This document shows, in pieces, positions 1 to 64,000 of a stretch of 64,000 nucleotides of DNA. Below the pieces are notes generated by a model. That model was not told the origin of the DNA. It worked only from the letters and a program-made list of their open reading frames with translations, and ran no database searches. How positions within the stretch are numbered: the stretch's first letter is position 1; each line of letters opens with the position of its first letter. The DNA is taken from the IMG/VR virus record IMGVR_UViG_3300042359_000646, positions 1 through 64,000 of that record. One strand, 5' to 3'. Position numbers and translations under genes: made by a program. This stretch comes from a virus.

Positions 1-323
1 GCTTCGCGGTCAGCTTCTTCAACTCCGCTTGCAACTTCGATAATAGTTTGAATATCTTCGTCGTTAGCGTCAGGGAAGGCTCCAATCATTGCTTCGAGAA
101 TGTCAGCATCATCAACGATATTTTCACCGCTAATGTAGCCAGTTACGTCTTCTTCGCTCAAACCAGTAGCTTGAACGAGAGCTTGTACACCAGCATCAAT
201 GTCGCCTTCATATTGGGCTTCAATTAAGTCTAGAAGTAATTCGCCAAAAGCATTGGTAGGATTGAGTTCGGTCGCTCCTTCCATACCAGCGTCCTGAGCG
301 CCTAAATCTTGTTCTTCATCCAT
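1..323 (-). CDS. Acidic protein, truncated by the window edge
   Basis: The gene starts at the ATG at 323 and runs off the left edge, so only about 107 residues are visible. They are strongly acidic, with many Asp and Glu and almost no Lys or Arg, and look helical. It follows the protease and cargo genes on the same strand, a place where tailed phages often keep a scaffold or capsid-assembly gene, but I recognise no family. A hairpin in the 100-base gap upstream could separate it from the operon or allow partial read-through. Confidence 0.7.
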   Translation of the reverse strand, partial: MDEEQDLGAQDAGMEGATELNPTNAFGELLLDLIEAQYEGDIDAGVQALVQATGLSEEDVTGYISGENIVDDADILEAMIGAFPDANDEDIQTIIEVASGVEEADRE

Positions 324-353
324 TTTTATTATTTTCGTTTTTAGGATTAAAAC

Positions 354-389
354 AATAATGCCACACTAATTTCTCAGCATGGCATTATT
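354..389 (-). terminator. Hairpin terminator after the polyprotein gene
   Basis: Bases 354-363 (AATAATGCCA) and 380-389 (TGGCATTATT) form a perfect 10-bp stem with a 16-base loop. Read on the minus strand, it lies just after the stop of the 678-residue gene and is followed by GTTTT, a short T run. This suits a weak Rho-independent terminator between that operon and the acidic protein gene. Confidence 0.6.
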
Positions 390-422
390 TATGGCTTTTT
401 CCCGTAACTGACGTAATGACTG

Positions 423-2459
423 CTATTCGATTTCTATAGAGCGTGGAACTGTGTTGGGATTCTTGAATGCGTCTGGATTATCCTTGCGACGACTCTGTAA
501 ACGTTGGTTAGCTTGATAACGATTGACACCAGCGCCAGCAACTGAACCAACTCCACGACCTACACCAGCACCTAATCCAGTCATACCAAGTACTTTACCT
601 GCACGACCGACCAAACCTGTGCTTCTTCGTTGCTCTTCTGTTTCATTGATACCAGAACCTTCAAGAGCGCCTAGACCCGCACCAACAGCAGTACCGACAT
701 TAGCGGCATTGATTTGAGGAGATAGATTGCCAAAACGATTTGCAGCACCTCTAGCAACTTTTTGAGCGCCATTAACTAAACCAGTAGGAATGATGCCAAA
801 CGATGCAGACTTACGGATGCTTTTGCTATAACGAGCTTCGTTTTCTTGTTTCTTTTGTGCTAGTTTAGCAGCAAGCAATCCACCACCAGCCAGTGCAGTA
901 CCACCAACACCGATAGCAGTAAGTTTAGCCGCTTTATCGGAATCAAGTACTTTAGCAGCCCCTTGTAAAGCATCGTAAGTACCAGCAGCAGCAGCTTTAG
1001 CACCACCATCTAGTCTGGAACCAATAATAGGGATACCACCTAAAAATCTATCGCCAGCAGGAATTTTGGTAGCAGCTTTACGAACTGCTTTAGCTACGGG
1101 TTGCGTGATTAATTTACCTGCCGATGTCAAAGCGCTGTTGATTTGGTCGCCAATACCGAACTCAGCTTGTTGCTGGGGCTTGAGGAAGTTTGCAGACTTA
1201 CGGATTTTATTACTGTACTGACTATTTTCGTACATTGCGCCAGCTACAGCACCTAGTCCAGCCCCAGCAAGTCTTCCTCCTATCATACCTGCAACTGGAT
1301 AGAATGCTCTTTTTGCATTTCTTTTTGCAGTTGGTGTCTCAGCAAGTTCGTAAGTCATTCTGTCGTACTCTTCTTGTAAATCTTTTCTCTCAGGGTTTGT
1401 AAGAATTTGTTGGTACAAGTTATTGTACTTAGTTTCTAGGTCTGAATCAAGAGGAATAGGCTTACCTGCCAACTTTCTCCCTAGTAAACCTCCCCCTACC
1501 AACCCAGCCAACCCACCCACACCAGCAGCTATTTGAACTGGAGAAATCTCAAAACTGGCAGACTTACGAATTTCTTTATTGAAGTACTTGCCTACTGGCT
1601 TGCCCGATTCAATCATCGAGTTGATTTCCTTAACACCCATACTTGCTGGTACTTTAGGGTCACGCAGTTTCTTTTTCTGTATCTTGCCGCGCAAGGTAGA
1701 TTCGAGGCTGATAACCCCAGTATTGTTTTGAGGGATGTAGGTGCTACCGTGTTGGATTAGGCGTTGAATTGTAGCTGGGTCTTGGAAGTTTGCTGATTTA
1801 CGAATCATTTTACTTAGGTCTGTGGTTGAATTTACGTTTACTGTATTTGGGGGGATACCTCCACCTGCCTCTCTCCGAGTCGAATTACCTTTGCCTTTAA
1901 GTCTATCAAGCAATCCGCCAACTTTTTCTTGAGTTTTAGCTGCGATATTTCTTTCCCAACTTATAGCTTGGTCAATCAATGGAGTTGGTTCAGGTTGGGT
2001 AGACTGACGCTTAAGTTCTTCAGCCATCCTAGCTTCTCTCTGGTCAAGATTTGGAGCTACAACTTCTTGAACTTTATTTTTTACAGCTTCAACTTCTTTA
2101 TTAACCCTTTTAACAGCTTTACGAATGCCTCTAGGGTTAGCTGCTTCATGCTCAGCTACGACAGCTTCTCTACGTTGCAACTCCCTTTCTGGAGCCTTAG
2201 ATAAATTGTAGCGATTAACTGCGTATCCTGCACCAGCACCTAGTCCAGCACCTACAGTTGTGCTTGTCAGTACCTTACCTAATCGATTACCAACATTAGT
2301 AGCTTTTTTTTCTGCATCTGACTCCAAAACTCCAGAGCCTTGCAAAAGTCCCAGTCCACCACCAACACCAGCGCCAATTTTTACTGCGTTAGGTACGGCA
2401 GAAAGAAGTGAAGGTGCTGTAGCAAAGTTGGCTTTTTGTAATAGCGGTTTTTTATTCAT
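423..2459 (-). CDS. Virion polyprotein with four internal A-x-F sites and glycine-zipper segments
   Basis: A basic 678-residue protein divided by a repeated block I-R-K-S-A-[N/S]-F at about residues 219-225, 297-303, 419-425 and 548-554, with K-A-N-F at 9-12. I infer that a prohead protease cuts after each Phe, giving five fragments of about 80-210 residues. The first (about 28-83) and last (about 588-648) fragments share a glycine-zipper domain: Gly-rich helix, G-S-G, an acidic E-[S/T]-[D/E] patch, an R-x-G-K turn, then a second Gly-rich helix ending near N-R-Y. The middle fragments also have Gly/Ala-rich, membrane-like stretches (about 311-330, 390-410, 515-533). The start codon overlaps the upstream stop (TAATG at 2459), showing coupled translation in the operon that contains the protease. 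No enzymatic motif is seen. Function as internal, ejected head proteins is inference. Confidence 0.85.
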   Translation of the reverse strand: MNKKPLLQKANFATAPSLLSAVPNAVKIGAGVGGGLGLLQGSGVLESDAEKKATNVGNRLGKVLTSTTVGAGLGAGAGYAVNRYNLSKAPERELQRREAVVAEHEAANPRGIRKAVKRVNKEVEAVKNKVQEVVAPNLDQREARMAEELKRQSTQPEPTPLIDQAISWERNIAAKTQEKVGGLLDRLKGKGNSTRREAGGGIPPNTVNVNSTTDLSKMIRKSANFQDPATIQRLIQHGSTYIPQNNTGVISLESTLRGKIQKKKLRDPKVPASMGVKEINSMIESGKPVGKYFNKEIRKSASFEISPVQIAAGVGGLAGLVGGGLLGRKLAGKPIPLDSDLETKYNNLYQQILTNPERKDLQEEYDRMTYELAETPTAKRNAKRAFYPVAGMIGGRLAGAGLGAVAGAMYENSQYSNKIRKSANFLKPQQQAEFGIGDQINSALTSAGKLITQPVAKAVRKAATKIPAGDRFLGGIPIIGSRLDGGAKAAAAGTYDALQGAAKVLDSDKAAKLTAIGVGGTALAGGGLLAAKLAQKKQENEARYSKSIRKSASFGIIPTGLVNGAQKVARGAANRFGNLSPQINAANVGTAVGAGLGALEGSGINETEEQRRSTGLVGRAGKVLGMTGLGAGVGRGVGSVAGAGVNRYQANQRLQSRRKDNPDAFKNPNTVPRSIEIE

Positions 2460-3661
2460 TAGTTGTCCCAGTGATGTGCAATTGTATTACCAAGTAGTCC
2501 TGTAGTTGCACCTAGTCCAGTATACCCTGCTTGCAATAGACCGCCTTTTAAACCAGCCCAGCGTTGCAGTTTGGCAGATTCGTAGTCAGCTTGAGATTGT
2601 GCTTTCTCAATAGCTCTTGCGCGTTGTACAGGGTCTTGTATTTGTTGTGCAGCTTCTAGTTGTTGAGCCAATATTTGATTGTGGCGTTCGTTAGGGTCAG
2701 CACTACGTCTAAGAGCTTTAGCTTTGATTTGAGCAGAGCCAGCACGACCGATTTCCGCACCTGCGAGACTGCCTAGACCTAGACCTAAATAATCGCCAAT
2801 ACCTTCACTTGCAATTGCTGAGGGGTCAATAAAGTTTGCTACGGCTTGATTATAGGCTTTTTTGAACTGCACGTAAGTTGAGTTGTGTTTGCGGGTAAAT
2901 TTTGCAGTCTTTTCAGCTTTACTAAAAGAATGATGACCCCAATCATCCAAGTTGTAAGGTCTATATCTAAGTCCTTCTGGAAAATTATAACCTTGTAAAT
3001 GTTCTCCCGCTTTAATCAACCCTTTACCAACGGAACCTTTCAGATTTTCAAAGTTTTCTGCTGCTTCTTTTGCATAATATTGCCCTTCTCCAGTATTTGA
3101 AAATTTATTAAGAACATCTGCCCCTAAAGCCACCCCTGCCCCGCTACCAACTGCAATAGCAGCAGCTTTTCTTATGCTTCTCTTTTTAGGTTGCTCTTCT
3201 TTTTCTTCAGGTAGGTAAGCATCAAAATTTGCAAAACATTTCTTACTAGTACCAAAATCGTTACTAAGTCCGTAGCCCAACCCCAAAGCTCCACCTACAG
3301 CAGCAGTCCCTAAAGTTCCAGCAACAGCGCCCTTAGCATTACCCCATCTTTGATTTCTTTCTGCACTCCTTTCTGTATTCACTAGAGTTTGACCTAACTC
3401 TTTTTGTCTATACATCTGAAGGATTTTAATTTTTCGGGCTTTTTCTTGCTCTGATAAATCACTTTGAAGAATGTCTCGTAGACTCTCTTGGTGCTTGTAT
3501 TCTAGGTCTGATTGAGAGCCAAGTCCATTTGCCTGACTTTTGTAGTAATCTTCTCTGCCCCATCTATTACTGACGTAGGGAGCAATAAATCTACTACCAA
3601 GTACTGCACCACCTGCAACACCAGCGCCAGCTAATAGCCTATCTTGAAAATCTAAGTCCAT
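2459..3661 (-). CDS. Gly/Ala-rich virion protein with two A-N-F sites
   Basis: 400 residues. The motif A-N-F occurs at 144-146 (preceded by C-F) and 275-277 (preceded by A-V), plus A-K-F at 253-255, so the protein may be cut into three parts like its neighbour. Gly/Ala-rich helical stretches that could insert in a membrane or pack as zippers lie near 11-24, 111-131, 165-182 and 285-305. The middle is charged and helical. It lies between the 291-residue and 678-residue genes with almost no gap, in the leftward operon of the protease. I recognise no family; an internal or ejected virion protein is the best guess. Confidence 0.8.
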   Translation of the reverse strand: MDLDFQDRLLAGAGVAGGAVLGSRFIAPYVSNRWGREDYYKSQANGLGSQSDLEYKHQESLRDILQSDLSEQEKARKIKILQMYRQKELGQTLVNTERSAERNQRWGNAKGAVAGTLGTAAVGGALGLGYGLSNDFGTSKKCFANFDAYLPEEKEEQPKKRSIRKAAAIAVGSGAGVALGADVLNKFSNTGEGQYYAKEAAENFENLKGSVGKGLIKAGEHLQGYNFPEGLRYRPYNLDDWGHHSFSKAEKTAKFTRKHNSTYVQFKKAYNQAVANFIDPSAIASEGIGDYLGLGLGSLAGAEIGRAGSAQIKAKALRRSADPNERHNQILAQQLEAAQQIQDPVQRARAIEKAQSQADYESAKLQRWAGLKGGLLQAGYTGLGATTGLLGNTIAHHWDN

Positions 3662-3668
3662 AAAATTA

Positions 3669-4544
3669 TTAATACTTATTAGTTAATTGTACATCATCAG
3701 CTTGTCTCTGCTTTCTACGCTCGTCATAAGCCTTTTTAAGAGTGTAACCTCCATGAGCAAGCCCTATAGCATTAGCAGCAGCAACAGTCTCACCAAGTCT
3801 ACTTGTACCCATACTTGGCAATTGAACTGGAATAGGGCTGGCGGCTTGTCTTTCTACGTTTATATAAGGTTCGTGAAAGAATCCTTTAGAGTTTGACATC
3901 TGTTCTTCTAAAGCTGCCCTTCTGAGAAACGGTTTCGATATATCTTTTACAAAAGCTCGATTACCATTCTCGTCTGGCTTATCGTATAACTCACTATCAA
4001 GTAAGCCCAGTCTAATCGAATCTTGTATAGAATTGAGACGGGAATAAAAATTTTGCCTATTAGCCCCAGCAGTATATTTGTAAGTAACAGGCTCTCCATA
4101 CTCTTTGGTAATAACTAAAGAAGGATTGATTGAGCCGTTAGGGGCTGGTATTCTTTGCCTATTAGTTGCATCAGTAGTGAAATCCTGTAAACTTGGGTAT
4201 TTAGGTACATTGGAAATATCTGCATCTTCTCCAATTGCTCCCGCCGCTTTAGCCGATAACACCATAGGATGAGTGTGAGCGCCTTGAAGATGTTTTAGTC
4301 CATCCCACTTGTAAGGAAATCCCTTAATGTTTTGAAGGTCTAGCTTGTCATAAGGTATAGTCGTACTTACAGCCTCTCTAGATGGTAAATTTGTATGTTC
4401 TACAAAATTATGCCTCCCATAATTATCTAAGAAATCTGTTGCCCCATACCCCACTTCAGAGTTAGGATACTTATCCACTAAACCTTGCAAAGCATTTTCT
4501 GCATGGGCTTGTAAGTTTAAATAAAAGTTTGCAAAGTGCCTCAT
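3669..4544 (-). CDS. JAMM-like (HxHP...PSxxD) protein with an N-terminal M-R-H-F-A-N-F tag
   Basis: 291 residues beginning M-R-H-F-A-N-F, the putative packaging and cleavage tag. Residues 88-92 read G-A-H-T-H followed by P, and P-S-L-Q-D follows at 117-121. H-x-H-P...P-S-x-x-D is the zinc-binding signature of JAB/JAMM metalloproteases; the loop between the two halves is longer than the 7 residues of RadC or Rpn11, and Glu49 could be the upstream acid. Zinc peptidase activity is therefore plausible but not certain. A Gly/Ala-rich helix follows near 246-265 before a basic tail. The start ATG lies one base after the stop of the upstream gene. A virion-carried isopeptidase acting in the infected cell is inference. 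Confidence 0.8.
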   Translation of the reverse strand: MRHFANFYLNLQAHAENALQGLVDKYPNSEVGYGATDFLDNYGRHNFVEHTNLPSREAVSTTIPYDKLDLQNIKGFPYKWDGLKHLQGAHTHPMVLSAKAAGAIGEDADISNVPKYPSLQDFTTDATNRQRIPAPNGSINPSLVITKEYGEPVTYKYTAGANRQNFYSRLNSIQDSIRLGLLDSELYDKPDENGNRAFVKDISKPFLRRAALEEQMSNSKGFFHEPYINVERQAASPIPVQLPSMGTSRLGETVAAANAIGLAHGGYTLKKAYDERRKQRQADDVQLTNKY

Positions 4545-4545
4545 A

Positions 4546-5271
4546 TTACAGACCTAAACCTCTTCTGGCTATAGCCTTATCTAAAATTGTTTCAGCGCCT
4601 TCCCTACCTTGAACTTGTTTGTAAATATTCAATAGGTCTTTGCTTGACAAATCATCTAATTTATACTTGCCGCTTAAGTACTCCTCTGGTTTAACTCTAA
4701 AATTTTCTCGAAAATCAGGTCTTGCATTTTCTTTGAGGTAGTTGTAAGTATTGCCAATACCTGACTGAACACCCCTACCCAAATTACCAGCCACAGTTTT
4801 AATTCTTTCACCCGTCTCCGCAAATTGCTGCCCTCTTAAGTCAGGATTGCGGATGGCATCATAGATATTGTCTCTAGGTGTGTTAGGTCTATCTCTGTAT
4901 ACCTTTTGAACAGTGCCACGAAGATTTTGGTAAATGTCCGTACCACCCCCCATGCCCTCAGCTTGAGGGTAGCTAGAAACTGGATTACCAAATCTATCTT
5001 CTGTCCACTCTTTAAGGGAAGTAGCTGAACCACCTCTTAAGTTTTGAGGGATATCTTTAAAATCAAAGCCCCCTTTATCAAAGTCTTCAGGAGGAGTTAC
5101 AACTGAAGCCTGAATACCTCCAAAGTCTAGAGGTTCGCCCTTAAGCGCCCTATAGCCAGCATATCCACCAGCAGCAGCCAATCCGAGTAAGCCAGCACCA
5201 GCACCTAAACGTTGCTTGCCAGTAGAGTTCTTAATGTTGTTAATAATTCCGAAATTTACAAAATGTCTCAT
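4546..5271 (-). CDS. Tagged virion protein (M-R-H-F-V-N-F), glycine-zipper helix, unknown function
   Basis: About 241 residues from the ATG at 5271, which sits one base after the upstream stop; this start puts the tag M-R-H-F-V-N-F at the N-terminus as in sister genes, whereas a start four codons earlier would overlap that gene. Residues about 20-45 form a Gly/Ala-rich hydrophobic helix (L-G-A-G-A-G-L-L-G-L-A), a likely membrane segment. The rest is polar, Arg-rich and without a recognised domain. Val replaces the usual Ala in the tag, which would tell whether a protease tolerates Val at that place. Cargo of the same class as its neighbours. Confidence 0.8.
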   Translation of the reverse strand: MRHFVNFGIINNIKNSTGKQRLGAGAGLLGLAAAGGYAGYRALKGEPLDFGGIQASVVTPPEDFDKGGFDFKDIPQNLRGGSATSLKEWTEDRFGNPVSSYPQAEGMGGGTDIYQNLRGTVQKVYRDRPNTPRDNIYDAIRNPDLRGQQFAETGERIKTVAGNLGRGVQSGIGNTYNYLKENARPDFRENFRVKPEEYLSGKYKLDDLSSKDLLNIYKQVQGREGAETILDKAIARRGLGL

Positions 5272-5272
5272 G

Positions 5273-6667
5273 TTATAGTGCATCCCAATTAACTTTTTTC
5301 AAACCTGTTCGCAGTACAGAGCGAACATCGCCATTCAAAGCTGAGTCGATGATTCGATTTTTAGAATCTTCATCAATGAACTGCCCTTGAGCTTTTGCCA
5401 AAAGTTGTTGACGCAACGACCTATCTTTAATTGAGCCAAGAGCAGCTAATTTCTGAGCTTCAAATACTTCTTCTTGTTGGTCGGCAGCTTTTTTCTTGTT
5501 GTAGATACCGTAAAGTGTACCTCCAATAGCTAAGCTTGGGGTAATTAGTGGGTCAAAAAAGTTTGCAACCTTGTCTGCGCCTCTAGAATATCGGGCAGTG
5601 CCTCTCCTTTTCTGCACTTCAGCTTGCTGGGCTGGAGTAAGCCTGTCAAGAGGATTATCCGTAATACCTTGCAGCAAAGGATTACCAGTAATATTAGCAG
5701 CTTCGCGAATCAAGTTGTCTGCATGGTATTGAGGACTATCAAAATAATTAGCTGCAAAATCTTGAGCATTCTTATCTTTAAGGCTATTTACCTTGTAGGC
5801 ATCAAGCGCTCTTTGTTTGTTGAGCTTAGATAGCAAACCATACCCAGCAACTAATGTACCTCCGATTGCAGCAAGTGGAAGTGCTTTTTCTTTTTTAATG
5901 AAGAAAGGGTTACGAACACCAATCTTAGGAAATGCGAAGTTGGCTGGTGTAACTAAAGGGGCAGCACTAAAAAAGTTGTATGGCACTCTCACCTGAGTTT
6001 GAGGTTGTTGGGCTTGCGCTTGACGTTGTTCCAATAGTAGATTCCTTTTTGCAATTATTTCGGCAACTTTGTCGCGATGAGCTTGAGCCTGAGCTTGTTT
6101 TTCTTTCTCAGCCTTCTTGTTTTTATATTGACCATAAGCTAATCCGCCCACTACTGCTGGAAATAACGTTCCAAAGGCTAGAGTACCTCTGATTTCGCTT
6201 GGAGTCATATCTCTATCAATAAGACCTCTAGCGACAGGGTTAATAACCTTATCTCGAATTGTATTGCCAACAGCAGTGGCAGCAGGTGTAACTAATGGGA
6301 TATTAAATCCGCCACCAGCGTTGCCTGACTGCTTTCCCCCATATTTTTCATATAAGGCATCTTTTTCATCTGCCGCAACTTTAGCTTTTTTAGCAGTTAC
6401 TTCTGCCCCTTTAGCTGTACCACGCTCGGTATCTGTAAGAGGTGGTGCTTTAGGAGGCTCAGAAGCCCGTCTTTCGCGTTCGCCAGCTACTTTAGCCCTG
6501 ACTTTCATTACAGCCTCTTCACTTAGCTGCTCCTGACGAGACTTACCGCGTAGACCACCGCTACCAGCTTTACGAGGAGTTCTAGTATCTCCCCAAGTTA
6601 CTCTGCCGCTACGAGTTTGACCTGTGAACTGCTGCTGGGGTGCAAACTCTGCTTTCAAACTTAGCAT
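5273..6667 (-). CDS. Virion protein with three A-x-F sites (multi-fragment)
   Basis: 464 residues with K-A-E-F at 5-8, P-A-N-F at 241-244 and V-A-N-F at 367-370, predicting three fragments. Fragment one is very basic, Lys/Arg/Ala-rich, with coiled coil near 180-222 (many Gln and Ala). Each fragment carries one hydrophobic Gly-rich stretch (about 162-178, 263-280, 378-388) followed by K-K-K or similar, as in a single-pass or zipper helix with a positive flank. The start overlaps the end of the protease gene by 7 bases, so the two are co-translated. No family recognised; probably internal head protein. Confidence 0.8.
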   Translation of the reverse strand: MLSLKAEFAPQQQFTGQTRSGRVTWGDTRTPRKAGSGGLRGKSRQEQLSEEAVMKVRAKVAGERERRASEPPKAPPLTDTERGTAKGAEVTAKKAKVAADEKDALYEKYGGKQSGNAGGGFNIPLVTPAATAVGNTIRDKVINPVARGLIDRDMTPSEIRGTLAFGTLFPAVVGGLAYGQYKNKKAEKEKQAQAQAHRDKVAEIIAKRNLLLEQRQAQAQQPQTQVRVPYNFFSAAPLVTPANFAFPKIGVRNPFFIKKEKALPLAAIGGTLVAGYGLLSKLNKQRALDAYKVNSLKDKNAQDFAANYFDSPQYHADNLIREAANITGNPLLQGITDNPLDRLTPAQQAEVQKRRGTARYSRGADKVANFFDPLITPSLAIGGTLYGIYNKKKAADQQEEVFEAQKLAALGSIKDRSLRQQLLAKAQGQFIDEDSKNRIIDSALNGDVRSVLRTGLKKVNWDAL

Positions 6668-7683
6668 TTAGCTGTGCCTCGTACATACTTCTTACCAGTC
6701 GTCGATAAATTGAACTGAGCCAGCTTGTTAGTACCACGTTTGTATGTGGTTTGTTGTTGTAGTTGTGGAATCGTCATACCACTCTCAGCACCGCCTTGTA
6801 ATTGAGACTGAGTTTGTGCTGCTTGGTCTTGCTGAGTCATTACGCCAGCCTGTGCTTGCTGGTTCATTTGTTGCATCAACTGGGTCAAACCGAGTAGTTC
6901 GATAATCTTGACACTGAAGCCATTCAATTGAGAGTAAATCAACTGTAACAAGACTTCAGGACTGTCGATATTAATCGCATCGTTGTCATAGGCATTTTTG
7001 AGCAAGAGCCACAATTTCTGGCAAATTTCGTTGTATTCGTCTTGAAGGTCGTCAATTGCTTGGTCATTAGCATCAAGCTCGTCCCAAGTTACCGCATTTC
7101 CGCTATCAGGAATACCTGAAAAGTTAGCGGTCATTGCTTTGCTTACCTTCTTGTGAAATAGTCCCATGTTGGGAATTGCGGGGATTGGCACTAGGCTGAG
7201 TTCCATGATGCGATGTTCGTTAGGGTCAAGGTTAAGTCCCATGCTCACACTTTTAACGCCACTACGCAACGCTTCGATACCTTTAGCTGCTGCAACCTTA
7301 ACACCAGATAAGAACATTCCAAGCTTACCTACTAAATGCTTGGAATTTTGGTTCGGTAAATCTGCTTCCGTAATTACTTTTGTGAATGCTCTTCCGTTAA
7401 TGCTTCCAATGGTATTTGGAATATCTTTTTTGTGGTCAGCACAAACAGGTACAACTGTGCCGCTATCGATAGCTCGGTTAGTATGTTCGACAATTGTATT
7501 GAGACGTTCAACACTGAAATCATGTTCAACATCAGTACTATCAGTAAACTTGCCTTCAGTGGCTACAAGAGCCGTGTACTCGTCTTTAATAGGAGTGCCA
7601 GAAACCAACACCTGCCCCAACTCAAAGTTGGCTCTTGATGCTGGGGCTTTAAAATAAGCAATATTAGGTGAGGTTTTTTTCAT
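6661..7683 (-). CDS. Prohead (capsid maturation) serine protease
   Basis: 340 residues. The middle matches the herpesvirus-assemblin-type prohead protease fold: a conserved His in V-C-A-D-H-K-K-D (His84) followed by I-G-S-I, then G-V-K-S-V-S-M-G (candidate nucleophile Ser147, possibly Ser145) and the E-L-S-L-V-P-I-P-A strand. Such enzymes process head proteins inside the prohead. Its own sequence has R-A-N-F at 17-20, T-A-N-F at 185-188 and L-A-Q-F at 321-324, so self-cutting after Phe would release a core of residues 21-188 and a Gln-rich piece 189-324 that may act as scaffold. It is the first gene of the leftward operon of A-x-F proteins, which supports it being the enzyme that reads that motif. 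Family assignment is from motif order; specificity is inference. Confidence 0.78.
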   Translation of the reverse strand: MKKTSPNIAYFKAPASRANFELGQVLVSGTPIKDEYTALVATEGKFTDSTDVEHDFSVERLNTIVEHTNRAIDSGTVVPVCADHKKDIPNTIGSINGRAFTKVITEADLPNQNSKHLVGKLGMFLSGVKVAAAKGIEALRSGVKSVSMGLNLDPNEHRIMELSLVPIPAIPNMGLFHKKVSKAMTANFSGIPDSGNAVTWDELDANDQAIDDLQDEYNEICQKLWLLLKNAYDNDAINIDSPEVLLQLIYSQLNGFSVKIIELLGLTQLMQQMNQQAQAGVMTQQDQAAQTQSQLQGGAESGMTIPQLQQQTTYKRGTNKLAQFNLSTTGKKYVRGTAKC

Positions 7684-7727
7684 TGTTAGCTAATGCGCTA
7701 TCATAACTATATAAGTATTATCGTAAC
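7684..7727. promoter_or_regulatory. Divergent promoter/operator between protease operon and XRE gene
   Basis: The 44 bases between the two starts are AT-rich and contain an imperfect palindrome centred on CTATATAAG (about 7704-7722). It must hold the promoters of both the leftward virion operon and the rightward XRE gene, so the XRE protein may bind here and control both. No clear -35 box is visible. Confidence 0.4.
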
Positions 7728-7973
7728 ATGAACGACAAGTCACTCTTTAACCAGCAAGTCGGGGATAAGCTACGCCGCCTTCGTAAAGCCAAGAACAAAT
7801 CTCAGGCAAGTGTTGCCGCAGATTTTTCTTTTGGGCAAGATGTTGTTAGTGAGATTGAACGTGGGGTAAAAACAATCAGTGCATTTGAGTTAGCCGCTTT
7901 CAGTGCGTATTATGAAAAGCCAATAACTTATTTTTTTATGAACTCTGACTTAAACAAAGCTAAAAATTCTTAA
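7728..7973 (+). CDS. XRE-family (Cro/CI-type) DNA-binding regulator
   Basis: 81 residues with a complete helix-turn-helix of the XRE class: V-G-D-K-L-R-R-L-R near 11-19, S-Q-A-S-V-A-A-D (first helix of the motif), V-V-S-E-I-E-R-G (recognition helix), and the S-A-F-E-L-A-A helix. This family binds operator DNA as dimers. It stands alone on the plus strand inside the minus-strand virion block and shares a 44-base intergenic region with the protease operon, whose switch it may control. Its 3' end overlaps the convergent gene by 14 bases. No dimerisation domain beyond the HTH, as in Cro-like proteins. Confidence 0.8.
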   Translation: MNDKSLFNQQVGDKLRRLRKAKNKSQASVAADFSFGQDVVSEIERGVKTISAFELAAFSAYYEKPITYFFMNSDLNKAKNS

Positions 7974-8595
7974 AGTGTTTGAACGAAGTTGACATAGAAG
8001 CTAATTGTGGTACACCTCTACGACTAGGTAAAGCTTGACGAAGTTTAGATAACGCCTCACCAATTTTAGGTTTAGCTTCTTTTATAGCAGCTAAACCCAT
8101 CTTAGGAGCATCATGAAAATAAAACTTAGGTCTAGTTACTATTTGAGCCTTGGCTGTTTGTAACGCAGCTTTACCAGACTCACTCATAATTTCTCTTGGT
8201 GTTAACTTACGACCAAGTTCCTTTTGCTTATCGTAAACTCCTCGGACATTCCGATAAGTTGCAGACATTCCATCTGCAATAGGATTTCCCCAACCTTCAC
8301 TGTCGCGTAATACTTGACCCCCAGTTTCAAGTGCTGCTTTGGCAACACGTTGAGGCAATTTATCTCCTGCATTGGCTTGAAAGGTATCTTTAGCTGTCTT
8401 TGCCCATTTAGGGAAGTTAGTGGCGTTCATAGCTATAGGAAGCGCACTCAAATCACCAAAGCTAGGTTTATAGCCATAAATAAGGTTATAACCTGCGTGT
8501 TTTGCTGCATCAAAAGCGGAAGGAATGTCTACGTGTTGAAGAGCCTGAAGCCCCTCAAACATAAATTCAGCTTGTTGTGGTTGTTTAGTGGTCAT
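7960..8595 (-). CDS. Virion protein with Q-A-E-F near the N-terminus, unknown
   Basis: 211 residues, basic, mostly helical. Q-A-E-F at residues 8-11 fits the proposed cleavage motif, and the last six residues K-H-F-K-N-F echo the H-F-A-N-F tag at the opposite end. No enzymatic motif seen. It lies between the MuF-like gene and the protease operon, separated from the former by 108 bases, and its end overlaps the XRE gene on the other strand. Likely a head-internal protein, by motif and position only. Confidence 0.75.
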   Translation of the reverse strand: MTTKQPQQAEFMFEGLQALQHVDIPSAFDAAKHAGYNLIYGYKPSFGDLSALPIAMNATNFPKWAKTAKDTFQANAGDKLPQRVAKAALETGGQVLRDSEGWGNPIADGMSATYRNVRGVYDKQKELGRKLTPREIMSESGKAALQTAKAQIVTRPKFYFHDAPKMGLAAIKEAKPKIGEALSKLRQALPSRRGVPQLASMSTSFKHFKNF

Positions 8596-8703
8596 CTGTG
8601 TAAATGTAAAAGTATGTCGAAAAAGGAATATAGAACTCTCAATATGTTAATTCTATCAGATGTAGGAGGGAAGACTAGAATTATGAATAGAACGAGCGCT
8701 ACA

Positions 8704-10299
8704 TTAAACGCGATTGATGATTTGGACACTTTTAGCTACCTTATTTACTATATTCTTTTCTGCCCCAACAAAGTTGAGTGCTTCTAGTCCTGACTCTACT
8801 ATACGAGGCAAGTTGGCTGCATCTGGTATAGGTAATCGAGGCGTTGTGAATGTTGAGTAAATGGCTTTGGCAGTCGCATTACCTAGTGATTTGTTAGATG
8901 CTAGTAGTGCGAGTCCAGCGACAAATGCAGTAGCGGCGATAGCAATCTTAATTGGTGTACCTAAGCCGCCTTGAGGTGGTCGATTCGGAGGCTGTTTCTT
9001 GGGGTCAAAATCTTCTTCATCAATATCTTCAGAGAGCGACCAAAAACATTGGCACATCGGATGCAGGGGCAAAATAGGTCTAGCTGAATTGCGCCATACG
9101 GTAGGGTTTCCAGCTTTATAATTAATAACATCTCCGCTATTTCTTTGGTTTTCAATTATCTCAAACAAGTAGTACTCAAGACCATCTTGAAGTTCACAAT
9201 CTTCACAAGGTACTGGGTCAGTTCTTTTGCTTCCACTTGCTAATCTTTTATATCGGCTAATCAATGCGTACTCTCGGTCTACATTCCATCTAAAGCGCTT
9301 GTATCTGTCTGCCTTACCACCAAATGCTGCTACCTTACCGAAGTTGTATGCAATTGCCAACTCGGTCTTCACGATTACATCGGGTGACTGCTGCTTAAAT
9401 GCCCCTTGCAAGCCTTGTGTGTCTTTGTTGATAATGTTCCTAATTCGTACTTTGAGAAGGTTGAGGTCGTATTCGTACTTGTTGCGTTGGGACTTGATGT
9501 TAGTGATGTACTCTCGGTTGGCAGCTAGAAATATTGCCACTGCCTTACGGATATTTGCATTGCTTTCGGCTGAGTAAGATGCTTGTAATACTCTACGACG
9601 CTTACCAAGGTAGTTACTCGATATAAAGTTCTGTTTCTCATCACTACTACCGTACAAGAAGTTCATCATGGCAGCTTTGGCGCTGTTTGTGCTATCGCTT
9701 ATTTTGTTGAGCATATAGACATTGCGCGACACTTCATCCGCTATCTTGACGCGCTCTTGGATTTTGGCTACTTCGTTGATATTGGTCTGCTCTGCTCGTT
9801 GGTTTAATAAGTTCTGAACAGCTTTTTTGGTAAGCGCGTATCTGGCTCGATTTTGCATATTTTGCCCGTAGTCATCATTGGCTGCAAACTCTGCTGATAG
9901 CTCTTTGGTATCTTCAGTTATCACCTGCGTGTCAAAGTACTTGCGAATATCATCATCGCCATACTCGTACAAATAGTCGTACATCTGATGTCTAAGCGCC
10001 AACTTAATCATCGACTCAAAATTGGTAGTCAGAACTTTACCGAACTCGACCTGCACCTTAGCAAAATACTTGTTAGTGATATCACTCACATTCTTTTCTG
10101 CAAAACGTTCGTAGAGCTTGTCTGGTACTTCATAGATACTTACATTAGATTTGGCAATCCATTTAGCTAATTCATCCACAAAGGTGTTCTTGGCAAAGTC
10201 GCTATTAATTGCTCTACGAACTTGCAACACTGATTCGGCTAGTGCTTTGAAATACTCTTGGGTCTTGAACTCTTTGAAGCTATTGGACTGTTTTCGCAT
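8704..10299 (-). CDS. MuF-like minor head protein (head morphogenesis)
   Basis: 531 residues from the ATG at 10299; a GTG at 10335 would add 12 residues but would cover the promoter-like ATATGTATATC. The C-terminal half has the order typical of SPP1 gp7/Mu F proteins: a helix starting V-K-T-E-L-A, then Cys pairs C-E-D-C and H-P-M-C-Q-C with W, which usually bind metal. Such proteins sit near the portal, and some are ejected with DNA. A hydrophobic segment (I-A-I-A-A-T-A-F-V-A-G-L-A-L-L) follows near residue 465, then a tail of about 60 residues. S-A-E-F near residue 137 could be another protease site. Placed upstream of the protease, as in many phages. Confidence 0.75.
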   Translation of the reverse strand: MRKQSNSFKEFKTQEYFKALAESVLQVRRAINSDFAKNTFVDELAKWIAKSNVSIYEVPDKLYERFAEKNVSDITNKYFAKVQVEFGKVLTTNFESMIKLALRHQMYDYLYEYGDDDIRKYFDTQVITEDTKELSAEFAANDDYGQNMQNRARYALTKKAVQNLLNQRAEQTNINEVAKIQERVKIADEVSRNVYMLNKISDSTNSAKAAMMNFLYGSSDEKQNFISSNYLGKRRRVLQASYSAESNANIRKAVAIFLAANREYITNIKSQRNKYEYDLNLLKVRIRNIINKDTQGLQGAFKQQSPDVIVKTELAIAYNFGKVAAFGGKADRYKRFRWNVDREYALISRYKRLASGSKRTDPVPCEDCELQDGLEYYLFEIIENQRNSGDVINYKAGNPTVWRNSARPILPLHPMCQCFWSLSEDIDEEDFDPKKQPPNRPPQGGLGTPIKIAIAATAFVAGLALLASNKSLGNATAKAIYSTFTTPRLPIPDAANLPRIVESGLEALNFVGAEKNIVNKVAKSVQIINRV

Positions 10300-10336
10300 G
10301 GTGCTAAGATGAAATTGATATGTATATCTTAACACT
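10300..10336. promoter_or_regulatory. Divergent promoter region with ATATGTATATC element
   Basis: Between the MuF-like gene (leftward) and the next rightward gene lies the palindrome GATAT-GT-ATATC at 10317-10328. The 11-mer ATATGTATATC is repeated at 20184-20194, again between two divergent genes (terL and the terS unit). A shared regulator or late promoter element is likely. Confidence 0.45.
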
Positions 10337-10894
10337 ATGTCACAACCTACACCAGAACCTTACGTCGATACCGTAAGGAAGCAGAAAGAGAAAGACCTCA
10401 TTAATGTCACCAAGAAGACGCGCAAGCACATTCCTGCCTATGTTTTTCAAGCTCATGCCAATTTACTTGAGCGATTTCCAGATTCAGGACATTTTCTAAC
10501 TCCAGCATTTGTCTACCAAACACTTCGCGAGATTACCAAGGCGGCTAAGGCTCAACTATGTGCTGATGAAACTTCGACCATTGACATTTTTGGGTTAGGT
10601 AAATTGGTACTGCTCCGAAAGAAAGCTTACAGGAGCGAAGACAAGACCAAGCAGCAGCTATATTTGAAGTTCAGGCACTCCAATGTCTTCTTGTATGAAA
10701 TTCGCAGACATCACGGTACAGCCACACCAGCCGAACTCAAGACACTAGAAAAGTCTGACAATTACATGAAGGAATTGCAAACTAAACGTGAGAAGTTCTT
10801 ACGCGAACGGGAAATGAAGCGAAAGGGCGAACTCGATGAACTTGACCCAAGCAATTATTTGAGTCAATTTTCAGGTGTACTAGACCTTAACTAA
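10337..10894 (+). CDS. Unknown protein with a weak HU/IHF-like segment
   Basis: 185 residues, rich in Lys and Arg. The part from about 52 to 105 reads like the HU/IHF fold: a helix with I-T-K-A-A-K-A, then I-D-I-F-G-L-G-K-L-V-L-L-R-K-K-A, resembling the beta-arm entry G-F-G-x-F of HU. The C-terminal 60 residues are a charged helix. This would make it a phage DNA-binding protein, but the match is short and by eye. It reads against its neighbours and overlaps the end of the fibre gene by 4 bases. Confidence 0.6.
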   Translation: MSQPTPEPYVDTVRKQKEKDLINVTKKTRKHIPAYVFQAHANLLERFPDSGHFLTPAFVYQTLREITKAAKAQLCADETSTIDIFGLGKLVLLRKKAYRSEDKTKQQLYLKFRHSNVFLYEIRRHHGTATPAELKTLEKSDNYMKELQTKREKFLREREMKRKGELDELDPSNYLSQFSGVLDLN

Positions 10895-13800
10895 ACTGCA
10901 TAAGCACTACTAGGCGGCGAGAAGCTTGCGCCGTTGTAAAGCGAAATTCTTCGATATACCACAAAAGAATCCAAATTGATGTTCAAGCCGCTTGTAGTTA
11001 TTGCAGTGGCTTGTCCTATTTGTGCAGGTGTATTCCAGTCACGGTACTCGTAGTCATCAGCAGCTTCATATACTCGAACTCCACCAACATACAACCTCAT
11101 TGTTCCATTTTGTCTTGTTAGGGCAATGTGATTGAACACAGTCGAGGATAGTGGCAAAACGACAGAAAAGAGAGCAAGCCCAAGTATTAGAGAGCGCCCT
11201 AAGTACAATCGGTCGGTAGAAAAGAATAGCGAAATTCCTTGTTGTGTGTAGATGTTAACCACCTCACCATCAGTAGCTTGGTCAGTAAGCAGCCAACCCG
11301 CAATTGTAAAATCGCCCGACAGAAAAGAGAAGTCTGAGTCATTTGGTATTTGCACATAAGCTGGCACACTGTTCTTGGCGATAGGGAAGCTGGCGGCTCC
11401 GAACTTCTTGGTCACAGTGTCAAGTACCGAAATGTTGCTACTCAAGGTCTTGGCGCGATAACTCTGGTCAACGATGCTGCTATCGAAGTTCAGTAACGTA
11501 ACTATTTTAGCTGGCTGGTAGTAGTCGCGAATGCTTCGCTCGATGGCAGAAAAAGAAGTTGGACTAATCTTGTAGTCCACAATACAAAACATGGCTACAC
11601 TGCCTTTTACACTCCTGTCCTCGAACACCCTGTCCTTAGCAATGGAATTGATGGTAACTAGGTCAGTCGAGTTGAAAATGACTACGCTTAGCGATTCTTC
11701 AGGTAGCACATAATCACGCTCTCTTTCTGCACCGTTCGCCCAAACGTCCCCGTAGAAGTCATTTGCCAGTAATTCTCCATTGTTCCCAGAATTGAAAATG
11801 TTGTTGCTATCCTGACCAAATAGGAAAGCTGTACCAGTCTGCCCTGCTTTGCGGATGTAAGCCATGATGAAACAGTAACCACTACTACTGCTAGGAGTAC
11901 CAAAGTCGAGGTGCGAAGAGCCATCTATGTTGAATCGAGCCGCAGGTAGTCCATCAAGTTGAGTTGGGGTAGTATAGTTTACTGCGTTCACTCCTAAAAG
12001 CTCTTGACCATTTGTTCTGTATTCATCTAGTTGGAGTATGTTACCGCTTGATAGTGTAACGGTTTCAGGTGTGACGATGAAAAATGAACTGAAGGTATTA
12101 AGCAGTCCTTTCAAGTTGATGTAAAGCTGATTAGTAAGTAAAGTGATGCTGACGTTAAAACTGAAAGTGACAGACTCGGTAGCTGTGTAGGCTCGGATGG
12201 CGAAACTGATAAAATCGTCGGTCGGGCAAGTAAAGGTGAGGTCGTTGCCAGTTATTGTTGCCGAGTAGTGGTTGACCAGTATTTCATAGCTGACTGCGTT
12301 GCCAGCAATTTCAGTGACCTTTTTGTTGAGGTTAACAATAACGTCAGAGCTATATCTAAACTCAGTTGAAGTGTTAAACAACAGTAAAGTAGAATCAAAA
12401 AACTTGTTGGCTAGTAAGTGTGTAGCGGTGGTTAGTTCAGCTTCGCTCAATGCAACAGACCAACCAATGAAATACAGTAGTTCCCCTTTCAGTTGAGAAG
12501 AGAATCCACTAAAGCCTATTGAAGAAGTTGCATTAGTAGCCGCGATGATTGCGCCGTATTCTATGGGTTGGCGATAATTAAAAGTATTGACCCCAACTTT
12601 GTTGACTTTTGTGTTCAACTGCGTTATAGCTGTAGTTCCAAACACATCATCACTGGTTCCTGTAGTCCAAAGAACACCATTGGCAAATATATCTGGAAAG
12701 CCGTTAGCCATGAAGCGTTCACCAGTTTGTTTCTGCTTATATACCCAAATGAAGGTTTTGCAATTGACTGAAGTGCCTGAGAGTGAACGAGGATTGAGAG
12801 AACTATTGGTGATGAAGGAAGAGGTCGTACCGTTGTAAGTTATTTGGTTGACCGAATCGGCTGTGCTGGTGACGTACAGAGGCTTATCAGGTAATCGGCG
12901 TGAGTCTTCCCATTTAGTTATGTTGCCAAAATTATCGGTGTAAATTCCGTAAGGTATGTCATCTACATCTTTTAACGTGGAAAGTGATACCGCTATGTTT
13001 GATTGTTGTGGTAAGTCAAGAATAAAGGGGTCTGCTATTACAGTTTCTAGTGAAAAACTAAAATAAGACACCATACTATTGCTGTTAGTGATGCTGATGC
13101 TAAAACTACCATCAAAAACTTCAGGTATATAACCTGATAAAACTGAACCTGTGAAGCTTAGTCCTAAACCACTTGGAGATATATAACTGTACGAAGTGAT
13201 ATCAAAAAATTCGTCAATTGCGATAGTCGCAAAGTCAAAGCTAAAATAAGCCCCAACAAATGCTCTAAATGATGGTTGAGATGAAATAACTACGCCATTG
13301 TAAGCAATATATATTTGAGCTAACTTAGCTTCTACTGATGCCAATATATCTAACGGGCAAGGTGATGATGATGTGATGATTGCAGCTATTTTTCCACGAA
13401 CACTGAAGTTGCTAGTCCCATTTTTACCCCCAAAACCTGTAATAGTTTCATACTCGTTGCTATTGGATATATTGGTGACACTTAAAATTCTTGAGGTGTT
13501 AAGGGGAACGAACGTTGTTGGTGCTACTGCTCGACTATTTATTCTTGATGTAGCATTGTAAACAGAGTTGTTAGCTAAAGGCTCTTGCGCCCAAAGACTA
13601 GCACCGCCAGAAGGAAAAGCATCATAAAGAAAAGGTGGGTCGCCTAGTGTTTGACGAGGGGCATATATTAGAAAGCTACCTGACTCCCTTGTAAGGTAAA
13701 CGAGAATAATTGTACCTACATTGATAGGTCTGTTGAAAAATAGTTGTTGATTACCAGTATCTGAGAAGTTTATGCTTGGCTGATTATTAAACTGGCTATC

Positions 13801-14043
13801 GTTAGGTATTAATGTAGGTCTATTGCTTGTAGCTTGTAGATAGTTACCATCGAAAAGCAAGTTGTAAATGGTTTGGACTTGATTGTTGTCTCCAGTAGTA
13901 CCTATCTTCGAGAACTCTAGATATTCTGGGTCACATAAATACAGACCATTCAAATCTGGTATTAACTTTGCAACGTCATAAACCTGACTAGTATATGAGT
14001 AACCACCAGAAAAAGAATGATTAAATGCTGCCGATAATTTCAT
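10891..14043 (-). CDS. Large tail fibre or spike with lectin-like repeats
   Basis: 1050 residues, Ser/Thr/Asn-rich and beta-strand-like. Three related units begin near residues 25, 365 and 690, each with a short D-x-x-x-G linker and a jelly-roll-like stretch (for example P-S-I-N-F-S-D, then I-I-L-V-Y; A-R-F-N-I-D-G, then C-F-I-M-A-Y-I-R-K). Ig- or cadherin-like spacers sit between them (about 270-355 and 585-640). The last 180 residues form a LamG/concanavalin-A-like domain with F-T-I-A-G-W-L, F-N-H-I-A-L-T-R and M-R-L-Y-V-G-G-V. Host-receptor recognition is the usual role. Its start overlaps the upstream 175-residue gene by 23 bases. Confidence 0.75.
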   Translation of the reverse strand: MKLSAAFNHSFSGGYSYTSQVYDVAKLIPDLNGLYLCDPEYLEFSKIGTTGDNNQVQTIYNLLFDGNYLQATSNRPTLIPNDSQFNNQPSINFSDTGNQQLFFNRPINVGTIILVYLTRESGSFLIYAPRQTLGDPPFLYDAFPSGGASLWAQEPLANNSVYNATSRINSRAVAPTTFVPLNTSRILSVTNISNSNEYETITGFGGKNGTSNFSVRGKIAAIITSSSPCPLDILASVEAKLAQIYIAYNGVVISSQPSFRAFVGAYFSFDFATIAIDEFFDITSYSYISPSGLGLSFTGSVLSGYIPEVFDGSFSISITNSNSMVSYFSFSLETVIADPFILDLPQQSNIAVSLSTLKDVDDIPYGIYTDNFGNITKWEDSRRLPDKPLYVTSTADSVNQITYNGTTSSFITNSSLNPRSLSGTSVNCKTFIWVYKQKQTGERFMANGFPDIFANGVLWTTGTSDDVFGTTAITQLNTKVNKVGVNTFNYRQPIEYGAIIAATNATSSIGFSGFSSQLKGELLYFIGWSVALSEAELTTATHLLANKFFDSTLLLFNTSTEFRYSSDVIVNLNKKVTEIAGNAVSYEILVNHYSATITGNDLTFTCPTDDFISFAIRAYTATESVTFSFNVSITLLTNQLYINLKGLLNTFSSFFIVTPETVTLSSGNILQLDEYRTNGQELLGVNAVNYTTPTQLDGLPAARFNIDGSSHLDFGTPSSSSGYCFIMAYIRKAGQTGTAFLFGQDSNNIFNSGNNGELLANDFYGDVWANGAERERDYVLPEESLSVVIFNSTDLVTINSIAKDRVFEDRSVKGSVAMFCIVDYKISPTSFSAIERSIRDYYQPAKIVTLLNFDSSIVDQSYRAKTLSSNISVLDTVTKKFGAASFPIAKNSVPAYVQIPNDSDFSFLSGDFTIAGWLLTDQATDGEVVNIYTQQGISLFFSTDRLYLGRSLILGLALFSVVLPLSSTVFNHIALTRQNGTMRLYVGGVRVYEAADDYEYRDWNTPAQIGQATAITTSGLNINLDSFVVYRRISLYNGASFSPPSSAYAV

Positions 14044-14548
14044 CGAGCTTCACTTTGGTATAGGCTATGAGGAGATTAGCCACAATATTTTTTGAGTTAG
14101 GGAATTGCAAGTCCTTCCATGTCTGCAAGAATAGCAACCACCCCCCGTCTTTGGTCACGTAATTCTTTATTGCATCAAGCTCTGCTTCACTTAGAGGTAC
14201 AGTTGTTTTGGTCTTAGTAGCTACTAACTGAGGTAAGGGAGGAAGTACGGCACAGTCAGGACAATCACGCACTACTGACCGCCAAGCCTCGACTGCATCT
14301 TTTGTTGCTTTTGTAAGATGTTTCGCGCTACTTACCCAGTCCACGCTAGCCAATGCTTCTTTTCTGCGCTCTTGGCTTACACCTATTTGTTGTGGTGCAA
14401 TTTCTTCAGGTGCAGGGGTAAACCCATACAAAGATAAGGTGTCGTCATCAATATAGGACGGCTCTACTACCGTACCCAATTCGTTGAGCAGCAATAATAT
14501 GGCTCTAGCACGATTTATTAATTGACCTTCCTTGTTTCTGTACAGCAT
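14021..14548 (-). CDS. Small protein in the tail-fibre cluster, unknown
   Basis: 175 residues, helical, with Pro-rich linkers (around 48-56 and 102-110) and no membrane segment. It sits between the predicted membrane protein and the large fibre gene, overlapping the latter by 23 bases. Genes in this place are often fibre assembly chaperones, but no family signature is visible here. Confidence 0.65.
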   Translation of the reverse strand: MLYRNKEGQLINRARAILLLLNELGTVVEPSYIDDDTLSLYGFTPAPEEIAPQQIGVSQERRKEALASVDWVSSAKHLTKATKDAVEAWRSVVRDCPDCAVLPPLPQLVATKTKTTVPLSEAELDAIKNYVTKDGGWLLFLQTWKDLQFPNSKNIVANLLIAYTKVKLDEIIGSI

Positions 14549-14554
14549 TGGTGG

Positions 14555-15310
14555 CTACAAACCTAATTTTTTCTTTATCCAGTGTACCACTTTAGTAGTC
14601 CTAGAAGTGCCTCTGTCGTATATAAGGCTGTTTACTCGCATCACTTTTTGATAAGCCGAGTTTGTAACAGAGGAACTCCAACCAACTTCCCCTCCTCTAG
14701 ATACTTCACATTTTTCAGGGCTGTCGTATTGAATGAAAATAGCTCCATAAGGGTCGGTGAGAACGTCATCTTGAAGCAACATCACATACTGACCAAACAT
14801 ATAGCAATTAATTAAGAATCTGCGTTGCTGGATAGATATAGTTGGCAAATCTCTATTAATGTGAATAAAAGTTTTGTGAGCGCCAAGCGTTTTTAAAAAT
14901 TCATAGTCATTAGAACTGAAAACGGAAATTGTATCTAAGTCTTTTGTTTTATGAAGCACAGACTCTACGCCAAATCTAGTAGCTTCTGCAAGAGTTGAAA
15001 TTCTGCGCCAGTGGTAAAGGATATTCTGTTTACCGTTATGGAAGCCTGTAATGAGTACTCTATCGGCTTGAGTCAATTCACGTAACTCTACCGCTATATC
15101 GTCAAGATTTTCAAGTAACTGCAAATCCGCCCCACGTAAAAGGTCTATAGCAAATCCTACTGGCTTAGACTTAAGGATAAGCACCAAATTCGTGATAAAA
15201 ATGAGGGTCAGCAATAGCGGTGTAGATTGTGGGGGAAGCGTCACAGGATACCCGAATATATCTAAAGAGGGATTCTCAGTTTGCTGACCCTCATATTGCT
15301 TAAGTCCCAT
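14555..15310 (-). CDS. Unknown protein, one N-terminal hydrophobic segment, possible GAF-like domain
   Basis: 251 residues. Residues about 29-46 (T-P-L-L-L-T-L-I-F-I-T-N-L-V-L-I-L) are hydrophobic enough for one membrane helix. The part 70-215 alternates helix and strand in a pattern reminiscent of a GAF sensor fold: E-L-T-Q-A-D-R-V-L-I-T-G-F-H-N-G near its start and Y-G-A-I-F-I-Q-Y-D near its end. This is only a fold impression. Its start overlaps the upstream fibre-type gene by 11 bases. An odd member of the tail-fibre cluster. Confidence 0.6.
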   Translation of the reverse strand: MGLKQYEGQQTENPSLDIFGYPVTLPPQSTPLLLTLIFITNLVLILKSKPVGFAIDLLRGADLQLLENLDDIAVELRELTQADRVLITGFHNGKQNILYHWRRISTLAEATRFGVESVLHKTKDLDTISVFSSNDYEFLKTLGAHKTFIHINRDLPTISIQQRRFLINCYMFGQYVMLLQDDVLTDPYGAIFIQYDSPEKCEVSRGGEVGWSSSVTNSAYQKVMRVNSLIYDRGTSRTTKVVHWIKKKLGL

Positions 15311-16295
15311 TAGAAAATGACCCCATATTACGATTTTTGTGTAAAATAACTACTTTTATCTTAACATCATCCTTATATATCAGTAAGGTGTAGGTATTCT
15401 CTGGTTTGCTTATCTTAGGTAAATATCCGTTCTCAAATCTTATATCTGCATCTGCTTTGAAACTTACAATACCAGTAAAATTACTTAGATTGAGAGTGAA
15501 AAACTTAAGATGGTTGTTATTAATAACTAGTTGTATGTTCAGTACCTTCACTCCATTGGTGCAGACTACGTTAGTTTCGGAATGCTGGATAGTGTCAATA
15601 ATGAGACTTGATAGTGGCTGTGTTGCTGATATGTTTTGGCAGTTATATATTAGATTATTAAGTGATTTTCCATTGCAGTTAAGCGCACCTCCAAGTACAG
15701 GCGACCTATCCCACCTAATACTTAATGGAAGCACTTTTTTAGTGTTACCAAAACCCCCTTGATTAGTTGGAGCAAAATTAGATACTAGGCAAGCATAAGG
15801 TATCGGAGCTAACTCATACTCTATATCATCAAATTTACTTAGTGCCGAAGCTTCAGGGGCATAGTACCACTCTTCGTTTGAGGCATTATAAGTTAGTGCA
15901 TATTTGTTTGGCGCTACCGTATTTACTACATCACTCAGTTGTTTTATCTGATATTCTTTTCTGACCGTGTTAATAACTTGCCCCAAAGAGTTGACTGCCA
16001 AGTAAGTGCCAGCACCACCTATTACTACACCTGAAATATCTCTTAAGTAGATGTTAGGTACGGTTGTCGTTAGTTGCCCTTTGTAAAAACGAAGGATAGC
16101 TCCATCAGAGTATGTATAGTACTTAATAAAGTCTTTAAGGTTGCGTTTGCTATTACCTACAATTGCTACACTATTTTTATATGTCTTTGTGGTTATGTTT
16201 TTAGACATAAATCCTAAAAGCAAAGTGCCTACAGGAATCAGATTGTAGTCAGCAGTATTTTCATTTACTGTATGTGGAAATATGCTAACGCTCAT
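15300..16295 (-). CDS. Probable tail fibre protein
   Basis: 331 residues, beta-rich and rich in Asn, Thr and Ser. Residues around 115-155 carry the motif I-K-Q-L-S-D-V-V followed by a short W-Y-Y-A-P strand, like the L-S-D-V repeats of the next fibre gene upstream. Start overlaps that gene's stop by 4 bases and the end overlaps the next gene by 11. Most likely a short fibre or fibre tip. Confidence 0.65.
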   Translation of the reverse strand: MSVSIFPHTVNENTADYNLIPVGTLLLGFMSKNITTKTYKNSVAIVGNSKRNLKDFIKYYTYSDGAILRFYKGQLTTTVPNIYLRDISGVVIGGAGTYLAVNSLGQVINTVRKEYQIKQLSDVVNTVAPNKYALTYNASNEEWYYAPEASALSKFDDIEYELAPIPYACLVSNFAPTNQGGFGNTKKVLPLSIRWDRSPVLGGALNCNGKSLNNLIYNCQNISATQPLSSLIIDTIQHSETNVVCTNGVKVLNIQLVINNNHLKFFTLNLSNFTGIVSFKADADIRFENGYLPKISKPENTYTLLIYKDDVKIKVVILHKNRNMGSFSNGT

Positions 16296-18133
16296 GAGAA
16301 TATCTGATTACCAATACTGTGGTGAAAGTAATTGAACGACTGCGAGTGAACTACATCTTCAAGACCACCCAAGCGCCCAAACCTCATAGCTGGAGGCTGA
16401 TAAACTGCATCTGTATAGCGACCTTTACCTACCGTCAATCGAACTGAATCAAGTCGCCCAATCATACTTATAGTTGCCGAAGAGATAGCTAAATTAGTAA
16501 CTCCAGAATCAATCATAAGCCCTGTTTTTTCTGTCAACAATTGACCATCACAATGCACCTTGATGCTCGTCCCAACTCGCGTGACAGAAAAGAATATGTA
16601 GCGGCTGTTCTGGTATCTAAAAAGTCGGTTGGCGTTATCAAATGTGTAGGTGTTAGCGCCAATAACCAGAGTGAACGTGAGGTTTTGTGTACTGGTTGTT
16701 AATTGACCTGTATAACTAATCTTAAAGTTGGTTGAGTCAAAATATTTGTGTGTGACTGACGTAGTTGATTCGTAAAATGCTGTGTTTTGGTATTGCAGAT
16801 AAAATTCAAATGTGAAGTCGCCTGTGACATTGATAGTGGCAGCAGGGGTGATGGTAATGGTGTCGATGCTGTTATCGAACTCTGCAATTTGGTTAGGGAT
16901 GCCGAAGGTCGTGATGTCAGTATCTTGTTGCGTTACCCCTAATATTGCAACTGGAACTGATAAGCTACTCTTGTCCTCATACCAAAGCTTGCTGCGCCAT
17001 GATTGCGCCTCAAAGTCGAGTAATAGTTTGACATACTTGAAATAGTCGTCGTATAGTTTAGGAGCCGCCAGTAGTTGTGCTTGGTTATCTACGATGTCAT
17101 ATCGCCATGCAGGTATTCCGCCTTGCCCCAGCGCAGCTATATTAAGTGCAGTTGCTGTGACGTAAGTAGTAATTGTTCCCCCGACGTTTTGAACCAGTAC
17201 TGTGATGATGTCAGTTTTGCCATTGCCTGATAGCTTGATAGCTCTACCATCTTCGTACTTGACGTTAGTTAGACCGCCAATGAGAATCTGACCAGTGTTT
17301 TGCCGTATCTCAATCAACATCACGGCTGCTTGATTATTTGCTGGCGCGATTTGTGGCAACAAGATGCACTGTGATTGAGTTTCTACGGCTACACCCGTTA
17401 CAATCCAATAATCCGCAGTAACATAAGGCAGATTAATAGTGGGAGCATTACCCACCACTGTACCAATATTAGTAAAAGAATTATAAAGATAATTGCCATT
17501 GGCGTTAAGGTTTGCACCCAATGTCGGGTTAGGGTCACGAACAATTTGCAGGTCTTGATTGCTCCAGACAGTCCCGCCAACATCAAGTGAAAGTATTTGG
17601 AATCGGTGTGGGTCGTCTACTAATCCTGTAGTTGGAGTTATCTCAACGTCATCAAGTTCATTTACTAAGTTGATTCTATTGCGAGGCTTCCATCTTGCTG
17701 CGGTTGCGTCCCAATACAATACTTGATTGTTTTCTAGTGTGCTTAAATCTACGTCTGTAAGCTGTGACAATGCATAATCTGGACTTGCATTCACATAGGC
17801 TTCACGAAGCGCGTCATAGCGCAAATACTGTCCATTTGTGGGACTGTTTATTTCTACATCACTAAGCCTAGTGAGACTGCCAATCTGTGATGTTGCTGTA
17901 AAACCGTTGCCTTGCTTGACTAGGAAATCGCCTTCACGCGCATTAGTTATATTGATATCTTGAAGCTCCGTAAACTTCTGAACCCCCTTGCCAATCTCCA
18001 GTACTTTGCCAGTGAAGTCCTTCGTATAAAGAACTGCTTGCTCATCTTTAAGCGCTAAGACAAGTTCACCAACAGCAATTTCGTGTGGTGCTGGTAGTGA
18101 GTCGCTGTTTAAGGTGTGTTTAAGAATTGACAC
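16292..18133 (-). CDS. Tail fibre with L-x-D-V repeats and C-terminal LamG-like domain
   Basis: 613 residues from a GTG start overlapping the upstream stop by 14 bases. N-terminal 180 residues contain four or more repeats of the phage fibre type: L-[T/S/D]-D-V-[D/E]-[L/I], then about 12 residues and a G-Q-Y-L-x-Y-D or N-Q-V-L-Y-W-D strand. The C-terminal part (about 420-590) looks like a LamG/concanavalin-A fold: G-D-F-T-F-E-F-Y-L, a R-Y-I-F-F-S-V-T-R-V strand, then I-G-R-L-D-S-V-R-L-T-V-G. Probable receptor-binding fibre. Confidence 0.75.
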   Translation of the reverse strand: MSILKHTLNSDSLPAPHEIAVGELVLALKDEQAVLYTKDFTGKVLEIGKGVQKFTELQDINITNAREGDFLVKQGNGFTATSQIGSLTRLSDVEINSPTNGQYLRYDALREAYVNASPDYALSQLTDVDLSTLENNQVLYWDATAARWKPRNRINLVNELDDVEITPTTGLVDDPHRFQILSLDVGGTVWSNQDLQIVRDPNPTLGANLNANGNYLYNSFTNIGTVVGNAPTINLPYVTADYWIVTGVAVETQSQCILLPQIAPANNQAAVMLIEIRQNTGQILIGGLTNVKYEDGRAIKLSGNGKTDIITVLVQNVGGTITTYVTATALNIAALGQGGIPAWRYDIVDNQAQLLAAPKLYDDYFKYVKLLLDFEAQSWRSKLWYEDKSSLSVPVAILGVTQQDTDITTFGIPNQIAEFDNSIDTITITPAATINVTGDFTFEFYLQYQNTAFYESTTSVTHKYFDSTNFKISYTGQLTTSTQNLTFTLVIGANTYTFDNANRLFRYQNSRYIFFSVTRVGTSIKVHCDGQLLTEKTGLMIDSGVTNLAISSATISMIGRLDSVRLTVGKGRYTDAVYQPPAMRFGRLGGLEDVVHSQSFNYFHHSIGNQIFS

Positions 18134-18497
18134 AAGCTGGTGTTAATTGGTTATCTAGACGTTCAAGGTATTCAAGGCTAGTCAAGTCATGCTCAATAGG
18201 GTTGAGTATCCTGATGATTCCATAGAGGTCGCCTATGTCTGCTAATTTATTGAGGCTGTATTTTTTCCAGTCGTTTGCAATTTTATAAAGTAGGTCAAAA
18301 TCGTTTTGGTACAAGAACTCTCTAGTCAGATACAGCACCTGAGACAGAAAATACAATTGGCGTTGTTGAGTACTTAAATCTAGAGCCACTACAAGGTCGC
18401 GCCAATGAAGCATGAACATTTTGACCTTAGCCATTGGGAAGGATAGCGAGGCGCTGTATACTATTTTGTCTGTGATGTAGTCTTTGGGGTTGGTCAT
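18120..18497 (-). CDS. Small helical protein downstream of terL
   Basis: About 125 residues from the ATG at 18497, which lies 11 bases after the terL stop. A longer reading frame would run back inside terL and is less likely. The protein is helical, with an aromatic-rich middle (F-M-L-H-W, Y-F-L-S-Q-V-L-Y-L). Position between the large terminase and a fibre gene suggests a head-tail connector or fibre companion, but nothing in the sequence proves it. Confidence 0.6.
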   Translation of the reverse strand: MTNPKDYITDKIVYSASLSFPMAKVKMFMLHWRDLVVALDLSTQQRQLYFLSQVLYLTREFLYQNDFDLLYKIANDWKKYSLNKLADIGDLYGIIRILNPIEHDLTSLEYLERLDNQLTPACVNS

Positions 18498-18507
18498 GCG
18501 GTTAGGT

Positions 18508-20181
18508 CTAGAATTGAATACTATTGATATCTTCTGTGCTAGGTACGCTATCAGTGAAAATAAAGAAGTCATTGGATTCATTATAACTTGAGTCGTGTTT
18601 TGCCCAATACTCGTCTTCAGTAAGTTTGTGGTCGCTGTCGCCAAATAGCATGATGGTACTGTTGCTGGTTTTTTGGCTTAGGTAGCCGATTGCATAACTT
18701 ACATCGTCTACCCACTCGTTAGTTGAAAATAGCGGGAATCCAACCAACTCATTAATAGCGTGGTCTGGGTCGTATGTCTCGTCAAGAGTGTAGTCGGTTG
18801 AATGAGGTTTGTAGAAATACAGTTGCCCATTTTTAATGAAAGGTACAGCAGCACCAAATCGCCTTTCTTTGTCTGCCTGTGTCTTGCCGCCCCACACGCT
18901 AGGTCTGAAAGGTACAATGTTAGGGAACTCACTAGCCAGTAACCGCATCACTGCTTCACCATTAGCTTTTGCCTCAACACCAATTTCAGCTTGAGGATAT
19001 TTTTTAGCTAACTTTTTAATAGCTGCCATTTGCCCTACGATGTCCAGCTTAGCGCGAATGCCGTCAATGACATAGTAGTTATCTTCTTTTCTGCCTACCA
19101 CTGCGCCGAGATTCCAGCTTGTAGACGCTTCTGATGCCGCAAAGGTCAAATCCCACATAATAAGCATCGAGTCCATCTTAGTTGGCTTCTGTGACACAAT
19201 GCGAATATCTTTCTCGTCAAGCGTGATACCCTTACCGCCACCTGACGGGTCTTGATTGAATAGAGTCTTACGTCTTATGGGGTCTAGTCCATCTAACAAT
19301 TTCAAAGGTATTCTATTTTTATCTAGTAACTCCCCTTCCTTTTTTCTGGGGTCGTTCCATTTTTCCCCTAAAGGCGAGAAGTACGTCTTACGCTTAGCAA
19401 ACTCAGCAGGAACACAAAGCTCAAAAAAACAGTCTTCACCTATAAATTTATTGTGTAGGTGATTTACAAGGTCACTATCGCCTAATCTTTGGTTGATAGC
19501 TATTCGGACATCTGAGTTAAAATCGTTAGTTCTTCCGAATAGTTGGTCAGTTACCCATTTGTTTCTTTGTTCTCGTATAGACTCATTCTTGTACATCTCT
19601 TCATCGATAATGTCATCTATGAGAAATACAGTTCCTCCACTACCGATAATCCCTGTATCAGGAGATGATATGTTTATTTCTCCTTTACCTGTATTGCTAA
19701 TCTTAGTTTTAGTTGATTGGTCATCTGACAATTTAAAGCTAAACCACTGACTGTCTGGGTTACAGTACCTATTTTTATAGTCTGGGTGATTGACAATATT
19801 TCTAGTTGCAATAAGGTTACTGGTACATAATCCTAGTTTGTGCGAACTTAGATAGAATTTTTCTTCAGGGTGAGATATCCACCTAAATGCTGGGGCAGAA
19901 ATAGAGGTAATGGTCGTCTTCCCGCTACGAGGAGGTACAGTAACGATTAACCGCTTTATTTGGCGGTTTAAAGCTGCCTCTACGTGTTCAGCAACACAAT
20001 CAATGTGCCAATTTTTCTCTAAAGAAACGCCTTGATGAAACCCCCAAGCCCATGCATAGAAATGGCGCAACTTCTTACTTGCTTTTTCTGCCAACACATC
20101 ATCGAGCGCGTCACTCATCTTGCGGAGTTCGGCTTCACTCATGTCATTTGATTGCTTTTGCTTACTTCGTGCGCTTGTCAT
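18508..20181 (-). CDS. terL: Large terminase subunit
   Basis: 557 residues. The packaging ATPase half has Walker A V-P-P-R-S-G-K-T at 82-89 and Walker B T-V-F-L-I-D-D near 184-190. The nuclease half follows from about 335: M-L-I-M-W-D-L-T (first acidic residue), Y-Y-V-I-D-G-I-R, and I-G-V-E-A-K near 398, as in RNase H-fold terminase nucleases. It cuts concatemers and drives DNA into the prohead. The start faces the terS unit across a 52-base divergent region. Length is normal for the family. Confidence 0.92.
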   Translation of the reverse strand: MTSARSKQKQSNDMSEAELRKMSDALDDVLAEKASKKLRHFYAWAWGFHQGVSLEKNWHIDCVAEHVEAALNRQIKRLIVTVPPRSGKTTITSISAPAFRWISHPEEKFYLSSHKLGLCTSNLIATRNIVNHPDYKNRYCNPDSQWFSFKLSDDQSTKTKISNTGKGEINISSPDTGIIGSGGTVFLIDDIIDEEMYKNESIREQRNKWVTDQLFGRTNDFNSDVRIAINQRLGDSDLVNHLHNKFIGEDCFFELCVPAEFAKRKTYFSPLGEKWNDPRKKEGELLDKNRIPLKLLDGLDPIRRKTLFNQDPSGGGKGITLDEKDIRIVSQKPTKMDSMLIMWDLTFAASEASTSWNLGAVVGRKEDNYYVIDGIRAKLDIVGQMAAIKKLAKKYPQAEIGVEAKANGEAVMRLLASEFPNIVPFRPSVWGGKTQADKERRFGAAVPFIKNGQLYFYKPHSTDYTLDETYDPDHAINELVGFPLFSTNEWVDDVSYAIGYLSQKTSNSTIMLFGDSDHKLTEDEYWAKHDSSYNESNDFFIFTDSVPSTEDINSIQF

Positions 20182-20233
20182 TTATATGTATATCGTGATA
20201 TATTGGGTAGTATAGCATTCTGCCTAAAACCAC
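20182..20233. promoter_or_regulatory. Divergent promoter region of terL and the terS unit
   Basis: 52 bases holding ATATGTATATC at 20184-20194, followed by GTGATATAT, together an imperfect palindrome (ATATC-GT-GATAT). The same 11-mer occurs at 10318-10328 between the MuF-like gene and its divergent neighbour. TAGTATAGC near 20210 could be a rightward -10 region. Confidence 0.45.
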
Positions 20234-20566
20234 TTGGCTCGATTCAAAGTTCAGATTAAAGACAGCATTCTCAAGCAGCCAGTCAAGCGCTACATACCAC
20301 CTGATACTATTGGTGTCCAGTTCTTGATTGATTTTGCTAAGTGCGACGCTAAGAATCCACGCACTATCGAGTACTTGAAGGTCATCATGCCGTCAGAAAA
20401 GAATATTGTGGCGGCTAATGCAGTGATGGTGTGGGTAGTAACGCATAAAGAACTGGACTTGAAGCTATACAGCCCAAAACAAAGCGTGGTAGATTACATA
20501 GACAACAACCCCACTCCGTTCGGGGTGCAGAAAAAAGAAATCTTGAGAAGTAATGAGCAACAATAA
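20234..20566 (+). CDS. Unknown small protein upstream of terS
   Basis: 110 residues from a TTG start; no ATG is available near the beginning and no clear ribosome binding site is seen, so the exact start is uncertain. Basic N-terminus, a long amphipathic region and a C-terminal S-V-V-D-Y-I-D segment. Overlaps the start of the putative terS by 14 bases, so the two are likely made together. No family recognised. Confidence 0.6.
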   Translation: MARFKVQIKDSILKQPVKRYIPPDTIGVQFLIDFAKCDAKNPRTIEYLKVIMPSEKNIVAANAVMVWVVTHKELDLKLYSPKQSVVDYIDNNPTPFGVQKKEILRSNEQQ

Positions 20567-21287
20567 CATAGAACAAAAGCTGCAATCACTACGCAATTTG
20601 AATAGTGAACAGCCCGAAATGCAAAAGATAACAATACATAAGCTCAGCAAGACAAGCTGGGTGAACTGGACGGATATCAAACGTGCATATATTCTTGGCA
20701 AGCGTATTGAGGAGTTCGACGAGGAAACTGGGCATACGAGAATCTGGTCTGAGAGCTATAACTTGCAAGAGCTTGCTGAGGAGTTTGGTGTTGGAGTTAG
20801 TCAGCTAACAAAGAAGTCGGCTATCGAGAGTTGGGGCGGATTGCGTGATAGTTACTTGGCGCGAGTACAGGAGGAGGCGCTTGGTACTGAGCTTGGCTAT
20901 TTCACTAATGAGGAGAGCGAGACTGAGGCGAACTCGCTGGCTATCATTCGTAAGGGCATGAAGCTGATTAACTTAGGGCTTGAGCAAGAGTATGGCGACT
21001 TACTTGAGGCTGTGGACGCTGACGGTGATGTGGACTTGCGTGAATATAGTAAGGTCAACCTGAAGGCGCTGACTGAAGGCATCAAGGGGCTAAAAATGTT
21101 GCATGAGATGCATGGTAAGGTGATGGAGCAAGCACCCAAAACTAATCAAGAGCTATTGGAGACACTGAATCGTAGTAAGACAGTCGAGAGGCTGAAGAAT
21201 CCTAAAGAGCGCGAGAAACTGCAAAAGGAGCTACAAAAGAAATTGCAACTCCTTAGTCAGATAGAGGAGGATGATGATGAGGATTAG
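20553..21287 (+). CDS. terS: Probable small terminase subunit
   Basis: 244 residues. Residues about 35-90 look like a helix-turn-helix: I-K-R-A-Y-I-L-G, then Y-N-L-Q-E-L-A-E-E-F-G-V-G-V-S-Q-L and W-G-G-L-R-D-S-Y. A long helical, coiled-coil-like part follows (about 95-230), ending in an acidic tail E-E-D-D-D-E-D. This is the usual plan of small terminases, which bind the packaging site and feed DNA to TerL. Divergent from terL, which is unusual since the two are normally in one operon. Assignment rests on architecture and position, not on a clear family match. Confidence 0.6.
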   Translation: MSNNNIEQKLQSLRNLNSEQPEMQKITIHKLSKTSWVNWTDIKRAYILGKRIEEFDEETGHTRIWSESYNLQELAEEFGVGVSQLTKKSAIESWGGLRDSYLARVQEEALGTELGYFTNEESETEANSLAIIRKGMKLINLGLEQEYGDLLEAVDADGDVDLREYSKVNLKALTEGIKGLKMLHEMHGKVMEQAPKTNQELLETLNRSKTVERLKNPKEREKLQKELQKKLQLLSQIEEDDDED

Positions 21288-22234
21288 TCGTCGATATTGT
21301 AACGGCGATATCTTTTTGCAATTGCATATCCATCTTTTAAAGCTTCTGTGGCTATACTTCCTGTCAAACCTAGCCCTCCACCGACAACGCCGCCAACACC
21401 AGCATTACCGACTAGTTTACCTAAGCGCCCTAATCCTGTAGTTCTAGCTTTCTCTTCTTCTGATTCACCGACACCAGAACCTTTAACTAGTCCAGCAGCA
21501 GCGCCAATACCAGCACCAATTTGTACTCCTCTGTCCCGTGCAAACCCTTGACCTACTGCTTTAGCTGCCCTACCAGCATCTTGAATGTTGTGCCAATATG
21601 GACGGGCTTTATCTACCATTGCAGGTAGAGGATTTGTGAAACCGAAATTAGCGAAATGTTGCATCTGTTTTTGTTGTGTAAAGTTTATGCTGCTATTATA
21701 ACCTGTAGTAAATGGCTTCCCTAGCCCGTTCTCATGGTGTAGATTTTTTAATAGTTTCTCGTCATAAAAATCGTTGATTGGTTGGAATGAATCGTTGTCT
21801 ATCAAGTAGGCTTTTCGTTTGCTTGGGTTGGGTCTAACTATGTTGCCAGAGTGGAGGTCTGTGTGTCCAAGGTAGTTTTGTCTGAGCGCGTTTTGTTGTC
21901 GTCCAATTTGGGAGCCAAGTTTATATTGTTCTTTTGGTGACATTGCATCTAAGTCAACGGCGTTACCACCATAGCCTTGAGCATAGCTATGTAAGTTTCC
22001 TTTTTCTGTATACCCACTGACGGGTGGAGTTATTCTTTGAGGAAGCGAGGCGACCTGATTGGCTGTATCAAACTCTTGGCGAGAGTATTTTTCAGCACTT
22101 TTGCGATATTGTGGTTCGGCGTTTACGTTGTTGTCGATGCGTACCTTGTTTGTAGCAGGGAAGTGTAGTACACGCTTCTCTGGTGTGAGGAGGAGTGGTT
22201 TGGCGTTGCGGATTCGGGCGAAGTTAGATTCCAT
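21284..22234 (-). CDS. Mini-kinase fused through M-Q-H-F-A-N-F to a glycine-zipper module
   Basis: 316 residues in two parts. Part one begins M-E-S-N-F and contains a kinase catalytic loop, H-T-D-L-H-S-G-N-I (His124, Asp126, Asn131), followed after 12 residues by Y-L-I-D-N-D-S-F (Asp146/Asp148 as metal-binding Asp), as in APH/Kdo-type and other small kinases. The N-lobe before it is short or missing a clear P-loop and Lys. Part two starts at 191 with M-Q-H-F-A-N-F, exactly the tag that begins other genes here, then a glycine-zipper domain (about 238-292) with G-S-G-V-G-E-S-E-E-E and T-T-G-L-G-R-L-G-K. An in-frame tag suggests either post-translational cutting or fusion of two cargo genes. Its start overlaps the upstream gene by 11 bases. 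Confidence 0.8.
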   Translation of the reverse strand: MESNFARIRNAKPLLLTPEKRVLHFPATNKVRIDNNVNAEPQYRKSAEKYSRQEFDTANQVASLPQRITPPVSGYTEKGNLHSYAQGYGGNAVDLDAMSPKEQYKLGSQIGRQQNALRQNYLGHTDLHSGNIVRPNPSKRKAYLIDNDSFQPINDFYDEKLLKNLHHENGLGKPFTTGYNSSINFTQQKQMQHFANFGFTNPLPAMVDKARPYWHNIQDAGRAAKAVGQGFARDRGVQIGAGIGAAAGLVKGSGVGESEEEKARTTGLGRLGKLVGNAGVGGVVGGGLGLTGSIATEALKDGYAIAKRYRRYNIDD

Positions 22235-22841
22235 AACGACCTTCCAACTTTATTTTTTTAAAGTCCAACTCTTGTGGCTCAGGTTTTACACCTCTAGCTT
22301 TCCTAATGCCCCTTCCTCTTTTGGGCGCGGCTGCTTCTCTTAAGGAACTAATTACTTTGCTCACATCATCTTGAGTTGCTGGAGTATTGTTGTAATACCT
22401 TAGTCTATATACTTCCTCATTTCTGTGTTGTGTAGCTAATTGTTCAACAGGACTTAGTTCTTTTTTTCGTATGGCATTACCTATGACAGTTAAAGGTTGC
22501 CTATTTTTTCTACCTATACCATCAATACCTAAACCAATTTTTTCAACTTCTTGGTTGTATCTGTGGTCTGCCAAATCTTTTTTACCTGATGGATTTAAGT
22601 GTAGGAAGTCTTGAGGTCTTTCTTTGTACTCCACTTTCGGTAAATATTTATTTAGACTGGGTTTAATTTTACTATGTGTAAGTCCGTCGTGAATCTCCAT
22701 AGCTGTGTTAGTAAAAGCGGGATGCTCGTTTGTCAAGCCAGACCTTTGTAGAAATAATTGGTTGGTATTTGTTAAATCTAATTTTTGCATTTTTTGCAAG
22801 TTTTGTAGATTTACTTTACCAAAGTTTGCGAAGTGTTGCAT
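22224..22841 (-). CDS. Tagged cargo protein (M-Q-H-F-A-N-F), unknown domain
   Basis: 205 basic residues beginning M-Q-H-F-A-N-F-G. A Leu/Gln/Asn-rich stretch follows the tag, then a polar region with L-T-H-S-K near 56 and a Lys/Arg-rich C-terminus (P-K-R-G-R-G-I-R-K-A-R). No catalytic motif is evident to me. Lies between the kinase fusion and the nuclease in the second cargo cluster; a DNA- or RNA-associated protein is possible from charge alone. Confidence 0.8.
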   Translation of the reverse strand: MQHFANFGKVNLQNLQKMQKLDLTNTNQLFLQRSGLTNEHPAFTNTAMEIHDGLTHSKIKPSLNKYLPKVEYKERPQDFLHLNPSGKKDLADHRYNQEVEKIGLGIDGIGRKNRQPLTVIGNAIRKKELSPVEQLATQHRNEEVYRLRYYNNTPATQDDVSKVISSLREAAAPKRGRGIRKARGVKPEPQELDFKKIKLEGRYGI

Positions 22842-22864
22842 GATGTTATTTGTTCTGTATATTA

Positions 22865-23239
22865 TTAGAATACCTTATAGAGAATATCGGGATTGGCAGC
22901 CATGATTCTTTTACTTTCTTCGGATAACTTAGATTTGTCTGAAGTGCAGAAGTAGAGCTTGGTGTTGGAACCGTAGTGTTGAGCATACATTCTCAATTGT
23001 CCGATAGCTGCTTTGAGGTGATAGCTGCTATTCTCGCGCTTACACTCTACTACATGATGAACAATCTCTCCAGTGGGCTTATATTCTTTTACAAGGCAAT
23101 CTACGCGACCAAATGGATTTTTTACTTCCCTTTGGACTACATAGCCGCTAGAGCGAAAAAACGAGGCAATTTTGTCGCGGGTGACTGACTCCAACTCTAA
23201 CTTAGGTTTACTTTTTTTAATAGACACTGTACTGACCAC
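22865..23239 (-). CDS. PD-(D/E)XK-type nuclease
   Basis: 124 residues with the restriction-like core: a helix I-A-S-F-F-R-S-S-G-Y, then F-G-R-V-D-C-L-V (acidic residue near 46), H-H-V-V-E-C-K-R (E-x-K near 67-69) and the helix A-A-I-G-Q-L-R-M-Y-A-Q. This set matches PD-(D/E)XK nucleases including Holliday resolvase-like proteins. It carries no A-x-F tag although it is embedded among tagged genes, so it may act in the cell rather than be packaged. GTG start at 23239, or a later GTG at 23227; the first overlaps the JAMM-like gene by 23 bases. Confidence 0.72.
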   Translation of the reverse strand: MVSTVSIKKSKPKLELESVTRDKIASFFRSSGYVVQREVKNPFGRVDCLVKEYKPTGEIVHHVVECKRENSSYHLKAAIGQLRMYAQHYGSNTKLYFCTSDKSKLSEESKRIMAANPDILYKVF

Positions 23240-23948
23240 CCAGTTCCTTTATCTGGTTATTTATGTCTGGGATACTTTGTTCATAAGCGTATTTGTAGTT
23301 TTCAAGTCCTCTAGGGAGTTCTTTAGTCTGTTTATAACTAATTACTGATGTCTTAGCTTTTCTCCCTGCTGGTGTTGATAATATGAGGCTCTCAAATGGC
23401 TTACTACTTGCACGAGGGTCATCACGTTTTACTGAGTAGTCTTGACGGTTGCTGTAATCTAATCTCAAGTCGGCAATACTAGGTATAGTTGCCAAGCTAT
23501 TTTTAGGTGATGTGGGATGAGTGTGGATGTTGCCAATGTAGTCTTTGTTCAGATAGCGACCTTCAGTTTTTATTTCACTACCACTTAAACGTAGACCTTT
23601 TTTATCTCCTTCTACTATATTACCAACTACTAACCTCCCATTACGATAATTTGCATCTTTCCCTGTCGGGCGACCTAATTTGACTCCATGTTCATTCCTA
23701 TAACCTTGACCTAGCTTGGCTAGCTTACGCTGGACAGAAACAAGAACCTCATTATCTTGTGGGTGTGTCATCACTTCGTTGCGGCTGATGTAGTAAGGAC
23801 TATCAATGGGTGTTGGCTGACCTCTACGAGCAGTTTGAATGCGGTCAACGTAAGAAGAGTTTGGTGCGCCTTGACCGAGAAGTGTAGCTTGCTTTTGGCG
23901 CGTAAATGACTTACGTGCGCTGTTACTGAAAGAAGCGAAATGTTGCAT
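23217..23948 (-). CDS. Tagged JAMM-like metalloprotease (HTHP...PSIAD)
   Basis: About 243 residues from the ATG at 23948. This start gives M-Q-H-F-A-S-F at the N-terminus and lies 4 bases after the upstream stop, whereas an earlier ATG would overlap it. Residues 141-160 hold I-H-T-H-P-T-S-P and, after a loop, I-P-S-I-A-D, the H-x-H-P...P-S-x-x-D signature of JAB/JAMM zinc proteases; Glu125 or Glu129 could be the catalytic acid. The loop is about 5 residues longer than in RadC. Proteins of this fold remove ubiquitin-like modifiers or cut peptides. Packaging and action after injection are inference from the tag. Confidence 0.82.
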   Translation of the reverse strand: MQHFASFSNSARKSFTRQKQATLLGQGAPNSSYVDRIQTARRGQPTPIDSPYYISRNEVMTHPQDNEVLVSVQRKLAKLGQGYRNEHGVKLGRPTGKDANYRNGRLVVGNIVEGDKKGLRLSGSEIKTEGRYLNKDYIGNIHTHPTSPKNSLATIPSIADLRLDYSNRQDYSVKRDDPRASSKPFESLILSTPAGRKAKTSVISYKQTKELPRGLENYKYAYEQSIPDINNQIKELGGQYSVY

Positions 23949-23952
23949 GGTG

Positions 23953-24168
23953 TTAGCTCTTGATACGTTCGATGAGCTGGACGCTGACATTCTTTTTCTG
24001 CAACGCCTTGGGCATGAGAGGCGGTTTAGCGATACTCTTCAGCATTTTCTTGTCAGCTTTTTTGCCCGTCATGCCTTTTAGTTCTTCTAGCTTAGGGGGA
24101 AAGATGTCAGGCAGCTTGGGTGAGGGCTTCTTGGCTGCTGTAGGTGTGGTGGTGTCGTCGGGGGTCAT
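23953..24168 (-). CDS. Small basic Pro/Lys-rich protein
   Basis: 71 residues, about a quarter Lys, with a Pro-rich first half (T-P-T-A-A-K-K-P-S-P-K-L-P) and a C-terminal helix. No tag. Overlaps the next gene upstream by 1 base and is followed 4 bases later by the JAMM-like gene, so it belongs to the same unit. Could be a DNA-condensing or adaptor peptide; nothing is recognised. Confidence 0.65.
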   Translation of the reverse strand: MTPDDTTTPTAAKKPSPKLPDIFPPKLEELKGMTGKKADKKMLKSIAKPPLMPKALQKKNVSVQLIERIKS

Positions 24169-24977
24169 TAGTTTTTAGCGTTCCTTTGTTCTTCGTATCT
24201 CCTGTTAGAGATTTGGCGTAGTTTGTTTTCGGTTTTTGGCGGTAGTGGGGTAAGCCCTGCTTCCAACCCCCCTGTTAATTTTCTAGCTTCCCACTCGTCA
24301 TACTGCTGTCCATTATATTTAGGGTAATTGTCTGTAAAGCTTTGTCTAGCTTGGTATTTGTCATATAAGGAAGGTTTATCTGGTAACTTTGGTTTTTGAG
24401 GTGGTAGTCTAGGTTTAACACCTTGCATTCTTTTTATGAAGTCCTCTCTGAATTGTTGATTAGAAACATTTTCAATTTCATAGCCTAAATGTGGCATAGC
24501 TGCAAGTCTTTCAGGGGCTGTATTTTTCTTTTTAATATAGCTATGGATTACGTCTGGTGTGATATTAGGAGGTACACTGTCAGTAAATCTAACGTGCGCT
24601 CTATTTCTGGGGTCGCTTAGAGTATCTGCCATTAATTCAATAGGTGTATTCACTCTTTCAGGTACGTTAGGGACTAACGGCATTGTAGTGTTCATACCTG
24701 TAGTTTTAGCTAAGCTGCCTTCGGGGAAATACTGGTTGGGGTCTTTTCCTACTAATGTTTTGTAATGTTGTTTAGTTATGGGGGTGTGTTGAATGGCATC
24801 GTGCCTTGTTAAACTAGTATTGTCTGTAGGTTTTAGACCACTAAGACTCATAAAACTATCTGATTTGTTTATACCCCTTAAATTCCTAACGCTCAATTCT
24901 CTAGCGGCGTTGATGTTTTTGTCACTTAAACGGATAAATGAAGCTAAAGGCGACTGAAAGGAGGCGAAGTGTTGCAT
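24168..24977 (-). CDS. Tagged cargo protein (M-Q-H-F-A-S-F, second L-A-S-F), unknown
   Basis: 269 residues. The tag M-Q-H-F-A-S-F at 1-7 is followed within seven residues by P-L-A-S-F (10-14), giving two possible cuts. The body is polar, with a Pro/Lys-rich stretch (P-R-L-P-P-Q-K-P-K-L-P) near 190-202 and a basic C-terminus. No catalytic motif recognised. First gene of the second cargo operon, just downstream of a candidate promoter at about 25,013. Confidence 0.8.
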   Translation of the reverse strand: MQHFASFQSPLASFIRLSDKNINAARELSVRNLRGINKSDSFMSLSGLKPTDNTSLTRHDAIQHTPITKQHYKTLVGKDPNQYFPEGSLAKTTGMNTTMPLVPNVPERVNTPIELMADTLSDPRNRAHVRFTDSVPPNITPDVIHSYIKKKNTAPERLAAMPHLGYEIENVSNQQFREDFIKRMQGVKPRLPPQKPKLPDKPSLYDKYQARQSFTDNYPKYNGQQYDEWEARKLTGGLEAGLTPLPPKTENKLRQISNRRYEEQRNAKN

Positions 24978-25012
24978 GATTATCGTGTAACTGGTTGTCC
25001 TACTACGTTTCT

Positions 25013-25041
25013 ATTATACTGTACTTCGCTGACTTGGCTTG
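25013..25041 (-). promoter_or_regulatory. Candidate promoter of the second cargo operon
   Basis: Read on the minus strand, TATAAT lies at 25018-25013, 36 bases upstream of the start of the 269-residue tagged gene. The -35 region has no clear TTGACA, so activation by a phage factor is possible. Further upstream (25085-25115) the 8-mer CTGGCGCT occurs twice, five bases apart. Confidence 0.45.
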
Positions 25042-25162
25042 CAGTAGGTATAGCAGTTGATGAGAACTTTGGGGTGGAAGTCTTGGCTGGCGCTCAACGC
25101 TGGCGCTATGGGACAGAAAAGGAGGCTGAGGGTCAGGGGGAGGGATTTAGGATTGGGCATGG

Positions 25163-25672
25163 TTAAGCTACGCTGGTTTGTTTAGATACATATATTCCGT
25201 TGCCATCTGTATTTGGCAATATTATAAAGCTACTAGAAGACTTTAAAGATGCGATGACTTGTTTTCTTGTGTAATTAGGAAAAGCCTCTACAAGATACTT
25301 TAAAGGCGCTCTAGTGCGCTTCTTTGTTTTGCTAGAGGAAATGAACTCATTGTAGATTTTTAATAGGTCTTGCTCAAATACTTTAGGAATGTCTGCAACA
25401 ATAGATTGCAAACTAGCAAAGTTGTATTCAGACAAGACATAGGAAACAGAAGAAGACATTCTAAACCATTCCCCAATTAAACGGTCTTGGTGTAATCTTT
25501 CATGAATTTCAGCCTCTATTTTAGCACTCCCTTTAAAAGTGCATAGTAACTCCAATCGGTCAGAGTTGCCTGTTTGCAATTGGGAGAGTCGTTTAGCTGG
25601 GGTAGTAGAATACCCAATCTTTACTTCATTTTTAGTTTTGTTGTAGATAGCATAGATAAATGTCTGTGTCAT
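25163..25672 (-). CDS. GIY-YIG (T5orf172/MUG113-type) protein, copy 1
   Basis: 169 residues. The first 75 have the compact GIY-YIG fold: I-Y-A-I-Y-N, then V-K-I-G-Y-S, R-L-S-Q-L-Q-T-G-N (Arg helix), L-L-C-T-F-K-G, and A-E-I-H-E-R-L-H (Glu helix) ending G-E-W-F. The C-terminal 45 residues start K-K-R-T-R and look like a winged helix. It overlaps the upstream 226-residue gene by 4 bases. The same two-gene order recurs on the other strand at 44,419-45,670. Members are nicking nucleases, often selfish or regulatory; role here unknown. Confidence 0.75.
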   Translation of the reverse strand: MTQTFIYAIYNKTKNEVKIGYSTTPAKRLSQLQTGNSDRLELLCTFKGSAKIEAEIHERLHQDRLIGEWFRMSSSVSYVLSEYNFASLQSIVADIPKVFEQDLLKIYNEFISSSKTKKRTRAPLKYLVEAFPNYTRKQVIASLKSSSSFIILPNTDGNGIYVSKQTSVA

Positions 25673-26349
25673 GGTTTTGTGTAATAAATGGCTCTTGAGG
25701 TGTCTTTGTGTTCTGTGTAGCCTAAATCATCCATAATAGATTTTAGAAGCTTCTGGGTGCTATCTGGATAGCCTTCACAAGCTTTTTTAATATCTTTTAA
25801 GTAAATGCGGGTACGTTTTTTTGTTGTGTAGGTCGAGAAATAGTCCTCAAGATACTCTTCGACGAAATTAACAAGGATATTGTCTTGTCTACGCAAAATT
25901 GCAAAGTAACGCTTAATACCAGTTAACAGTACTCCGTAAGGTATATGCCCAGAGAAGTAGTTTTGTAAATCTATCGATAAGAATGCTATACAGTCGTCTC
26001 CGTCTTTTATTGGGGAGTTTTTATAGAGTAGTTGTTTATTTTCTGCATCATAGTTAAACTTGTCTAGTAAATAAGGCGCAGTCACAAAAAACTTAGCTAA
26101 CTTGGTTTCTGTTACTCTAGTATCTTTAGCACTCTCGATTAACTCACGTAATTGTGCGTTAGTTTGTTCCTGATTTTTCTTTAAGGTGTCGAAGTTTTTA
26201 TCGGTTTGTACAAGATAACCTAAAACCACACCTAGAACGTTTTTATAGTTGCTGTCGTTTGCAGTCTCTATAATCGCGTCTATGTCTATGGGTCTGGTAG
26301 CAAGCGATGTCTCAATTGTATCAGCTTCTATGGGGTTTGCATACTTCAT
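25669..26349 (-). CDS. Partner of the GIY-YIG gene, copy 1 (unknown, C-terminal winged-helix-like)
   Basis: 226 residues. The N-terminal half is helical, including Q-E-Q-T-N-A-Q-L-R-E-L. The middle (about 95-170) contains I-A-F-L-S-I-D-L-Q-N-Y-F and ends with a L-E-D-Y-F helix. The last 50 residues (K-K-R-T-R-I-Y-L-K-D-I) resemble the C-terminal domain of the GIY-YIG protein it precedes. It is a distant paralogue of the 228-residue protein at 44,419, matching in size, order of elements and position relative to a GIY-YIG gene. Confidence 0.7.
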   Translation of the reverse strand: MKYANPIEADTIETSLATRPIDIDAIIETANDSNYKNVLGVVLGYLVQTDKNFDTLKKNQEQTNAQLRELIESAKDTRVTETKLAKFFVTAPYLLDKFNYDAENKQLLYKNSPIKDGDDCIAFLSIDLQNYFSGHIPYGVLLTGIKRYFAILRRQDNILVNFVEEYLEDYFSTYTTKKRTRIYLKDIKKACEGYPDSTQKLLKSIMDDLGYTEHKDTSRAIYYTKP

Positions 26350-26626
26350 ATCTGTCTTTATTACTATTCAATAAGTATAGCATAACCAATAGCACTAGAA
26401 AAACTATGCTGCCTTTTTCTGTTTGAAAACTATTGGTAGTCGAGAAAAAACTAGTGGTATATCGAGTGTTTGCTGCCTATACTTTCAAATTTGCATATTT
26501 ATTGAAGTGCCTCAAACGTCGAGGAATCGTTGAATAACCATTGTTTTTGGTGTGCCTTATATTACTACTCCTTCTTCTGGAGGGTCACTCTTGGCGGCGC
26601 AGCCTAGCCCTGCGGCAATGAGCTAT
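26350..26626. other. Intergenic region upstream of GIY-YIG module copy 1
   Basis: 277 bases without a supportable gene. The minus-strand sequence CTATACTT near 26375 is a plausible -10 region for the 226-residue gene. The far end holds the 22-base sequence at 26601-26622 that recurs at 44,095-44,116. A GC-rich patch (GGCGGCGCAGCC, 26593-26604) can form a short hairpin. Confidence 0.4.
26601..26622 (-). repeat. 22-base repeat upstream of GIY-YIG module, copy 1
   Basis: The minus strand reads CTCATTGCCG then CAGGGCTAGGCT. The plus strand at 44,095-44,116 differs by a single base. Both lie about 250-300 bases upstream of a GIY-YIG two-gene module in the same relative orientation, so they may mark the boundary of a duplicated mobile unit. 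Confidence 0.6.
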
Positions 26627-26980
26627 CTATTTTGCCCAATCATCAGGTAAATCTAATTCAAAAGGAAAAGCCTTATTAAGCGCATCTGCATCAGCTTTTT
26701 TCTGACGAGCATATTTTGCGCCAAGCTGACCTCCTTTTTGCATTGCATAGCCACTAGCTGCTCCTGTACTTGCACCAAGAGCGCTGTTACCTACAATCTT
26801 ACCTAAACGTTCAAGACCCGTTGTTTTAGCCTTTTCTTCTTCTGTCTCTAGGATGCCTGTACCATGAATTGCTCCTCCTATAGCTCCACCCGCAGCTAGA
26901 CCTTTAATAGGATTATTTTGTAAATAGCCCATTCCTTGTTTGGCTACTTGTTCGATTCCGAAATTTGCGAAGTGTTGCAT
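26627..26980 (-). CDS. Tagged single glycine-zipper protein
   Basis: 117 residues that consist only of the tag M-Q-H-F-A-N-F and one glycine-zipper domain: G-L-A-A-G-G-A-I-G-G-A-I-H-G-T-G, an acidic L-E-T-E-E-E, T-T-G-L-E-R-L-G-K, then G-A-S-T-G-A-A-S-G-Y and a basic/acidic tail. The same domain ends the kinase fusion and the 678-residue protein. Two Gly-rich helices around a charged turn suggest a hairpin that inserts in a membrane, as proposed for ejected channel proteins of other phages. This is the minimal form of the module. Confidence 0.82.
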   Translation of the reverse strand: MQHFANFGIEQVAKQGMGYLQNNPIKGLAAGGAIGGAIHGTGILETEEEKAKTTGLERLGKIVGNSALGASTGAASGYAMQKGGQLGAKYARQKKADADALNKAFPFELDLPDDWAK

Positions 26981-27009
26981 GAGGATTTACTGCGTAGTTA
27001 ATTTATTTA

Positions 27010-27483
27010 TTATAAATCACCTTTTTTAAAGCAGTAGGAATACTTAGACTCAATATACTGCTCGATGTATTTTAGCTGTGCTAGAAAAGAGTTACTCTGA
27101 CAACGCCATTTAGCTGATTGCGTAGGAAATTGGTCTGGGCTTGGGGCGTGGGTCTTGAAGGTCTTGATGATTTCGATGAAAGGTGTGTAATCAAGTTTTT
27201 CTGTATCAAAGTACCCTTGTTCGTTAGAGCCAATACTGAACCACTCGTCAAAATATATAAAAGGGAAAGTATCGTAAAATTCTTTTTCTGAATCGTACCA
27301 GTTACCAAATGCGCTTATACATTCAAGGTTAGTGATGCTGTGCTTGATTTTGGGTAGCTCGTCAATATGAAAGGAGCTATTTTTACTTGATGTGGATGGG
27401 ATTAGTGGCGTAATTTTGTAAGTAACTATAGCAAGTTTGGCTTTGCGGTCAACGAGGATTTCAATTGTAAAGTGACGGGTCAT
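27010..27483 (-). CDS. Unknown protein, leftmost gene after the central intergenic region
   Basis: 157 residues, with an N-terminal beta-rich part (T-I-E-I-L-V-D-R-K-A-K-L-A-I-V), an aromatic-rich middle (F-G-N-W-Y, F-P-F-I-Y-F-D-E-W-F) and Cys/Tyr near the end. No tag and no recognised motif. It is the first minus-strand gene read from the central region and so may be transcribed early or from the same promoter array as the rightward genes. Confidence 0.65.
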   Translation of the reverse strand: MTRHFTIEILVDRKAKLAIVTYKITPLIPSTSSKNSSFHIDELPKIKHSITNLECISAFGNWYDSEKEFYDTFPFIYFDEWFSIGSNEQGYFDTEKLDYTPFIEIIKTFKTHAPSPDQFPTQSAKWRCQSNSFLAQLKYIEQYIESKYSYCFKKGDL

Positions 27484-27820
27484 GATGTTTTTAATGGTGT
27501 GTTTAGCCTATATTATGACACGTTACGCTTCGCTTCATCTTATGTATGCTTTTGGCGATTCAGCGTAGCAGAGGTGCGTGTTCTCAAAATGAGAGGGATA
27601 TGTGCAACTAATTGCATAGGGGTATTGATGAGCATCGATATATCGAGGGGGTCGAAGCAAAATGATAATCATTCTCACTCCCGAAAATTTCCCGTATCTG
27701 TACATGACACGAACAAAACCCCTTCTATCCCTCACACAAACCTCACATTCTATCTCTTAACCCTATCACTTCCCTAAGACAAATATCACATCTCTCACAT
27801 AAATATCACTCTTTGCATTG

Positions 27821-27863
27821 TATAATCCGATACAGTACATTATACATCCTATACAGTATAATC
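27821..27863. promoter_or_regulatory. Promoter/operator array with ATACAGTA repeats
   Basis: GTATAAT (27821-27827) and ATTATAC (27840-27846) form an inverted repeat, ATACAGTA occurs at 27831-27838 and 27852-27859, and a second TATAAT lies at 27858-27863. Overlapping -10 boxes with an inverted and a direct repeat are typical of a repressor-controlled divergent promoter. Confidence 0.5.
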
Positions 27864-27991
27864 GTTTGAGCGATTTTAATTAAGTCACTCATCCTTTTAG
27901 ATTACTTTCACTCAGGAGAATTAAATACGATTACTAAAACTTTCGGGTAACTTAAAATAAAATAGAATGACATTCCAGTGAACAAACATAC

Positions 27992-28218
27992 AGCCAAAAA
28001 ATAAAACCCCAAAATGTAGGTAGCCAATATAAAACCCTATCAATACAACCAAGCAAGATAACCAAGCGCCTAAATAGCTAATAACTCACACTGTAAACCG
28101 ATATAACTAGACACTAGAATTAGACATATATAGACTACTAGCCAAAAAATAAATTTTAAAATCGTGTAAGCCTTATCCTGTATAGCGTATAGCACCAAAA
28201 ACAGCCCAAAAAAATAAA
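27992..28218. repeat. Three direct repeats AGCC(C)AAAAAA(A)TAAA
   Basis: Copies at 27992-28005, 28140-28153 and 28203-28218. The second and third are followed by TTTTAAAAT or GTTTAAAAT. Spacing is 148 and 63 bases. Such AT-rich repeats could be iterons of an origin or binding sites of a regulator. Confidence 0.5.
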
Positions 28219-28235
28219 TAGTTTAAAATTAGGGC

Positions 28236-28264
28236 TTGACAATACTATCTGATACTGGTAACTT
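28236..28264 (+). promoter_or_regulatory. Candidate rightward early promoter
   Basis: Perfect -35 TTGACA at 28236-28241, then 17 bases, then TAACTT at 28259-28264, preceded by TG as in an extended -10. The -10 itself is weak. It would give a long leader of about 490 bases before the first gene at 28,763. Confidence 0.5.
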
Positions 28265-28473
28265 GATTTACATGAGATACGAAACAGCTAAGCGAAAGCC
28301 AAGCAAAGCGCGTCTCTAGCTGACTTTTTTCTTTCTGTTTCAAGCGAAAAAGATTTTTCTTAAAACGCTTGACAAACAAAAAGAAAACAACTAAGCTACT
28401 AAAGCGAACTAAAAAACGCAAAGAACCTTGAAAATTGAATAACTACACAAAACCCAGTTTTATTTTTAGGATT

Positions 28474-28560
28474 ATCTAATCGCAGTTATCCTGATAGCAA
28501 GGGATTGAACGTAAGGCGTTAGATAGAGCTTAACCTATAGAACCGTAAGAACAGTTAAGC
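28474..28560 (+). ncRNA. Structured leader RNA ahead of the early genes
   Basis: Two strong helices follow each other: ATCTAATCGC (28474-28483) with GCGTTAGAT (28516-28524), one bulged base, and GCTTAAC (28528-28534) with GTTAAGC (28554-28560). Between and within them are conserved-looking purine-rich loops such as GTAAG. This could be a cis-regulatory element or part of a longer non-coding RNA. I cannot match it to a known class. Confidence 0.45.
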
Positions 28561-28762
28561 CTCGGAAAGTTAGCAGTCACCTAAAAACTGCAAGATGTGA
28601 CAATGACATACTTAACTTTGTAAATGTAACGCTTCAGTAAAGTCTGTTAGCTGTAATACTGCTATAACTTAAAGTCAGCAAAGCAAATAAAACAAGTTAA
28701 GTTAGTCTAGTCCTAACTGTGCTGTAAAGCTTATCACTTGAAAATATAGGAGATAAGGCAAA

Positions 28763-29056
28763 ATGAGTAGAATTTCATTAGAACATGAATGCTATCCAAC
28801 TAACAAAGATAACTTTGCTAATAGATTGGATAGAGGTGAGGTTTCAGCTAATTATGATGCTGAAATTAAAGAGCTAGAAAATAAGCTGGCTTTGTTGAAA
28901 GCAGATAGAAAAGAGTATTCTACTAAAGAGCTTATTCTATCTGATGTCAAGTCATTATTTGGTTTTGTAATTAAAAATGGTGATTGTGATGAATCATACG
29001 ACAAGCTACAAAAGACTATAGAGCGCTTAGTAGTACGGTTTGAGAGTTTGCATTAA
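28763..29056 (+). CDS. Small coiled-coil protein, unknown
   Basis: 97 residues with a helix rich in Glu, Lys and Leu at about 30-55 (E-I-K-E-L-E-N-K-L-A-L-L-K). Preceded by ATAGGAGATAAGGC, a good ribosome binding site. First gene of the rightward block. Confidence 0.65.
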   Translation: MSRISLEHECYPTNKDNFANRLDRGEVSANYDAEIKELENKLALLKADRKEYSTKELILSDVKSLFGFVIKNGDCDESYDKLQKTIERLVVRFESLH

Positions 29057-29122
29057 CTAAGCTGACAGCACAGCTAAGACTAGCACTAACGCTATGTCTA
29101 TTACTACAAAGGAGTAGGAACT

Positions 29123-29389
29123 ATGAGTGAGGGATACGTTTATGTCTCGCAAAAGTCTAAAATTATAGAGAGACTCTCTGCAATTCGTGCAGAGTTACTA
29201 GATATTTCAGAACAACTCACAGAAGATATGTTTTGGAATAGTAAAACTTGTGCTAGAGGTATTGAACTCTATAATCAGGGGCTTGGCAACCCTAAAGGCT
29301 CTATAGAGATGCAACACTATGATTCTGTCTCTAAGATTAGAAATAGTGCTGATTTTGAGTATGTTATTGATAGGTTGAAAACCTTGTAA
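29123..29389 (+). CDS. Small helical protein, unknown
   Basis: 88 residues. Helical N-terminal half (S-A-I-R-A-E-L-L-D-I-S-E-Q-L), preceded by AAGGAGTAGG. The spacing to its neighbours leaves room for separate leaders. No family recognised. Confidence 0.6.
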   Translation: MSEGYVYVSQKSKIIERLSAIRAELLDISEQLTEDMFWNSKTCARGIELYNQGLGNPKGSIEMQHYDSVSKIRNSADFEYVIDRLKTL

Positions 29390-29643
29390 CATTATGGGAT
29401 AAAGGGCGTACCCTTATTCAACCCTATCGAATAATAAAATATTCCCTAAAAAATCTCAAACTAGCTATAGGCTAGGAATTATTATGTATCTAATACAAGA
29501 CTTGATAAGCTACTACGGTATAGATAACATCATGTAGCACTGACTATTCCTAACAGCATAGTTTTTTACTGTGCTGTCAAGAGTATTCACCTAAAGTGCA
29601 TATCTCTACTAACCGCTAAACTTGCCTATAGGGTAAGGAATCA
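29390..29643. other. 254-base gap with no clear gene
   Basis: AT-rich. A 17-codon frame at 29484-29537 has AGGAATTATT upstream but is too short to support. The sequence around 29560-29640 (GCATAG, GCTGTCAAGAG, GGGTAAGGAATC) resembles the leader upstream of 30,128. Otherwise nothing recognisable. Confidence 0.35.
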
Positions 29644-29985
29644 ATGAACAAACGTGAAATTATAGCCGAAGGGCTACAACGTGGCTACAGCATCGCAAAG
29701 TCGATAGACCTTGTAGATATAGGTGACTATGGCGATGGTCAATTTCTAGATGAACGTAAAAGAGTCAAAATCACCTCTGATAATTGGCTAGAGTTTCATA
29801 CTAACTATGCCTATGAATGCGAGAGTGATGGTAGACAGTTTAGCCCTTTTGAGTTCTTGGCTAACGCTATTAACGAGACGGAAGATAATCCAAGGGTTAA
29901 GTTTGAACCTTGGCTAGAATTTGATGAGGCAATCGGGCGGGGTATCAATAAAGCCTTGAGAGAACGATGGAAGTCTATTCGATAG
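29644..29985 (+). CDS. Unknown small protein
   Basis: 113 residues, mixed charge, with F-E-P-W-L-E-F-D-E near 90-98 and a basic end. Upstream GGGTAAGGAATCA supplies the ribosome binding site. No motif recognised. Confidence 0.65.
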   Translation: MNKREIIAEGLQRGYSIAKSIDLVDIGDYGDGQFLDERKRVKITSDNWLEFHTNYAYECESDGRQFSPFEFLANAINETEDNPRVKFEPWLEFDEAIGRGINKALRERWKSIR

Positions 29986-30007
29986 GTTTTACATCTACGG
30001 CTAACGC

Positions 30008-30053
30008 TTGACATTTTTCCTAACTGTCTGTAAGCTATCAACTTATGGACAGT
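30008..30053 (+). promoter_or_regulatory. Promoter-hairpin element, copy 1
   Basis: TTGACA (30008-30013) is followed by TTTTCCTAACTGTC. ACTGTC (30023-30028) and GACAGT (30048-30053) form an inverted repeat around TAAGCT. A related element lies at 32631-32671, where the repeat is ATCTGTC/GACAGAT. The changed bases still pair, so the palindrome is conserved as an operator or RNA hairpin near the transcription start. Confidence 0.5.
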
Positions 30054-30127
30054 CAAGAGCAATGTAGCTATCGCTTATGGCGCTCTTTTCACTCACTTAC
30101 TGTAAATAAAACAGGAATTAAAATCTC

Positions 30128-31096
30128 ATGGCAAGAATCAAGCGCGTATTCTCTAACGCTTCTGAGTGCATCCATATTTGGGCTAACCGTGTCCAAAATG
30201 AAGGCAGAAGCTCAAACGTGTCTTTCAAATCTTCTAAGCGGCATGGTGAGGATGGTAGTGATATTGGTGAGGTTTTGTATTCGTACTCTACCCCCATTGC
30301 AGCATTTAGAGACAGTGCTAAAGGTCTTGTAGTTATCTTGAATAACTACAGCTACAGCCACACTACAAGCGGTCATCAGAGTGATATTCGCAGTGCAGTC
30401 ACACAACAGATTTTTGATTACGACAATATTCCCAAATGGGTATCTCAAGATGTTGAGACTATCGGAAAAGGTAGAGGCTACTATGGTCGCAAGAGTGTCA
30501 GCGATGAACCTCATAAAATCGAAGCATCTCAGATTTGGCAACAATACCATGACATCTATGTTGCCTTGCTTGGAACCGCTTGCCTAAAAAAGTTTAGCCG
30601 TACAAGTGAAGACAGAAAAAACATGGCTTTCAGCTTTGCTACTAAAGCAAATCTCATCAAAGAGTATTTTGCACTCTCTGATGATGACTATCCTGTATTG
30701 ACTTTTGAGGTGACTCAAGAACTACAGGCGGTGCTAGATGCTGCTAACGCTAAGAAAGCAGAAAAAGAGAGGCTTGCCTTTGAGCGCTCAAAACAAGAAC
30801 GTCTCGACTGGCTTGCGGGTGTCTCACACACATACCCTAACGCACACACTAACCCAATTGTGCTACGCATTCACCCTAGCGAAAAGAATAAGGTGCAAAC
30901 CTCTAGAGGTGCTGTAGTTCCCTTGCGAGTCTGTGCAAGTCTCTACAAGGCATTTAAAAATCAAACCATGCCTGACGATACGCAAGTTGGTAATTTCACA
31001 CTGCAAGGTGTATTCGATTGGGGTATCCGTATCGGTTGCCATGATATACAAGCGAAAGAGTTAGAGCGCTTTGCGGCTGTCATCGGTCTAGCTTAA
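30128..31096 (+). CDS. Conserved phage protein of unknown function
   Basis: 322 residues. The first 110 follow a pattern seen in many phage hypotheticals: H-I-W-A-N, E-G-R-S-S-N-V-S-F, L-Y-S-Y-S-T-P-I-A, and V-V-I-L-N-N-Y-S-Y-S-H-T-T-S-G-H-Q-S. A charged helix (about 200-228) separates this from a C-terminal domain with V-L-R-I-H and W-G-I-R-I-G-C-H. I know the N-terminal pattern as widespread in phages but not its function. Driven from the promoter-hairpin element at 30,008. Confidence 0.7.
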   Translation: MARIKRVFSNASECIHIWANRVQNEGRSSNVSFKSSKRHGEDGSDIGEVLYSYSTPIAAFRDSAKGLVVILNNYSYSHTTSGHQSDIRSAVTQQIFDYDNIPKWVSQDVETIGKGRGYYGRKSVSDEPHKIEASQIWQQYHDIYVALLGTACLKKFSRTSEDRKNMAFSFATKANLIKEYFALSDDDYPVLTFEVTQELQAVLDAANAKKAEKERLAFERSKQERLDWLAGVSHTYPNAHTNPIVLRIHPSEKNKVQTSRGAVVPLRVCASLYKAFKNQTMPDDTQVGNFTLQGVFDWGIRIGCHDIQAKELERFAAVIGLA

Positions 31097-31206
31097 CTGT
31101 CGAAACCTTCTGTCCTGTAATGTCGAAACCCCTATCCTATGGGGTCTTGTCTAGCTGACTACTAGGCAATTGATGAGACAAGTCACTAACTACAAGGTAG
31201 GAATAA

Positions 31207-31461
31207 ATGGAAGTTACTCAAGAAAATTATTTTGAAGCAGCACAAGCACTGTACTGGTACTGTGCAGATTATCATGGCGGTATGTCATGCCCCCTATACT
31301 CTATTCTTTCTGCAAGGCTGGGCTATACCCCTTCGCCTTCTGAATGTGGGGTAAACGATGACGATGATTCTGCTTTGTTCTATACTGCTCTAGAAAATGG
31401 CGAGATTGAAGCTGAAAATCTGTTGACTGCTATTCATGAAGCTATGGGAGATTCTAACTAA
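31207..31461 (+). CDS. Unknown small acidic protein
   Basis: 84 residues, aromatic and acidic, with A-L-Y-W-Y-C-A-D-Y-H-G-G near 14-25. Preceded by AAGGTAGGAATAA. Its stop overlaps the next start by 1 base. Confidence 0.65.
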   Translation: MEVTQENYFEAAQALYWYCADYHGGMSCPLYSILSARLGYTPSPSECGVNDDDDSALFYTALENGEIEAENLLTAIHEAMGDSN

Positions 31462-31835
31462 TGTCTATAACCTGGACTGATGCAGATTTGCTAAGCCTAG
31501 CAAGCGATGATAACCTCTTGACTGTATTCTTTAACGTCAAGACTTACTTACAGAAAGAAATCAAGCGCTTGTATCAATTGACTGAAAAGCGCAAAACCTA
31601 TTTCATCTTTTTCACTCCTCTGAATGAAACGGATAGGCAACAAGAACTCTCAGAGAAACAAATTAATCTAGATTTGTTTGTGCAGCACGAAGAGAGTGAT
31701 GACTATGAAGACTGCATCAAAGTCTATGCTGTATCTGATGAGAGCTTGCGATGGTTTCTCAAGCAAGAGTATCACTATTCAATGATTGACAGCATTATCG
31801 AAGTTGTATCCACTACTAGAGAGGTGTCACTGTGA
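31461..31835 (+). CDS. Unknown acidic protein
   Basis: 124 residues with alternating helix and acidic loops (E-E-S-D-D-Y-E-D). Coupled to both neighbours by 1- and 4-base overlaps. No motif recognised. Confidence 0.65.
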   Translation: MSITWTDADLLSLASDDNLLTVFFNVKTYLQKEIKRLYQLTEKRKTYFIFFTPLNETDRQQELSEKQINLDLFVQHEESDDYEDCIKVYAVSDESLRWFLKQEYHYSMIDSIIEVVSTTREVSL

Positions 31836-32146
31836 ATAACTCAGGTCTTGAATTGCGATTGAGTGAGAAAAAGAGCTACCTTATCCTAGATGGTTCTGCT
31901 ATCCCCTCTACCCTAGACGAAAATGAAATCGAGTATCTTAACTCGCTACCACACGATACAGCGCTCTGCGAACTACTAGAGCATTATCTGTGCAATGGTT
32001 GGCAAACTGTTGATGTTGCTTTGTTTGGCGGCTTAGTGATAGAGAGTCCAGAGGGTAAATACTACGCTGATACACAATACGCTGTACTTAGTGCTGTAGA
32101 TGCTTTGTTGAAGGGTGAGCAGTACAATTTCTATGAGGTTGACTAG
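31832..32146 (+). CDS. Unknown acidic small protein
   Basis: 104 residues from a GTG start overlapping the upstream stop (GTGA). Acidic, with beta-type segments W-Q-T-V-D-V-A-L-F-G-G. No family recognised. Confidence 0.65.
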   Translation: MNNSGLELRLSEKKSYLILDGSAIPSTLDENEIEYLNSLPHDTALCELLEHYLCNGWQTVDVALFGGLVIESPEGKYYADTQYAVLSAVDALLKGEQYNFYEVD

Positions 32147-32154
32147 AGATAATC

Positions 32155-32349
32155 ATGATTGAAGGAACTATTTTTGGTTTCGTTCTAGGCTGTGTTATGT
32201 CAGGCTTTGCTTGCTTCCATCTAGGTTATGAGCAACGCATTTACGACACACTCGAAATTACAGCGCAAAAAAATGCCAAGATTGAAGCTTACGAATCAAT
32301 ACTTGGCACGATGAAAATTAAAAAAGAGATTGGACACAATCATGACTAA
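32155..32349 (+). CDS. Small membrane protein
   Basis: 64 residues. Residues 2-22 (I-E-G-T-I-F-G-F-V-L-G-C-V-M-S-G-F-A-C-F) make one hydrophobic segment with Gly-x-x-x-Gly spacing;  a polar helix follows. A single-pass inner-membrane protein is likely. Confidence 0.6.
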   Translation: MIEGTIFGFVLGCVMSGFACFHLGYEQRIYDTLEITAQKNAKIEAYESILGTMKIKKEIGHNHD

Positions 32350-32602
32350 CAACTTTATTGTCGCTAAACTTTGCGATAACGATTACGGTCGAACACTAGC
32401 TGAAGGATTGCAAGAAGCTATTCTTGATTACGGCTTGGAAAATGCTAGCGAAGAAATCCTGAAAAGGTTTCTTATCAACTTCACCATAGGCAAACACCTA
32501 TGTAAGCACACAAGGCTAAATAAGTTGGAGTTGGATATGGATTACATCAAACTAGTTGATAGCTATCTAACTAAAAATCTTTTAAAATCGTGGACTTACT
32601 AA
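32342..32602 (+). CDS. Unknown small protein
   Basis: 86 residues from the ATG at 32342, which overlaps the upstream gene by 8 bases; an earlier in-frame ATG exists four codons before. Helical, with conserved-looking L-C-D-N-D-Y-G-R near the start. No family recognised. Confidence 0.6.
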   Translation: MTNNFIVAKLCDNDYGRTLAEGLQEAILDYGLENASEEILKRFLINFTIGKHLCKHTRLNKLELDMDYIKLVDSYLTKNLLKSWTY

Positions 32603-32630
32603 ACTTACTTCCAAAGACGTACAAAAAAAC

Positions 32631-32671
32631 TTGACTTTTCCTATCTGTCTGGTATAAGCTACTGGACAGAT
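32631..32671 (+). promoter_or_regulatory. Promoter-hairpin element, copy 2
   Basis: TTGACT (32631-32636), then 16 bases, then TATAAG (32653-32658). ATCTGTC (32643-32649) and GACAGAT (32665-32671) form a perfect 7-bp inverted repeat that spans the -10. Same plan as at 30,008. Confidence 0.55.
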
Positions 32672-32682
32672 AAGAGTAATCA

Positions 32683-32934
32683 ATGTTAACCATTACTCAA
32701 TCACAAAACAAAATGCAAGATACAGAATTTTCAAGACGGACTTCTAATCGTAGAAGCACTGAAATGCTATCACTACAAACATTACCCGCACCTACTCAAG
32801 TCAGCTATTCCCTTGTAAACAACAATGCAGACTGGGAAAATCTGCGCCTCAAGCTTTTGGAATTAAGTGAAGCATCTATTCCCTTCTCTCTTGAAAAAGA
32901 AGATGGCTTTAAGCGTATTCGATTGACCTACTAA
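32683..32934 (+). CDS. Unknown small protein
   Basis: 83 residues; polar, with R-R-T-S-N-R-R-S near 19-26. First gene after promoter-hairpin copy 2 and followed by a terminator, so it forms its own short unit. Function unknown. Confidence 0.6.
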   Translation: MLTITQSQNKMQDTEFSRRTSNRRSTEMLSLQTLPAPTQVSYSLVNNNADWENLRLKLLELSEASIPFSLEKEDGFKRIRLTY

Positions 32935-32943
32935 CAAACTATT

Positions 32944-32976
32944 GAGAGGGTGTATCCCTTAAATACCCTCTCTTTA
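32944..32976 (+). terminator. Rho-independent terminator
   Basis: GAGAGGGT (32944-32951) pairs with ACCCTCTC (32965-32972) in a perfect 8-bp stem followed by TTTATT. Lies 10 bases after the 83-residue gene. Confidence 0.75.
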
Positions 32977-33020
32977 TTCGCTGACGCTCATTCTTTCTGC
33001 CAACTTTTCGGAGAAAAATT

Positions 33021-33224
33021 ATGAGCATGAGTTATGGAGACTTATCAAAATCACAACTACCTATGAACCTATCTAAACTCACTCACTGCTATCAACTCTC
33101 AATCGCTGAGAAAAGCGTCACCAAGACACGCAACCAAGTTAACCTTGTAAAGATAGCCTCACACCTGCAACAAGTCTCAAATCACCAAATCTTGCAATCT
33201 CTAGGAGAATTTCTAAATGTCTAA
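33021..33224 (+). CDS. Unknown small basic protein
   Basis: 67 residues, Lys/Ser/Gln-rich, helical. Overlaps the next start by 8 bases. No motif recognised. Confidence 0.55.
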   Translation: MSMSYGDLSKSQLPMNLSKLTHCYQLSIAEKSVTKTRNQVNLVKIASHLQQVSNHQILQSLGEFLNV

Positions 33225-33462
33225 CTCTTTCACAGTTTGGGAAACTATCCAAAATCGTCTTGAATACAAAATCAAAGCAGAAGTAAAAGCAAGGGCGGAA
33301 TTTCTAATAAATTCTGGTGCTATTGACTTCGATGCTTACCCTGACAACATCGAACTCGCTGATTTGTTACTTACTGCCGCTTTGCAAGATATTGTAGCCA
33401 AGCGCTTGCACATCGCATCTAACAAAACCAGAAAAGAATTGAAAAACTTGGAGAAATTCTAA
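33217..33462 (+). CDS. Unknown small helical protein
   Basis: 81 residues, almost wholly helical, with a Lys/Glu-rich start and end. Preceded by CTAGGAGAA. No family recognised. Confidence 0.6.
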   Translation: MSNSFTVWETIQNRLEYKIKAEVKARAEFLINSGAIDFDAYPDNIELADLLLTAALQDIVAKRLHIASNKTRKELKNLEKF

Positions 33463-33464
33463 CA

Positions 33465-33695
33465 ATGAAAACACTTAAATACCAGTTACAGGGACAAAAC
33501 CTTGTAGAAATAGGGTCGGGTAAAATCTGGGCGCTTACTAATGGCGAGTTTCAAGAAGTTTCTTTGATGCTCTCTTTTTACTACCTCATCCTATCTAAAA
33601 TGCTAGTAGTAGATGACTGGCTTTACATTACTTCAGGTTTTAATCGTTACTTGGAAACATTTACTTATGGTAAAAAGGAATACAGTGAAAACTAA
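33465..33695 (+). CDS. Unknown small protein
   Basis: 76 residues with beta-type N-terminus and a hydrophobic middle (S-L-M-L-S-F-Y-Y-L-I-L). Overlaps the next gene by 11 bases. Confidence 0.6.
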   Translation: MKTLKYQLQGQNLVEIGSGKIWALTNGEFQEVSLMLSFYYLILSKMLVVDDWLYITSGFNRYLETFTYGKKEYSEN

Positions 33696-34275
33696 AAACC
33701 TCTCTCGCGAACAACTCCTCACTTCTTTTCTGTTGCAAGCTTGCGACCCCTCTTCCAGTGGTCTGCAAATCGACTGTGACGGTCATTTGTATGCTTCTGG
33801 TGAAATGATAGCCGCTTGGCAAAACGAAGTGCTGTTCATCGATTGTGGCTCATCTAAGATGCATAATCGTAGGCAAGTACACTCGCTTCGCTCAATGGCA
33901 GAAAGAGAAAATATTGTTCATGTTCCCTACAATGAATTTTGCTTTGCCCCAACTGCTGAATTTCTTTGGTGTGAACGTCTTGTAACCTACCCAATTTGGG
34001 CTACTCCTAAAGATGTAAATCCAAAAAATATCTTTGCTCAATCGAAAAAAGTGCTTGACAAAGCTATAGAAAAAAATATAAGCTATGAAAGCATTCACGC
34101 ATTGATTGATTCAACACAACACATTGCATCGTTATTCAGTTTTGAGTTTGATGCAACACAGTACGAAACACAACGAAAACAACAAGAGCAACTAGAACGC
34201 ACTAAAAAACAAAAAGCTGCTCAGTATCATTTCCAAGAATATCAACGCATCACACAGGAGCTAGAGGCATCATGA
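33685..34275 (+). CDS. Unknown protein with C-terminal coiled coil
   Basis: 196 residues from the GTG at 33685, chosen because AAAAGGAA lies just upstream; an ATG at 33667 is the alternative. Residues 40-85 are beta-rich (V-L-F-I-D-C-G-S). The last 45 residues are a Gln/Lys/Glu helix. No family recognised. Confidence 0.6.
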   Translation: MKTKNLSREQLLTSFLLQACDPSSSGLQIDCDGHLYASGEMIAAWQNEVLFIDCGSSKMHNRRQVHSLRSMAERENIVHVPYNEFCFAPTAEFLWCERLVTYPIWATPKDVNPKNIFAQSKKVLDKAIEKNISYESIHALIDSTQHIASLFSFEFDATQYETQRKQQEQLERTKKQKAAQYHFQEYQRITQELEAS

Positions 34276-34565
34276 ATAATAAAAAAGCAACATTCTGGAA
34301 GTATCAGGGAAATCACCACGAAGGTAGGAATTGTGAACGGAAAGACCCTCACAGTTTTGGACTTGCTTTAATTTCATTCATGGAATATATGCACAGGTCG
34401 GGTAATTACCAATATCCTGTAGATGAGTTTGATATTGAGCGTATCAAAATCACCAAACACAAACCCAAAGATGCTTTTGGTCAAGAAATTACAGTCTCAG
34501 CACCTCAAGAAATCTGGGATAAGGCGAAACAGTTTCAAGAAAGTATCGGATACCTGACAAATTAG
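34272..34565 (+). CDS. Unknown small protein
   Basis: 97 residues, basic, His-rich N-terminal part (N-H-H-E-G-R-N-C-E). Start overlaps the upstream stop (ATGA). No motif recognised. Confidence 0.6.
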   Translation: MNNKKATFWKYQGNHHEGRNCERKDPHSFGLALISFMEYMHRSGNYQYPVDEFDIERIKITKHKPKDAFGQEITVSAPQEIWDKAKQFQESIGYLTN

Positions 34566-34657
34566 ATTCTCTCTCGCTGGGTAGTCTTGTACTGCCTAGC
34601 CAAAGGTAATCTAGCGAAAGCGTTACCCCAACCCAACTACAATAAGGAGCAATTCTC

Positions 34658-35125
34658 ATGGCTACATCATTTGTTTACGTTGACATCGCTGAAGATGGTT
34701 CACTTGTTGAGACTATCGAGACAATCGAAGCTCTACAAGAGTACATCGAAAAATTCCACAATGAGTTTCCTGTGCAATTCAATACTTATGTGATACTTTC
34801 CAATGAGTACACTTCAGCTTCAACTACACTAGACTTCCCTATTTCAGTCAATGAGGTGGCACATCAACTAGTAGACCTAGACGAGCAAGCTTCTAATATC
34901 AAAGCTCAAAATGATGCTCTATCTGCCAAGACACTACACACCATCGAAGCTGTCAGTTCCCTCATCAAAGAGCATTCCAATAGACCTTTCACCATCACAC
35001 AAATCGATGCTGAGAATGTTTATGTGTTAGTAGAGTGGAGTATTGACGCAGAAGTGCCTCTCAGACACGGTAGCTTCAGTTTGCCAGTTAGCCAAAATAC
35101 TATTGGCGACATTCTCTTCGACTAA
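34658..35125 (+). CDS. Unknown acidic protein
   Basis: 155 residues, acidic. Long helix near 70-115 and a final domain with beta strands (V-Y-V-L-V-E-W-S). Preceded by AATAAGGAGCAATTCTC. The gap before it (34566-34657) can fold as a hairpin around GCTGGGTAGT. No family recognised. Confidence 0.65.
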   Translation: MATSFVYVDIAEDGSLVETIETIEALQEYIEKFHNEFPVQFNTYVILSNEYTSASTTLDFPISVNEVAHQLVDLDEQASNIKAQNDALSAKTLHTIEAVSSLIKEHSNRPFTITQIDAENVYVLVEWSIDAEVPLRHGSFSLPVSQNTIGDILFD

Positions 35126-35204
35126 CTGCTCAAAGCTGACCTATCGGCTATACGGGGTTCATTCGCTGACGCTCATCTTCACTATTTTTCAGGGGCTTTA
35201 CAAA

Positions 35205-35531
35205 ATGACTCTCGCCACACACAATAAAGCTGGCTATCGTATTAATGCCTTAGCTACCACTTCTACAGGACTATCTGCTTACCCTCAATTCGACTTGTAC
35301 CGCACTTTCCTAGACCAAAAGCTAGATTCTACTCTAAGTAAACTTGCAACGGGCTACAAACCCCAGAAAATCGCTGGTAAACCTTTCACAGTCAAAGAGT
35401 TCATCTTGCTTCACACAGAAACAGAACTTGTGATTCTCTATCGTCACGCTGGGCGATTGTGTGAGAAAGTGTTTACTGATGTTGACGACTGCTTGGAGTT
35501 TGCTCAAACTAGATTTGGAGTGACGCTGTAA
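35205..35531 (+). CDS. Unknown small protein
   Basis: 108 residues from the ATG at 35205, with CAGGGGC about 12 bases upstream; the open frame extends further back into the previous gene but without a good start. A beta-rich C-terminus contains E-L-V-I-L-Y-R-H-A-G-R. Overlaps the next start by 1 base. Confidence 0.6.
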   Translation: MTLATHNKAGYRINALATTSTGLSAYPQFDLYRTFLDQKLDSTLSKLATGYKPQKIAGKPFTVKEFILLHTETELVILYRHAGRLCEKVFTDVDDCLEFAQTRFGVTL

Positions 35532-35740
35532 TGATTAAAACTTATCAAGAACTGAAGGAAGCTTTTTGCGACTTTACCGACAACAACGATGGGTTTCCCT
35601 CTGTAGACGTTTTACAAAACACTTCAGACTATTCTCTCGTTTATACAGGCGCAGAACCAATCGAACGTAAAGACTTCGAGATTTTGCTTGCTGAGTTTTG
35701 GGACTATATTGACTGGTACTTAGATGAGGAAACACCATGA
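35531..35740 (+). CDS. Unknown small acidic protein
   Basis: 69 residues, very acidic, Tyr- and Phe-rich C-terminus (F-W-D-Y-I-D-W-Y-L-D). Such acidic phage peptides sometimes mimic DNA, but nothing beyond charge suggests it here. Confidence 0.6.
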   Translation: MIKTYQELKEAFCDFTDNNDGFPSVDVLQNTSDYSLVYTGAEPIERKDFEILLAEFWDYIDWYLDEETP

Positions 35741-35820
35741 CAATCGAACTTTCAATCTCAGGTGAGGCGGGGACGTTACTGCAAGACCTTTCCGCCTTAT
35801 CACAATCAAGAAATCCTTAG
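35737..35820 (+). CDS. Very short peptide gene
   Basis: 27 codons starting at an ATG that overlaps the upstream stop (ATGA). The peptide starts M-T-I-E-L-S-I-S-G-E-A. Kept at low confidence because only the coupling supports it. Confidence 0.35.
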   Translation: MTIELSISGEAGTLLQDLSALSQSRNP

Positions 35821-35856
35821 CGACTAAATTCTACTACTACAAGAGGTAATCCTGAA

Positions 35857-36351
35857 ATGACCGCTACTACGCAGTTACACCATCGCCAGACCGCACCACG
35901 CAAGTTCCGCGACCCTTATATCATCGCTCAACAACTCGCGCTACTCGCTCACGCACAGAAGTTTCTCATAATCTCTAATCATGCTAACCATAAGTGGAAA
36001 AGCTACCCTTGGCATTGTACTGGCTACTATGTCACCAAAGGTAATGGCTCATTCAATATTTCACGCACTGACTATGCTGGCATCAAGGACACCACTCTCT
36101 TTTCTGCCCTCCTAGCATCAGCGTCTCATGAGAACATTTTCGAGATTGTCTTGAATCCTGACTATGAGGTAACTAAACTCGCTCTACGGGTAGATTTACC
36201 AACTAGCCCTGATACGGATATCATACTGGTATTAGCTGGTGAACTGGAGCAAGACCGACTCGAATACCAAGATGTGAGACTGGTGACTTGGTACTTGAAT
36301 GACAAGAACGATAATCACTCTACATTACAGAAAGAGAGGTACGCATCATGA
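35857..36351 (+). CDS. Unknown protein
   Basis: 164 residues, His-rich N-terminus, mixed fold, with a final D-K-N-D-N-H. Preceded by AAGAGGTAATCCTGAA. Stop overlaps the next start (ATGA). No family recognised. Confidence 0.65.
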   Translation: MTATTQLHHRQTAPRKFRDPYIIAQQLALLAHAQKFLIISNHANHKWKSYPWHCTGYYVTKGNGSFNISRTDYAGIKDTTLFSALLASASHENIFEIVLNPDYEVTKLALRVDLPTSPDTDIILVLAGELEQDRLEYQDVRLVTWYLNDKNDNHSTLQKERYAS

Positions 36352-36494
36352 CTAAGAATCAAACCACCATTACCTTATTCACTGTAGGCATCGCTGCATC
36401 AATTGTAGTTGCTATTTTCCTTCCTGCTGCCGCTTCACTTGTTATCAATGGTACTTTCGTGCTGACAATCGTATACGCTCTATTTGGAGATTAG
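36348..36494 (+). CDS. Small two-helix membrane protein
   Basis: 48 residues with two hydrophobic segments: about 8-29 (I-T-L-F-T-V-G-I-A-A-S-I-V-V-A-I-F-L) and 30-46. Start coupled to the upstream gene. Typical of small phage membrane proteins; could be holin-like, but no lysin is nearby. Confidence 0.55.
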   Translation: MTKNQTTITLFTVGIAASIVVAIFLPAAASLVINGTFVLTIVYALFGD

Positions 36495-36704
36495 TCTTAT
36501 GACCTGCAAGACATTAGCACGACCTCCTCCTTTTAGCAGGTGACGACCTTAGTAAATACGTTAGAGAATATAATCGTCGGTAACTCGCAGGAACTCAACT
36601 CTGAATAAATCTGGTGAAACTTATGCGAACACCCCTAAAAAGGGCAACACCCTCTATTGTGGGGGTATCAAGTACAACTTTAACTAATATTAACGACTAA
36701 ATAC
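36495..36704. other. 210-base gap with hairpins
   Basis: No gene. ACCTGC (36501) and GCAGGT (36537), then ACGAC...TCGTCGGT, and a GGGGGT-containing hairpin (36630-36670) suggest folded RNA, but I see no known class. Confidence 0.35.
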
Positions 36705-37097
36705 ATGAAACCCAAAGAAATTTTCGACAAGCTCAACCCAATCATTGACCGATTCACTCCTTCGTATCGCACAGTAGAAGCCATTAAGGGCGGCTTAGTC
36801 ATCGTTGCAGCTATCGGTGCAGTTGGTGGCTTCCTCTACCTTTTTGGCACTGAAGCTCTCAAAGCTCATGACCGAGCCTACAACAACTTGGTGCAATTCT
36901 CTCACGCTAACAACCTGACTGCTGGTACTTGCAACCAGTGGGACACAGATAATGATGGTAGAATCTCCTGCACAGCTACGGACAAACAAGGACGCTTCAT
37001 TCAACTAGAGTGTGGTGCTAACTGGCTTTCCGAAAACACTGCTTCTTGCAATCTTCCAAAACTACGCATTCAATCCACCTCTTCTTCCTCTAACTAG
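36705..37097 (+). CDS. Membrane-anchored protein with Cys pairs and a Ca-loop-like motif
   Basis: 130 residues. A membrane helix at about 28-48 (G-G-L-V-I-V-A-A-I-G-A-V-G-G-F-L-Y-L-F) is followed by a domain with four Cys and W-D-T-D-N-D-G-R-I, which fits the D-x-D-x-D-G-x-I calcium loop of EF-hand or dockerin type. The basic N-terminal part would be cytoplasmic and the Cys domain periplasmic. Perhaps an envelope-acting early protein. Confidence 0.6.
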   Translation: MKPKEIFDKLNPIIDRFTPSYRTVEAIKGGLVIVAAIGAVGGFLYLFGTEALKAHDRAYNNLVQFSHANNLTAGTCNQWDTDNDGRISCTATDKQGRFIQLECGANWLSENTASCNLPKLRIQSTSSSSN

Positions 37098-37106
37098 GTA
37101 CAATCA

Positions 37107-37202
37107 ATGTTTTTTCCTTGGACTGGCTTCTGTTTAACGGTTTGGATTATATCTGTAACTATTGCAATGATTACACCTCCTAAAGATGATGGTAAAAAAT
37201 AA
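37107..37202 (+). CDS. Tiny membrane peptide
   Basis: 31 residues, mostly hydrophobic (W-T-G-F-C-L-T-V-W-I-I-S-V-T-I-A-M-I) with a P-P-K-D-D-G-K-K end. Its stop overlaps the next start by one base, as in its neighbours. Confidence 0.45.
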   Translation: MFFPWTGFCLTVWIISVTIAMITPPKDDGKK

Positions 37203-37357
37203 TGAAACTTGCTTGCTCATTCGGACTTCCAATTATTGTGGCTTTTGGATTATTTAGCCCTCTCACTAACAACTGGCTCAAAGGACTGACCCTAGCTGGA
37301 ACTATCCTTTTCTGCACCGCTACAGCGATAGAAACATTCACTCAGGACGATAAATAA
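37202..37357 (+). CDS. Small two-helix membrane protein
   Basis: 51 residues with hydrophobic stretches at about 5-20 and 27-44 (L-T-L-A-G-T-I-L-F-C-T-A-T-A-I). Stop is immediately followed by the start of the DUF932 gene, so the set is co-transcribed. Confidence 0.5.
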   Translation: MKLACSFGLPIIVAFGLFSPLTNNWLKGLTLAGTILFCTATAIETFTQDDK

Positions 37358-38422
37358 ATGACTACAGCCACACCCGACCTTCATACCCACGTTTCGACTA
37401 CTGGGTTTTTCGCCCAACTGGGAACTTCCAAAATCGTTGACGTTATCCATCCTCAAGACATCATCGACAAGCTTCAACTCAATTCATGGGTTGCAGTCAA
37501 GCATCCTAACCTCAATGAAGACGGTGAGCCTGTCAATGAAGCCAAGTCCCAATTCATTAGACAAGAGTATGTCGAGACTGAATCTGGTCTGCAAATCTTC
37601 ACTGGCGAACGGGGTAAGACCTACGCACTCAAAGTTGCAAGCAGCTACAATGTTCTGCAATATCCTGTAGGTGTCAAATGGCTCGAACCGTTTACTGATG
37701 AAGGACTCTTGCAAATCGAAGATTATCTGGCTTTTGACTCGCTTGGCATCCTTGCTGTTAACTGCAAAGTACCTGATGAAGTGATAACCATTCGTGGCGA
37801 AGAAGACAAGATTACGCCTTACTTCATTCTCTCCCTATCCCATGACGGAGTGACAAAGCGTGGATTTGTATGGAGTGACTTTAGAGTAATTTGCAAGAAT
37901 ACTCTCTATGCTGCAATCGGCGCGTCAGAAAAGAAGTTGGGCAAGTTCTTCGGGCTTGACGACAATCGCGTATCACCTCAGCAACGGCTCGTAGAGGCGC
38001 GTAAGTTAATCGATGTTGCAACTATGCGTTTCCATGAACAAACAGCCCCTCACCTTCACGCTCTCAACAACCTGACTCTCGAATATGGTCAAGTCGATAC
38101 CATCTTTCGCGACCTACTCAATATCTCTCGTACAGCAGAGATTCCAACCTACCTAGAGGAAGATGAAACTTACCCACGCAATGTTGTAAAATTCTGCGGT
38201 CTACGGGATGCTTACAACGAGCTTTCAAGTACGGACATCTTCGGTAGTCAGGAACACACTGGTTATCGCGTTTTGAACTCTGTAACTGGTTGGCAAAAAT
38301 ATCTAGGCAAGGATGGCGGTATGGAGCCGAGCAGTGCTTTCAAGGGCAATATCTTTGGTGGTGCGCGTAACAAGGTCAACGAGTACCTTGAGCAGCTTCT
38401 CCCTACCACTTACCGCGAATAA
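37358..38422 (+). CDS. DUF932-type phage/plasmid protein
   Basis: 354 residues. The pattern W-V-A-V-K-H, an L-Q-I-F-T-G-x-R-G-K-T-Y segment, then I-T-P-Y-F-I-L-S-L-S-H-D-G and C-K-N-T-L matches the DUF932/LGT-type family common in phages and plasmids; its biochemical role is not settled. The C-terminal third is helical and includes A-Y-N-E-L-S, then a G-W-Q-K segment. Well-formed full-length gene. Confidence 0.7.
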   Translation: MTTATPDLHTHVSTTGFFAQLGTSKIVDVIHPQDIIDKLQLNSWVAVKHPNLNEDGEPVNEAKSQFIRQEYVETESGLQIFTGERGKTYALKVASSYNVLQYPVGVKWLEPFTDEGLLQIEDYLAFDSLGILAVNCKVPDEVITIRGEEDKITPYFILSLSHDGVTKRGFVWSDFRVICKNTLYAAIGASEKKLGKFFGLDDNRVSPQQRLVEARKLIDVATMRFHEQTAPHLHALNNLTLEYGQVDTIFRDLLNISRTAEIPTYLEEDETYPRNVVKFCGLRDAYNELSSTDIFGSQEHTGYRVLNSVTGWQKYLGKDGGMEPSSAFKGNIFGGARNKVNEYLEQLLPTTYRE

Positions 38423-38434
38423 GGTAGGTCTTCA

Positions 38435-38460
38435 GAGGGAGTGATACTAGAGCCTCCCTC
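38435..38460 (+). terminator. Hairpin after the DUF932 gene
   Basis: GAGGGAG (38435-38441) pairs with CTCCCTC (38454-38460). It is followed by ACTCTACAATTTTG, not a clean T run, so it may be a weak terminator or a processing site. Confidence 0.45.
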
Positions 38461-38496
38461 ACTCTACAATTTTGTTACTAACTAAGGAAATTAATC

Positions 38497-38745
38497 ATGT
38501 CAGAAAAAGAGATTGAGTTTGAACGTAGTGTGTATCGTAATACTGCATCTGTAGTCTTGGCTCTAGCTGTCTATGCAACTACATTAGGTATCGCGCACCC
38601 CGTCCTCATTTACAGTATCGGTATTGTGCTTGAAGCTTTCGTGGTTGGTAGTATCAGAGGCTTTCGTCAAGCTATTAAAGAAAACCGAGAGTTGCCAGAA
38701 GGTTTCACTCGTGACCCCATAACTGGAAAAACGCGCCCTTTCTAA
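38497..38745 (+). CDS. Small membrane protein
   Basis: 82 residues with one or two hydrophobic helices (about 15-32, V-V-L-A-L-A-V-Y-A-T-T-L-G-I-A, and 35-52). Preceded by AAGGAAATTAATC. C-terminal part charged. No family recognised. Confidence 0.6.
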   Translation: MSEKEIEFERSVYRNTASVVLALAVYATTLGIAHPVLIYSIGIVLEAFVVGSIRGFRQAIKENRELPEGFTRDPITGKTRPF

Positions 38746-38757
38746 CATCTTCAGGCA

Positions 38758-38856
38758 ATGTCAATAAGTCCTATCACAGAACCCGAAAAAGATGACTTAC
38801 CCGTTCGCGTAATTGGCAAGAGTCGCAGTTACCCGTATCCAACAAAGAACGGTTGA
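38758..38856 (+). CDS. Very short peptide gene
   Basis: 32 codons with CAGG a few bases upstream. The peptide is polar and ends S-Y-P-Y-P-T-K-N-G. Fits the compact packing but has no other support. Confidence 0.35.
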   Translation: MSISPITEPEKDDLPVRVIGKSRSYPYPTKNG

Positions 38857-38900
38857 CGGCTGCTATAGGTTCTCTTTCTTTTCTATAAGGAGCAATCATT

Positions 38901-39266
38901 ATGTCACTCACAATTCTTTCTGGTTCACCTAAATCTGGTAAAACTCGACAAGCCTATCTTCTCGCAGCTAAAGTTGCTGAAACTGGTAAGGTGCTAATTT
39001 TTACTGACGACGATATTTCGACTCTTGTTGGTAGAAGTTCTTGCCTCGTAGGTGATACTTGGCTCTCTACGCCCAAACCCGACAACATCTATTTCAATCG
39101 CTTGTTTTCCCTTTCTGAACTAGAAGATAAAATTGAGAAAATCAAACCTGAATTAGTAGTTATTGATGCACCTTGGCAACGAAAACCTTCTTTGGAATCT
39201 CAACTGGAGAAATTCGATATCCCTATCCTTTTGGTTCGCAACACTCTCGCGGTACTTGACCACTAA
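38901..39266 (+). CDS. Small P-loop ATPase/kinase-like protein
   Basis: 121 residues with Walker A G-S-P-K-S-G-K-T (8-15) and Walker B-like L-V-V-I-D-A-P near 90-96. A D-D-D-I-S strand lies between. The size suits a reduced RecA- or kinase-like fold. Preceded by ATAAGGAGCAATCATT. Substrate unknown. Confidence 0.65.
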   Translation: MSLTILSGSPKSGKTRQAYLLAAKVAETGKVLIFTDDDISTLVGRSSCLVGDTWLSTPKPDNIYFNRLFSLSELEDKIEKIKPELVVIDAPWQRKPSLESQLEKFDIPILLVRNTLAVLDH

Positions 39267-39311
39267 GTACCGCCTCATTTACTATAGGAGCAAAATTGGA
39301 GACACATACTA

Positions 39312-39728
39312 ATGAACACACTTCGAGCCACTAACTTCCTACCTCTCTCCATCGCATTCCATAAAATTGACCGCAACTCAGAATTTTTTAGACAAATCTA
39401 CAAGCGTGATAGCTACACCGATGCGGCTTATGCGTTCGCCACTAATCAGAATGAGCTACTGCATCAAATTGGCTACTATGTAATTGGAATCGGAGGTGAG
39501 CGCCACACAGAAAGGAAGGTAAGGTCATTCATTTCCCGTTTCAACTCTTTGGTTCACAGAGCTTTGTTGACACACCCGACTCATTCTGATACTCTGATTA
39601 TCATTCGTGGCTTTGCGGGACTAATCAACAGCATCGATGACAGTAAAATTGTCGCTAATGTCAAGCCGCTACTTCGAGAATACGTTGAATATTTTTTTCT
39701 GCCCTACGTTAAACAGGTGAAACCATGA
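39312..39728 (+). CDS. Unknown helical protein
   Basis: 138 residues, basic, helical, with G-I-G-G-E-R-H near 59-65. Overlaps the next gene by 4 bases. No motif recognised. Confidence 0.6.
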   Translation: MNTLRATNFLPLSIAFHKIDRNSEFFRQIYKRDSYTDAAYAFATNQNELLHQIGYYVIGIGGERHTERKVRSFISRFNSLVHRALLTHPTHSDTLIIIRGFAGLINSIDDSKIVANVKPLLREYVEYFFLPYVKQVKP

Positions 39729-40402
39729 CCTACAGACTTAATGTTTGCAACTTGTCTGGTACTTTCGAGAAGAGTTTCGGACTGGTTAATTTTGCAAAAG
39801 ATTATTATGCAGTACTTGGTATACTCAATGCTGCTGTTGAAGGTGTAACTAAAACTAACTCCTTCCCTCTAGTTTCAGAGTCTATTGGTATACAAGAGCA
39901 ACAAGAAGCTTTCAGGGTTATCCATCGCTACAGACTCTTTTGTAAGTTATCTCACTTCTTTGATGACTTCAATGCTTTTATTAACAAGAGTTTAGACCAG
40001 ACATTGCACTACTCAAAACAATCAATTGACAGACGTTTGCACGGCTTCATTCGGCGCGTTGAGAGTATGAAAATTCCGCAACAGACTAAAGATACTATTG
40101 CGGGTTTCTTGAAAATGCAGAGAGCGAAAGTTGCACTTGTTGCTATTAGGGAAAGTCCTTGGGTAGTCCCAAACTTGTTGGAGAATGAGAATCTACAGAT
40201 AATTGCCGCCAAAGCTAAAAACGAGGAGGTCAGAAAAAGATTGATTATGACCACACAAATACTTCAGACTTGGGGCAAATTTCCCGAACTGAGATTGGGG
40301 CAACTGATTTCAAATTCTCTGCCTGAAGGTACTGACCTTTTCTATGTGACCGATGATAAATTGATTCAACTACTAAAGGATTTCGAGGCAAATAATGGCT
40401 AG
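39725..40402 (+). CDS. Unknown helical protein
   Basis: 225 residues, mainly helical and basic, including a helix F-H-rich stretch near 75-95. Overlaps both neighbours by 4 and 8 bases. No recognised family. Confidence 0.6.
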   Translation: MTYRLNVCNLSGTFEKSFGLVNFAKDYYAVLGILNAAVEGVTKTNSFPLVSESIGIQEQQEAFRVIHRYRLFCKLSHFFDDFNAFINKSLDQTLHYSKQSIDRRLHGFIRRVESMKIPQQTKDTIAGFLKMQRAKVALVAIRESPWVVPNLLENENLQIIAAKAKNEEVRKRLIMTTQILQTWGKFPELRLGQLISNSLPEGTDLFYVTDDKLIQLLKDFEANNG

Positions 40403-41048
40403 TACATCTTCTCTCATCGTGTGGCAACAAAGTGTAGCTGACTCGCTACTTGCAAAACTAGAAGCAATCGACCCTCACTGCATCATTGCTGGCGGTGCGC
40501 CGAGAGACTGGTATTTAGGTCTTCAGGCTAAGGACTTGGACGTTTACCTCTATGTGCCTCAGAACTCATTGCTAAGGCACTTCAAGACGCAACTAGCAGC
40601 TATTGGCATCACTAACATCGAGCAGTCCGCACTCTCGGTTGACGATGATAGGTACATCAGCAATCCTCTTGTACGCTGGGTTTTCAATTACGAAGAATCT
40701 GGTGAAAAGGTTCAGTTGATTGTGATGAAAGAGTCAACCTACACTAGCGTTGTGCAACACTTTCCACTTTCGATTTGCAAAGTCTGGTACAAGGGAGGTA
40801 AAATTATCCCCTACTCCCGCCAATTCACCGAGACAACTGACCGCAAATCAATTGTGAAGACTGGCACTGAGTATTCATCTGATGGTTGGTACATTGACAA
40901 GATTCGTGATAAATTCCCTGAGTTCGCTTACTACGAATCGATGATGGATTTTGCTGTAGCGCATAATTTACCTACAGAAATTAGACAACAAGCTGGTTCT
41001 AATTACCTATACTTCCCTACACTTTATATGACTGGCGGAGCAATTTAA
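40395..41048 (+). CDS. Nucleotidyltransferase-fold protein
   Basis: 217 residues. Residues about 30-52 read I-I-A-G-G-A-P-R-D-W-Y-L-G then K-D-L-D-V-Y-L, the G-G...R-D...D-x-D signature of the polymerase-beta superfamily as in CCA-adding and poly(A) enzymes. The third Asp or Glu may be in V-Q-L-I-V-M-K. Such enzymes transfer nucleotides to RNA, small molecules or proteins. In a phage with unusual tRNA genes, a tRNA-end function is worth testing, but the short length is also compatible with a stand-alone NTase. Confidence 0.7.
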   Translation: MASTSSLIVWQQSVADSLLAKLEAIDPHCIIAGGAPRDWYLGLQAKDLDVYLYVPQNSLLRHFKTQLAAIGITNIEQSALSVDDDRYISNPLVRWVFNYEESGEKVQLIVMKESTYTSVVQHFPLSICKVWYKGGKIIPYSRQFTETTDRKSIVKTGTEYSSDGWYIDKIRDKFPEFAYYESMMDFAVAHNLPTEIRQQAGSNYLYFPTLYMTGGAI

Positions 41049-41049
41049 C

Positions 41050-41262
41050 ATGGACTTTCTTAACTGCAAACCAAAACACCTACATTTCCACGCCCTACAA
41101 ATGTGGGCAAACTATCTTGAGACTGGCGACCCCTGTATGTCTGCTGATACTGCTGTCAAGTGTGGGCAGAAAGAGGATGTAAGGGTGCTGACCGATGACC
41201 AGAAGCGTTTGGTTCTTCGACTTCGAGACGAGGCTTCATTGACACTACAGGCTAAATCATGA
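41050..41262 (+). CDS. Unknown small protein
   Basis: 70 residues with several Cys and His (N-C-K-P-K-H-L-H-F-H, V-K-C-G-Q-K) that could bind metal. Overlaps the next start by 4 bases. No family recognised. Confidence 0.55.
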   Translation: MDFLNCKPKHLHFHALQMWANYLETGDPCMSADTAVKCGQKEDVRVLTDDQKRLVLRLRDEASLTLQAKS

Positions 41263-41501
41263 ATTACAAAGAAAAACTGCAATCTGACTTGACGGAACAA
41301 GAGGCTATCGAGTTATCCCAATCTGGCTGGTGGAAAACTATGCCAGTCAAAGAAGCTGCACTACTTCAACTTAACCAGCCACTACTTTGCACCGACACTT
41401 TCAGCACATTTCACGGTCTTGTTGAGGAAGCTATAGGCAAACCTGTTTACAAACATCAATTTGCAAACCCACAATCGCTAATTGAGAGACTTACCGCATG
41501 A
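41259..41501 (+). CDS. Unknown small protein
   Basis: 80 residues, mixed. Coupled to both neighbours by ATGA overlaps. No motif recognised. Confidence 0.55.
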   Translation: MNYKEKLQSDLTEQEAIELSQSGWWKTMPVKEAALLQLNQPLLCTDTFSTFHGLVEEAIGKPVYKHQFANPQSLIERLTA

Positions 41502-41668
41502 AACTCTACATATTCTTTTCTGCCCTCGCGATTCTCGCGCTGAAGTTGGCACACGATGTTCTTCCTCAAGTTCAGTTCGATTTTCGTATCGATTGGTGGT
41601 TCTGGGCGCTACTCATTGTTGATGCTTGGGTTATTTACTCAGTTATCTTTTTTCTACCTCAAGGGTAA
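41498..41668 (+). CDS. Small two-helix membrane protein
   Basis: 56 residues with hydrophobic stretches at about 3-18 (L-Y-I-F-F-S-A-L-A-I-L-A-L) and 33-53. The start overlaps the upstream stop. Together with the other tiny membrane genes of this block it suggests early remodelling of the host membrane. Confidence 0.5.
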   Translation: MKLYIFFSALAILALKLAHDVLPQVQFDFRIDWWFWALLIVDAWVIYSVIFFLPQG

Positions 41669-41672
41669 TGTT

Positions 41673-41963
41673 ATGGAATTTGATTTTTCTCAACTTGAAA
41701 ATTACGTTGCACCTCCTACACAAAACTTCAGATGGTTTGTCCAATGGAACTGCTATACTTACGACAAATCTTCTTTTCAGTATGGGCAATGGCAAGACGC
41801 TAAAAACTGGAATCCTGAAAGGCTTGGTTCAGATAAAATTGGAGGTCACACCTCAGAAATCATGGCTCACGCACACGCTGCTGAAGCTAGACGATGGAGT
41901 AGTGCTTTTCCGAATGCAGACCCAAAATATCGTGTAGTGAAAAGGGAGTTCAAGCATGACTAA
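41673..41963 (+). CDS. Unknown small protein, paralogue of the gene at 43,469
   Basis: 96 residues from the ATG at 41673. N-F-R-W-F-V-Q-W-N-C-Y-T near 17-28 and a final Y-R-V-V-K-R-E are shared, with changes, with the gene at 43,469 (T-R-W-F-I-E-Y-N-T-F-T and F-R-V-V-S-R-E). A small alpha-beta fold is likely. Function unknown. Confidence 0.6.
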   Translation: MEFDFSQLENYVAPPTQNFRWFVQWNCYTYDKSSFQYGQWQDAKNWNPERLGSDKIGGHTSEIMAHAHAAEARRWSSAFPNADPKYRVVKREFKHD

Positions 41964-42306
41964 CTCACTACTGCCCCACTACATCCTAACCACAATAAGC
42001 GACTCCCAAGGGCGAGGTAATGCGAATCTGCTTATCGACCATACCAACAAGAAAATCATCTTGGAAGAAATCGAAGTAGAAGCGCAATTTCGAGGCATGA
42101 AGCTTGGTAGTCGGTTGTTAAGTCAAGTGTGTTGGTTAGCTGATTCCCTTGGCTTCACGGCTGTATTAGTGCCTGTCTGTTTAGGTGTTCCACATAAAGG
42201 GTTGTCCCTTGAGCAACTTGAGGATTGGTATGAAAGATATGGCTTTAGATTGCGTGACGAATATAGCGATGGATACCCTTATTTAAGAGAACCTAGAATA
42301 ATATGA
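41956..42306 (+). CDS. GNAT-type N-acetyltransferase
   Basis: 116 residues. I-E-V-E-A-Q-F-R-G-M-K-L-G-S-R-L-L is the acetyl-CoA binding motif A of GNAT enzymes (Q/R-x-x-G-x-G/A, here R-G-M-K-L-G), and L-E-D-W-Y-E-R-Y-G-F matches the Y-E-R-x-G-F end motif. Short but complete. Acceptor unknown; phage GNATs may modify host proteins or toxins. Confidence 0.72.
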   Translation: MTNSLLPHYILTTISDSQGRGNANLLIDHTNKKIILEEIEVEAQFRGMKLGSRLLSQVCWLADSLGFTAVLVPVCLGVPHKGLSLEQLEDWYERYGFRLRDEYSDGYPYLREPRII

Positions 42307-42773
42307 ATATCTTCGTACTTCACGAAAATCCAATCAAAGCGGCGAGACTTGTCCCAGTCAAAGTGGCTAGTAAAATGGCGCTTGAAGCTGCTCAAATGCT
42401 TGCAGTCGCTTGCGCTCATCACGGTCTGGCACTCCCCCACAAAAAAGATGGCAACGAGTATTCACCAAAATCGCACGTTAATCATCCTTGCACTAAATGG
42501 GCTTGTCAGTCCAAAAGTAATATGAATTGGTTAGCTCTTCATGGTATAGAGTTGTGTAAGTGTCACGAAAAACATTATGGAAAATTACCTGCACACTCAC
42601 AAGCTTTGAAGTCAGTCTTTTATCAACTTCTCGCTTTTAAAGAAGTATCAACCGACCACACACCATTTGTTTCTGCTATGCCTGACGAGTTCAAGACTGA
42701 TGATGTAGTTGAGAGTTATTGGGCTTATATTAAAACCAAACCTTATTATGTAGAAGGAGAAGCGCAGCTATGA
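42303..42773 (+). CDS. Conserved phage protein (H-P-C-x-x-W family)
   Basis: 156 residues. L-H-E-N-P-I-K-A-A-R near the start, K-M-A-L-E-A-A-Q-M-L, N-H-P-C-T-K-W-A, N-M-N-W-L-A-L-H-G-I-E-L-C and A-M-P-D-E-F-K follow in the order of a family I know from many phage and giant-virus genomes without a proven function. Conserved His, Cys and Trp suggest an enzyme. Coupled to both neighbours. Confidence 0.65.
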   Translation: MNIFVLHENPIKAARLVPVKVASKMALEAAQMLAVACAHHGLALPHKKDGNEYSPKSHVNHPCTKWACQSKSNMNWLALHGIELCKCHEKHYGKLPAHSQALKSVFYQLLAFKEVSTDHTPFVSAMPDEFKTDDVVESYWAYIKTKPYYVEGEAQL

Positions 42774-42997
42774 AATTGACACATCGCATTGTAGAACTTG
42801 ACAACGGATATTTCACAGTCGAACGCTATGCTCCTTGGTTCTTTTTTGGAATTGAGATGCCGAAGTGGGAGAGATATCAGCAATATGCTTACATTCAATT
42901 CAACACTCAAGCTAATGCCCTCGGATGGATGCGTGAACGTTTTGGTGATGATAACGTAAAAGTTGAAAGTATTTGTGCAGTGTTAGGAGTTAAGTAG
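42770..42997 (+). CDS. Unknown small protein
   Basis: 75 residues, aromatic-rich (Y-A-P-W-F-F-F-G, W-E-R-Y-Q-Q-Y-A-Y). Start coupled by ATGA. No motif recognised. Confidence 0.55.
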   Translation: MKLTHRIVELDNGYFTVERYAPWFFFGIEMPKWERYQQYAYIQFNTQANALGWMRERFGDDNVKVESICAVLGVK

Positions 42998-43312
42998 ATG
43001 AGTGAAATTTGTCATGTTGATGGTTCATGTCCATTTGCTTGTAGCGAAGCAAGTGACATTGCACAAAGCTATGGATGTCTTCCAACTCCATACGACATCA
43101 AGATTATGCGTCTGCAACACGGTAAGACTTGGGCTTGCCATTCAGACACCTCTAAGCCATGCCAAGGCGCTGTGCAGCATCTAAAACGCAATGGTGAGGA
43201 TGCTTCGGTGATTGACCCGCAGTTGATTACAGAAGAGAGTGATTGGGGTGAACTTGTAAAGCCAAGCGAAGAAACGAAAGAATACATCAAGAGTAAATTT
43301 TGGAGTTATTAA
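42998..43312 (+). CDS. Cys-rich small protein, possible zinc binder
   Basis: 104 residues with six Cys: C-H-V-D-G-S-C-P-F-A-C near the start, then C near 27, and C-H and C near 45-54. Spacing could make a zinc site. The start immediately follows the upstream stop. No family recognised. Confidence 0.55.
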   Translation: MSEICHVDGSCPFACSEASDIAQSYGCLPTPYDIKIMRLQHGKTWACHSDTSKPCQGAVQHLKRNGEDASVIDPQLITEESDWGELVKPSEETKEYIKSKFWSY

Positions 43313-43313
43313 T

Positions 43314-43472
43314 ATGGCAGAAAAGAAGTGTGATTATACTTACTTGACCGCGATACAAAACTGCGGTTGGTGGTTCGTTGTAGCCATCCGCCCTAGTGGT
43401 GTGATTGAACATCTGGCTACATTTGATAATTTTGAAGATGCCGAATGGTATGGGACTACGCAAGCATTATGA
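43314..43472 (+). CDS. Unknown small protein
   Basis: 52 residues, with C-G-W-W-F-V-V-A-I-R-P near 17-27. Its stop overlaps the next start. Fills the gap between two well-packed genes, which supports it despite its size. Confidence 0.5.
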   Translation: MAEKKCDYTYLTAIQNCGWWFVVAIRPSGVIEHLATFDNFEDAEWYGTTQAL

Positions 43473-43888
43473 AAACTACAAGATGGTTTATTGAGTACAA
43501 CACTTTTACGCATGGCTGGCTAACTTCGATGCACAATACTGCCGAAGGGTGGGAATCGCAAGAGGCGGCTAATCATTGGTATGAGAATGTTCTGGAAAAG
43601 GAGTTACAGCATTGTTTTCGAGTAGTTAGTCGTGAGGTTGAGGTTAGTGCGAAGGATGTCGTGAAGGTGCTTAGTAGGTCAGTCCAGTTGGATGTAGATG
43701 ATACCTTGTGGAGAAGAAAAGAAGCTGGCAGTGAGATTGAGTGGCTACATTTTGACGACAATGACGACAAGATAGTAGAGGCTTATTACTCCCCAGACGG
43801 TAAGAATTGGCATCATAACTATTCTAGTGAAGGTGCTGTTTGCGAGGAACCTGAAGTTGAGCGAATCTGGCGAGAGTACAACGAATAG
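43469..43888 (+). CDS. Unknown protein, paralogue of the gene at 41,673
   Basis: 139 residues from the ATG at 43469, which overlaps the upstream stop. The first 55 residues share R-W-F-I-E-Y-N-T-F-T and F-R-V-V-S-R-E with the 96-residue protein at 41,673. An acidic C-terminal extension follows (F-D-D-N-D-D-K). Followed by a terminator. Confidence 0.6.
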   Translation: MKTTRWFIEYNTFTHGWLTSMHNTAEGWESQEAANHWYENVLEKELQHCFRVVSREVEVSAKDVVKVLSRSVQLDVDDTLWRRKEAGSEIEWLHFDDNDDKIVEAYYSPDGKNWHHNYSSEGAVCEEPEVERIWREYNE

Positions 43889-43889
43889 T

Positions 43890-43925
43890 GAGATGGAGGT
43901 GTTGTTATGCAGCATCTCCTTTTTT
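43890..43925 (+). terminator. Rho-independent terminator
   Basis: GAGATG (43890-43895) pairs with CATCTC (43913-43918), followed by CTTTTTT. It ends the unit that finishes at 43888. Confidence 0.65.
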
Positions 43926-43981
43926 CGCTTTGCTGGCTGTCGCTCACCTTCTTTTTCTGCACACGAACGAAGTGAGTCTTT

Positions 43982-44113
43982 ATGGATAACAAAGAAATGT
44001 TGAGGCAGTATGAGGACAAAGAAGTGCAAAGCGTGTATGTGGTTTGTAAGAAGCTGTTGCGCGAACATGAGAGGAATAAGGAAGCTAAGTCTTTCTCATT
44101 GCCGAAGGGCTAG
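43982..44113 (+). CDS. Very short charged protein
   Basis: 43 codons, Lys/Glu-rich helix (R-E-H-E-R-N-K-E-A-K). Its last codons lie in the 22-base repeat at 44,095-44,116, so its end may have been created by an insertion boundary. Low support. Confidence 0.4.
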   Translation: MDNKEMLRQYEDKEVQSVYVVCKKLLREHERNKEAKSFSLPKG

Positions 44114-44116
44114 GCT
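44095..44116 (+). repeat. 22-base repeat upstream of GIY-YIG module, copy 2
   Basis: Same sequence as the minus strand of 26622-26601 apart from one base. It is about 300 bases before the second GIY-YIG module, in the same orientation relative to the module as copy 1. Confidence 0.6.
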
Positions 44117-44418
44117 AACGCCAGTTGTCTCAAGCGCCGACGGCTGGGATTCTTCCTGATGATGACGATGATGTATGAAACCTATGTAATTATAAAAATA
44201 GATACCTGAAACCCGCATTCTATCGTTAAATAGGCGGCAGAAAATAAACGAATTATAGGAAACACTATATTTATTACAATCCTTACTGCAAGCGGTTTTG
44301 GTGAATTTACCCCGCTAAAGCTACCTCTAAATATCGAATACGAATATATTGGTAAGGTTAGTGTGTAATAGGGTGTGTTATATTAAGTATATGAGTTCAA
44401 CCCAACAAAAAAATATAG
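44114..44418. other. 305-base gap upstream of GIY-YIG module copy 2
   Basis: No gene. A repeated GATGATGACGATGATG stretch (44158-44173) is followed by AT-rich DNA. TTATATTAAG near 44,378 could serve as a -10 region for the 228-residue gene. No further similarity to the 26,350-26,626 gap beyond the 22-base repeat. Confidence 0.4.
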
Positions 44419-45105
44419 ATGCAAATCGAGTCTAGTTTAGTCTACAATCTACAAAACGAATTGAAAAAAGAGCCAGTGGATTTCGAGCTAACCAAAAAAA
44501 TTCTTGTCGAGCTTATCGAGTTTGATGCCGAACCAGTTACTACGAACATGATTAAGGTCATGCAATTGATGGTAGCTTTACTAACATCAGAAATAGCCAG
44601 ACTAAAGCAAGCAGATTCAACAAAGTATGTTAGAGCAAACAAGTTAGCTATTATTCTGAAAAACAACTCTTACCTGATTGCAGAGTTTGATGTTGTAGAA
44701 GATAGTAAAGCTGACACTATAAAAATTAGTTGGAGAGGTCAGGTTGACAAACCTACAGTGTATCGCGGCTACGACTACCTAAGAATAGAGCTTCAACGTT
44801 TTATCGGTCATGCAGAGTTCGATAACTCGACTATCGCAAGGGCTATCATGCAAGCTAAAAACTACATGAGATATGACAAGGAGTTCTTAGAGGTTGGTAC
44901 ACTAGAATCCTTAATTATTGAAAAAGCCTATGTGCTTTTAGAGTCTCGCCCTAACAAACGCCGTATCACTATCCCTGAATTGAAAAAAGAAATTGCTTCG
45001 ACTTCACTTTCTAGTAAAGAAGTAGAACAAGTTTTACTTAATGCAGATTGGGAGATTGTCAAATCAGGAACTTGCCCAACTAAATTCTTTAAACCAAAAC
45101 AATAA
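44419..45105 (+). CDS. Partner of the GIY-YIG gene, copy 2 (unknown)
   Basis: 228 residues. The order of elements follows the 226-residue protein at 25,669: a helical N-terminal third, then L-A-I-I-L-K-N-N-S-Y-L-I, a Y-D-Y-L-R-I-E-L-Q-R-F segment, and a basic C-terminal part R-I-T-I-P-E-L-K-K that may be a winged helix. Sequence identity is low, so the duplication is old or came from two sources. One base separates it from the GIY-YIG gene. Confidence 0.7.
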   Translation: MQIESSLVYNLQNELKKEPVDFELTKKILVELIEFDAEPVTTNMIKVMQLMVALLTSEIARLKQADSTKYVRANKLAIILKNNSYLIAEFDVVEDSKADTIKISWRGQVDKPTVYRGYDYLRIELQRFIGHAEFDNSTIARAIMQAKNYMRYDKEFLEVGTLESLIIEKAYVLLESRPNKRRITIPELKKEIASTSLSSKEVEQVLLNADWEIVKSGTCPTKFFKPKQ

Positions 45106-45106
45106 C

Positions 45107-45670
45107 ATGACACAAAACTACATCTACGCAATTCTAAATAAGGGTGACAACGTTGTAAAAATTGGCTTTTCCAATGACCCCAACAGGAGGATTGCCCAGA
45201 TTCAAACTAACACTATCCATCCGTTAGAACTGCTTCTAACTTTCAAAGGTGATTGTACCGTAGAAAGAGCGATTCACGAAGAGTTGAAAGATTACCGTAT
45301 ATCTGGGGAGTGGTTTGAGAACCATCCTTTTGTATTTTCTACACTTTCTTTGTATATGGCTAAACAGTTTGAAGCCAAACAATCACAACAATTTTCCACT
45401 GAAGAATTTGAAGTGGTACTAGAGGAGAACTCGCGTTTACAAAAGCACGTAGCTACTCTAGCAAAGGAACTAAAGAACTCTAATGTTAGGGCAATCAATG
45501 CAATAACATTAGTGACAGACCTTTTCAAGATGAGTGTGAACACAGAGGATGACCACATTAAAGATTTTAAAGAAGAGAATCCCAGAATCGTCAAGGAATT
45601 ATCAGAGATGGTTACAGGTTTTCTAAGCCAAGAGGAAGTCTTACCTAACCCATTGAGTTTCAAGCTATGA
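45107..45670 (+). CDS. GIY-YIG (T5orf172/MUG113-type) protein, copy 2
   Basis: 187 residues from the ATG at 45107, one base after the upstream stop; a longer frame would overlap the partner gene. I-Y-A-I-L-N, V-V-K-I-G-F-S, R-I-A-Q-I-Q-T-N and V-E-R-A-I-H-E-E-L with G-E-W-F match copy 1 at 25,163. The C-terminal half differs: a coiled coil (about 90-125) replaces the K-K-R-T-R domain. Overlaps the next gene by 4 bases. Confidence 0.75.
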   Translation: MTQNYIYAILNKGDNVVKIGFSNDPNRRIAQIQTNTIHPLELLLTFKGDCTVERAIHEELKDYRISGEWFENHPFVFSTLSLYMAKQFEAKQSQQFSTEEFEVVLEENSRLQKHVATLAKELKNSNVRAINAITLVTDLFKMSVNTEDDHIKDFKEENPRIVKELSEMVTGFLSQEEVLPNPLSFKL

Positions 45671-45900
45671 CCCAAACCAACCGCATCAATTCCTCTTCTG
45701 CACATATCACCGCAGACAGCCTTGATTGGCTCCGCAAGACCGATGAAGACAACATTATGTGGATTCCACTGTTCGCAAACTATTACTTCGCCTACAGAGC
45801 CATAGAGCAGCAATGGTGGTACGTTGACGAGGAGAAGAAATTCAAAGTAGATGCAGCACCAGATATTGAATCAATTTATCAAGGAATGGTAAAGCCATGA
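45667..45900 (+). CDS. Unknown small protein
   Basis: 77 residues, aromatic-rich (F-A-N-Y-Y-F-A-Y, Q-Q-W-W-Y-V-D). Coupled to the GIY-YIG gene and to the next gene by ATGA overlaps. No motif recognised. Confidence 0.55.
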   Translation: MTQTNRINSSSAHITADSLDWLRKTDEDNIMWIPLFANYYFAYRAIEQQWWYVDEEKKFKVDAAPDIESIYQGMVKP

Positions 45901-46076
45901 GTCAACCCCAGTATCGCCTCATATCTCGCGGTCAATCCTTTACTGGTCAAGAAGTAATCGAGCTTCACGTTTATAATCCTTCGAGAGGCATATGGACGAA
46001 GATGCCGATGAAAGTTACTATTGTTCCACAGTGTTGTTTGACACTAGCAGAAATCGAGGCACAAAATGCGACCTAA
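45897..46076 (+). CDS. Unknown small protein
   Basis: 59 residues, beta-type (V-I-E-L-H-V-Y, M-K-V-T-I-V). Overlaps both neighbours, which supports its reading frame. No motif recognised. Confidence 0.5.
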   Translation: MSQPQYRLISRGQSFTGQEVIELHVYNPSRGIWTKMPMKVTIVPQCCLTLAEIEAQNAT

Positions 46077-46392
46077 CTACAACCAGCTTGAGTTTTGTCA
46101 AGTCGAACAAGTGCCAATCACTACGCCCAAGAAAATTCACATCATTCGTTCCGAGCAGCAAGGTGCATTTAAGGTTGTGCTTAGCTCCAGAGATGCAGCT
46201 AAAATCGTCTCTGAGCTTCAGAAGGGCAATCCGAGTACTTTGTCAGCCTACATGAGCTTCGGCGGCACTAACGACACAAAATGGACTATTCTTGATGACT
46301 GCAAACAATACTCACTACACGGAGATTGGATTGAAGATAATGATGCTGTTCGAGAGTATCTAAACTCACAATTAAATGTTTTGGTGAACTAA
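46066..46392 (+). CDS. Unknown small protein
   Basis: 108 residues, mixed alpha/beta. Begins inside the preceding gene (11-base overlap). No family recognised. Confidence 0.6.
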   Translation: MRPNYNQLEFCQVEQVPITTPKKIHIIRSEQQGAFKVVLSSRDAAKIVSELQKGNPSTLSAYMSFGGTNDTKWTILDDCKQYSLHGDWIEDNDAVREYLNSQLNVLVN

Positions 46393-46393
46393 C

Positions 46394-46768
46394 ATGAAAA
46401 TTATATCTGAAAATCAATCTTCTAAGAGTTTCATAGAATTTGAGAATGGTGCAAAATATCTTCGGACTGAAACATCTGGATTCAAGATTTCATGGGAATC
46501 CGCACAGTTGGGACATACTTTTTTATTAAAAGAAGGTCTTTGGTGGGAGTGGGTTGAGGCGGAACAGAGCTTTCAACTTATGACTGAGAATATCCCGACA
46601 TTAGAAGAGGACTATCAACAACATCTTTTGGCAAAGTATCCGTTTGAAAAGCGTGTGCGCGAGATTGCAGGAAAGAATGTTGGTATTGGTGAAGTGATGT
46701 TTGATTTAGCGCGGGATTTTGATTTCGTGGAACTTGTTAAAAACTATTTGAAGAAACTGCCAAGGTAA
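46394..46768 (+). CDS. Unknown small protein
   Basis: 124 residues, with a Trp-rich strand pair (G-L-W-W-E-W-V-E) near 50-57 and a helical C-terminus. No family recognised. Confidence 0.6.
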   Translation: MKIISENQSSKSFIEFENGAKYLRTETSGFKISWESAQLGHTFLLKEGLWWEWVEAEQSFQLMTENIPTLEEDYQQHLLAKYPFEKRVREIAGKNVGIGEVMFDLARDFDFVELVKNYLKKLPR

Positions 46769-46772
46769 AACT

Positions 46773-46916
46773 ATGGCACAACAACTACAAAATAGTGTAC
46801 CTCTAGAGTTATTTACAGAAGACGGTAAAAAGATTACTATCGAGTACAGTTCAGAAACGAAGCAGCTAGTTATCAAGGCTGGCACTAACATATTGAAATC
46901 AAGATTGGTGAATTGA
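46773..46916 (+). CDS. Unknown small protein
   Basis: 47 residues, compact beta-type (K-I-T-I-E-Y-S-S then Q-L-V-I-K-A). Its stop overlaps the next start (TGATG). Context supports it. Confidence 0.5.
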   Translation: MAQQLQNSVPLELFTEDGKKITIEYSSETKQLVIKAGTNILKSRLVN

Positions 46917-47335
46917 TGAAAGCACATCTGCTACAAGTTTTAGTAATCGACCACGACCACCTCGGAGCCGATGAAGTTGAGCGCGTCCTCGAAGATGCGA
47001 ATTACCCGAACGATTGCATTGCCCCTAATGTAATCAAGTCTCAGACCGCAGAGGTTGGTGATTGGGATGACGATAACCCGTTGAACCACAGCGACACTCA
47101 AGCTGCTGAAGTTGCCCGACTGTTTAGTGCTTGGCAACCGATTGAAACTGCGCCTAAAGATGGTACGGTATTTCTAGGTTATAAGCTTTTTCTAGGTGGA
47201 AGCTATTATCCTGTACCGATGCAGTTCTTAAAAGAATATGACCAGTTTGTAAATATTGCAGATGGGTATGCGGTATTTGTTTGTGATGTCTCTCATTGGA
47301 TGCCGTTACTGAATCCTCCTCAAGCCAGATGCTAA
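46916..47335 (+). CDS. Unknown protein with W-x-P-I-E-T-A-P-K-D motif
   Basis: 139 residues from the ATG at 46916. The segment W-Q-P-I-E-T-A-P-K-D-G-T near 77-88 followed by a strand is found in many phage and bacterial hypothetical proteins; it lacks an assigned function. The N-terminal half is acidic. Confidence 0.6.
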   Translation: MKAHLLQVLVIDHDHLGADEVERVLEDANYPNDCIAPNVIKSQTAEVGDWDDDNPLNHSDTQAAEVARLFSAWQPIETAPKDGTVFLGYKLFLGGSYYPVPMQFLKEYDQFVNIADGYAVFVCDVSHWMPLLNPPQARC

Positions 47336-47365
47336 ACTGAGCAAACTTACCTATCATTATTTGCA

Positions 47366-47518
47366 ATGAATACGACCAAAAAATACGTTGTTGACGACAT
47401 CACCGCACAAACGATTTTCAAGACTATTCAAAAGCATCAAGTCACTCGTCGAGAGTGCATTCTCGCATCTCAGTATTGCCCCACTATCCACAGGAATCTT
47501 ATATGGTTAGTCGCTTAA
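47366..47518 (+). CDS. Unknown small protein
   Basis: 50 residues, basic, with a helix V-T-R-R-E-C-I-L-A. Overlaps the next gene by 16 bases. Weakly supported. Confidence 0.4.
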   Translation: MNTTKKYVVDDITAQTIFKTIQKHQVTRRECILASQYCPTIHRNLIWLVA

Positions 47519-47730
47519 TCAATTGGCTCTTTCGCCGTCACACTGTCTCGTACAAGCTGCATCACATTGAGCGCTTGATTGCAGAAAAGAAGTACATGGA
47601 AGCTAGCATAGCCGCACATTTGGCACTGCAAAAGTTTCCCGCACATCCCGAAATTCTCGCACTTCAAGCACAAGCTAAACAAGGATTTTCTTCATACTTA
47701 TACTCTGAGGTCAGCAATGCACAATTTTGA
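47503..47730 (+). CDS. TPR-like small protein
   Basis: 75 residues from the ATG at 47503, with AGGAATC upstream. Two helices resemble a tetratricopeptide unit: E-R-L-I-A-E-K-K-Y-M-E-A-S-I-A-A-H-L-A-L then P-A-H-P-E-I-L-A-L-Q-A-Q-A. A protein-interaction adaptor is plausible. Confidence 0.55.
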   Translation: MVSRLINWLFRRHTVSYKLHHIERLIAEKKYMEASIAAHLALQKFPAHPEILALQAQAKQGFSSYLYSEVSNAQF

Positions 47731-48289
47731 AATCTGGTATGCAATCAAGAACGCCAACAAGTATCTGTCTTTCACTAGAAGCAAAAACGATATTTCACAT
47801 CATGCTTATGATGGTTTTGCCATTACAGAACTAGCTGTTTCGGTACTTGAGAAGCGCGATTCCCCTGCTACAAACTATGTTGCACTGATTGAAAACGACA
47901 AGATTGCCGCGATTATGGATTTCGAGTTGGCATTTCATCTTTATGACGACTTGACGAACATTTATCCTGTTATTGTCGAGCCAATTGTTCGCTGCCAAAG
48001 ATGCGAGATTGCTTATATCGGCGGCGTATTCCATTGGAGCTACAAGAATAAACCTACGACTCCTGAGCAAGTCCTAGCGAAAGTCTGCATTCCGACTGCG
48101 GGACATGGCGACAAGCAAGACATCCCTTGCCTTGCCAAGCTGCTGTACGAATCTGATTTAGGCTTACTGCAAAAAACACCCGCAGAGTTGCATGATTTTG
48201 TTCGTGCTAACAACAAAGCGATTGATTTCGAGTTACCCGATGAAGATTACTATTTGAAAATAGCAAAGGAGATATTAGATTCACTATGA
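47717..48289 (+). CDS. Unknown protein with two Cys pairs
   Basis: 190 residues. C-Q-R-C-E-I-A-Y near 93-100 may bind zinc with a later Cys. Overlaps both neighbours. No family recognised. Confidence 0.6.
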   Translation: MHNFEIWYAIKNANKYLSFTRSKNDISHHAYDGFAITELAVSVLEKRDSPATNYVALIENDKIAAIMDFELAFHLYDDLTNIYPVIVEPIVRCQRCEIAYIGGVFHWSYKNKPTTPEQVLAKVCIPTAGHGDKQDIPCLAKLLYESDLGLLQKTPAELHDFVRANNKAIDFELPDEDYYLKIAKEILDSL

Positions 48290-48474
48290 GCAACTTTAAA
48301 TTCAGTGTCGGACAACGTGTTCGCTTTGATACACAAGCAAGCACCTACGAAGTGTACTCCAGATACGCGCCAGACGACGGCTCAGAGCATCAATACTATC
48401 TGAGCAGCCTAACTACACCTAGCTATCTTCAGTGGGCGCTAGAGAGCGATTTAAGTGAGGTCAGCGATGCCTAA
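48286..48474 (+). CDS. Small SH3/KOW-like protein
   Basis: 62 residues. F-S-V-G-Q-R-V-R-F, then a turn and Y-Y-L-S-S-L, suggests a small five-stranded barrel. Loosely related by pattern to the genes at 48,673 and 49,508. Confidence 0.5.
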   Translation: MSNFKFSVGQRVRFDTQASTYEVYSRYAPDDGSEHQYYLSSLTTPSYLQWALESDLSEVSDA

Positions 48475-48673
48475 ATTGTTTTACCGTTGGCGAGTTTGTG
48501 ACCGCGATGAATGGGTGCTGTACCTGAAAGACGTTTGGGTAATTCAGTTTACTTTCCACCCAATTAACCACCAGTACTTCCCTCGTTTTGGTTGGCTACA
48601 CATCATGAAAGATACTTGGCAAAGTTGCACCGATGATTGGCTGATGATTGATTTACAGAAGAGGAGTAAGTGA
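48467..48673 (+). CDS. Unknown small Trp-rich protein
   Basis: 68 residues from the ATG at 48467. Very rich in Trp and aromatic residues (F-Y-R-W-R-V, D-E-W-V-L-Y, G-W-L-H-I-M, D-T-W). Overlaps the upstream gene by 8 bases. No motif recognised. Confidence 0.5.
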   Translation: MPKLFYRWRVCDRDEWVLYLKDVWVIQFTFHPINHQYFPRFGWLHIMKDTWQSCTDDWLMIDLQKRSK

Positions 48674-48957
48674 TGTTTAAAATTGACGAACGTGTATATT
48701 TCCTAAAAGATAACCGCATCCAAAGTGGTCTTATTTTAGGTTGGCAACAGAGTGTAGTTAAAAATAAGTCTACACACTTGGTTTACCTGATTGGTGACAA
48801 AATTAGTGGCAATACCGCAGCTACGGATTACTTTTACAGTGAGAGTTATGAGACTTTGTCTGAGTATTGCGTATTTGAAAGTATCGCGGCTCTCAACAAG
48901 TTCCACGAAACTCTGTATCAAGAAAGCCAAGGTATACAAACCCAACCGTTCGGCTAG
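48673..48957 (+). CDS. Small SH3/KOW-like protein
   Basis: 94 residues from the ATG at 48673. D-E-R-V-Y-F-L-K-D-N-R-I-Q-S-G resembles V-W-F-L-K-N-D-K-V-Q-K-G of the gene at 49,508, with a matching C-terminal helix. The two are paralogues. Ends against the convergent gene at 48,954. Confidence 0.55.
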   Translation: MFKIDERVYFLKDNRIQSGLILGWQQSVVKNKSTHLVYLIGDKISGNTAATDYFYSESYETLSEYCVFESIAALNKFHETLYQESQGIQTQPFG

Positions 48958-49448
48958 TATCTAATCTGGTCTTTCTTACTAATTGGTTTAGCTTTGCCAG
49001 TTTCGCGCTTGTCGTTGCTGAATCCATCTCTTGACGCGGCTGATTTACTTTCGTCCATCACTGGCTTACCCTTATTCTCTTTTCTGACCTTATCCACGAA
49101 GTCTTGAGTCTTGTCAGTTCCTGCCCCTGCCGTCGCTCTTGGCTTGCGAGGCTCGACATACTTCAATGTGGTGTCCTTAGCAGTCTTCTCTCGTTCTGCC
49201 GCTTTGTTGGCTTCATTCTTATCACGAAGAGCTTTGTTGGCGCGTTGTTTGGCTTCGGATGCACCTTTTCCTAAATCGGTGTAGCTGGCGTTTTTCTTGG
49301 GGTCAGTCCAAGCTTTCTTGCTGGCGATGTCCTTAACGGCTCCTACAGTTGTTTTGATGTCTGCTTTGGCGCGAGTTAGGAAGCGGTCGAGATTGCCTAA
49401 AGCAAAGTCAGCTTCGAGAGGCGAGTTCATGTGGCGGAAGTCTGTCAT
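48954..49448 (-). CDS. Isolated minus-strand protein with E-A-D-F near the N-terminus
   Basis: 164 residues, highly charged (Lys, Asp, Glu, Ala, Arg) and probably disordered or helical. L-E-A-D-F-A-L-G at about 11-18 fits the A-x-F motif of the left virion block. It is the only clear minus-strand gene in the whole rightward block and overlaps the convergent gene by 4 bases. This suggests a virion gene moved into the early region. Confidence 0.7.
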   Translation of the reverse strand: MTDFRHMNSPLEADFALGNLDRFLTRAKADIKTTVGAVKDIASKKAWTDPKKNASYTDLGKGASEAKQRANKALRDKNEANKAAEREKTAKDTTLKYVEPRKPRATAGAGTDKTQDFVDKVRKENKGKPVMDESKSAASRDGFSNDKRETGKAKPISKKDQIRY

Positions 49449-49507
49449 AGGGATGATGCAATTTTTGTTATTTTATTTTATTGTATCAGGATTAGCGAGA
49501 GGTACTT

Positions 49508-49885
49508 ATGTCTAATTACCAAATCAACACCAGAATCGAAAAACTTCGAGCTACAGGCAATTCACAAGAATTTCTAGATGCTCTTCATTGCCTTGAGTTA
49601 GCTATTAAAGACTTACTTGAGAATAATCCCACTTTCAAGTTTGCGGTGAGTCAAGAAGTCTGGTTTCTCAAGAATGATAAAGTTCAGAAAGGAAATGTGC
49701 GAGTTCGTCAGATTACTGAGAGCAGTGAAAAACTACGAGACGAAGTAGATTATTTCAATAGAAGTACAGATGACAAACTTATTATTGTATATTCTTTATC
49801 TGAATCTAAGACCGCAGACCCAAATTGGTTGCTCGATGAACGTACCCTATTTGCAAGTAAAGCTGACTTGTTGGAGTCACTGTAA
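49508..49885 (+). CDS. Unknown protein, paralogue of the gene at 48,673
   Basis: 125 residues. An N-terminal helix pair is followed by a barrel-like part with E-V-W-F-L-K-N-D-K-V-Q-K-G near 55-67. Stop overlaps the next start (TAATG). Confidence 0.55.
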   Translation: MSNYQINTRIEKLRATGNSQEFLDALHCLELAIKDLLENNPTFKFAVSQEVWFLKNDKVQKGNVRVRQITESSEKLRDEVDYFNRSTDDKLIIVYSLSESKTADPNWLLDERTLFASKADLLESL

Positions 49886-50304
49886 TGTTAATTGTAGGAC
49901 ATCTCAAAGAACGTCAACTTGATTCAGATATTCGCTGTGACCGAGCAACTGCGCTTGGCAACCCTTTTGATTTAGTCAATGAAGAATTTCGTGACGAAGT
50001 TTGTGATGCTCATGAAGCTTACTTAAAACTAGTAATCAGACGTTACAATGCTGGTATGCGCGACCAATATGTTGACCCCAGAGAGATTAGTAAAACACTC
50101 CCAATCTCGAAAGTCTGGAAAACACCTTCAACTAAAGATATCGTCTTCCAGTTACATCAGCTTGTACCTTTGTATAAAGAAAAGAAAGTGTATCGAGTAA
50201 GATGTTGGTGTCGTCGAAGTGATGCTGTCGAAGCTATTCCTAGATGTCATTTAGATACGGTTGTACGTTGTGTAAAACATTGGAGTGAAAAAAGTGAGGA
50301 ATAA
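49885..50304 (+). CDS. DUF4326-type protein
   Basis: 139 residues. D-R-A-T-A-L-G-N-P-F-D near 20-30, an E-E-F-R-D-E-V-C-D-A helix, and a late V-R-C-W-C followed by C-H are the landmarks of the DUF4326 family, often found in phages. Role unknown; the W-C...C-H end could bind metal. Confidence 0.65.
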   Translation: MLIVGHLKERQLDSDIRCDRATALGNPFDLVNEEFRDEVCDAHEAYLKLVIRRYNAGMRDQYVDPREISKTLPISKVWKTPSTKDIVFQLHQLVPLYKEKKVYRVRCWCRRSDAVEAIPRCHLDTVVRCVKHWSEKSEE

Positions 50305-56605: not shown

Positions 56606-56917
56606 ATGCCTACTCCTGAAGAAACCACAGTCGTATACCAGCCTGAAATTGCACAACAAGTATTGGCAGCAATCGAAGAAGTTGAGCCAGTTACCGAAGA
56701 GCCTGAATTTATCTCGAACGAAGACTATCGCGAATTATTGGCACTTGCTATCAATGATGCTGAAGTTTGGGTTTCTCAAGCTGAAAGCCTCATCAATAAG
56801 ATTGACAATGGCGAGAAAATCAAAGGAACGAAGCTAAACGGCGCTGTCCGTAATGGTCGCCTCGAAATCCTTCGCTCCTCGCTGACCGATGTAAAGACCG
56901 CCAAAGTAAGCGGCTAA
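56606..56917 (+). CDS. Unknown acidic protein upstream of erf
   Basis: 103 residues, N-terminal half very acidic (E-E-V-E-P-V-T-E-E-P-E), then a helical basic part. First gene of the recombination module. No family recognised. Confidence 0.6.
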   Translation: MPTPEETTVVYQPEIAQQVLAAIEEVEPVTEEPEFISNEDYRELLALAINDAEVWVSQAESLINKIDNGEKIKGTKLNGAVRNGRLEILRSSLTDVKTAKVSG

Positions 56918-56975
56918 CTAAAACTAAAATGGCTAGGCGCAATTCCTAGCCCTACTATTAACAGGTAAATCAAAA

Positions 56976-57671
56976 ATGGCTCCTAGAAAACTGCCGACAA
57001 TCGACCAAACTGAAGACTCAATTGTTGTTACTGAAGACAACGTGCCTGACGTACCAGAAACCCTCCCCCAACCCGACAATCTCTTTTCTGCACTTGTCAA
57101 GGCACAACTTGAGTTTACGCCAATCATCAAGGACAAGCTGAACCCTCACTTCAAGTCTAAGTATGCTGACCTAGACTCCATTATGAAGTCTATTCGTGAG
57201 CCTCTGTTAAGACACAACTTGGTTCTTTTCAGCTTCTTTGAGAAAGTAGAAGAGCAAACAAATCTTGTCACAAGAATCACGTTTGCACCAACTGGCGAAA
57301 GCTTTCAAATTGACTACCCAATTACACTCCCAGCTAACGAGCAACAAAAAGGCTCTGCACTGACCTACGCTCGACGATATTCTATCTGTGCGCTTCTTAA
57401 TTTGTCTGCTGATGCCGATGATGACGGTAATGCTGCTAGTGCTGCTCAAGCCGAAGTGCAACCTCTTGCATACTCCAAGAAAGAGTGCCTAGAATGGGCT
57501 AAGGCTCATGCTCCTTACTGCCACTCAAGTGATGACGAACGCGCCCTGAAGTTCGACGCTTTTGCTAAGAAGGGTCACTACGATACAGCAGGTAAGTGGA
57601 AGATTCTATGTTGGGAAAATCGCGAACGCTATAATCCTAATAAAAGCCCTGCTCCCGAAGTGGCTGCTTAA
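56976..57671 (+). CDS. erf: ERF-family single-strand annealing protein
   Basis: 231 residues. L-V-K-A-Q-L-E-F near 39, F-K-S-K-Y-A-D-L-D-S-I, a P-L-L-R-H-N-L strand, and G-S-A-L-T-Y-A-R-R-Y-S-I-C-A-L-L-N-L near 134-151 followed by D-A-D-D-D-G-N are the ERF signature. These proteins anneal complementary single strands for recombination and genome circularisation. The C-terminal part (about 170-231) is a separate domain with conserved W. It stands before ssb and a RecB-like exonuclease, the usual partners. Confidence 0.85.
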   Translation: MAPRKLPTIDQTEDSIVVTEDNVPDVPETLPQPDNLFSALVKAQLEFTPIIKDKLNPHFKSKYADLDSIMKSIREPLLRHNLVLFSFFEKVEEQTNLVTRITFAPTGESFQIDYPITLPANEQQKGSALTYARRYSICALLNLSADADDDGNAASAAQAEVQPLAYSKKECLEWAKAHAPYCHSSDDERALKFDAFAKKGHYDTAGKWKILCWENRERYNPNKSPAPEVAA

Positions 57672-57745
57672 TCATCCTTTAGATGGATACTTCAGCTACG
57701 ACTTTTCGATAAACTAACTACATTCAAACAAAGAAACAAAAACAC

Positions 57746-58138
57746 ATGGCTCCTTTATTTTCTGCATTCGGTTCTGGCGAAGTTAAAGAATTTGTTGGTT
57801 ACGTTCGTACTTCTCGTCCCGCAAGAGGTGACGACTTCGCTGGGTATGCTGACCTTGGTGTATCCGTTAATACTGCTGCCAAAGGTGCTGAGCAGTATGC
57901 CCCAAGCGTTTTCCTTTCTGTCCACAGTGACGATGAAAGCATTGGAATTGGCGATAAGGTTCTAGTGAAGGGTTTGTTAAGAAGTCGCACTGATGAAAGC
58001 GGCGAGAAGACTTACTACTCTCTTGACCGATACACTCTGTTCCCTGTTGTTGTACTTGAAAAGGCTAAGGCGAAGGATGCTGCGGCTACAACTAAGTCTG
58101 CGACTCCTGCACAAGAAGACGACTCGGACGATTTCTAG
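57746..58138 (+). CDS. ssb: Single-stranded DNA-binding protein
   Basis: 130 residues. Beta-rich, OB-fold-like part (about 10-110) with G-Y-V-R-T-S-R, V-F-L-S-V and V-L-V-K-G-L-L-R. The end D-D-S-D-D-F is the acidic tip that bacterial and phage SSBs use to recruit partners. It follows erf and precedes dut. Length is short for an SSB but normal for phages. Confidence 0.75.
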   Translation: MAPLFSAFGSGEVKEFVGYVRTSRPARGDDFAGYADLGVSVNTAAKGAEQYAPSVFLSVHSDDESIGIGDKVLVKGLLRSRTDESGEKTYYSLDRYTLFPVVVLEKAKAKDAAATTKSATPAQEDDSDDF

Positions 58139-58387
58139 ATAATTCAATGTCGGTCGGCATTAAAAACATATCTCTTCCAATATTCTAGTATTGCCTAGAT
58201 ACAGCACATCCGAGGTGAATCTACTAACTTGCTCACATAGCCCGATTAAGAAGCCCCAACTACCTGCTCGTCAGTTACTGCTGTTTCTAAAGGGAAGGAC
58301 TGAGTTAATACTAGATAGAGGTGGTTCGACATTTTACGAGGGGCGGCTCATTAAGTATGCCGTCCTTTCAACTTATTCAGGACTGCT
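58139..58387. other. 249-base gap after ssb
   Basis: A weak TTG-started frame at 58191-58394 does not read like a protein. GGCGGC...GCCGTCC (about 58344-58367) can pair. Possible leader or small RNA; no known class seen. Confidence 0.3.
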
Positions 58388-58684
58388 ATGGTAAAAGTAG
58401 ATATTCAAGGAACTAAAACTTGGGCGCTCAAGAGTTCTCAATTACTAACTAAAGTCAGGAAAATATTTGGCAAAGTAGTGACGGAAGCCTATATCGTCAG
58501 TGACTGTGATGGTACGGAGCAAGAGGTCAGCAAAGAATTGAAAAGACTTAATGCCGAACTAGATAATGACGACAAATACCTCCAATACGGAGGCACTAGG
58601 CTAATCCTCAAATTCACTTCTGGACAATCGGTAATTTTTAGCTCATCGGAATGGGCAAGTTTCACAAATACACAAAAATCATGA
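58388..58684 (+). CDS. Unknown small protein upstream of dut
   Basis: 98 residues, mixed fold, with a charged helix E-V-S-K-E-L-K-R-L-N near 47-56. Its stop overlaps the dut start (ATGA). No family recognised. Confidence 0.6.
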   Translation: MVKVDIQGTKTWALKSSQLLTKVRKIFGKVVTEAYIVSDCDGTEQEVSKELKRLNAELDNDDKYLQYGGTRLILKFTSGQSVIFSSSEWASFTNTQKS

Positions 58685-59319
58685 AATTACTTATATCTCT
58701 CCCTCTTTCTGACGCAGCGCAGCGATTCTATGGTAGCTCTGCTCCTATATACAACAAAGTTGGCGATGCTGGCATTGATTTACCATTTGTCAGCGATGTA
58801 AAGCCTTATGATGCTGAAGTTGTCGAGACTATCGGTTTAATTAGCTTCGAGACTGTTTTCGCAATGTACGACATCAGAGTAGAGTTTGCTGGTTTTGCTA
58901 TTGGTCAGTGTGTAAAGGATGCACTGAAAGAGACTGTAAAGTATTTTGCAAGAAAAGAAGAAATTATTCCTTGCCATTTCGACATTAGACCTCGCAGTAG
59001 TATCGGCAAAACACCTTTTCGTCTTGCTAATTGTGTGGGAACAATCGATGAGACTTATCGCGGGATTGAATCTACTTGGAGTGACGGAAATCATTGGTTT
59101 GGCGACACTTTAGGTTGTTATCTTGACTATCATCCCCAACTCGGCATTAGGGGTTGTAAATCGCGTATAGATGCTGGCGACCGTTTGCTTCAGGTGATAG
59201 CCCCTAATTTAGATTCTATACTACACATTAGACTAGATTTTACAGAGGAAAACTGTATATTTTGGTCTGAAGTGGTTGGCAATAAGAATAGAGGGGGTTT
59301 TGGTAGCAGTGGAACCTAA
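58681..59319 (+). CDS. dut: dUTPase (dUTP diphosphatase)
   Basis: 212 residues from the ATG at 58681, coupled to the upstream stop. All five trimeric dUTPase motifs are present in order: D-A-G-I-D-L (about 29-34), P-R-S-S-I-G-K (about 104-110), G-T-I-D-E-T-Y-R-G (about 120-128), G-D-R-L-L-Q (about 167-172) and R-G-G-F-G-S-S-G at the end. An insertion of about 50 residues between motifs 1 and 2 makes it longer than the usual 140-150. It hydrolyses dUTP to dUMP and keeps uracil out of phage DNA. Confidence 0.88.
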   Translation: MKLLISLPLSDAAQRFYGSSAPIYNKVGDAGIDLPFVSDVKPYDAEVVETIGLISFETVFAMYDIRVEFAGFAIGQCVKDALKETVKYFARKEEIIPCHFDIRPRSSIGKTPFRLANCVGTIDETYRGIESTWSDGNHWFGDTLGCYLDYHPQLGIRGCKSRIDAGDRLLQVIAPNLDSILHIRLDFTEENCIFWSEVVGNKNRGGFGSSGT

Positions 59320-59536
59320 TACATTTACTCATTTTCATCTGGTTTGGGTGAATTGTGTAGGCGCGATTACCCTGTATAAAATACCACTTGAACACGCTTC
59401 TAAATTTATAGAAGCTCAAAAATCTCCTAACGATATAGATTTGCTCTTGCATTACAATCCTGAAGTTCAGTGCGAACAAATTAATATTAAGTGTCCCGTT
59501 ACATTATTTGGTACTGTTATGTTTGTGAGTGGTTGA
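59276..59536 (+). CDS. Unknown small protein
   Basis: 86 residues from a TTG inside the end of dut (44-base overlap); a later GTG near 59,309 is also possible. Beta-rich. Its stop overlaps the start of the exonuclease gene (TGATG). No family recognised. Confidence 0.5.
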   Translation: MAIRIEGVLVAVEPNTFTHFHLVWVNCVGAITLYKIPLEHASKFIEAQKSPNDIDLLLHYNPEVQCEQINIKCPVTLFGTVMFVSG

Positions 59537-60480
59537 TGGCTAAGAAACTGTTTGAATACGAACCTTTTATCAAATATAAAGGGGAAGTTACAGAAGAGAA
59601 TGGTAAGCGTCAGTATGAGTCTGTGTGCGGGTTAAAATGTGCCAGCACAACGACTGTGTTAAGTCAATACGAAGATTTAACGAATGATAAGGGTGAAGAT
59701 ATTTTGGAGGTGTGGGGCGATAAGATGAGGAGTTTGGGTGAAGACCCTGATGAGATTTCTGCTGAGAGTGCAAGAGTGGGTACTGCCGCCCACTCTCTAG
59801 TAGAGGAATATATATTGCAAGGTGTATATTGTCTCGGCAATCTTGTAGAAGAAAAAATAGCTGCTGTTGCTATAGATAATTTTTATAGTTACGTGGAACC
59901 CGAATTTGCAAATGCCGAAATGCCCCTCTTCTACAACGCTTTGCTAGAGACGAAAAATCCTGAACCACTAATGTTAGCTGGCAGGTACGACCAACTCCTT
60001 TGTCTTCCAGCAAACGTATTTCAATTCAAAAACGGAGAAATTTTAGATGAGCCTCAATTTATTATTGCCGACCTCAAGACAAAACGCTCGTACCAAAAAA
60101 ACCCTAAGACTGGAAAAATCAAGAAAAAAAGCTTGCCACGCACAGACGTAGTAGATATGATGTTTAAGAACTGTCTCCAATTGTCGTTCTATGCGGCTGC
60201 GTTGACCAAACAGACAAATTTCAAAGATATTTATGGTGCAGGAATTGTCGGTGCAACATTGGTATACGTCAATGAAGAGGACTGCAAAATTTGCTACTTA
60301 AATCGTAAAGATTTGAACTATTATTTTAAGGTTTTTAAAGAAATCCTTCGAGACTTTTATGGTGTAAAAAAACTAGAAAAATCTTGGCGGCAAATGGTGT
60401 CTCATGCAAATGGTAGGTACAATTACGATACTTGTGAATGGGAAAACAATATCCCTAAAGAAATTACATTAATACGCTAA
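59536..60480 (+). CDS. RecB/Cas4-like PD-(D/E)XK exonuclease
   Basis: 314 residues from the ATG at 59536. G-T-A-A-H-S-L-V-E-E-Y (RecB-type helix with His), L-A-G-R-Y-D-Q-L-L (catalytic Asp), F-I-I-A-D-L-K-T-K (D-x-K) and Q-L-S-F-Y-A-A-A-L (Q-x-x-x-Y) give a complete active site. In phages such enzymes resect ends for the annealing protein, which matches the ERF gene upstream. The N-terminal 60 residues are variable. Confidence 0.8.
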   Translation: MAKKLFEYEPFIKYKGEVTEENGKRQYESVCGLKCASTTTVLSQYEDLTNDKGEDILEVWGDKMRSLGEDPDEISAESARVGTAAHSLVEEYILQGVYCLGNLVEEKIAAVAIDNFYSYVEPEFANAEMPLFYNALLETKNPEPLMLAGRYDQLLCLPANVFQFKNGEILDEPQFIIADLKTKRSYQKNPKTGKIKKKSLPRTDVVDMMFKNCLQLSFYAAALTKQTNFKDIYGAGIVGATLVYVNEEDCKICYLNRKDLNYYFKVFKEILRDFYGVKKLEKSWRQMVSHANGRYNYDTCEWENNIPKEITLIR

Positions 60481-60486
60481 CTTATT

Positions 60487-61524
60487 ATGTCTAGAAGATT
60501 AACAACTCAAGAGTTTATAACTAGAGCTAAACAAGTTCATGGAGATAAATACGATTATACAAATAGTATTTATATAGGGGGAGACAATAAAATAACTGTC
60601 ACTTGCGCTTCTCACGGAGACTTTCAACAGACCGCCCAAAGTCATTTACAAGGCGTAGGTTGTAGGCAATGTGCAATAGTTATGAAAGGTAAAGCTAGAA
60701 CCGAAAATGCAAGACAGATGTTTGTTGAAAAGGCAAAAGAAGTTCACAATAATGTTTATAGTTATGAAAAATTTATCTATAAAACATCTAGAACAAAAAG
60801 CATTATAATTTGCAGTATTCATGGGGATTACCTGCAATCCGCAAATGCACATTTATTTGGTGCAGGTTGTAGAAAATGTGGTACACTCAATCGATTGGAG
60901 CCAGTAAAGGAACTTGCAAGACAAACTTTTGAAGAAAAAGCAAGAAAAATACACGGAAGTAAATATGATTACTCAAAAACTATTTATGAAACAGCTAAAA
61001 TTCCTGTCGAGATAGTTTGTAGAGAACATGGGAGTTACTTACAAAGTCCTGCTGGTCATTTAACTGGTCATGGATGTTATAAGTGTGGGTACGAAACTAA
61101 TTTAAAATATCATGCTGAAAATCCTACTGGTTGGGGGTTAAGTAATTGGGTTAAAAGTGCGGAAATATCTAAGTATTTCGATAGTTTTAAACTATATATA
61201 CTCTCTCTAACCAATGGCAGCGAACATTTTTACAAAATAGGTAGGACATATTTAAAAACCTCATACCGAGCCAGCCATATACCTTATAGTACTACTGTGA
61301 TACATGAGGTTATAGATACGAATCCTAAAATTATATTTGATTTAGAAGTCGAATTAAAAAGGAAATACAAGTTTTATAAATACTTACCTGAAATAAAGTT
61401 TAATGGTATGCAAGAATGCTTTAGTATAGACTTGCCTTTACAACAGATAATTGAACAGTACTCAGCACAAACGGAGTCGGAGAATAGTGTTTCTAATATT
61501 GAATTACCTGCAAAAATTGGATGA
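60487..61524 (+). CDS. Free-standing homing endonuclease: three zinc-ribbon-like repeats plus GIY-YIG
   Basis: 345 residues. Three repeats of about 70 residues start near 8, 78 and 148: F-[I/V/E]-x-[R/K]-A, K-[Q/E/K]-[V/I]-H, Y-x-Y, an I-x-x-x-C-x-x-H-G strand, and H-L-x-G-x-G-C-x-x-C. These DNA-binding repeats are typical of phage homing enzymes. The last 120 residues hold L-Y-I-L-S-L-T-N-G and F-Y-K-I-G-R-T-Y, a GIY-YIG nuclease. It sits 6 bases after the exonuclease gene and overlaps the primase start, with lower GC than its neighbours, so it is a probable later insertion. Confidence 0.75.
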   Translation: MSRRLTTQEFITRAKQVHGDKYDYTNSIYIGGDNKITVTCASHGDFQQTAQSHLQGVGCRQCAIVMKGKARTENARQMFVEKAKEVHNNVYSYEKFIYKTSRTKSIIICSIHGDYLQSANAHLFGAGCRKCGTLNRLEPVKELARQTFEEKARKIHGSKYDYSKTIYETAKIPVEIVCREHGSYLQSPAGHLTGHGCYKCGYETNLKYHAENPTGWGLSNWVKSAEISKYFDSFKLYILSLTNGSEHFYKIGRTYLKTSYRASHIPYSTTVIHEVIDTNPKIIFDLEVELKRKYKFYKYLPEIKFNGMQECFSIDLPLQQIIEQYSAQTESENSVSNIELPAKIG

Positions 61525-62413
61525 TTTAGAAAAACTTGAGCATCACTCCAGTTGGATTAAAGCAAAATGTCCAGCTTGCGGTGGAATCCTTAAAATTGTT
61601 AGTTCAGGAACTAAAAGTGGTGCTTATTCTTGCTATACAAATGATTGTCAACGTATTAATCCAAACCCAATTAGAGAATACTTAACTAAAGGAGAATTTA
61701 AACCTCCTCGAAGTAAATACAACTCAAGGAAGATGCGTCTACCTTTGACATTTGATATCATAAAACCGCTACCACTAAACCTCACTAAAATCGATGTCAC
61801 TCAATTCTATTCCTCTTTGCCCTATGAAAAACCTTGGCACACCTTCTTTGAGGACGGTAAAAAATTAACAATCTACAAATATGACGATTTCACCGTTAAT
61901 CGCATCGACCCCGCACCCAATAGCGGCGAGAAAAAGTTCTTCTACTTTCGTATTAAAAAAGACAATGGAGAATGGGTAAATGAAGTTCCTACAACCTTCC
62001 GAAACGTCCCAATCTACTTATCAAAGTATGCTCAATCATCTGTTATTTTCGTTGAAGGAGAAAAATGCGCGGCGGCGCTTCAGCAAATAGGAATCGCAGC
62101 ACTGAGCTTTCCAAGTTTCGTATATCAACAAAGCTATCTAGCCAAGTTCATGAGGTGCTTGAGTTACAAGGTGCGTAATATCGTCTATTTAACCGATAAT
62201 GACGAAGTAGGCGAAGCTAAAGCACAAAAGTTCTTACATGAAGCATGGAAGTCTGGCATAAACGCATCGAGCTACAATATTGCTGAACTGCTCGGCAAAG
62301 AGTCAGAAAAAAATTATGATGCGGCTGACGCAATCGATTCGTGGGAAATTTGTACTAGAGAAGAATTATTAGGATTATTAAAAGGATGCAATACACAGAA
62401 AGCCTCGGTTTAG
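61499..62413 (+). CDS. Primase with zinc finger and Toprim domain
   Basis: 304 residues from a TTG at 61499; an earlier TTG at 61451 adds 16 residues but is deep inside the homing endonuclease gene. C-P-A-C-G-G with a later C-Y-T-N-D-C forms the DnaG-like zinc finger. The Toprim core is S-V-I-F-V-E-G-E-K-C near 187-196 and I-V-Y-L-T-D-N-D-E near 230-238. Makes RNA primers for phage replication; the next gene is the matching ATPase. The weak TTG start suggests that the insertion removed the original start. Confidence 0.75.
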   Translation: MNYLQKLDDLEKLEHHSSWIKAKCPACGGILKIVSSGTKSGAYSCYTNDCQRINPNPIREYLTKGEFKPPRSKYNSRKMRLPLTFDIIKPLPLNLTKIDVTQFYSSLPYEKPWHTFFEDGKKLTIYKYDDFTVNRIDPAPNSGEKKFFYFRIKKDNGEWVNEVPTTFRNVPIYLSKYAQSSVIFVEGEKCAAALQQIGIAALSFPSFVYQQSYLAKFMRCLSYKVRNIVYLTDNDEVGEAKAQKFLHEAWKSGINASSYNIAELLGKESEKNYDAADAIDSWEICTREELLGLLKGCNTQKASV

Positions 62414-64000
62414 AGAAAATTGACTTCACACTTGAAAATAAAGTACAAATTTTCGCAGAGTACCAACAAGATTTGCGAAACTATATCGATACACTGAGCG
62501 ACAAAGATTTGCAGAACAAAAAGCTGGTCAAGCGCTACCTTATGTCTTGCCTTGAAAAGAAGTGGTATCCAATTTTGGGCTTCGATTCCAAAGTAATCAA
62601 TCACGACATCGAAGATATTGTTGCACCTAAACCAACATTCGAGCGCAGTGTTAATATTCGTGACGTTCTCGCAAGCTATGACCCGACTGACAACTGGCTT
62701 ATTCCTAATTTTCTCCGCACTTCAGGGCTTTACATTTTCGGTGCTGCCCCTAAGACTGGTAAAAGTTTGATGGGCTATCATCTCGCCTATTCTTTTATCA
62801 TCTCAGGAAGATTTTTGGGTATGCCCGTTCGCAAAGGTAAGGTTCTCTACTTTCAGTTGGAAGAAGACCGCAGAACTATCGCTGAAAGGGCGCATATGAC
62901 TGGTTTTGGCGCTAAAAACAACAACGAAGTCAGTTTGCAAGTCAACTTTGACCCCGACTGTTTGGTATTCGAGCGCTTATTCGACGCTACTATCGATATC
63001 CCATACCTTCAGCAGCAGATTATCAAGCATCAACCTACATTAGTTATCATCGACTCGCTTCGCGCCTCCACAAGTAACAGCGAACACTCAGAAAATACGT
63101 CGGAATTTGGTAAAATCATCGCTAAAATTCAGGCAGTATTCGTTCAGACCGATACTTGCGGTATTCTCATTCACCACTTCAGCAAACAAGGTGCTAAGGA
63201 TGGTAAAAAGGGCAATCTGGTAGCTGCTTTGTCTGGTTCGACTAGTATCGCCTCGAACTCATCGGGTATCATCGGAATCTTTAAGAAAAAAGAGGACGAG
63301 TATAGCTCTGATAACAACTTACCAATCACTTTAACGACACTTCCGCGCCAAGGCAAGCCAATCACTATCGAGTATCGCCAAATTACGCAAGAAGATGGTC
63401 TGTGGGGTCTTGAGGTGCTATCCGAGTCTCAAACCCTTGACGACAACTTAACTGGTAAGCTACTTCGATTTTTCTCGACTAATCCTGATAAAGAGTTTAC
63501 GTTGAAAGACCTCAGTAATCTAGGCTCTAGTTTTGAGTTGAAACAAAGTCTGCTATGCCTTGTCGATAATCAGAGTATTATTCAGAAGCACAACGGTACT
63601 ACTAACGTCTATGCGATGCCGTCTGAGTCACTTTGGATGATTGAGCCAGAGAAAGCTGCTAAAGAATATAGCCCTGCCGTCCTAGATGCCCATAACATGA
63701 TGCAACTACGCGACAAACGCGCTCTGTATGACTTGACACACGATTGGACTGCTGACCGCCGCAAAGCTGCCCTCAAACTTCTCTTTTCTGACGAGGAGCG
63801 TGAGCGACTGAAGCAATTGACGACCTCATTCTTGTATCAAGTTGGTGATGTAGTTTCACATAATGGCGAAGATTTCACTGTTACCGCAAGAAGCGAAAAG
63901 GCAAGTTTGCGTGACGTTACCTACACAGTAGTAGATGAAGCTGGCACAGGGTATGTCCTAGAGGAGATGCTAATTGATGGTATTGCTGGTAATGTGAGTT
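62386..64000 (+). CDS. RecA-fold replicative ATPase/helicase-like protein, truncated by the edge
   Basis: ATG at 62386 within the primase gene (28-base overlap); runs off the right edge after about 538 residues. Walker A G-A-A-P-K-T-G-K-S at 119-127, Walker B L-V-I-I-D-S-L near 219-225, and a later I-L-I-H-H-F-S-K motif match the RepA/AAA_25 branch of the DnaB-like RecA superfamily. Paired with a Toprim primase it probably unwinds DNA at the fork. The N-terminal 110 residues are helical and may contact the primase. The C-terminal part seen here is winged-helix-like and then unknown. Confidence 0.75.
   Translation, partial: MQYTESLGLEKIDFTLENKVQIFAEYQQDLRNYIDTLSDKDLQNKKLVKRYLMSCLEKKWYPILGFDSKVINHDIEDIVAPKPTFERSVNIRDVLASYDPTDNWLIPNFLRTSGLYIFGAAPKTGKSLMGYHLAYSFIISGRFLGMPVRKGKVLYFQLEEDRRTIAERAHMTGFGAKNNNEVSLQVNFDPDCLVFERLFDATIDIPYLQQQIIKHQPTLVIIDSLRASTSNSEHSENTSEFGKIIAKIQAVFVQTDTCGILIHHFSKQGAKDGKKGNLVAALSGSTSIASNSSGIIGIFKKKEDEYSSDNNLPITLTTLPRQGKPITIEYRQITQEDGLWGLEVLSESQTLDDNLTGKLLRFFSTNPDKEFTLKDLSNLGSSFELKQSLLCLVDNQSIIQKHNGTTNVYAMPSESLWMIEPEKAAKEYSPAVLDAHNMMQLRDKRALYDLTHDWTADRRKAALKLLFSDEERERLKQLTTSFLYQVGDVVSHNGEDFTVTARSEKASLRDVTYTVVDEAGTGYVLEEMLIDGIAGNVS

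Follow-up and report, generated by a model that had tools for sequence, protein, structure and literature searches.

A kinase-like module joined through a leader-like tag to a glycine-zipper module in a relative of the Pseudanabaena siphophages PA-SR01 and Pam2

Bacteriophage T4 packages IPI, IPII, IPIII and Alt by means of a short N-terminal capsid targeting sequence (CTS), which gp21 removes (PMC9026906). The cut made by T4 gp21 follows L/I-x-E, and that of SPN3US gp245 follows A-x-E (PMC9026906, PMC7411985). Polyvalent proteins (Iyer et al. 2017) carry kinase, helicase and JAB domains, and their kinases, which are predicted to be packaged and injected, are minimal, lack the C-terminal subdomain and take part in modular recombination (PMC5512222).

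The locus compared here with these systems lies in a window of 64,000 nucleotides (the whole stretch of DNA analysed), part of the 142,452-bp virus record IMGVR_UViG_3300042359_000646. The virus is read as one of the cyanobacterium Pseudanabaena and is a relative of the cultured Pseudanabaena siphophages PA-SR01 and Pam2; its terminase was 84% identical to that of PA-SR01 and 82% to that of Pam2. The open reading frame (ORF; 21284..22234, minus; 316 aa from its ATG to the stop codon) comprised a kinase-like module (residues 1-190; 21665..22234, minus), an internal leader or cargo tag, MQHFANF (residues 191-197; 21644..21664, minus), with a proposed cut after F197, and a glycine-zipper module (residues 198-316; 21287..21643, minus). 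The last of these is a repeated module, with paralogous copies at 26627-26980 (start at 26980) and inside 423-2459. The layout described by the earlier note, with H-x-D-x4-N at residues 124-131, I-D-N-D at 145-148 and a glycine-zipper tail, was confirmed, and no other family matches were obtained for the ORF.

Direct orthologues sharing this division into three parts were Pam2 gp189, annotated as casein kinase I-like protein 1 (ON014754; 55% identity of the kinase gene to the window version), and PA-SR01 QIW88440, annotated as a hypothetical protein (59%). Nine IMG/VR contigs held further homologues of the kinase gene, which made 11 with PA-SR01 and Pam2. No convincing homologue was found in phage records besides these two phages, and a peptide-pattern search of representative bacterial and archaeal genomes returned no relative. 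The order PD-(D/E)XK-like gene, fused kinase gene, opposite-strand gene and terminase was conserved. The internal tag and the leader system were absent from the annotations of Pam2 and PA-SR01 and from the searched passages of the papers on both phages, and the string MQHFANF had no match in a literature text search.

All 11 homologues carried F-[TS]-Q-x-x-[QN]-M-[QR]-H-F-[AT]-[NDH]-F at the joint, and the tag codons varied synonymously among them, so that conservation is at the protein level. Three relatives (L009, L013 and L014) had the tagged glycine-zipper gene alone, without the kinase, in the same slot and with the same neighbours, and this stand-alone gene began with MKHFANF or MQHFTHF. 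The DNA of L009 was 85% identical to that of L005, over 516 bp starting exactly at the tag ATG (L009 6112, L005 8565). The kinase-less genes and this onset of homology strongly supported a module fusion, with gain or loss of the kinase precisely at the tag; of the two origins offered by the earlier note, a fusion of two cargo modules was thus borne out. Within the family, quite different zipper modules followed the one type of joint in different kinases. The idea of a promoter and tag moving together as a mobile 5' DNA cassette was rejected because the DNA upstream mostly differed between tagged genes and the tag codons varied synonymously.

Residues 1-190 were 54-62% identical to the versions in other phages. 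The catalytic-loop signature H-x-D-x(4)-N was present as HTDLHSGN (residues 124-131; 21842..21865, minus), with H124, D126, H128, G130 and N131 invariant in 11/11 homologues. The metal-binding aspartate of the DFG position, expected some 15-20 residues past the catalytic asparagine, corresponded to D146 within I/V-D-N (IDND, residues 145-148; 21791..21802, minus), and both D146 and N147 were invariant (11/11). E54 (22073..22075, minus), a candidate alpha-C glutamate, was likewise invariant in all 11, and K30 (22145..22147, minus), a candidate beta3 lysine, was kept in 10/11 and replaced by R in Pam2. There was no Gly-rich loop: residues 1-70 of the window protein contained no glycine. The earlier note had considered the N-lobe reduced; it was small, at 60-90 residues before the catalytic region, and lacked the Gly-rich loop, but it was not missing, and it was instead most of the C-lobe that was lost, as the module ends about 45 residues past D146.

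Among NCBIfam profiles, L010, which of the homologues is nearest to the window protein, matched Bud32 (E=3.3e-5) and LanKC (1.5e-3) and, more weakly, Kdo kinase (0.014) and UbiB (0.038). The Kdo kinase profile matched the window protein itself at 0.042, Pfam RIO1 matched L002 at 5.4e-4, and the ABC1 profile matched 7/10 members (best 2.3e-3). The Bud32, LanKC, RIO, ABC1/UbiB and Kdo-kinase matches were weak and fell in register on one common segment of the N-terminal module. All profile scores were below the curated cut-offs (Bud32 23.7 bits vs. 246, RIO1 20.1 vs. 22, ABC1 17.5 vs. 22.9), and the window protein scored worse in kinase profiles than its relatives. With Bud32, a six-frame search of five phage genomes gave a single match in three of them, always in the fused kinase gene, and no match in two. 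PDB sequence searches, whether by the family profile or by individual members, returned no kinase. AlphaFold models of the full ORF and of the L002 kinase module, built from nine-row alignments, had pLDDT of 38 and 40 (unusable), and Foldseek gave no match with E below 1 for the second. Kinase identity, for which the earlier note had proposed structure prediction as a check, was hence favoured by concordant, if weak, profiles and by invariant catalytic residues, and received no confirmation from AlphaFold. Secondary structure predicted with low confidence (two strands, a long helix, a later helix and two short strands) gave only a hint, being consistent with the N-lobe of a kinase, alpha-C, alpha-E and a beta7-beta8 hairpin.

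Residues 1-190 are read here as a minimal atypical kinase-like domain. The serious alternative, considered rather unlikely, is that the module is a pseudokinase or a non-catalytic nucleotide-binding domain acting as a structural head or ejection component. The missing Gly-rich loop and C-lobe, I-D-N-[AD] in place of DFG and K30R in Pam2 would agree with it, but the phosphotransfer residues (HxD, N and the metal-binding D) were invariant while the rest diverged to about 55% identity, and Bud32 and RIO are active without every canonical kinase feature. The kinase-like reading places the module nearest the Bud32/RIO/ABC1/Kdo kinases, with which it shared small size, HxD...N, the metal-binding D and the weak in-register profile matches, and from which it differed in scoring below the family cut-offs, in I-D-N-[AD] and in the absent Gly-rich loop, its fold being putative. 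With the polyvalent proteins it shared a minimal kinase without C-terminal subdomain and modularity. Those are single giant polypeptides, whereas here the modules occurred as individual tagged proteins or were fused in pairs, with a proposed cut site. The fused gene was not classed as a polyvalent protein because Kinase-PolyVal (PF18762) gave no match at E<=10 in five phage genomes and because the ORF held only one enzymatic module, besides the glycine zipper. The module itself began with M-x(2-4)-F-A-R-I, in which a variable stretch precedes an invariant F; this may be a degenerate leader belonging to the module.

The internal MQHFANF was, as the earlier note had stated, identical to the starts of separate genes: it formed the exact beginning of the ORFs starting at 22841 (22224..22841, minus, 205 aa) and 26980 (26627..26980, minus; the stand-alone glycine-zipper gene paralogous to the fused C-terminal module). 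One residue off was MQHFASF, at the starts of a probable JAMM-like gene with HTHP...S-x-x-D (23217..23948, minus; start at 23948, not 23990) and of a gene starting at 24977 (24168..24977, minus), in which a double leader, MQHFASFQSPLASF, preceded IRLSDKN. In the head cluster, MRHFANF began a further JAMM-like gene with HTHP...S-x-x-D (3669..4544, minus) and MRHFVNF its neighbour (4546..5271, minus). The 142-kb record contained 7 to 9 occurrences of the degenerate tag, vs. 0 for a reversed-pattern control. In these phages, M-[QRKEI]-[HK]-[FS]-[ATVS]-[NSDHTE]-F headed about 15 otherwise unrelated protein families, comprising glycine zippers, two JAMM-like families, a helicase and several uncharacterised families. 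Pfam matches of the JAMM-like pair (23217-23948 and 3669-4544) were weak (Prok-JAB 0.03-0.12; DUF4329 0.02 in relatives of the first).

The tagged helicase, of DEAD/SNF2 type, was located in the head cluster of PA-SR01 (L024; 25081-26877) and of L067 (5549-6961), and matched the helicase part of phrog_62, a further likeness to the polyvalent proteins. In PA-SR01 an N-terminal module ending in ARYIKFQ was followed by an internal MEHFANF and then by the helicase. In L067 the helicase started with MKHFADF, and a similar sequence, RYIKFQ, preceded a glycine-zipper-like gene starting with MKHFANF. The helicase by this arrangement showed modular behaviour like that of the kinase gene. It is possibly a packaged helicase, comparable with P1 DarB.

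Leaders of 7 residues and leaders of 13-17 residues ended in A-[NSDH]-F directly before identical mature sequence. With a slash between leader and mature sequence, the pairs were MQHFANF/ALGDTELGNL vs. MQHFAHFNSQNANF/ALGDTELGNL (over a longer mature stretch, MQHFANF/ALGDTELGNLNRQA vs. MQHFAHFNSQNANF/ALGDTELGNLNRQA), MQHFANF/IRLSDKN vs. MQHFTHFATTTANF/IRLSDKN (longer, MQHFANF/IRLSDKNINAARKK vs. MQHFTHFATTTANF/IRLSDKNINAARKK), MQHFANF/GYVKQANKQLKR vs. MQHFTHFRSFEADF/GYVKQANKQLKR, and EKAVADF/QDPATIQRLIQHGS vs. KMIRKSANF/QDPATIQRLIQHGS. A junction test on raw six-frame segments gave 96 pairs for A-x-F vs. at most 55 for other tripeptides, many of the 96 stemming from the untranslated upstream sequence of one gene (ARF/KVQIKDS); because of this inflation, the evidence was restricted to the pairs listed above.

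In the head cluster of three related genomes, ANF was observed 13, 10 and 12 times vs. 1.0, 0.6 and 0.8 expected from shuffling, a 13-16 times over-representation of a motif picked after inspection of the data, and elsewhere it reached 0.9 to 1.5 times expectation. The control motifs A-x-Y, A-x-L and F-x-A showed no enrichment. Proteome-wide enrichment of A-x-F was not significant, the signal being confined to the head cluster, and outside head genes single A-x-F tripeptides also arose by chance. Among the proteins with the most A-x-F were a polyprotein, the maturation protease and the scaffold.

The polyprotein (423..2459, minus, 678 aa) had an N-terminal QKANF and four internal IRKSA[NS]F tags, which are repeats of the variant K-x-I-R-K-S-A-[NS]-F, and the modules after the tags included glycine zippers. 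Comparable modules were in separate ORFs in PA-SR01, one of which started with MRKSANF, and at its IRKSANF tags the polyprotein is split or fused as the kinase gene is at its joint. The head maturation protease (Mu I-like; 6661..7683, minus) contained ANF/AQF in its middle and close to either end. The N-terminal and middle ANF sites were kept despite indels in the neighbouring residues, and AQF near the C-terminus was kept in all but one sequence. The orthologue of the protease in PA-SR01 matched phrog_976, head maturation protease (E=4e-5), and is Mu I-like by HHpred (PF10123) in the publication on PA-SR01 (PMC10286775). In the major capsid protein (MCP; PA-SR01 28812-30062 and relatives), LA[ED]F lay about 13 residues from the C-terminus and, with one exception among the sequences compared, was kept although the tail is variable, so that C-terminal processing is possible. 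For PA-SR01, virion proteins were studied by SDS-PAGE only, the bands being matched by size.

Judged by its anatomy, the A-x-F leader would fit the head-protease pattern of T4 and SPN3US. Shared with the T4 CTS were a short conserved leader on unrelated proteins that form an exchangeable set, packaged in T4 and putatively so here, the ending of that leader in a tripeptide recurring in scaffold and protease, and an encoded head maturation protease (here 6661-7683). The differences were A-x-F here vs. L/I-x-E in T4, a siphophage with a Mu-I-like protease, and the position of the tag, which is N-terminal in T4 and here was also internal, joining two modules. The head propeptides of SPN3US and phiKZ (A-x-E or S/A-x-E) shared the P3 alanine and a P1-specific tripeptide (PMC7411985, PMC9026906), and the cutting of many head proteins there, ejection proteins among them, resembles the proposed A-x-F system. 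P1 would be F here, leaders were of 7-17 residues vs. about 110-130, and the phage group is unrelated.

The reading preferred, with a probability of roughly 0.6, is that two packaged-cargo modules were recently fused, that an A-x-F leader targets proteins to the capsid and is removed by the maturation protease, and that the kinase is delivered. The tag would be a short leader, with A-[NSDHE]-F as its end, that directs proteins into the prohead; the fusion would be made late and enter the prohead by way of its tag as a kinase-glycine-zipper precursor. Inside the head, the Mu-I-like maturation protease would cut after F197, giving fragments of about 22 kDa (kinase) and about 12 kDa (glycine zipper). 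At infection both fragments would exit together with the DNA; the glycine zipper, probably membrane-active, would help in crossing membranes (envelope or thylakoid), and the kinase would modify host targets early in infection. The tag would serve first for loading into the head and then as a cut site, and the host would receive a kinase encoded by this gene. The sequence evidence covers the first half of this proposed delivery chain only: for a precursor that is packaged into the head and cleaved at the tag, close to the second option of the earlier note, the behaviour of the A-x-F leaders and the enrichment in head genes argued indirectly. To call it a new form of injected effector was too strong, because the polyvalent-protein kinases and the T4 CTS are precedents.

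It is unlikely that the tag is instead an uncut docking motif for scaffold, portal or DNA, with kinase and zipper remaining one packaged two-domain protein. Such a motif would account for conservation of the whole tag beyond the need of a bare A-x-F (M, H, F and F invariant in the fused genes) and for the wider context K/R-x-I-R-K-S-A-N-F of the internal copies. However, leaders of several lengths stopped exactly at A-x-F before mature sequence, the protease itself carries such sites (ANF/AQF) at its middle and towards both termini, and docking and cutting are united in the T4 leader (PMC9026906).

Quite improbable is M191 as an alternative translation start, by which the gene would yield the fusion and, in addition, a free tagged glycine zipper. 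A second start gives T4 gene 21 its short form, and here the ATG was kept in 11/11 fused genes and sister phages begin their zipper gene exactly there. No ribosome-binding site was present upstream of 21664, although stand-alone tagged genes likewise had no clear Shine-Dalgarno sequence; those genes mostly lay directly behind an upstream stop, whereas M191 does not. H193, F194 and F197 were as conserved as M191, so that the M need not be kept for initiation. The least probable alternative, tagged proteins as tail or baseplate ejection components and not capsid cargo, would suit the tagged genes near tail genes (PA-SR01 46923, Pam2 37932-41141), but two tagged genes and the IRKSANF polyprotein sat between the maturation protease and the scaffold/MCP, and the A-x-F enrichment fell in the head cluster.

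Extended beyond the one gene, packaging by an A-x-F leader suggests, tentatively and at somewhat less than even odds, a modular cargo delivery in PA-SR01-like cyanophages. A leader of 7-17 residues, N-terminal or inside a polyprotein, would load changing enzymes (mini-kinase, JAMM-like proteins, helicase) together with glycine-zipper membrane partners, the protease would separate them, and the tag joints would be recombination points for cargo swapping. If true, the tag would predict from sequence alone which uncharacterised phage genes are packaged and injected, and would be a siphophage counterpart of the T4 CTS with its own cut motif. It could also be used as a short tag for loading proteins into cyanobacterial phage heads, and which enzymes enter a cyanobacterium alongside phage DNA would become a directly testable question.

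A PD-(D/E)XK nuclease-like gene (22865-23239; PDDEXK_9, E=4e-7) lay directly upstream of the slot for tagged-gene insertion, was present in the relatives seen and was duplicated in L015. In the structural region of Pam2 (L026), the gene at 2064-3905, with a window orthologue at 16292-18133, bears in GenBank the name of an unrelated bacterial toxin, which looks like an automatic misannotation.
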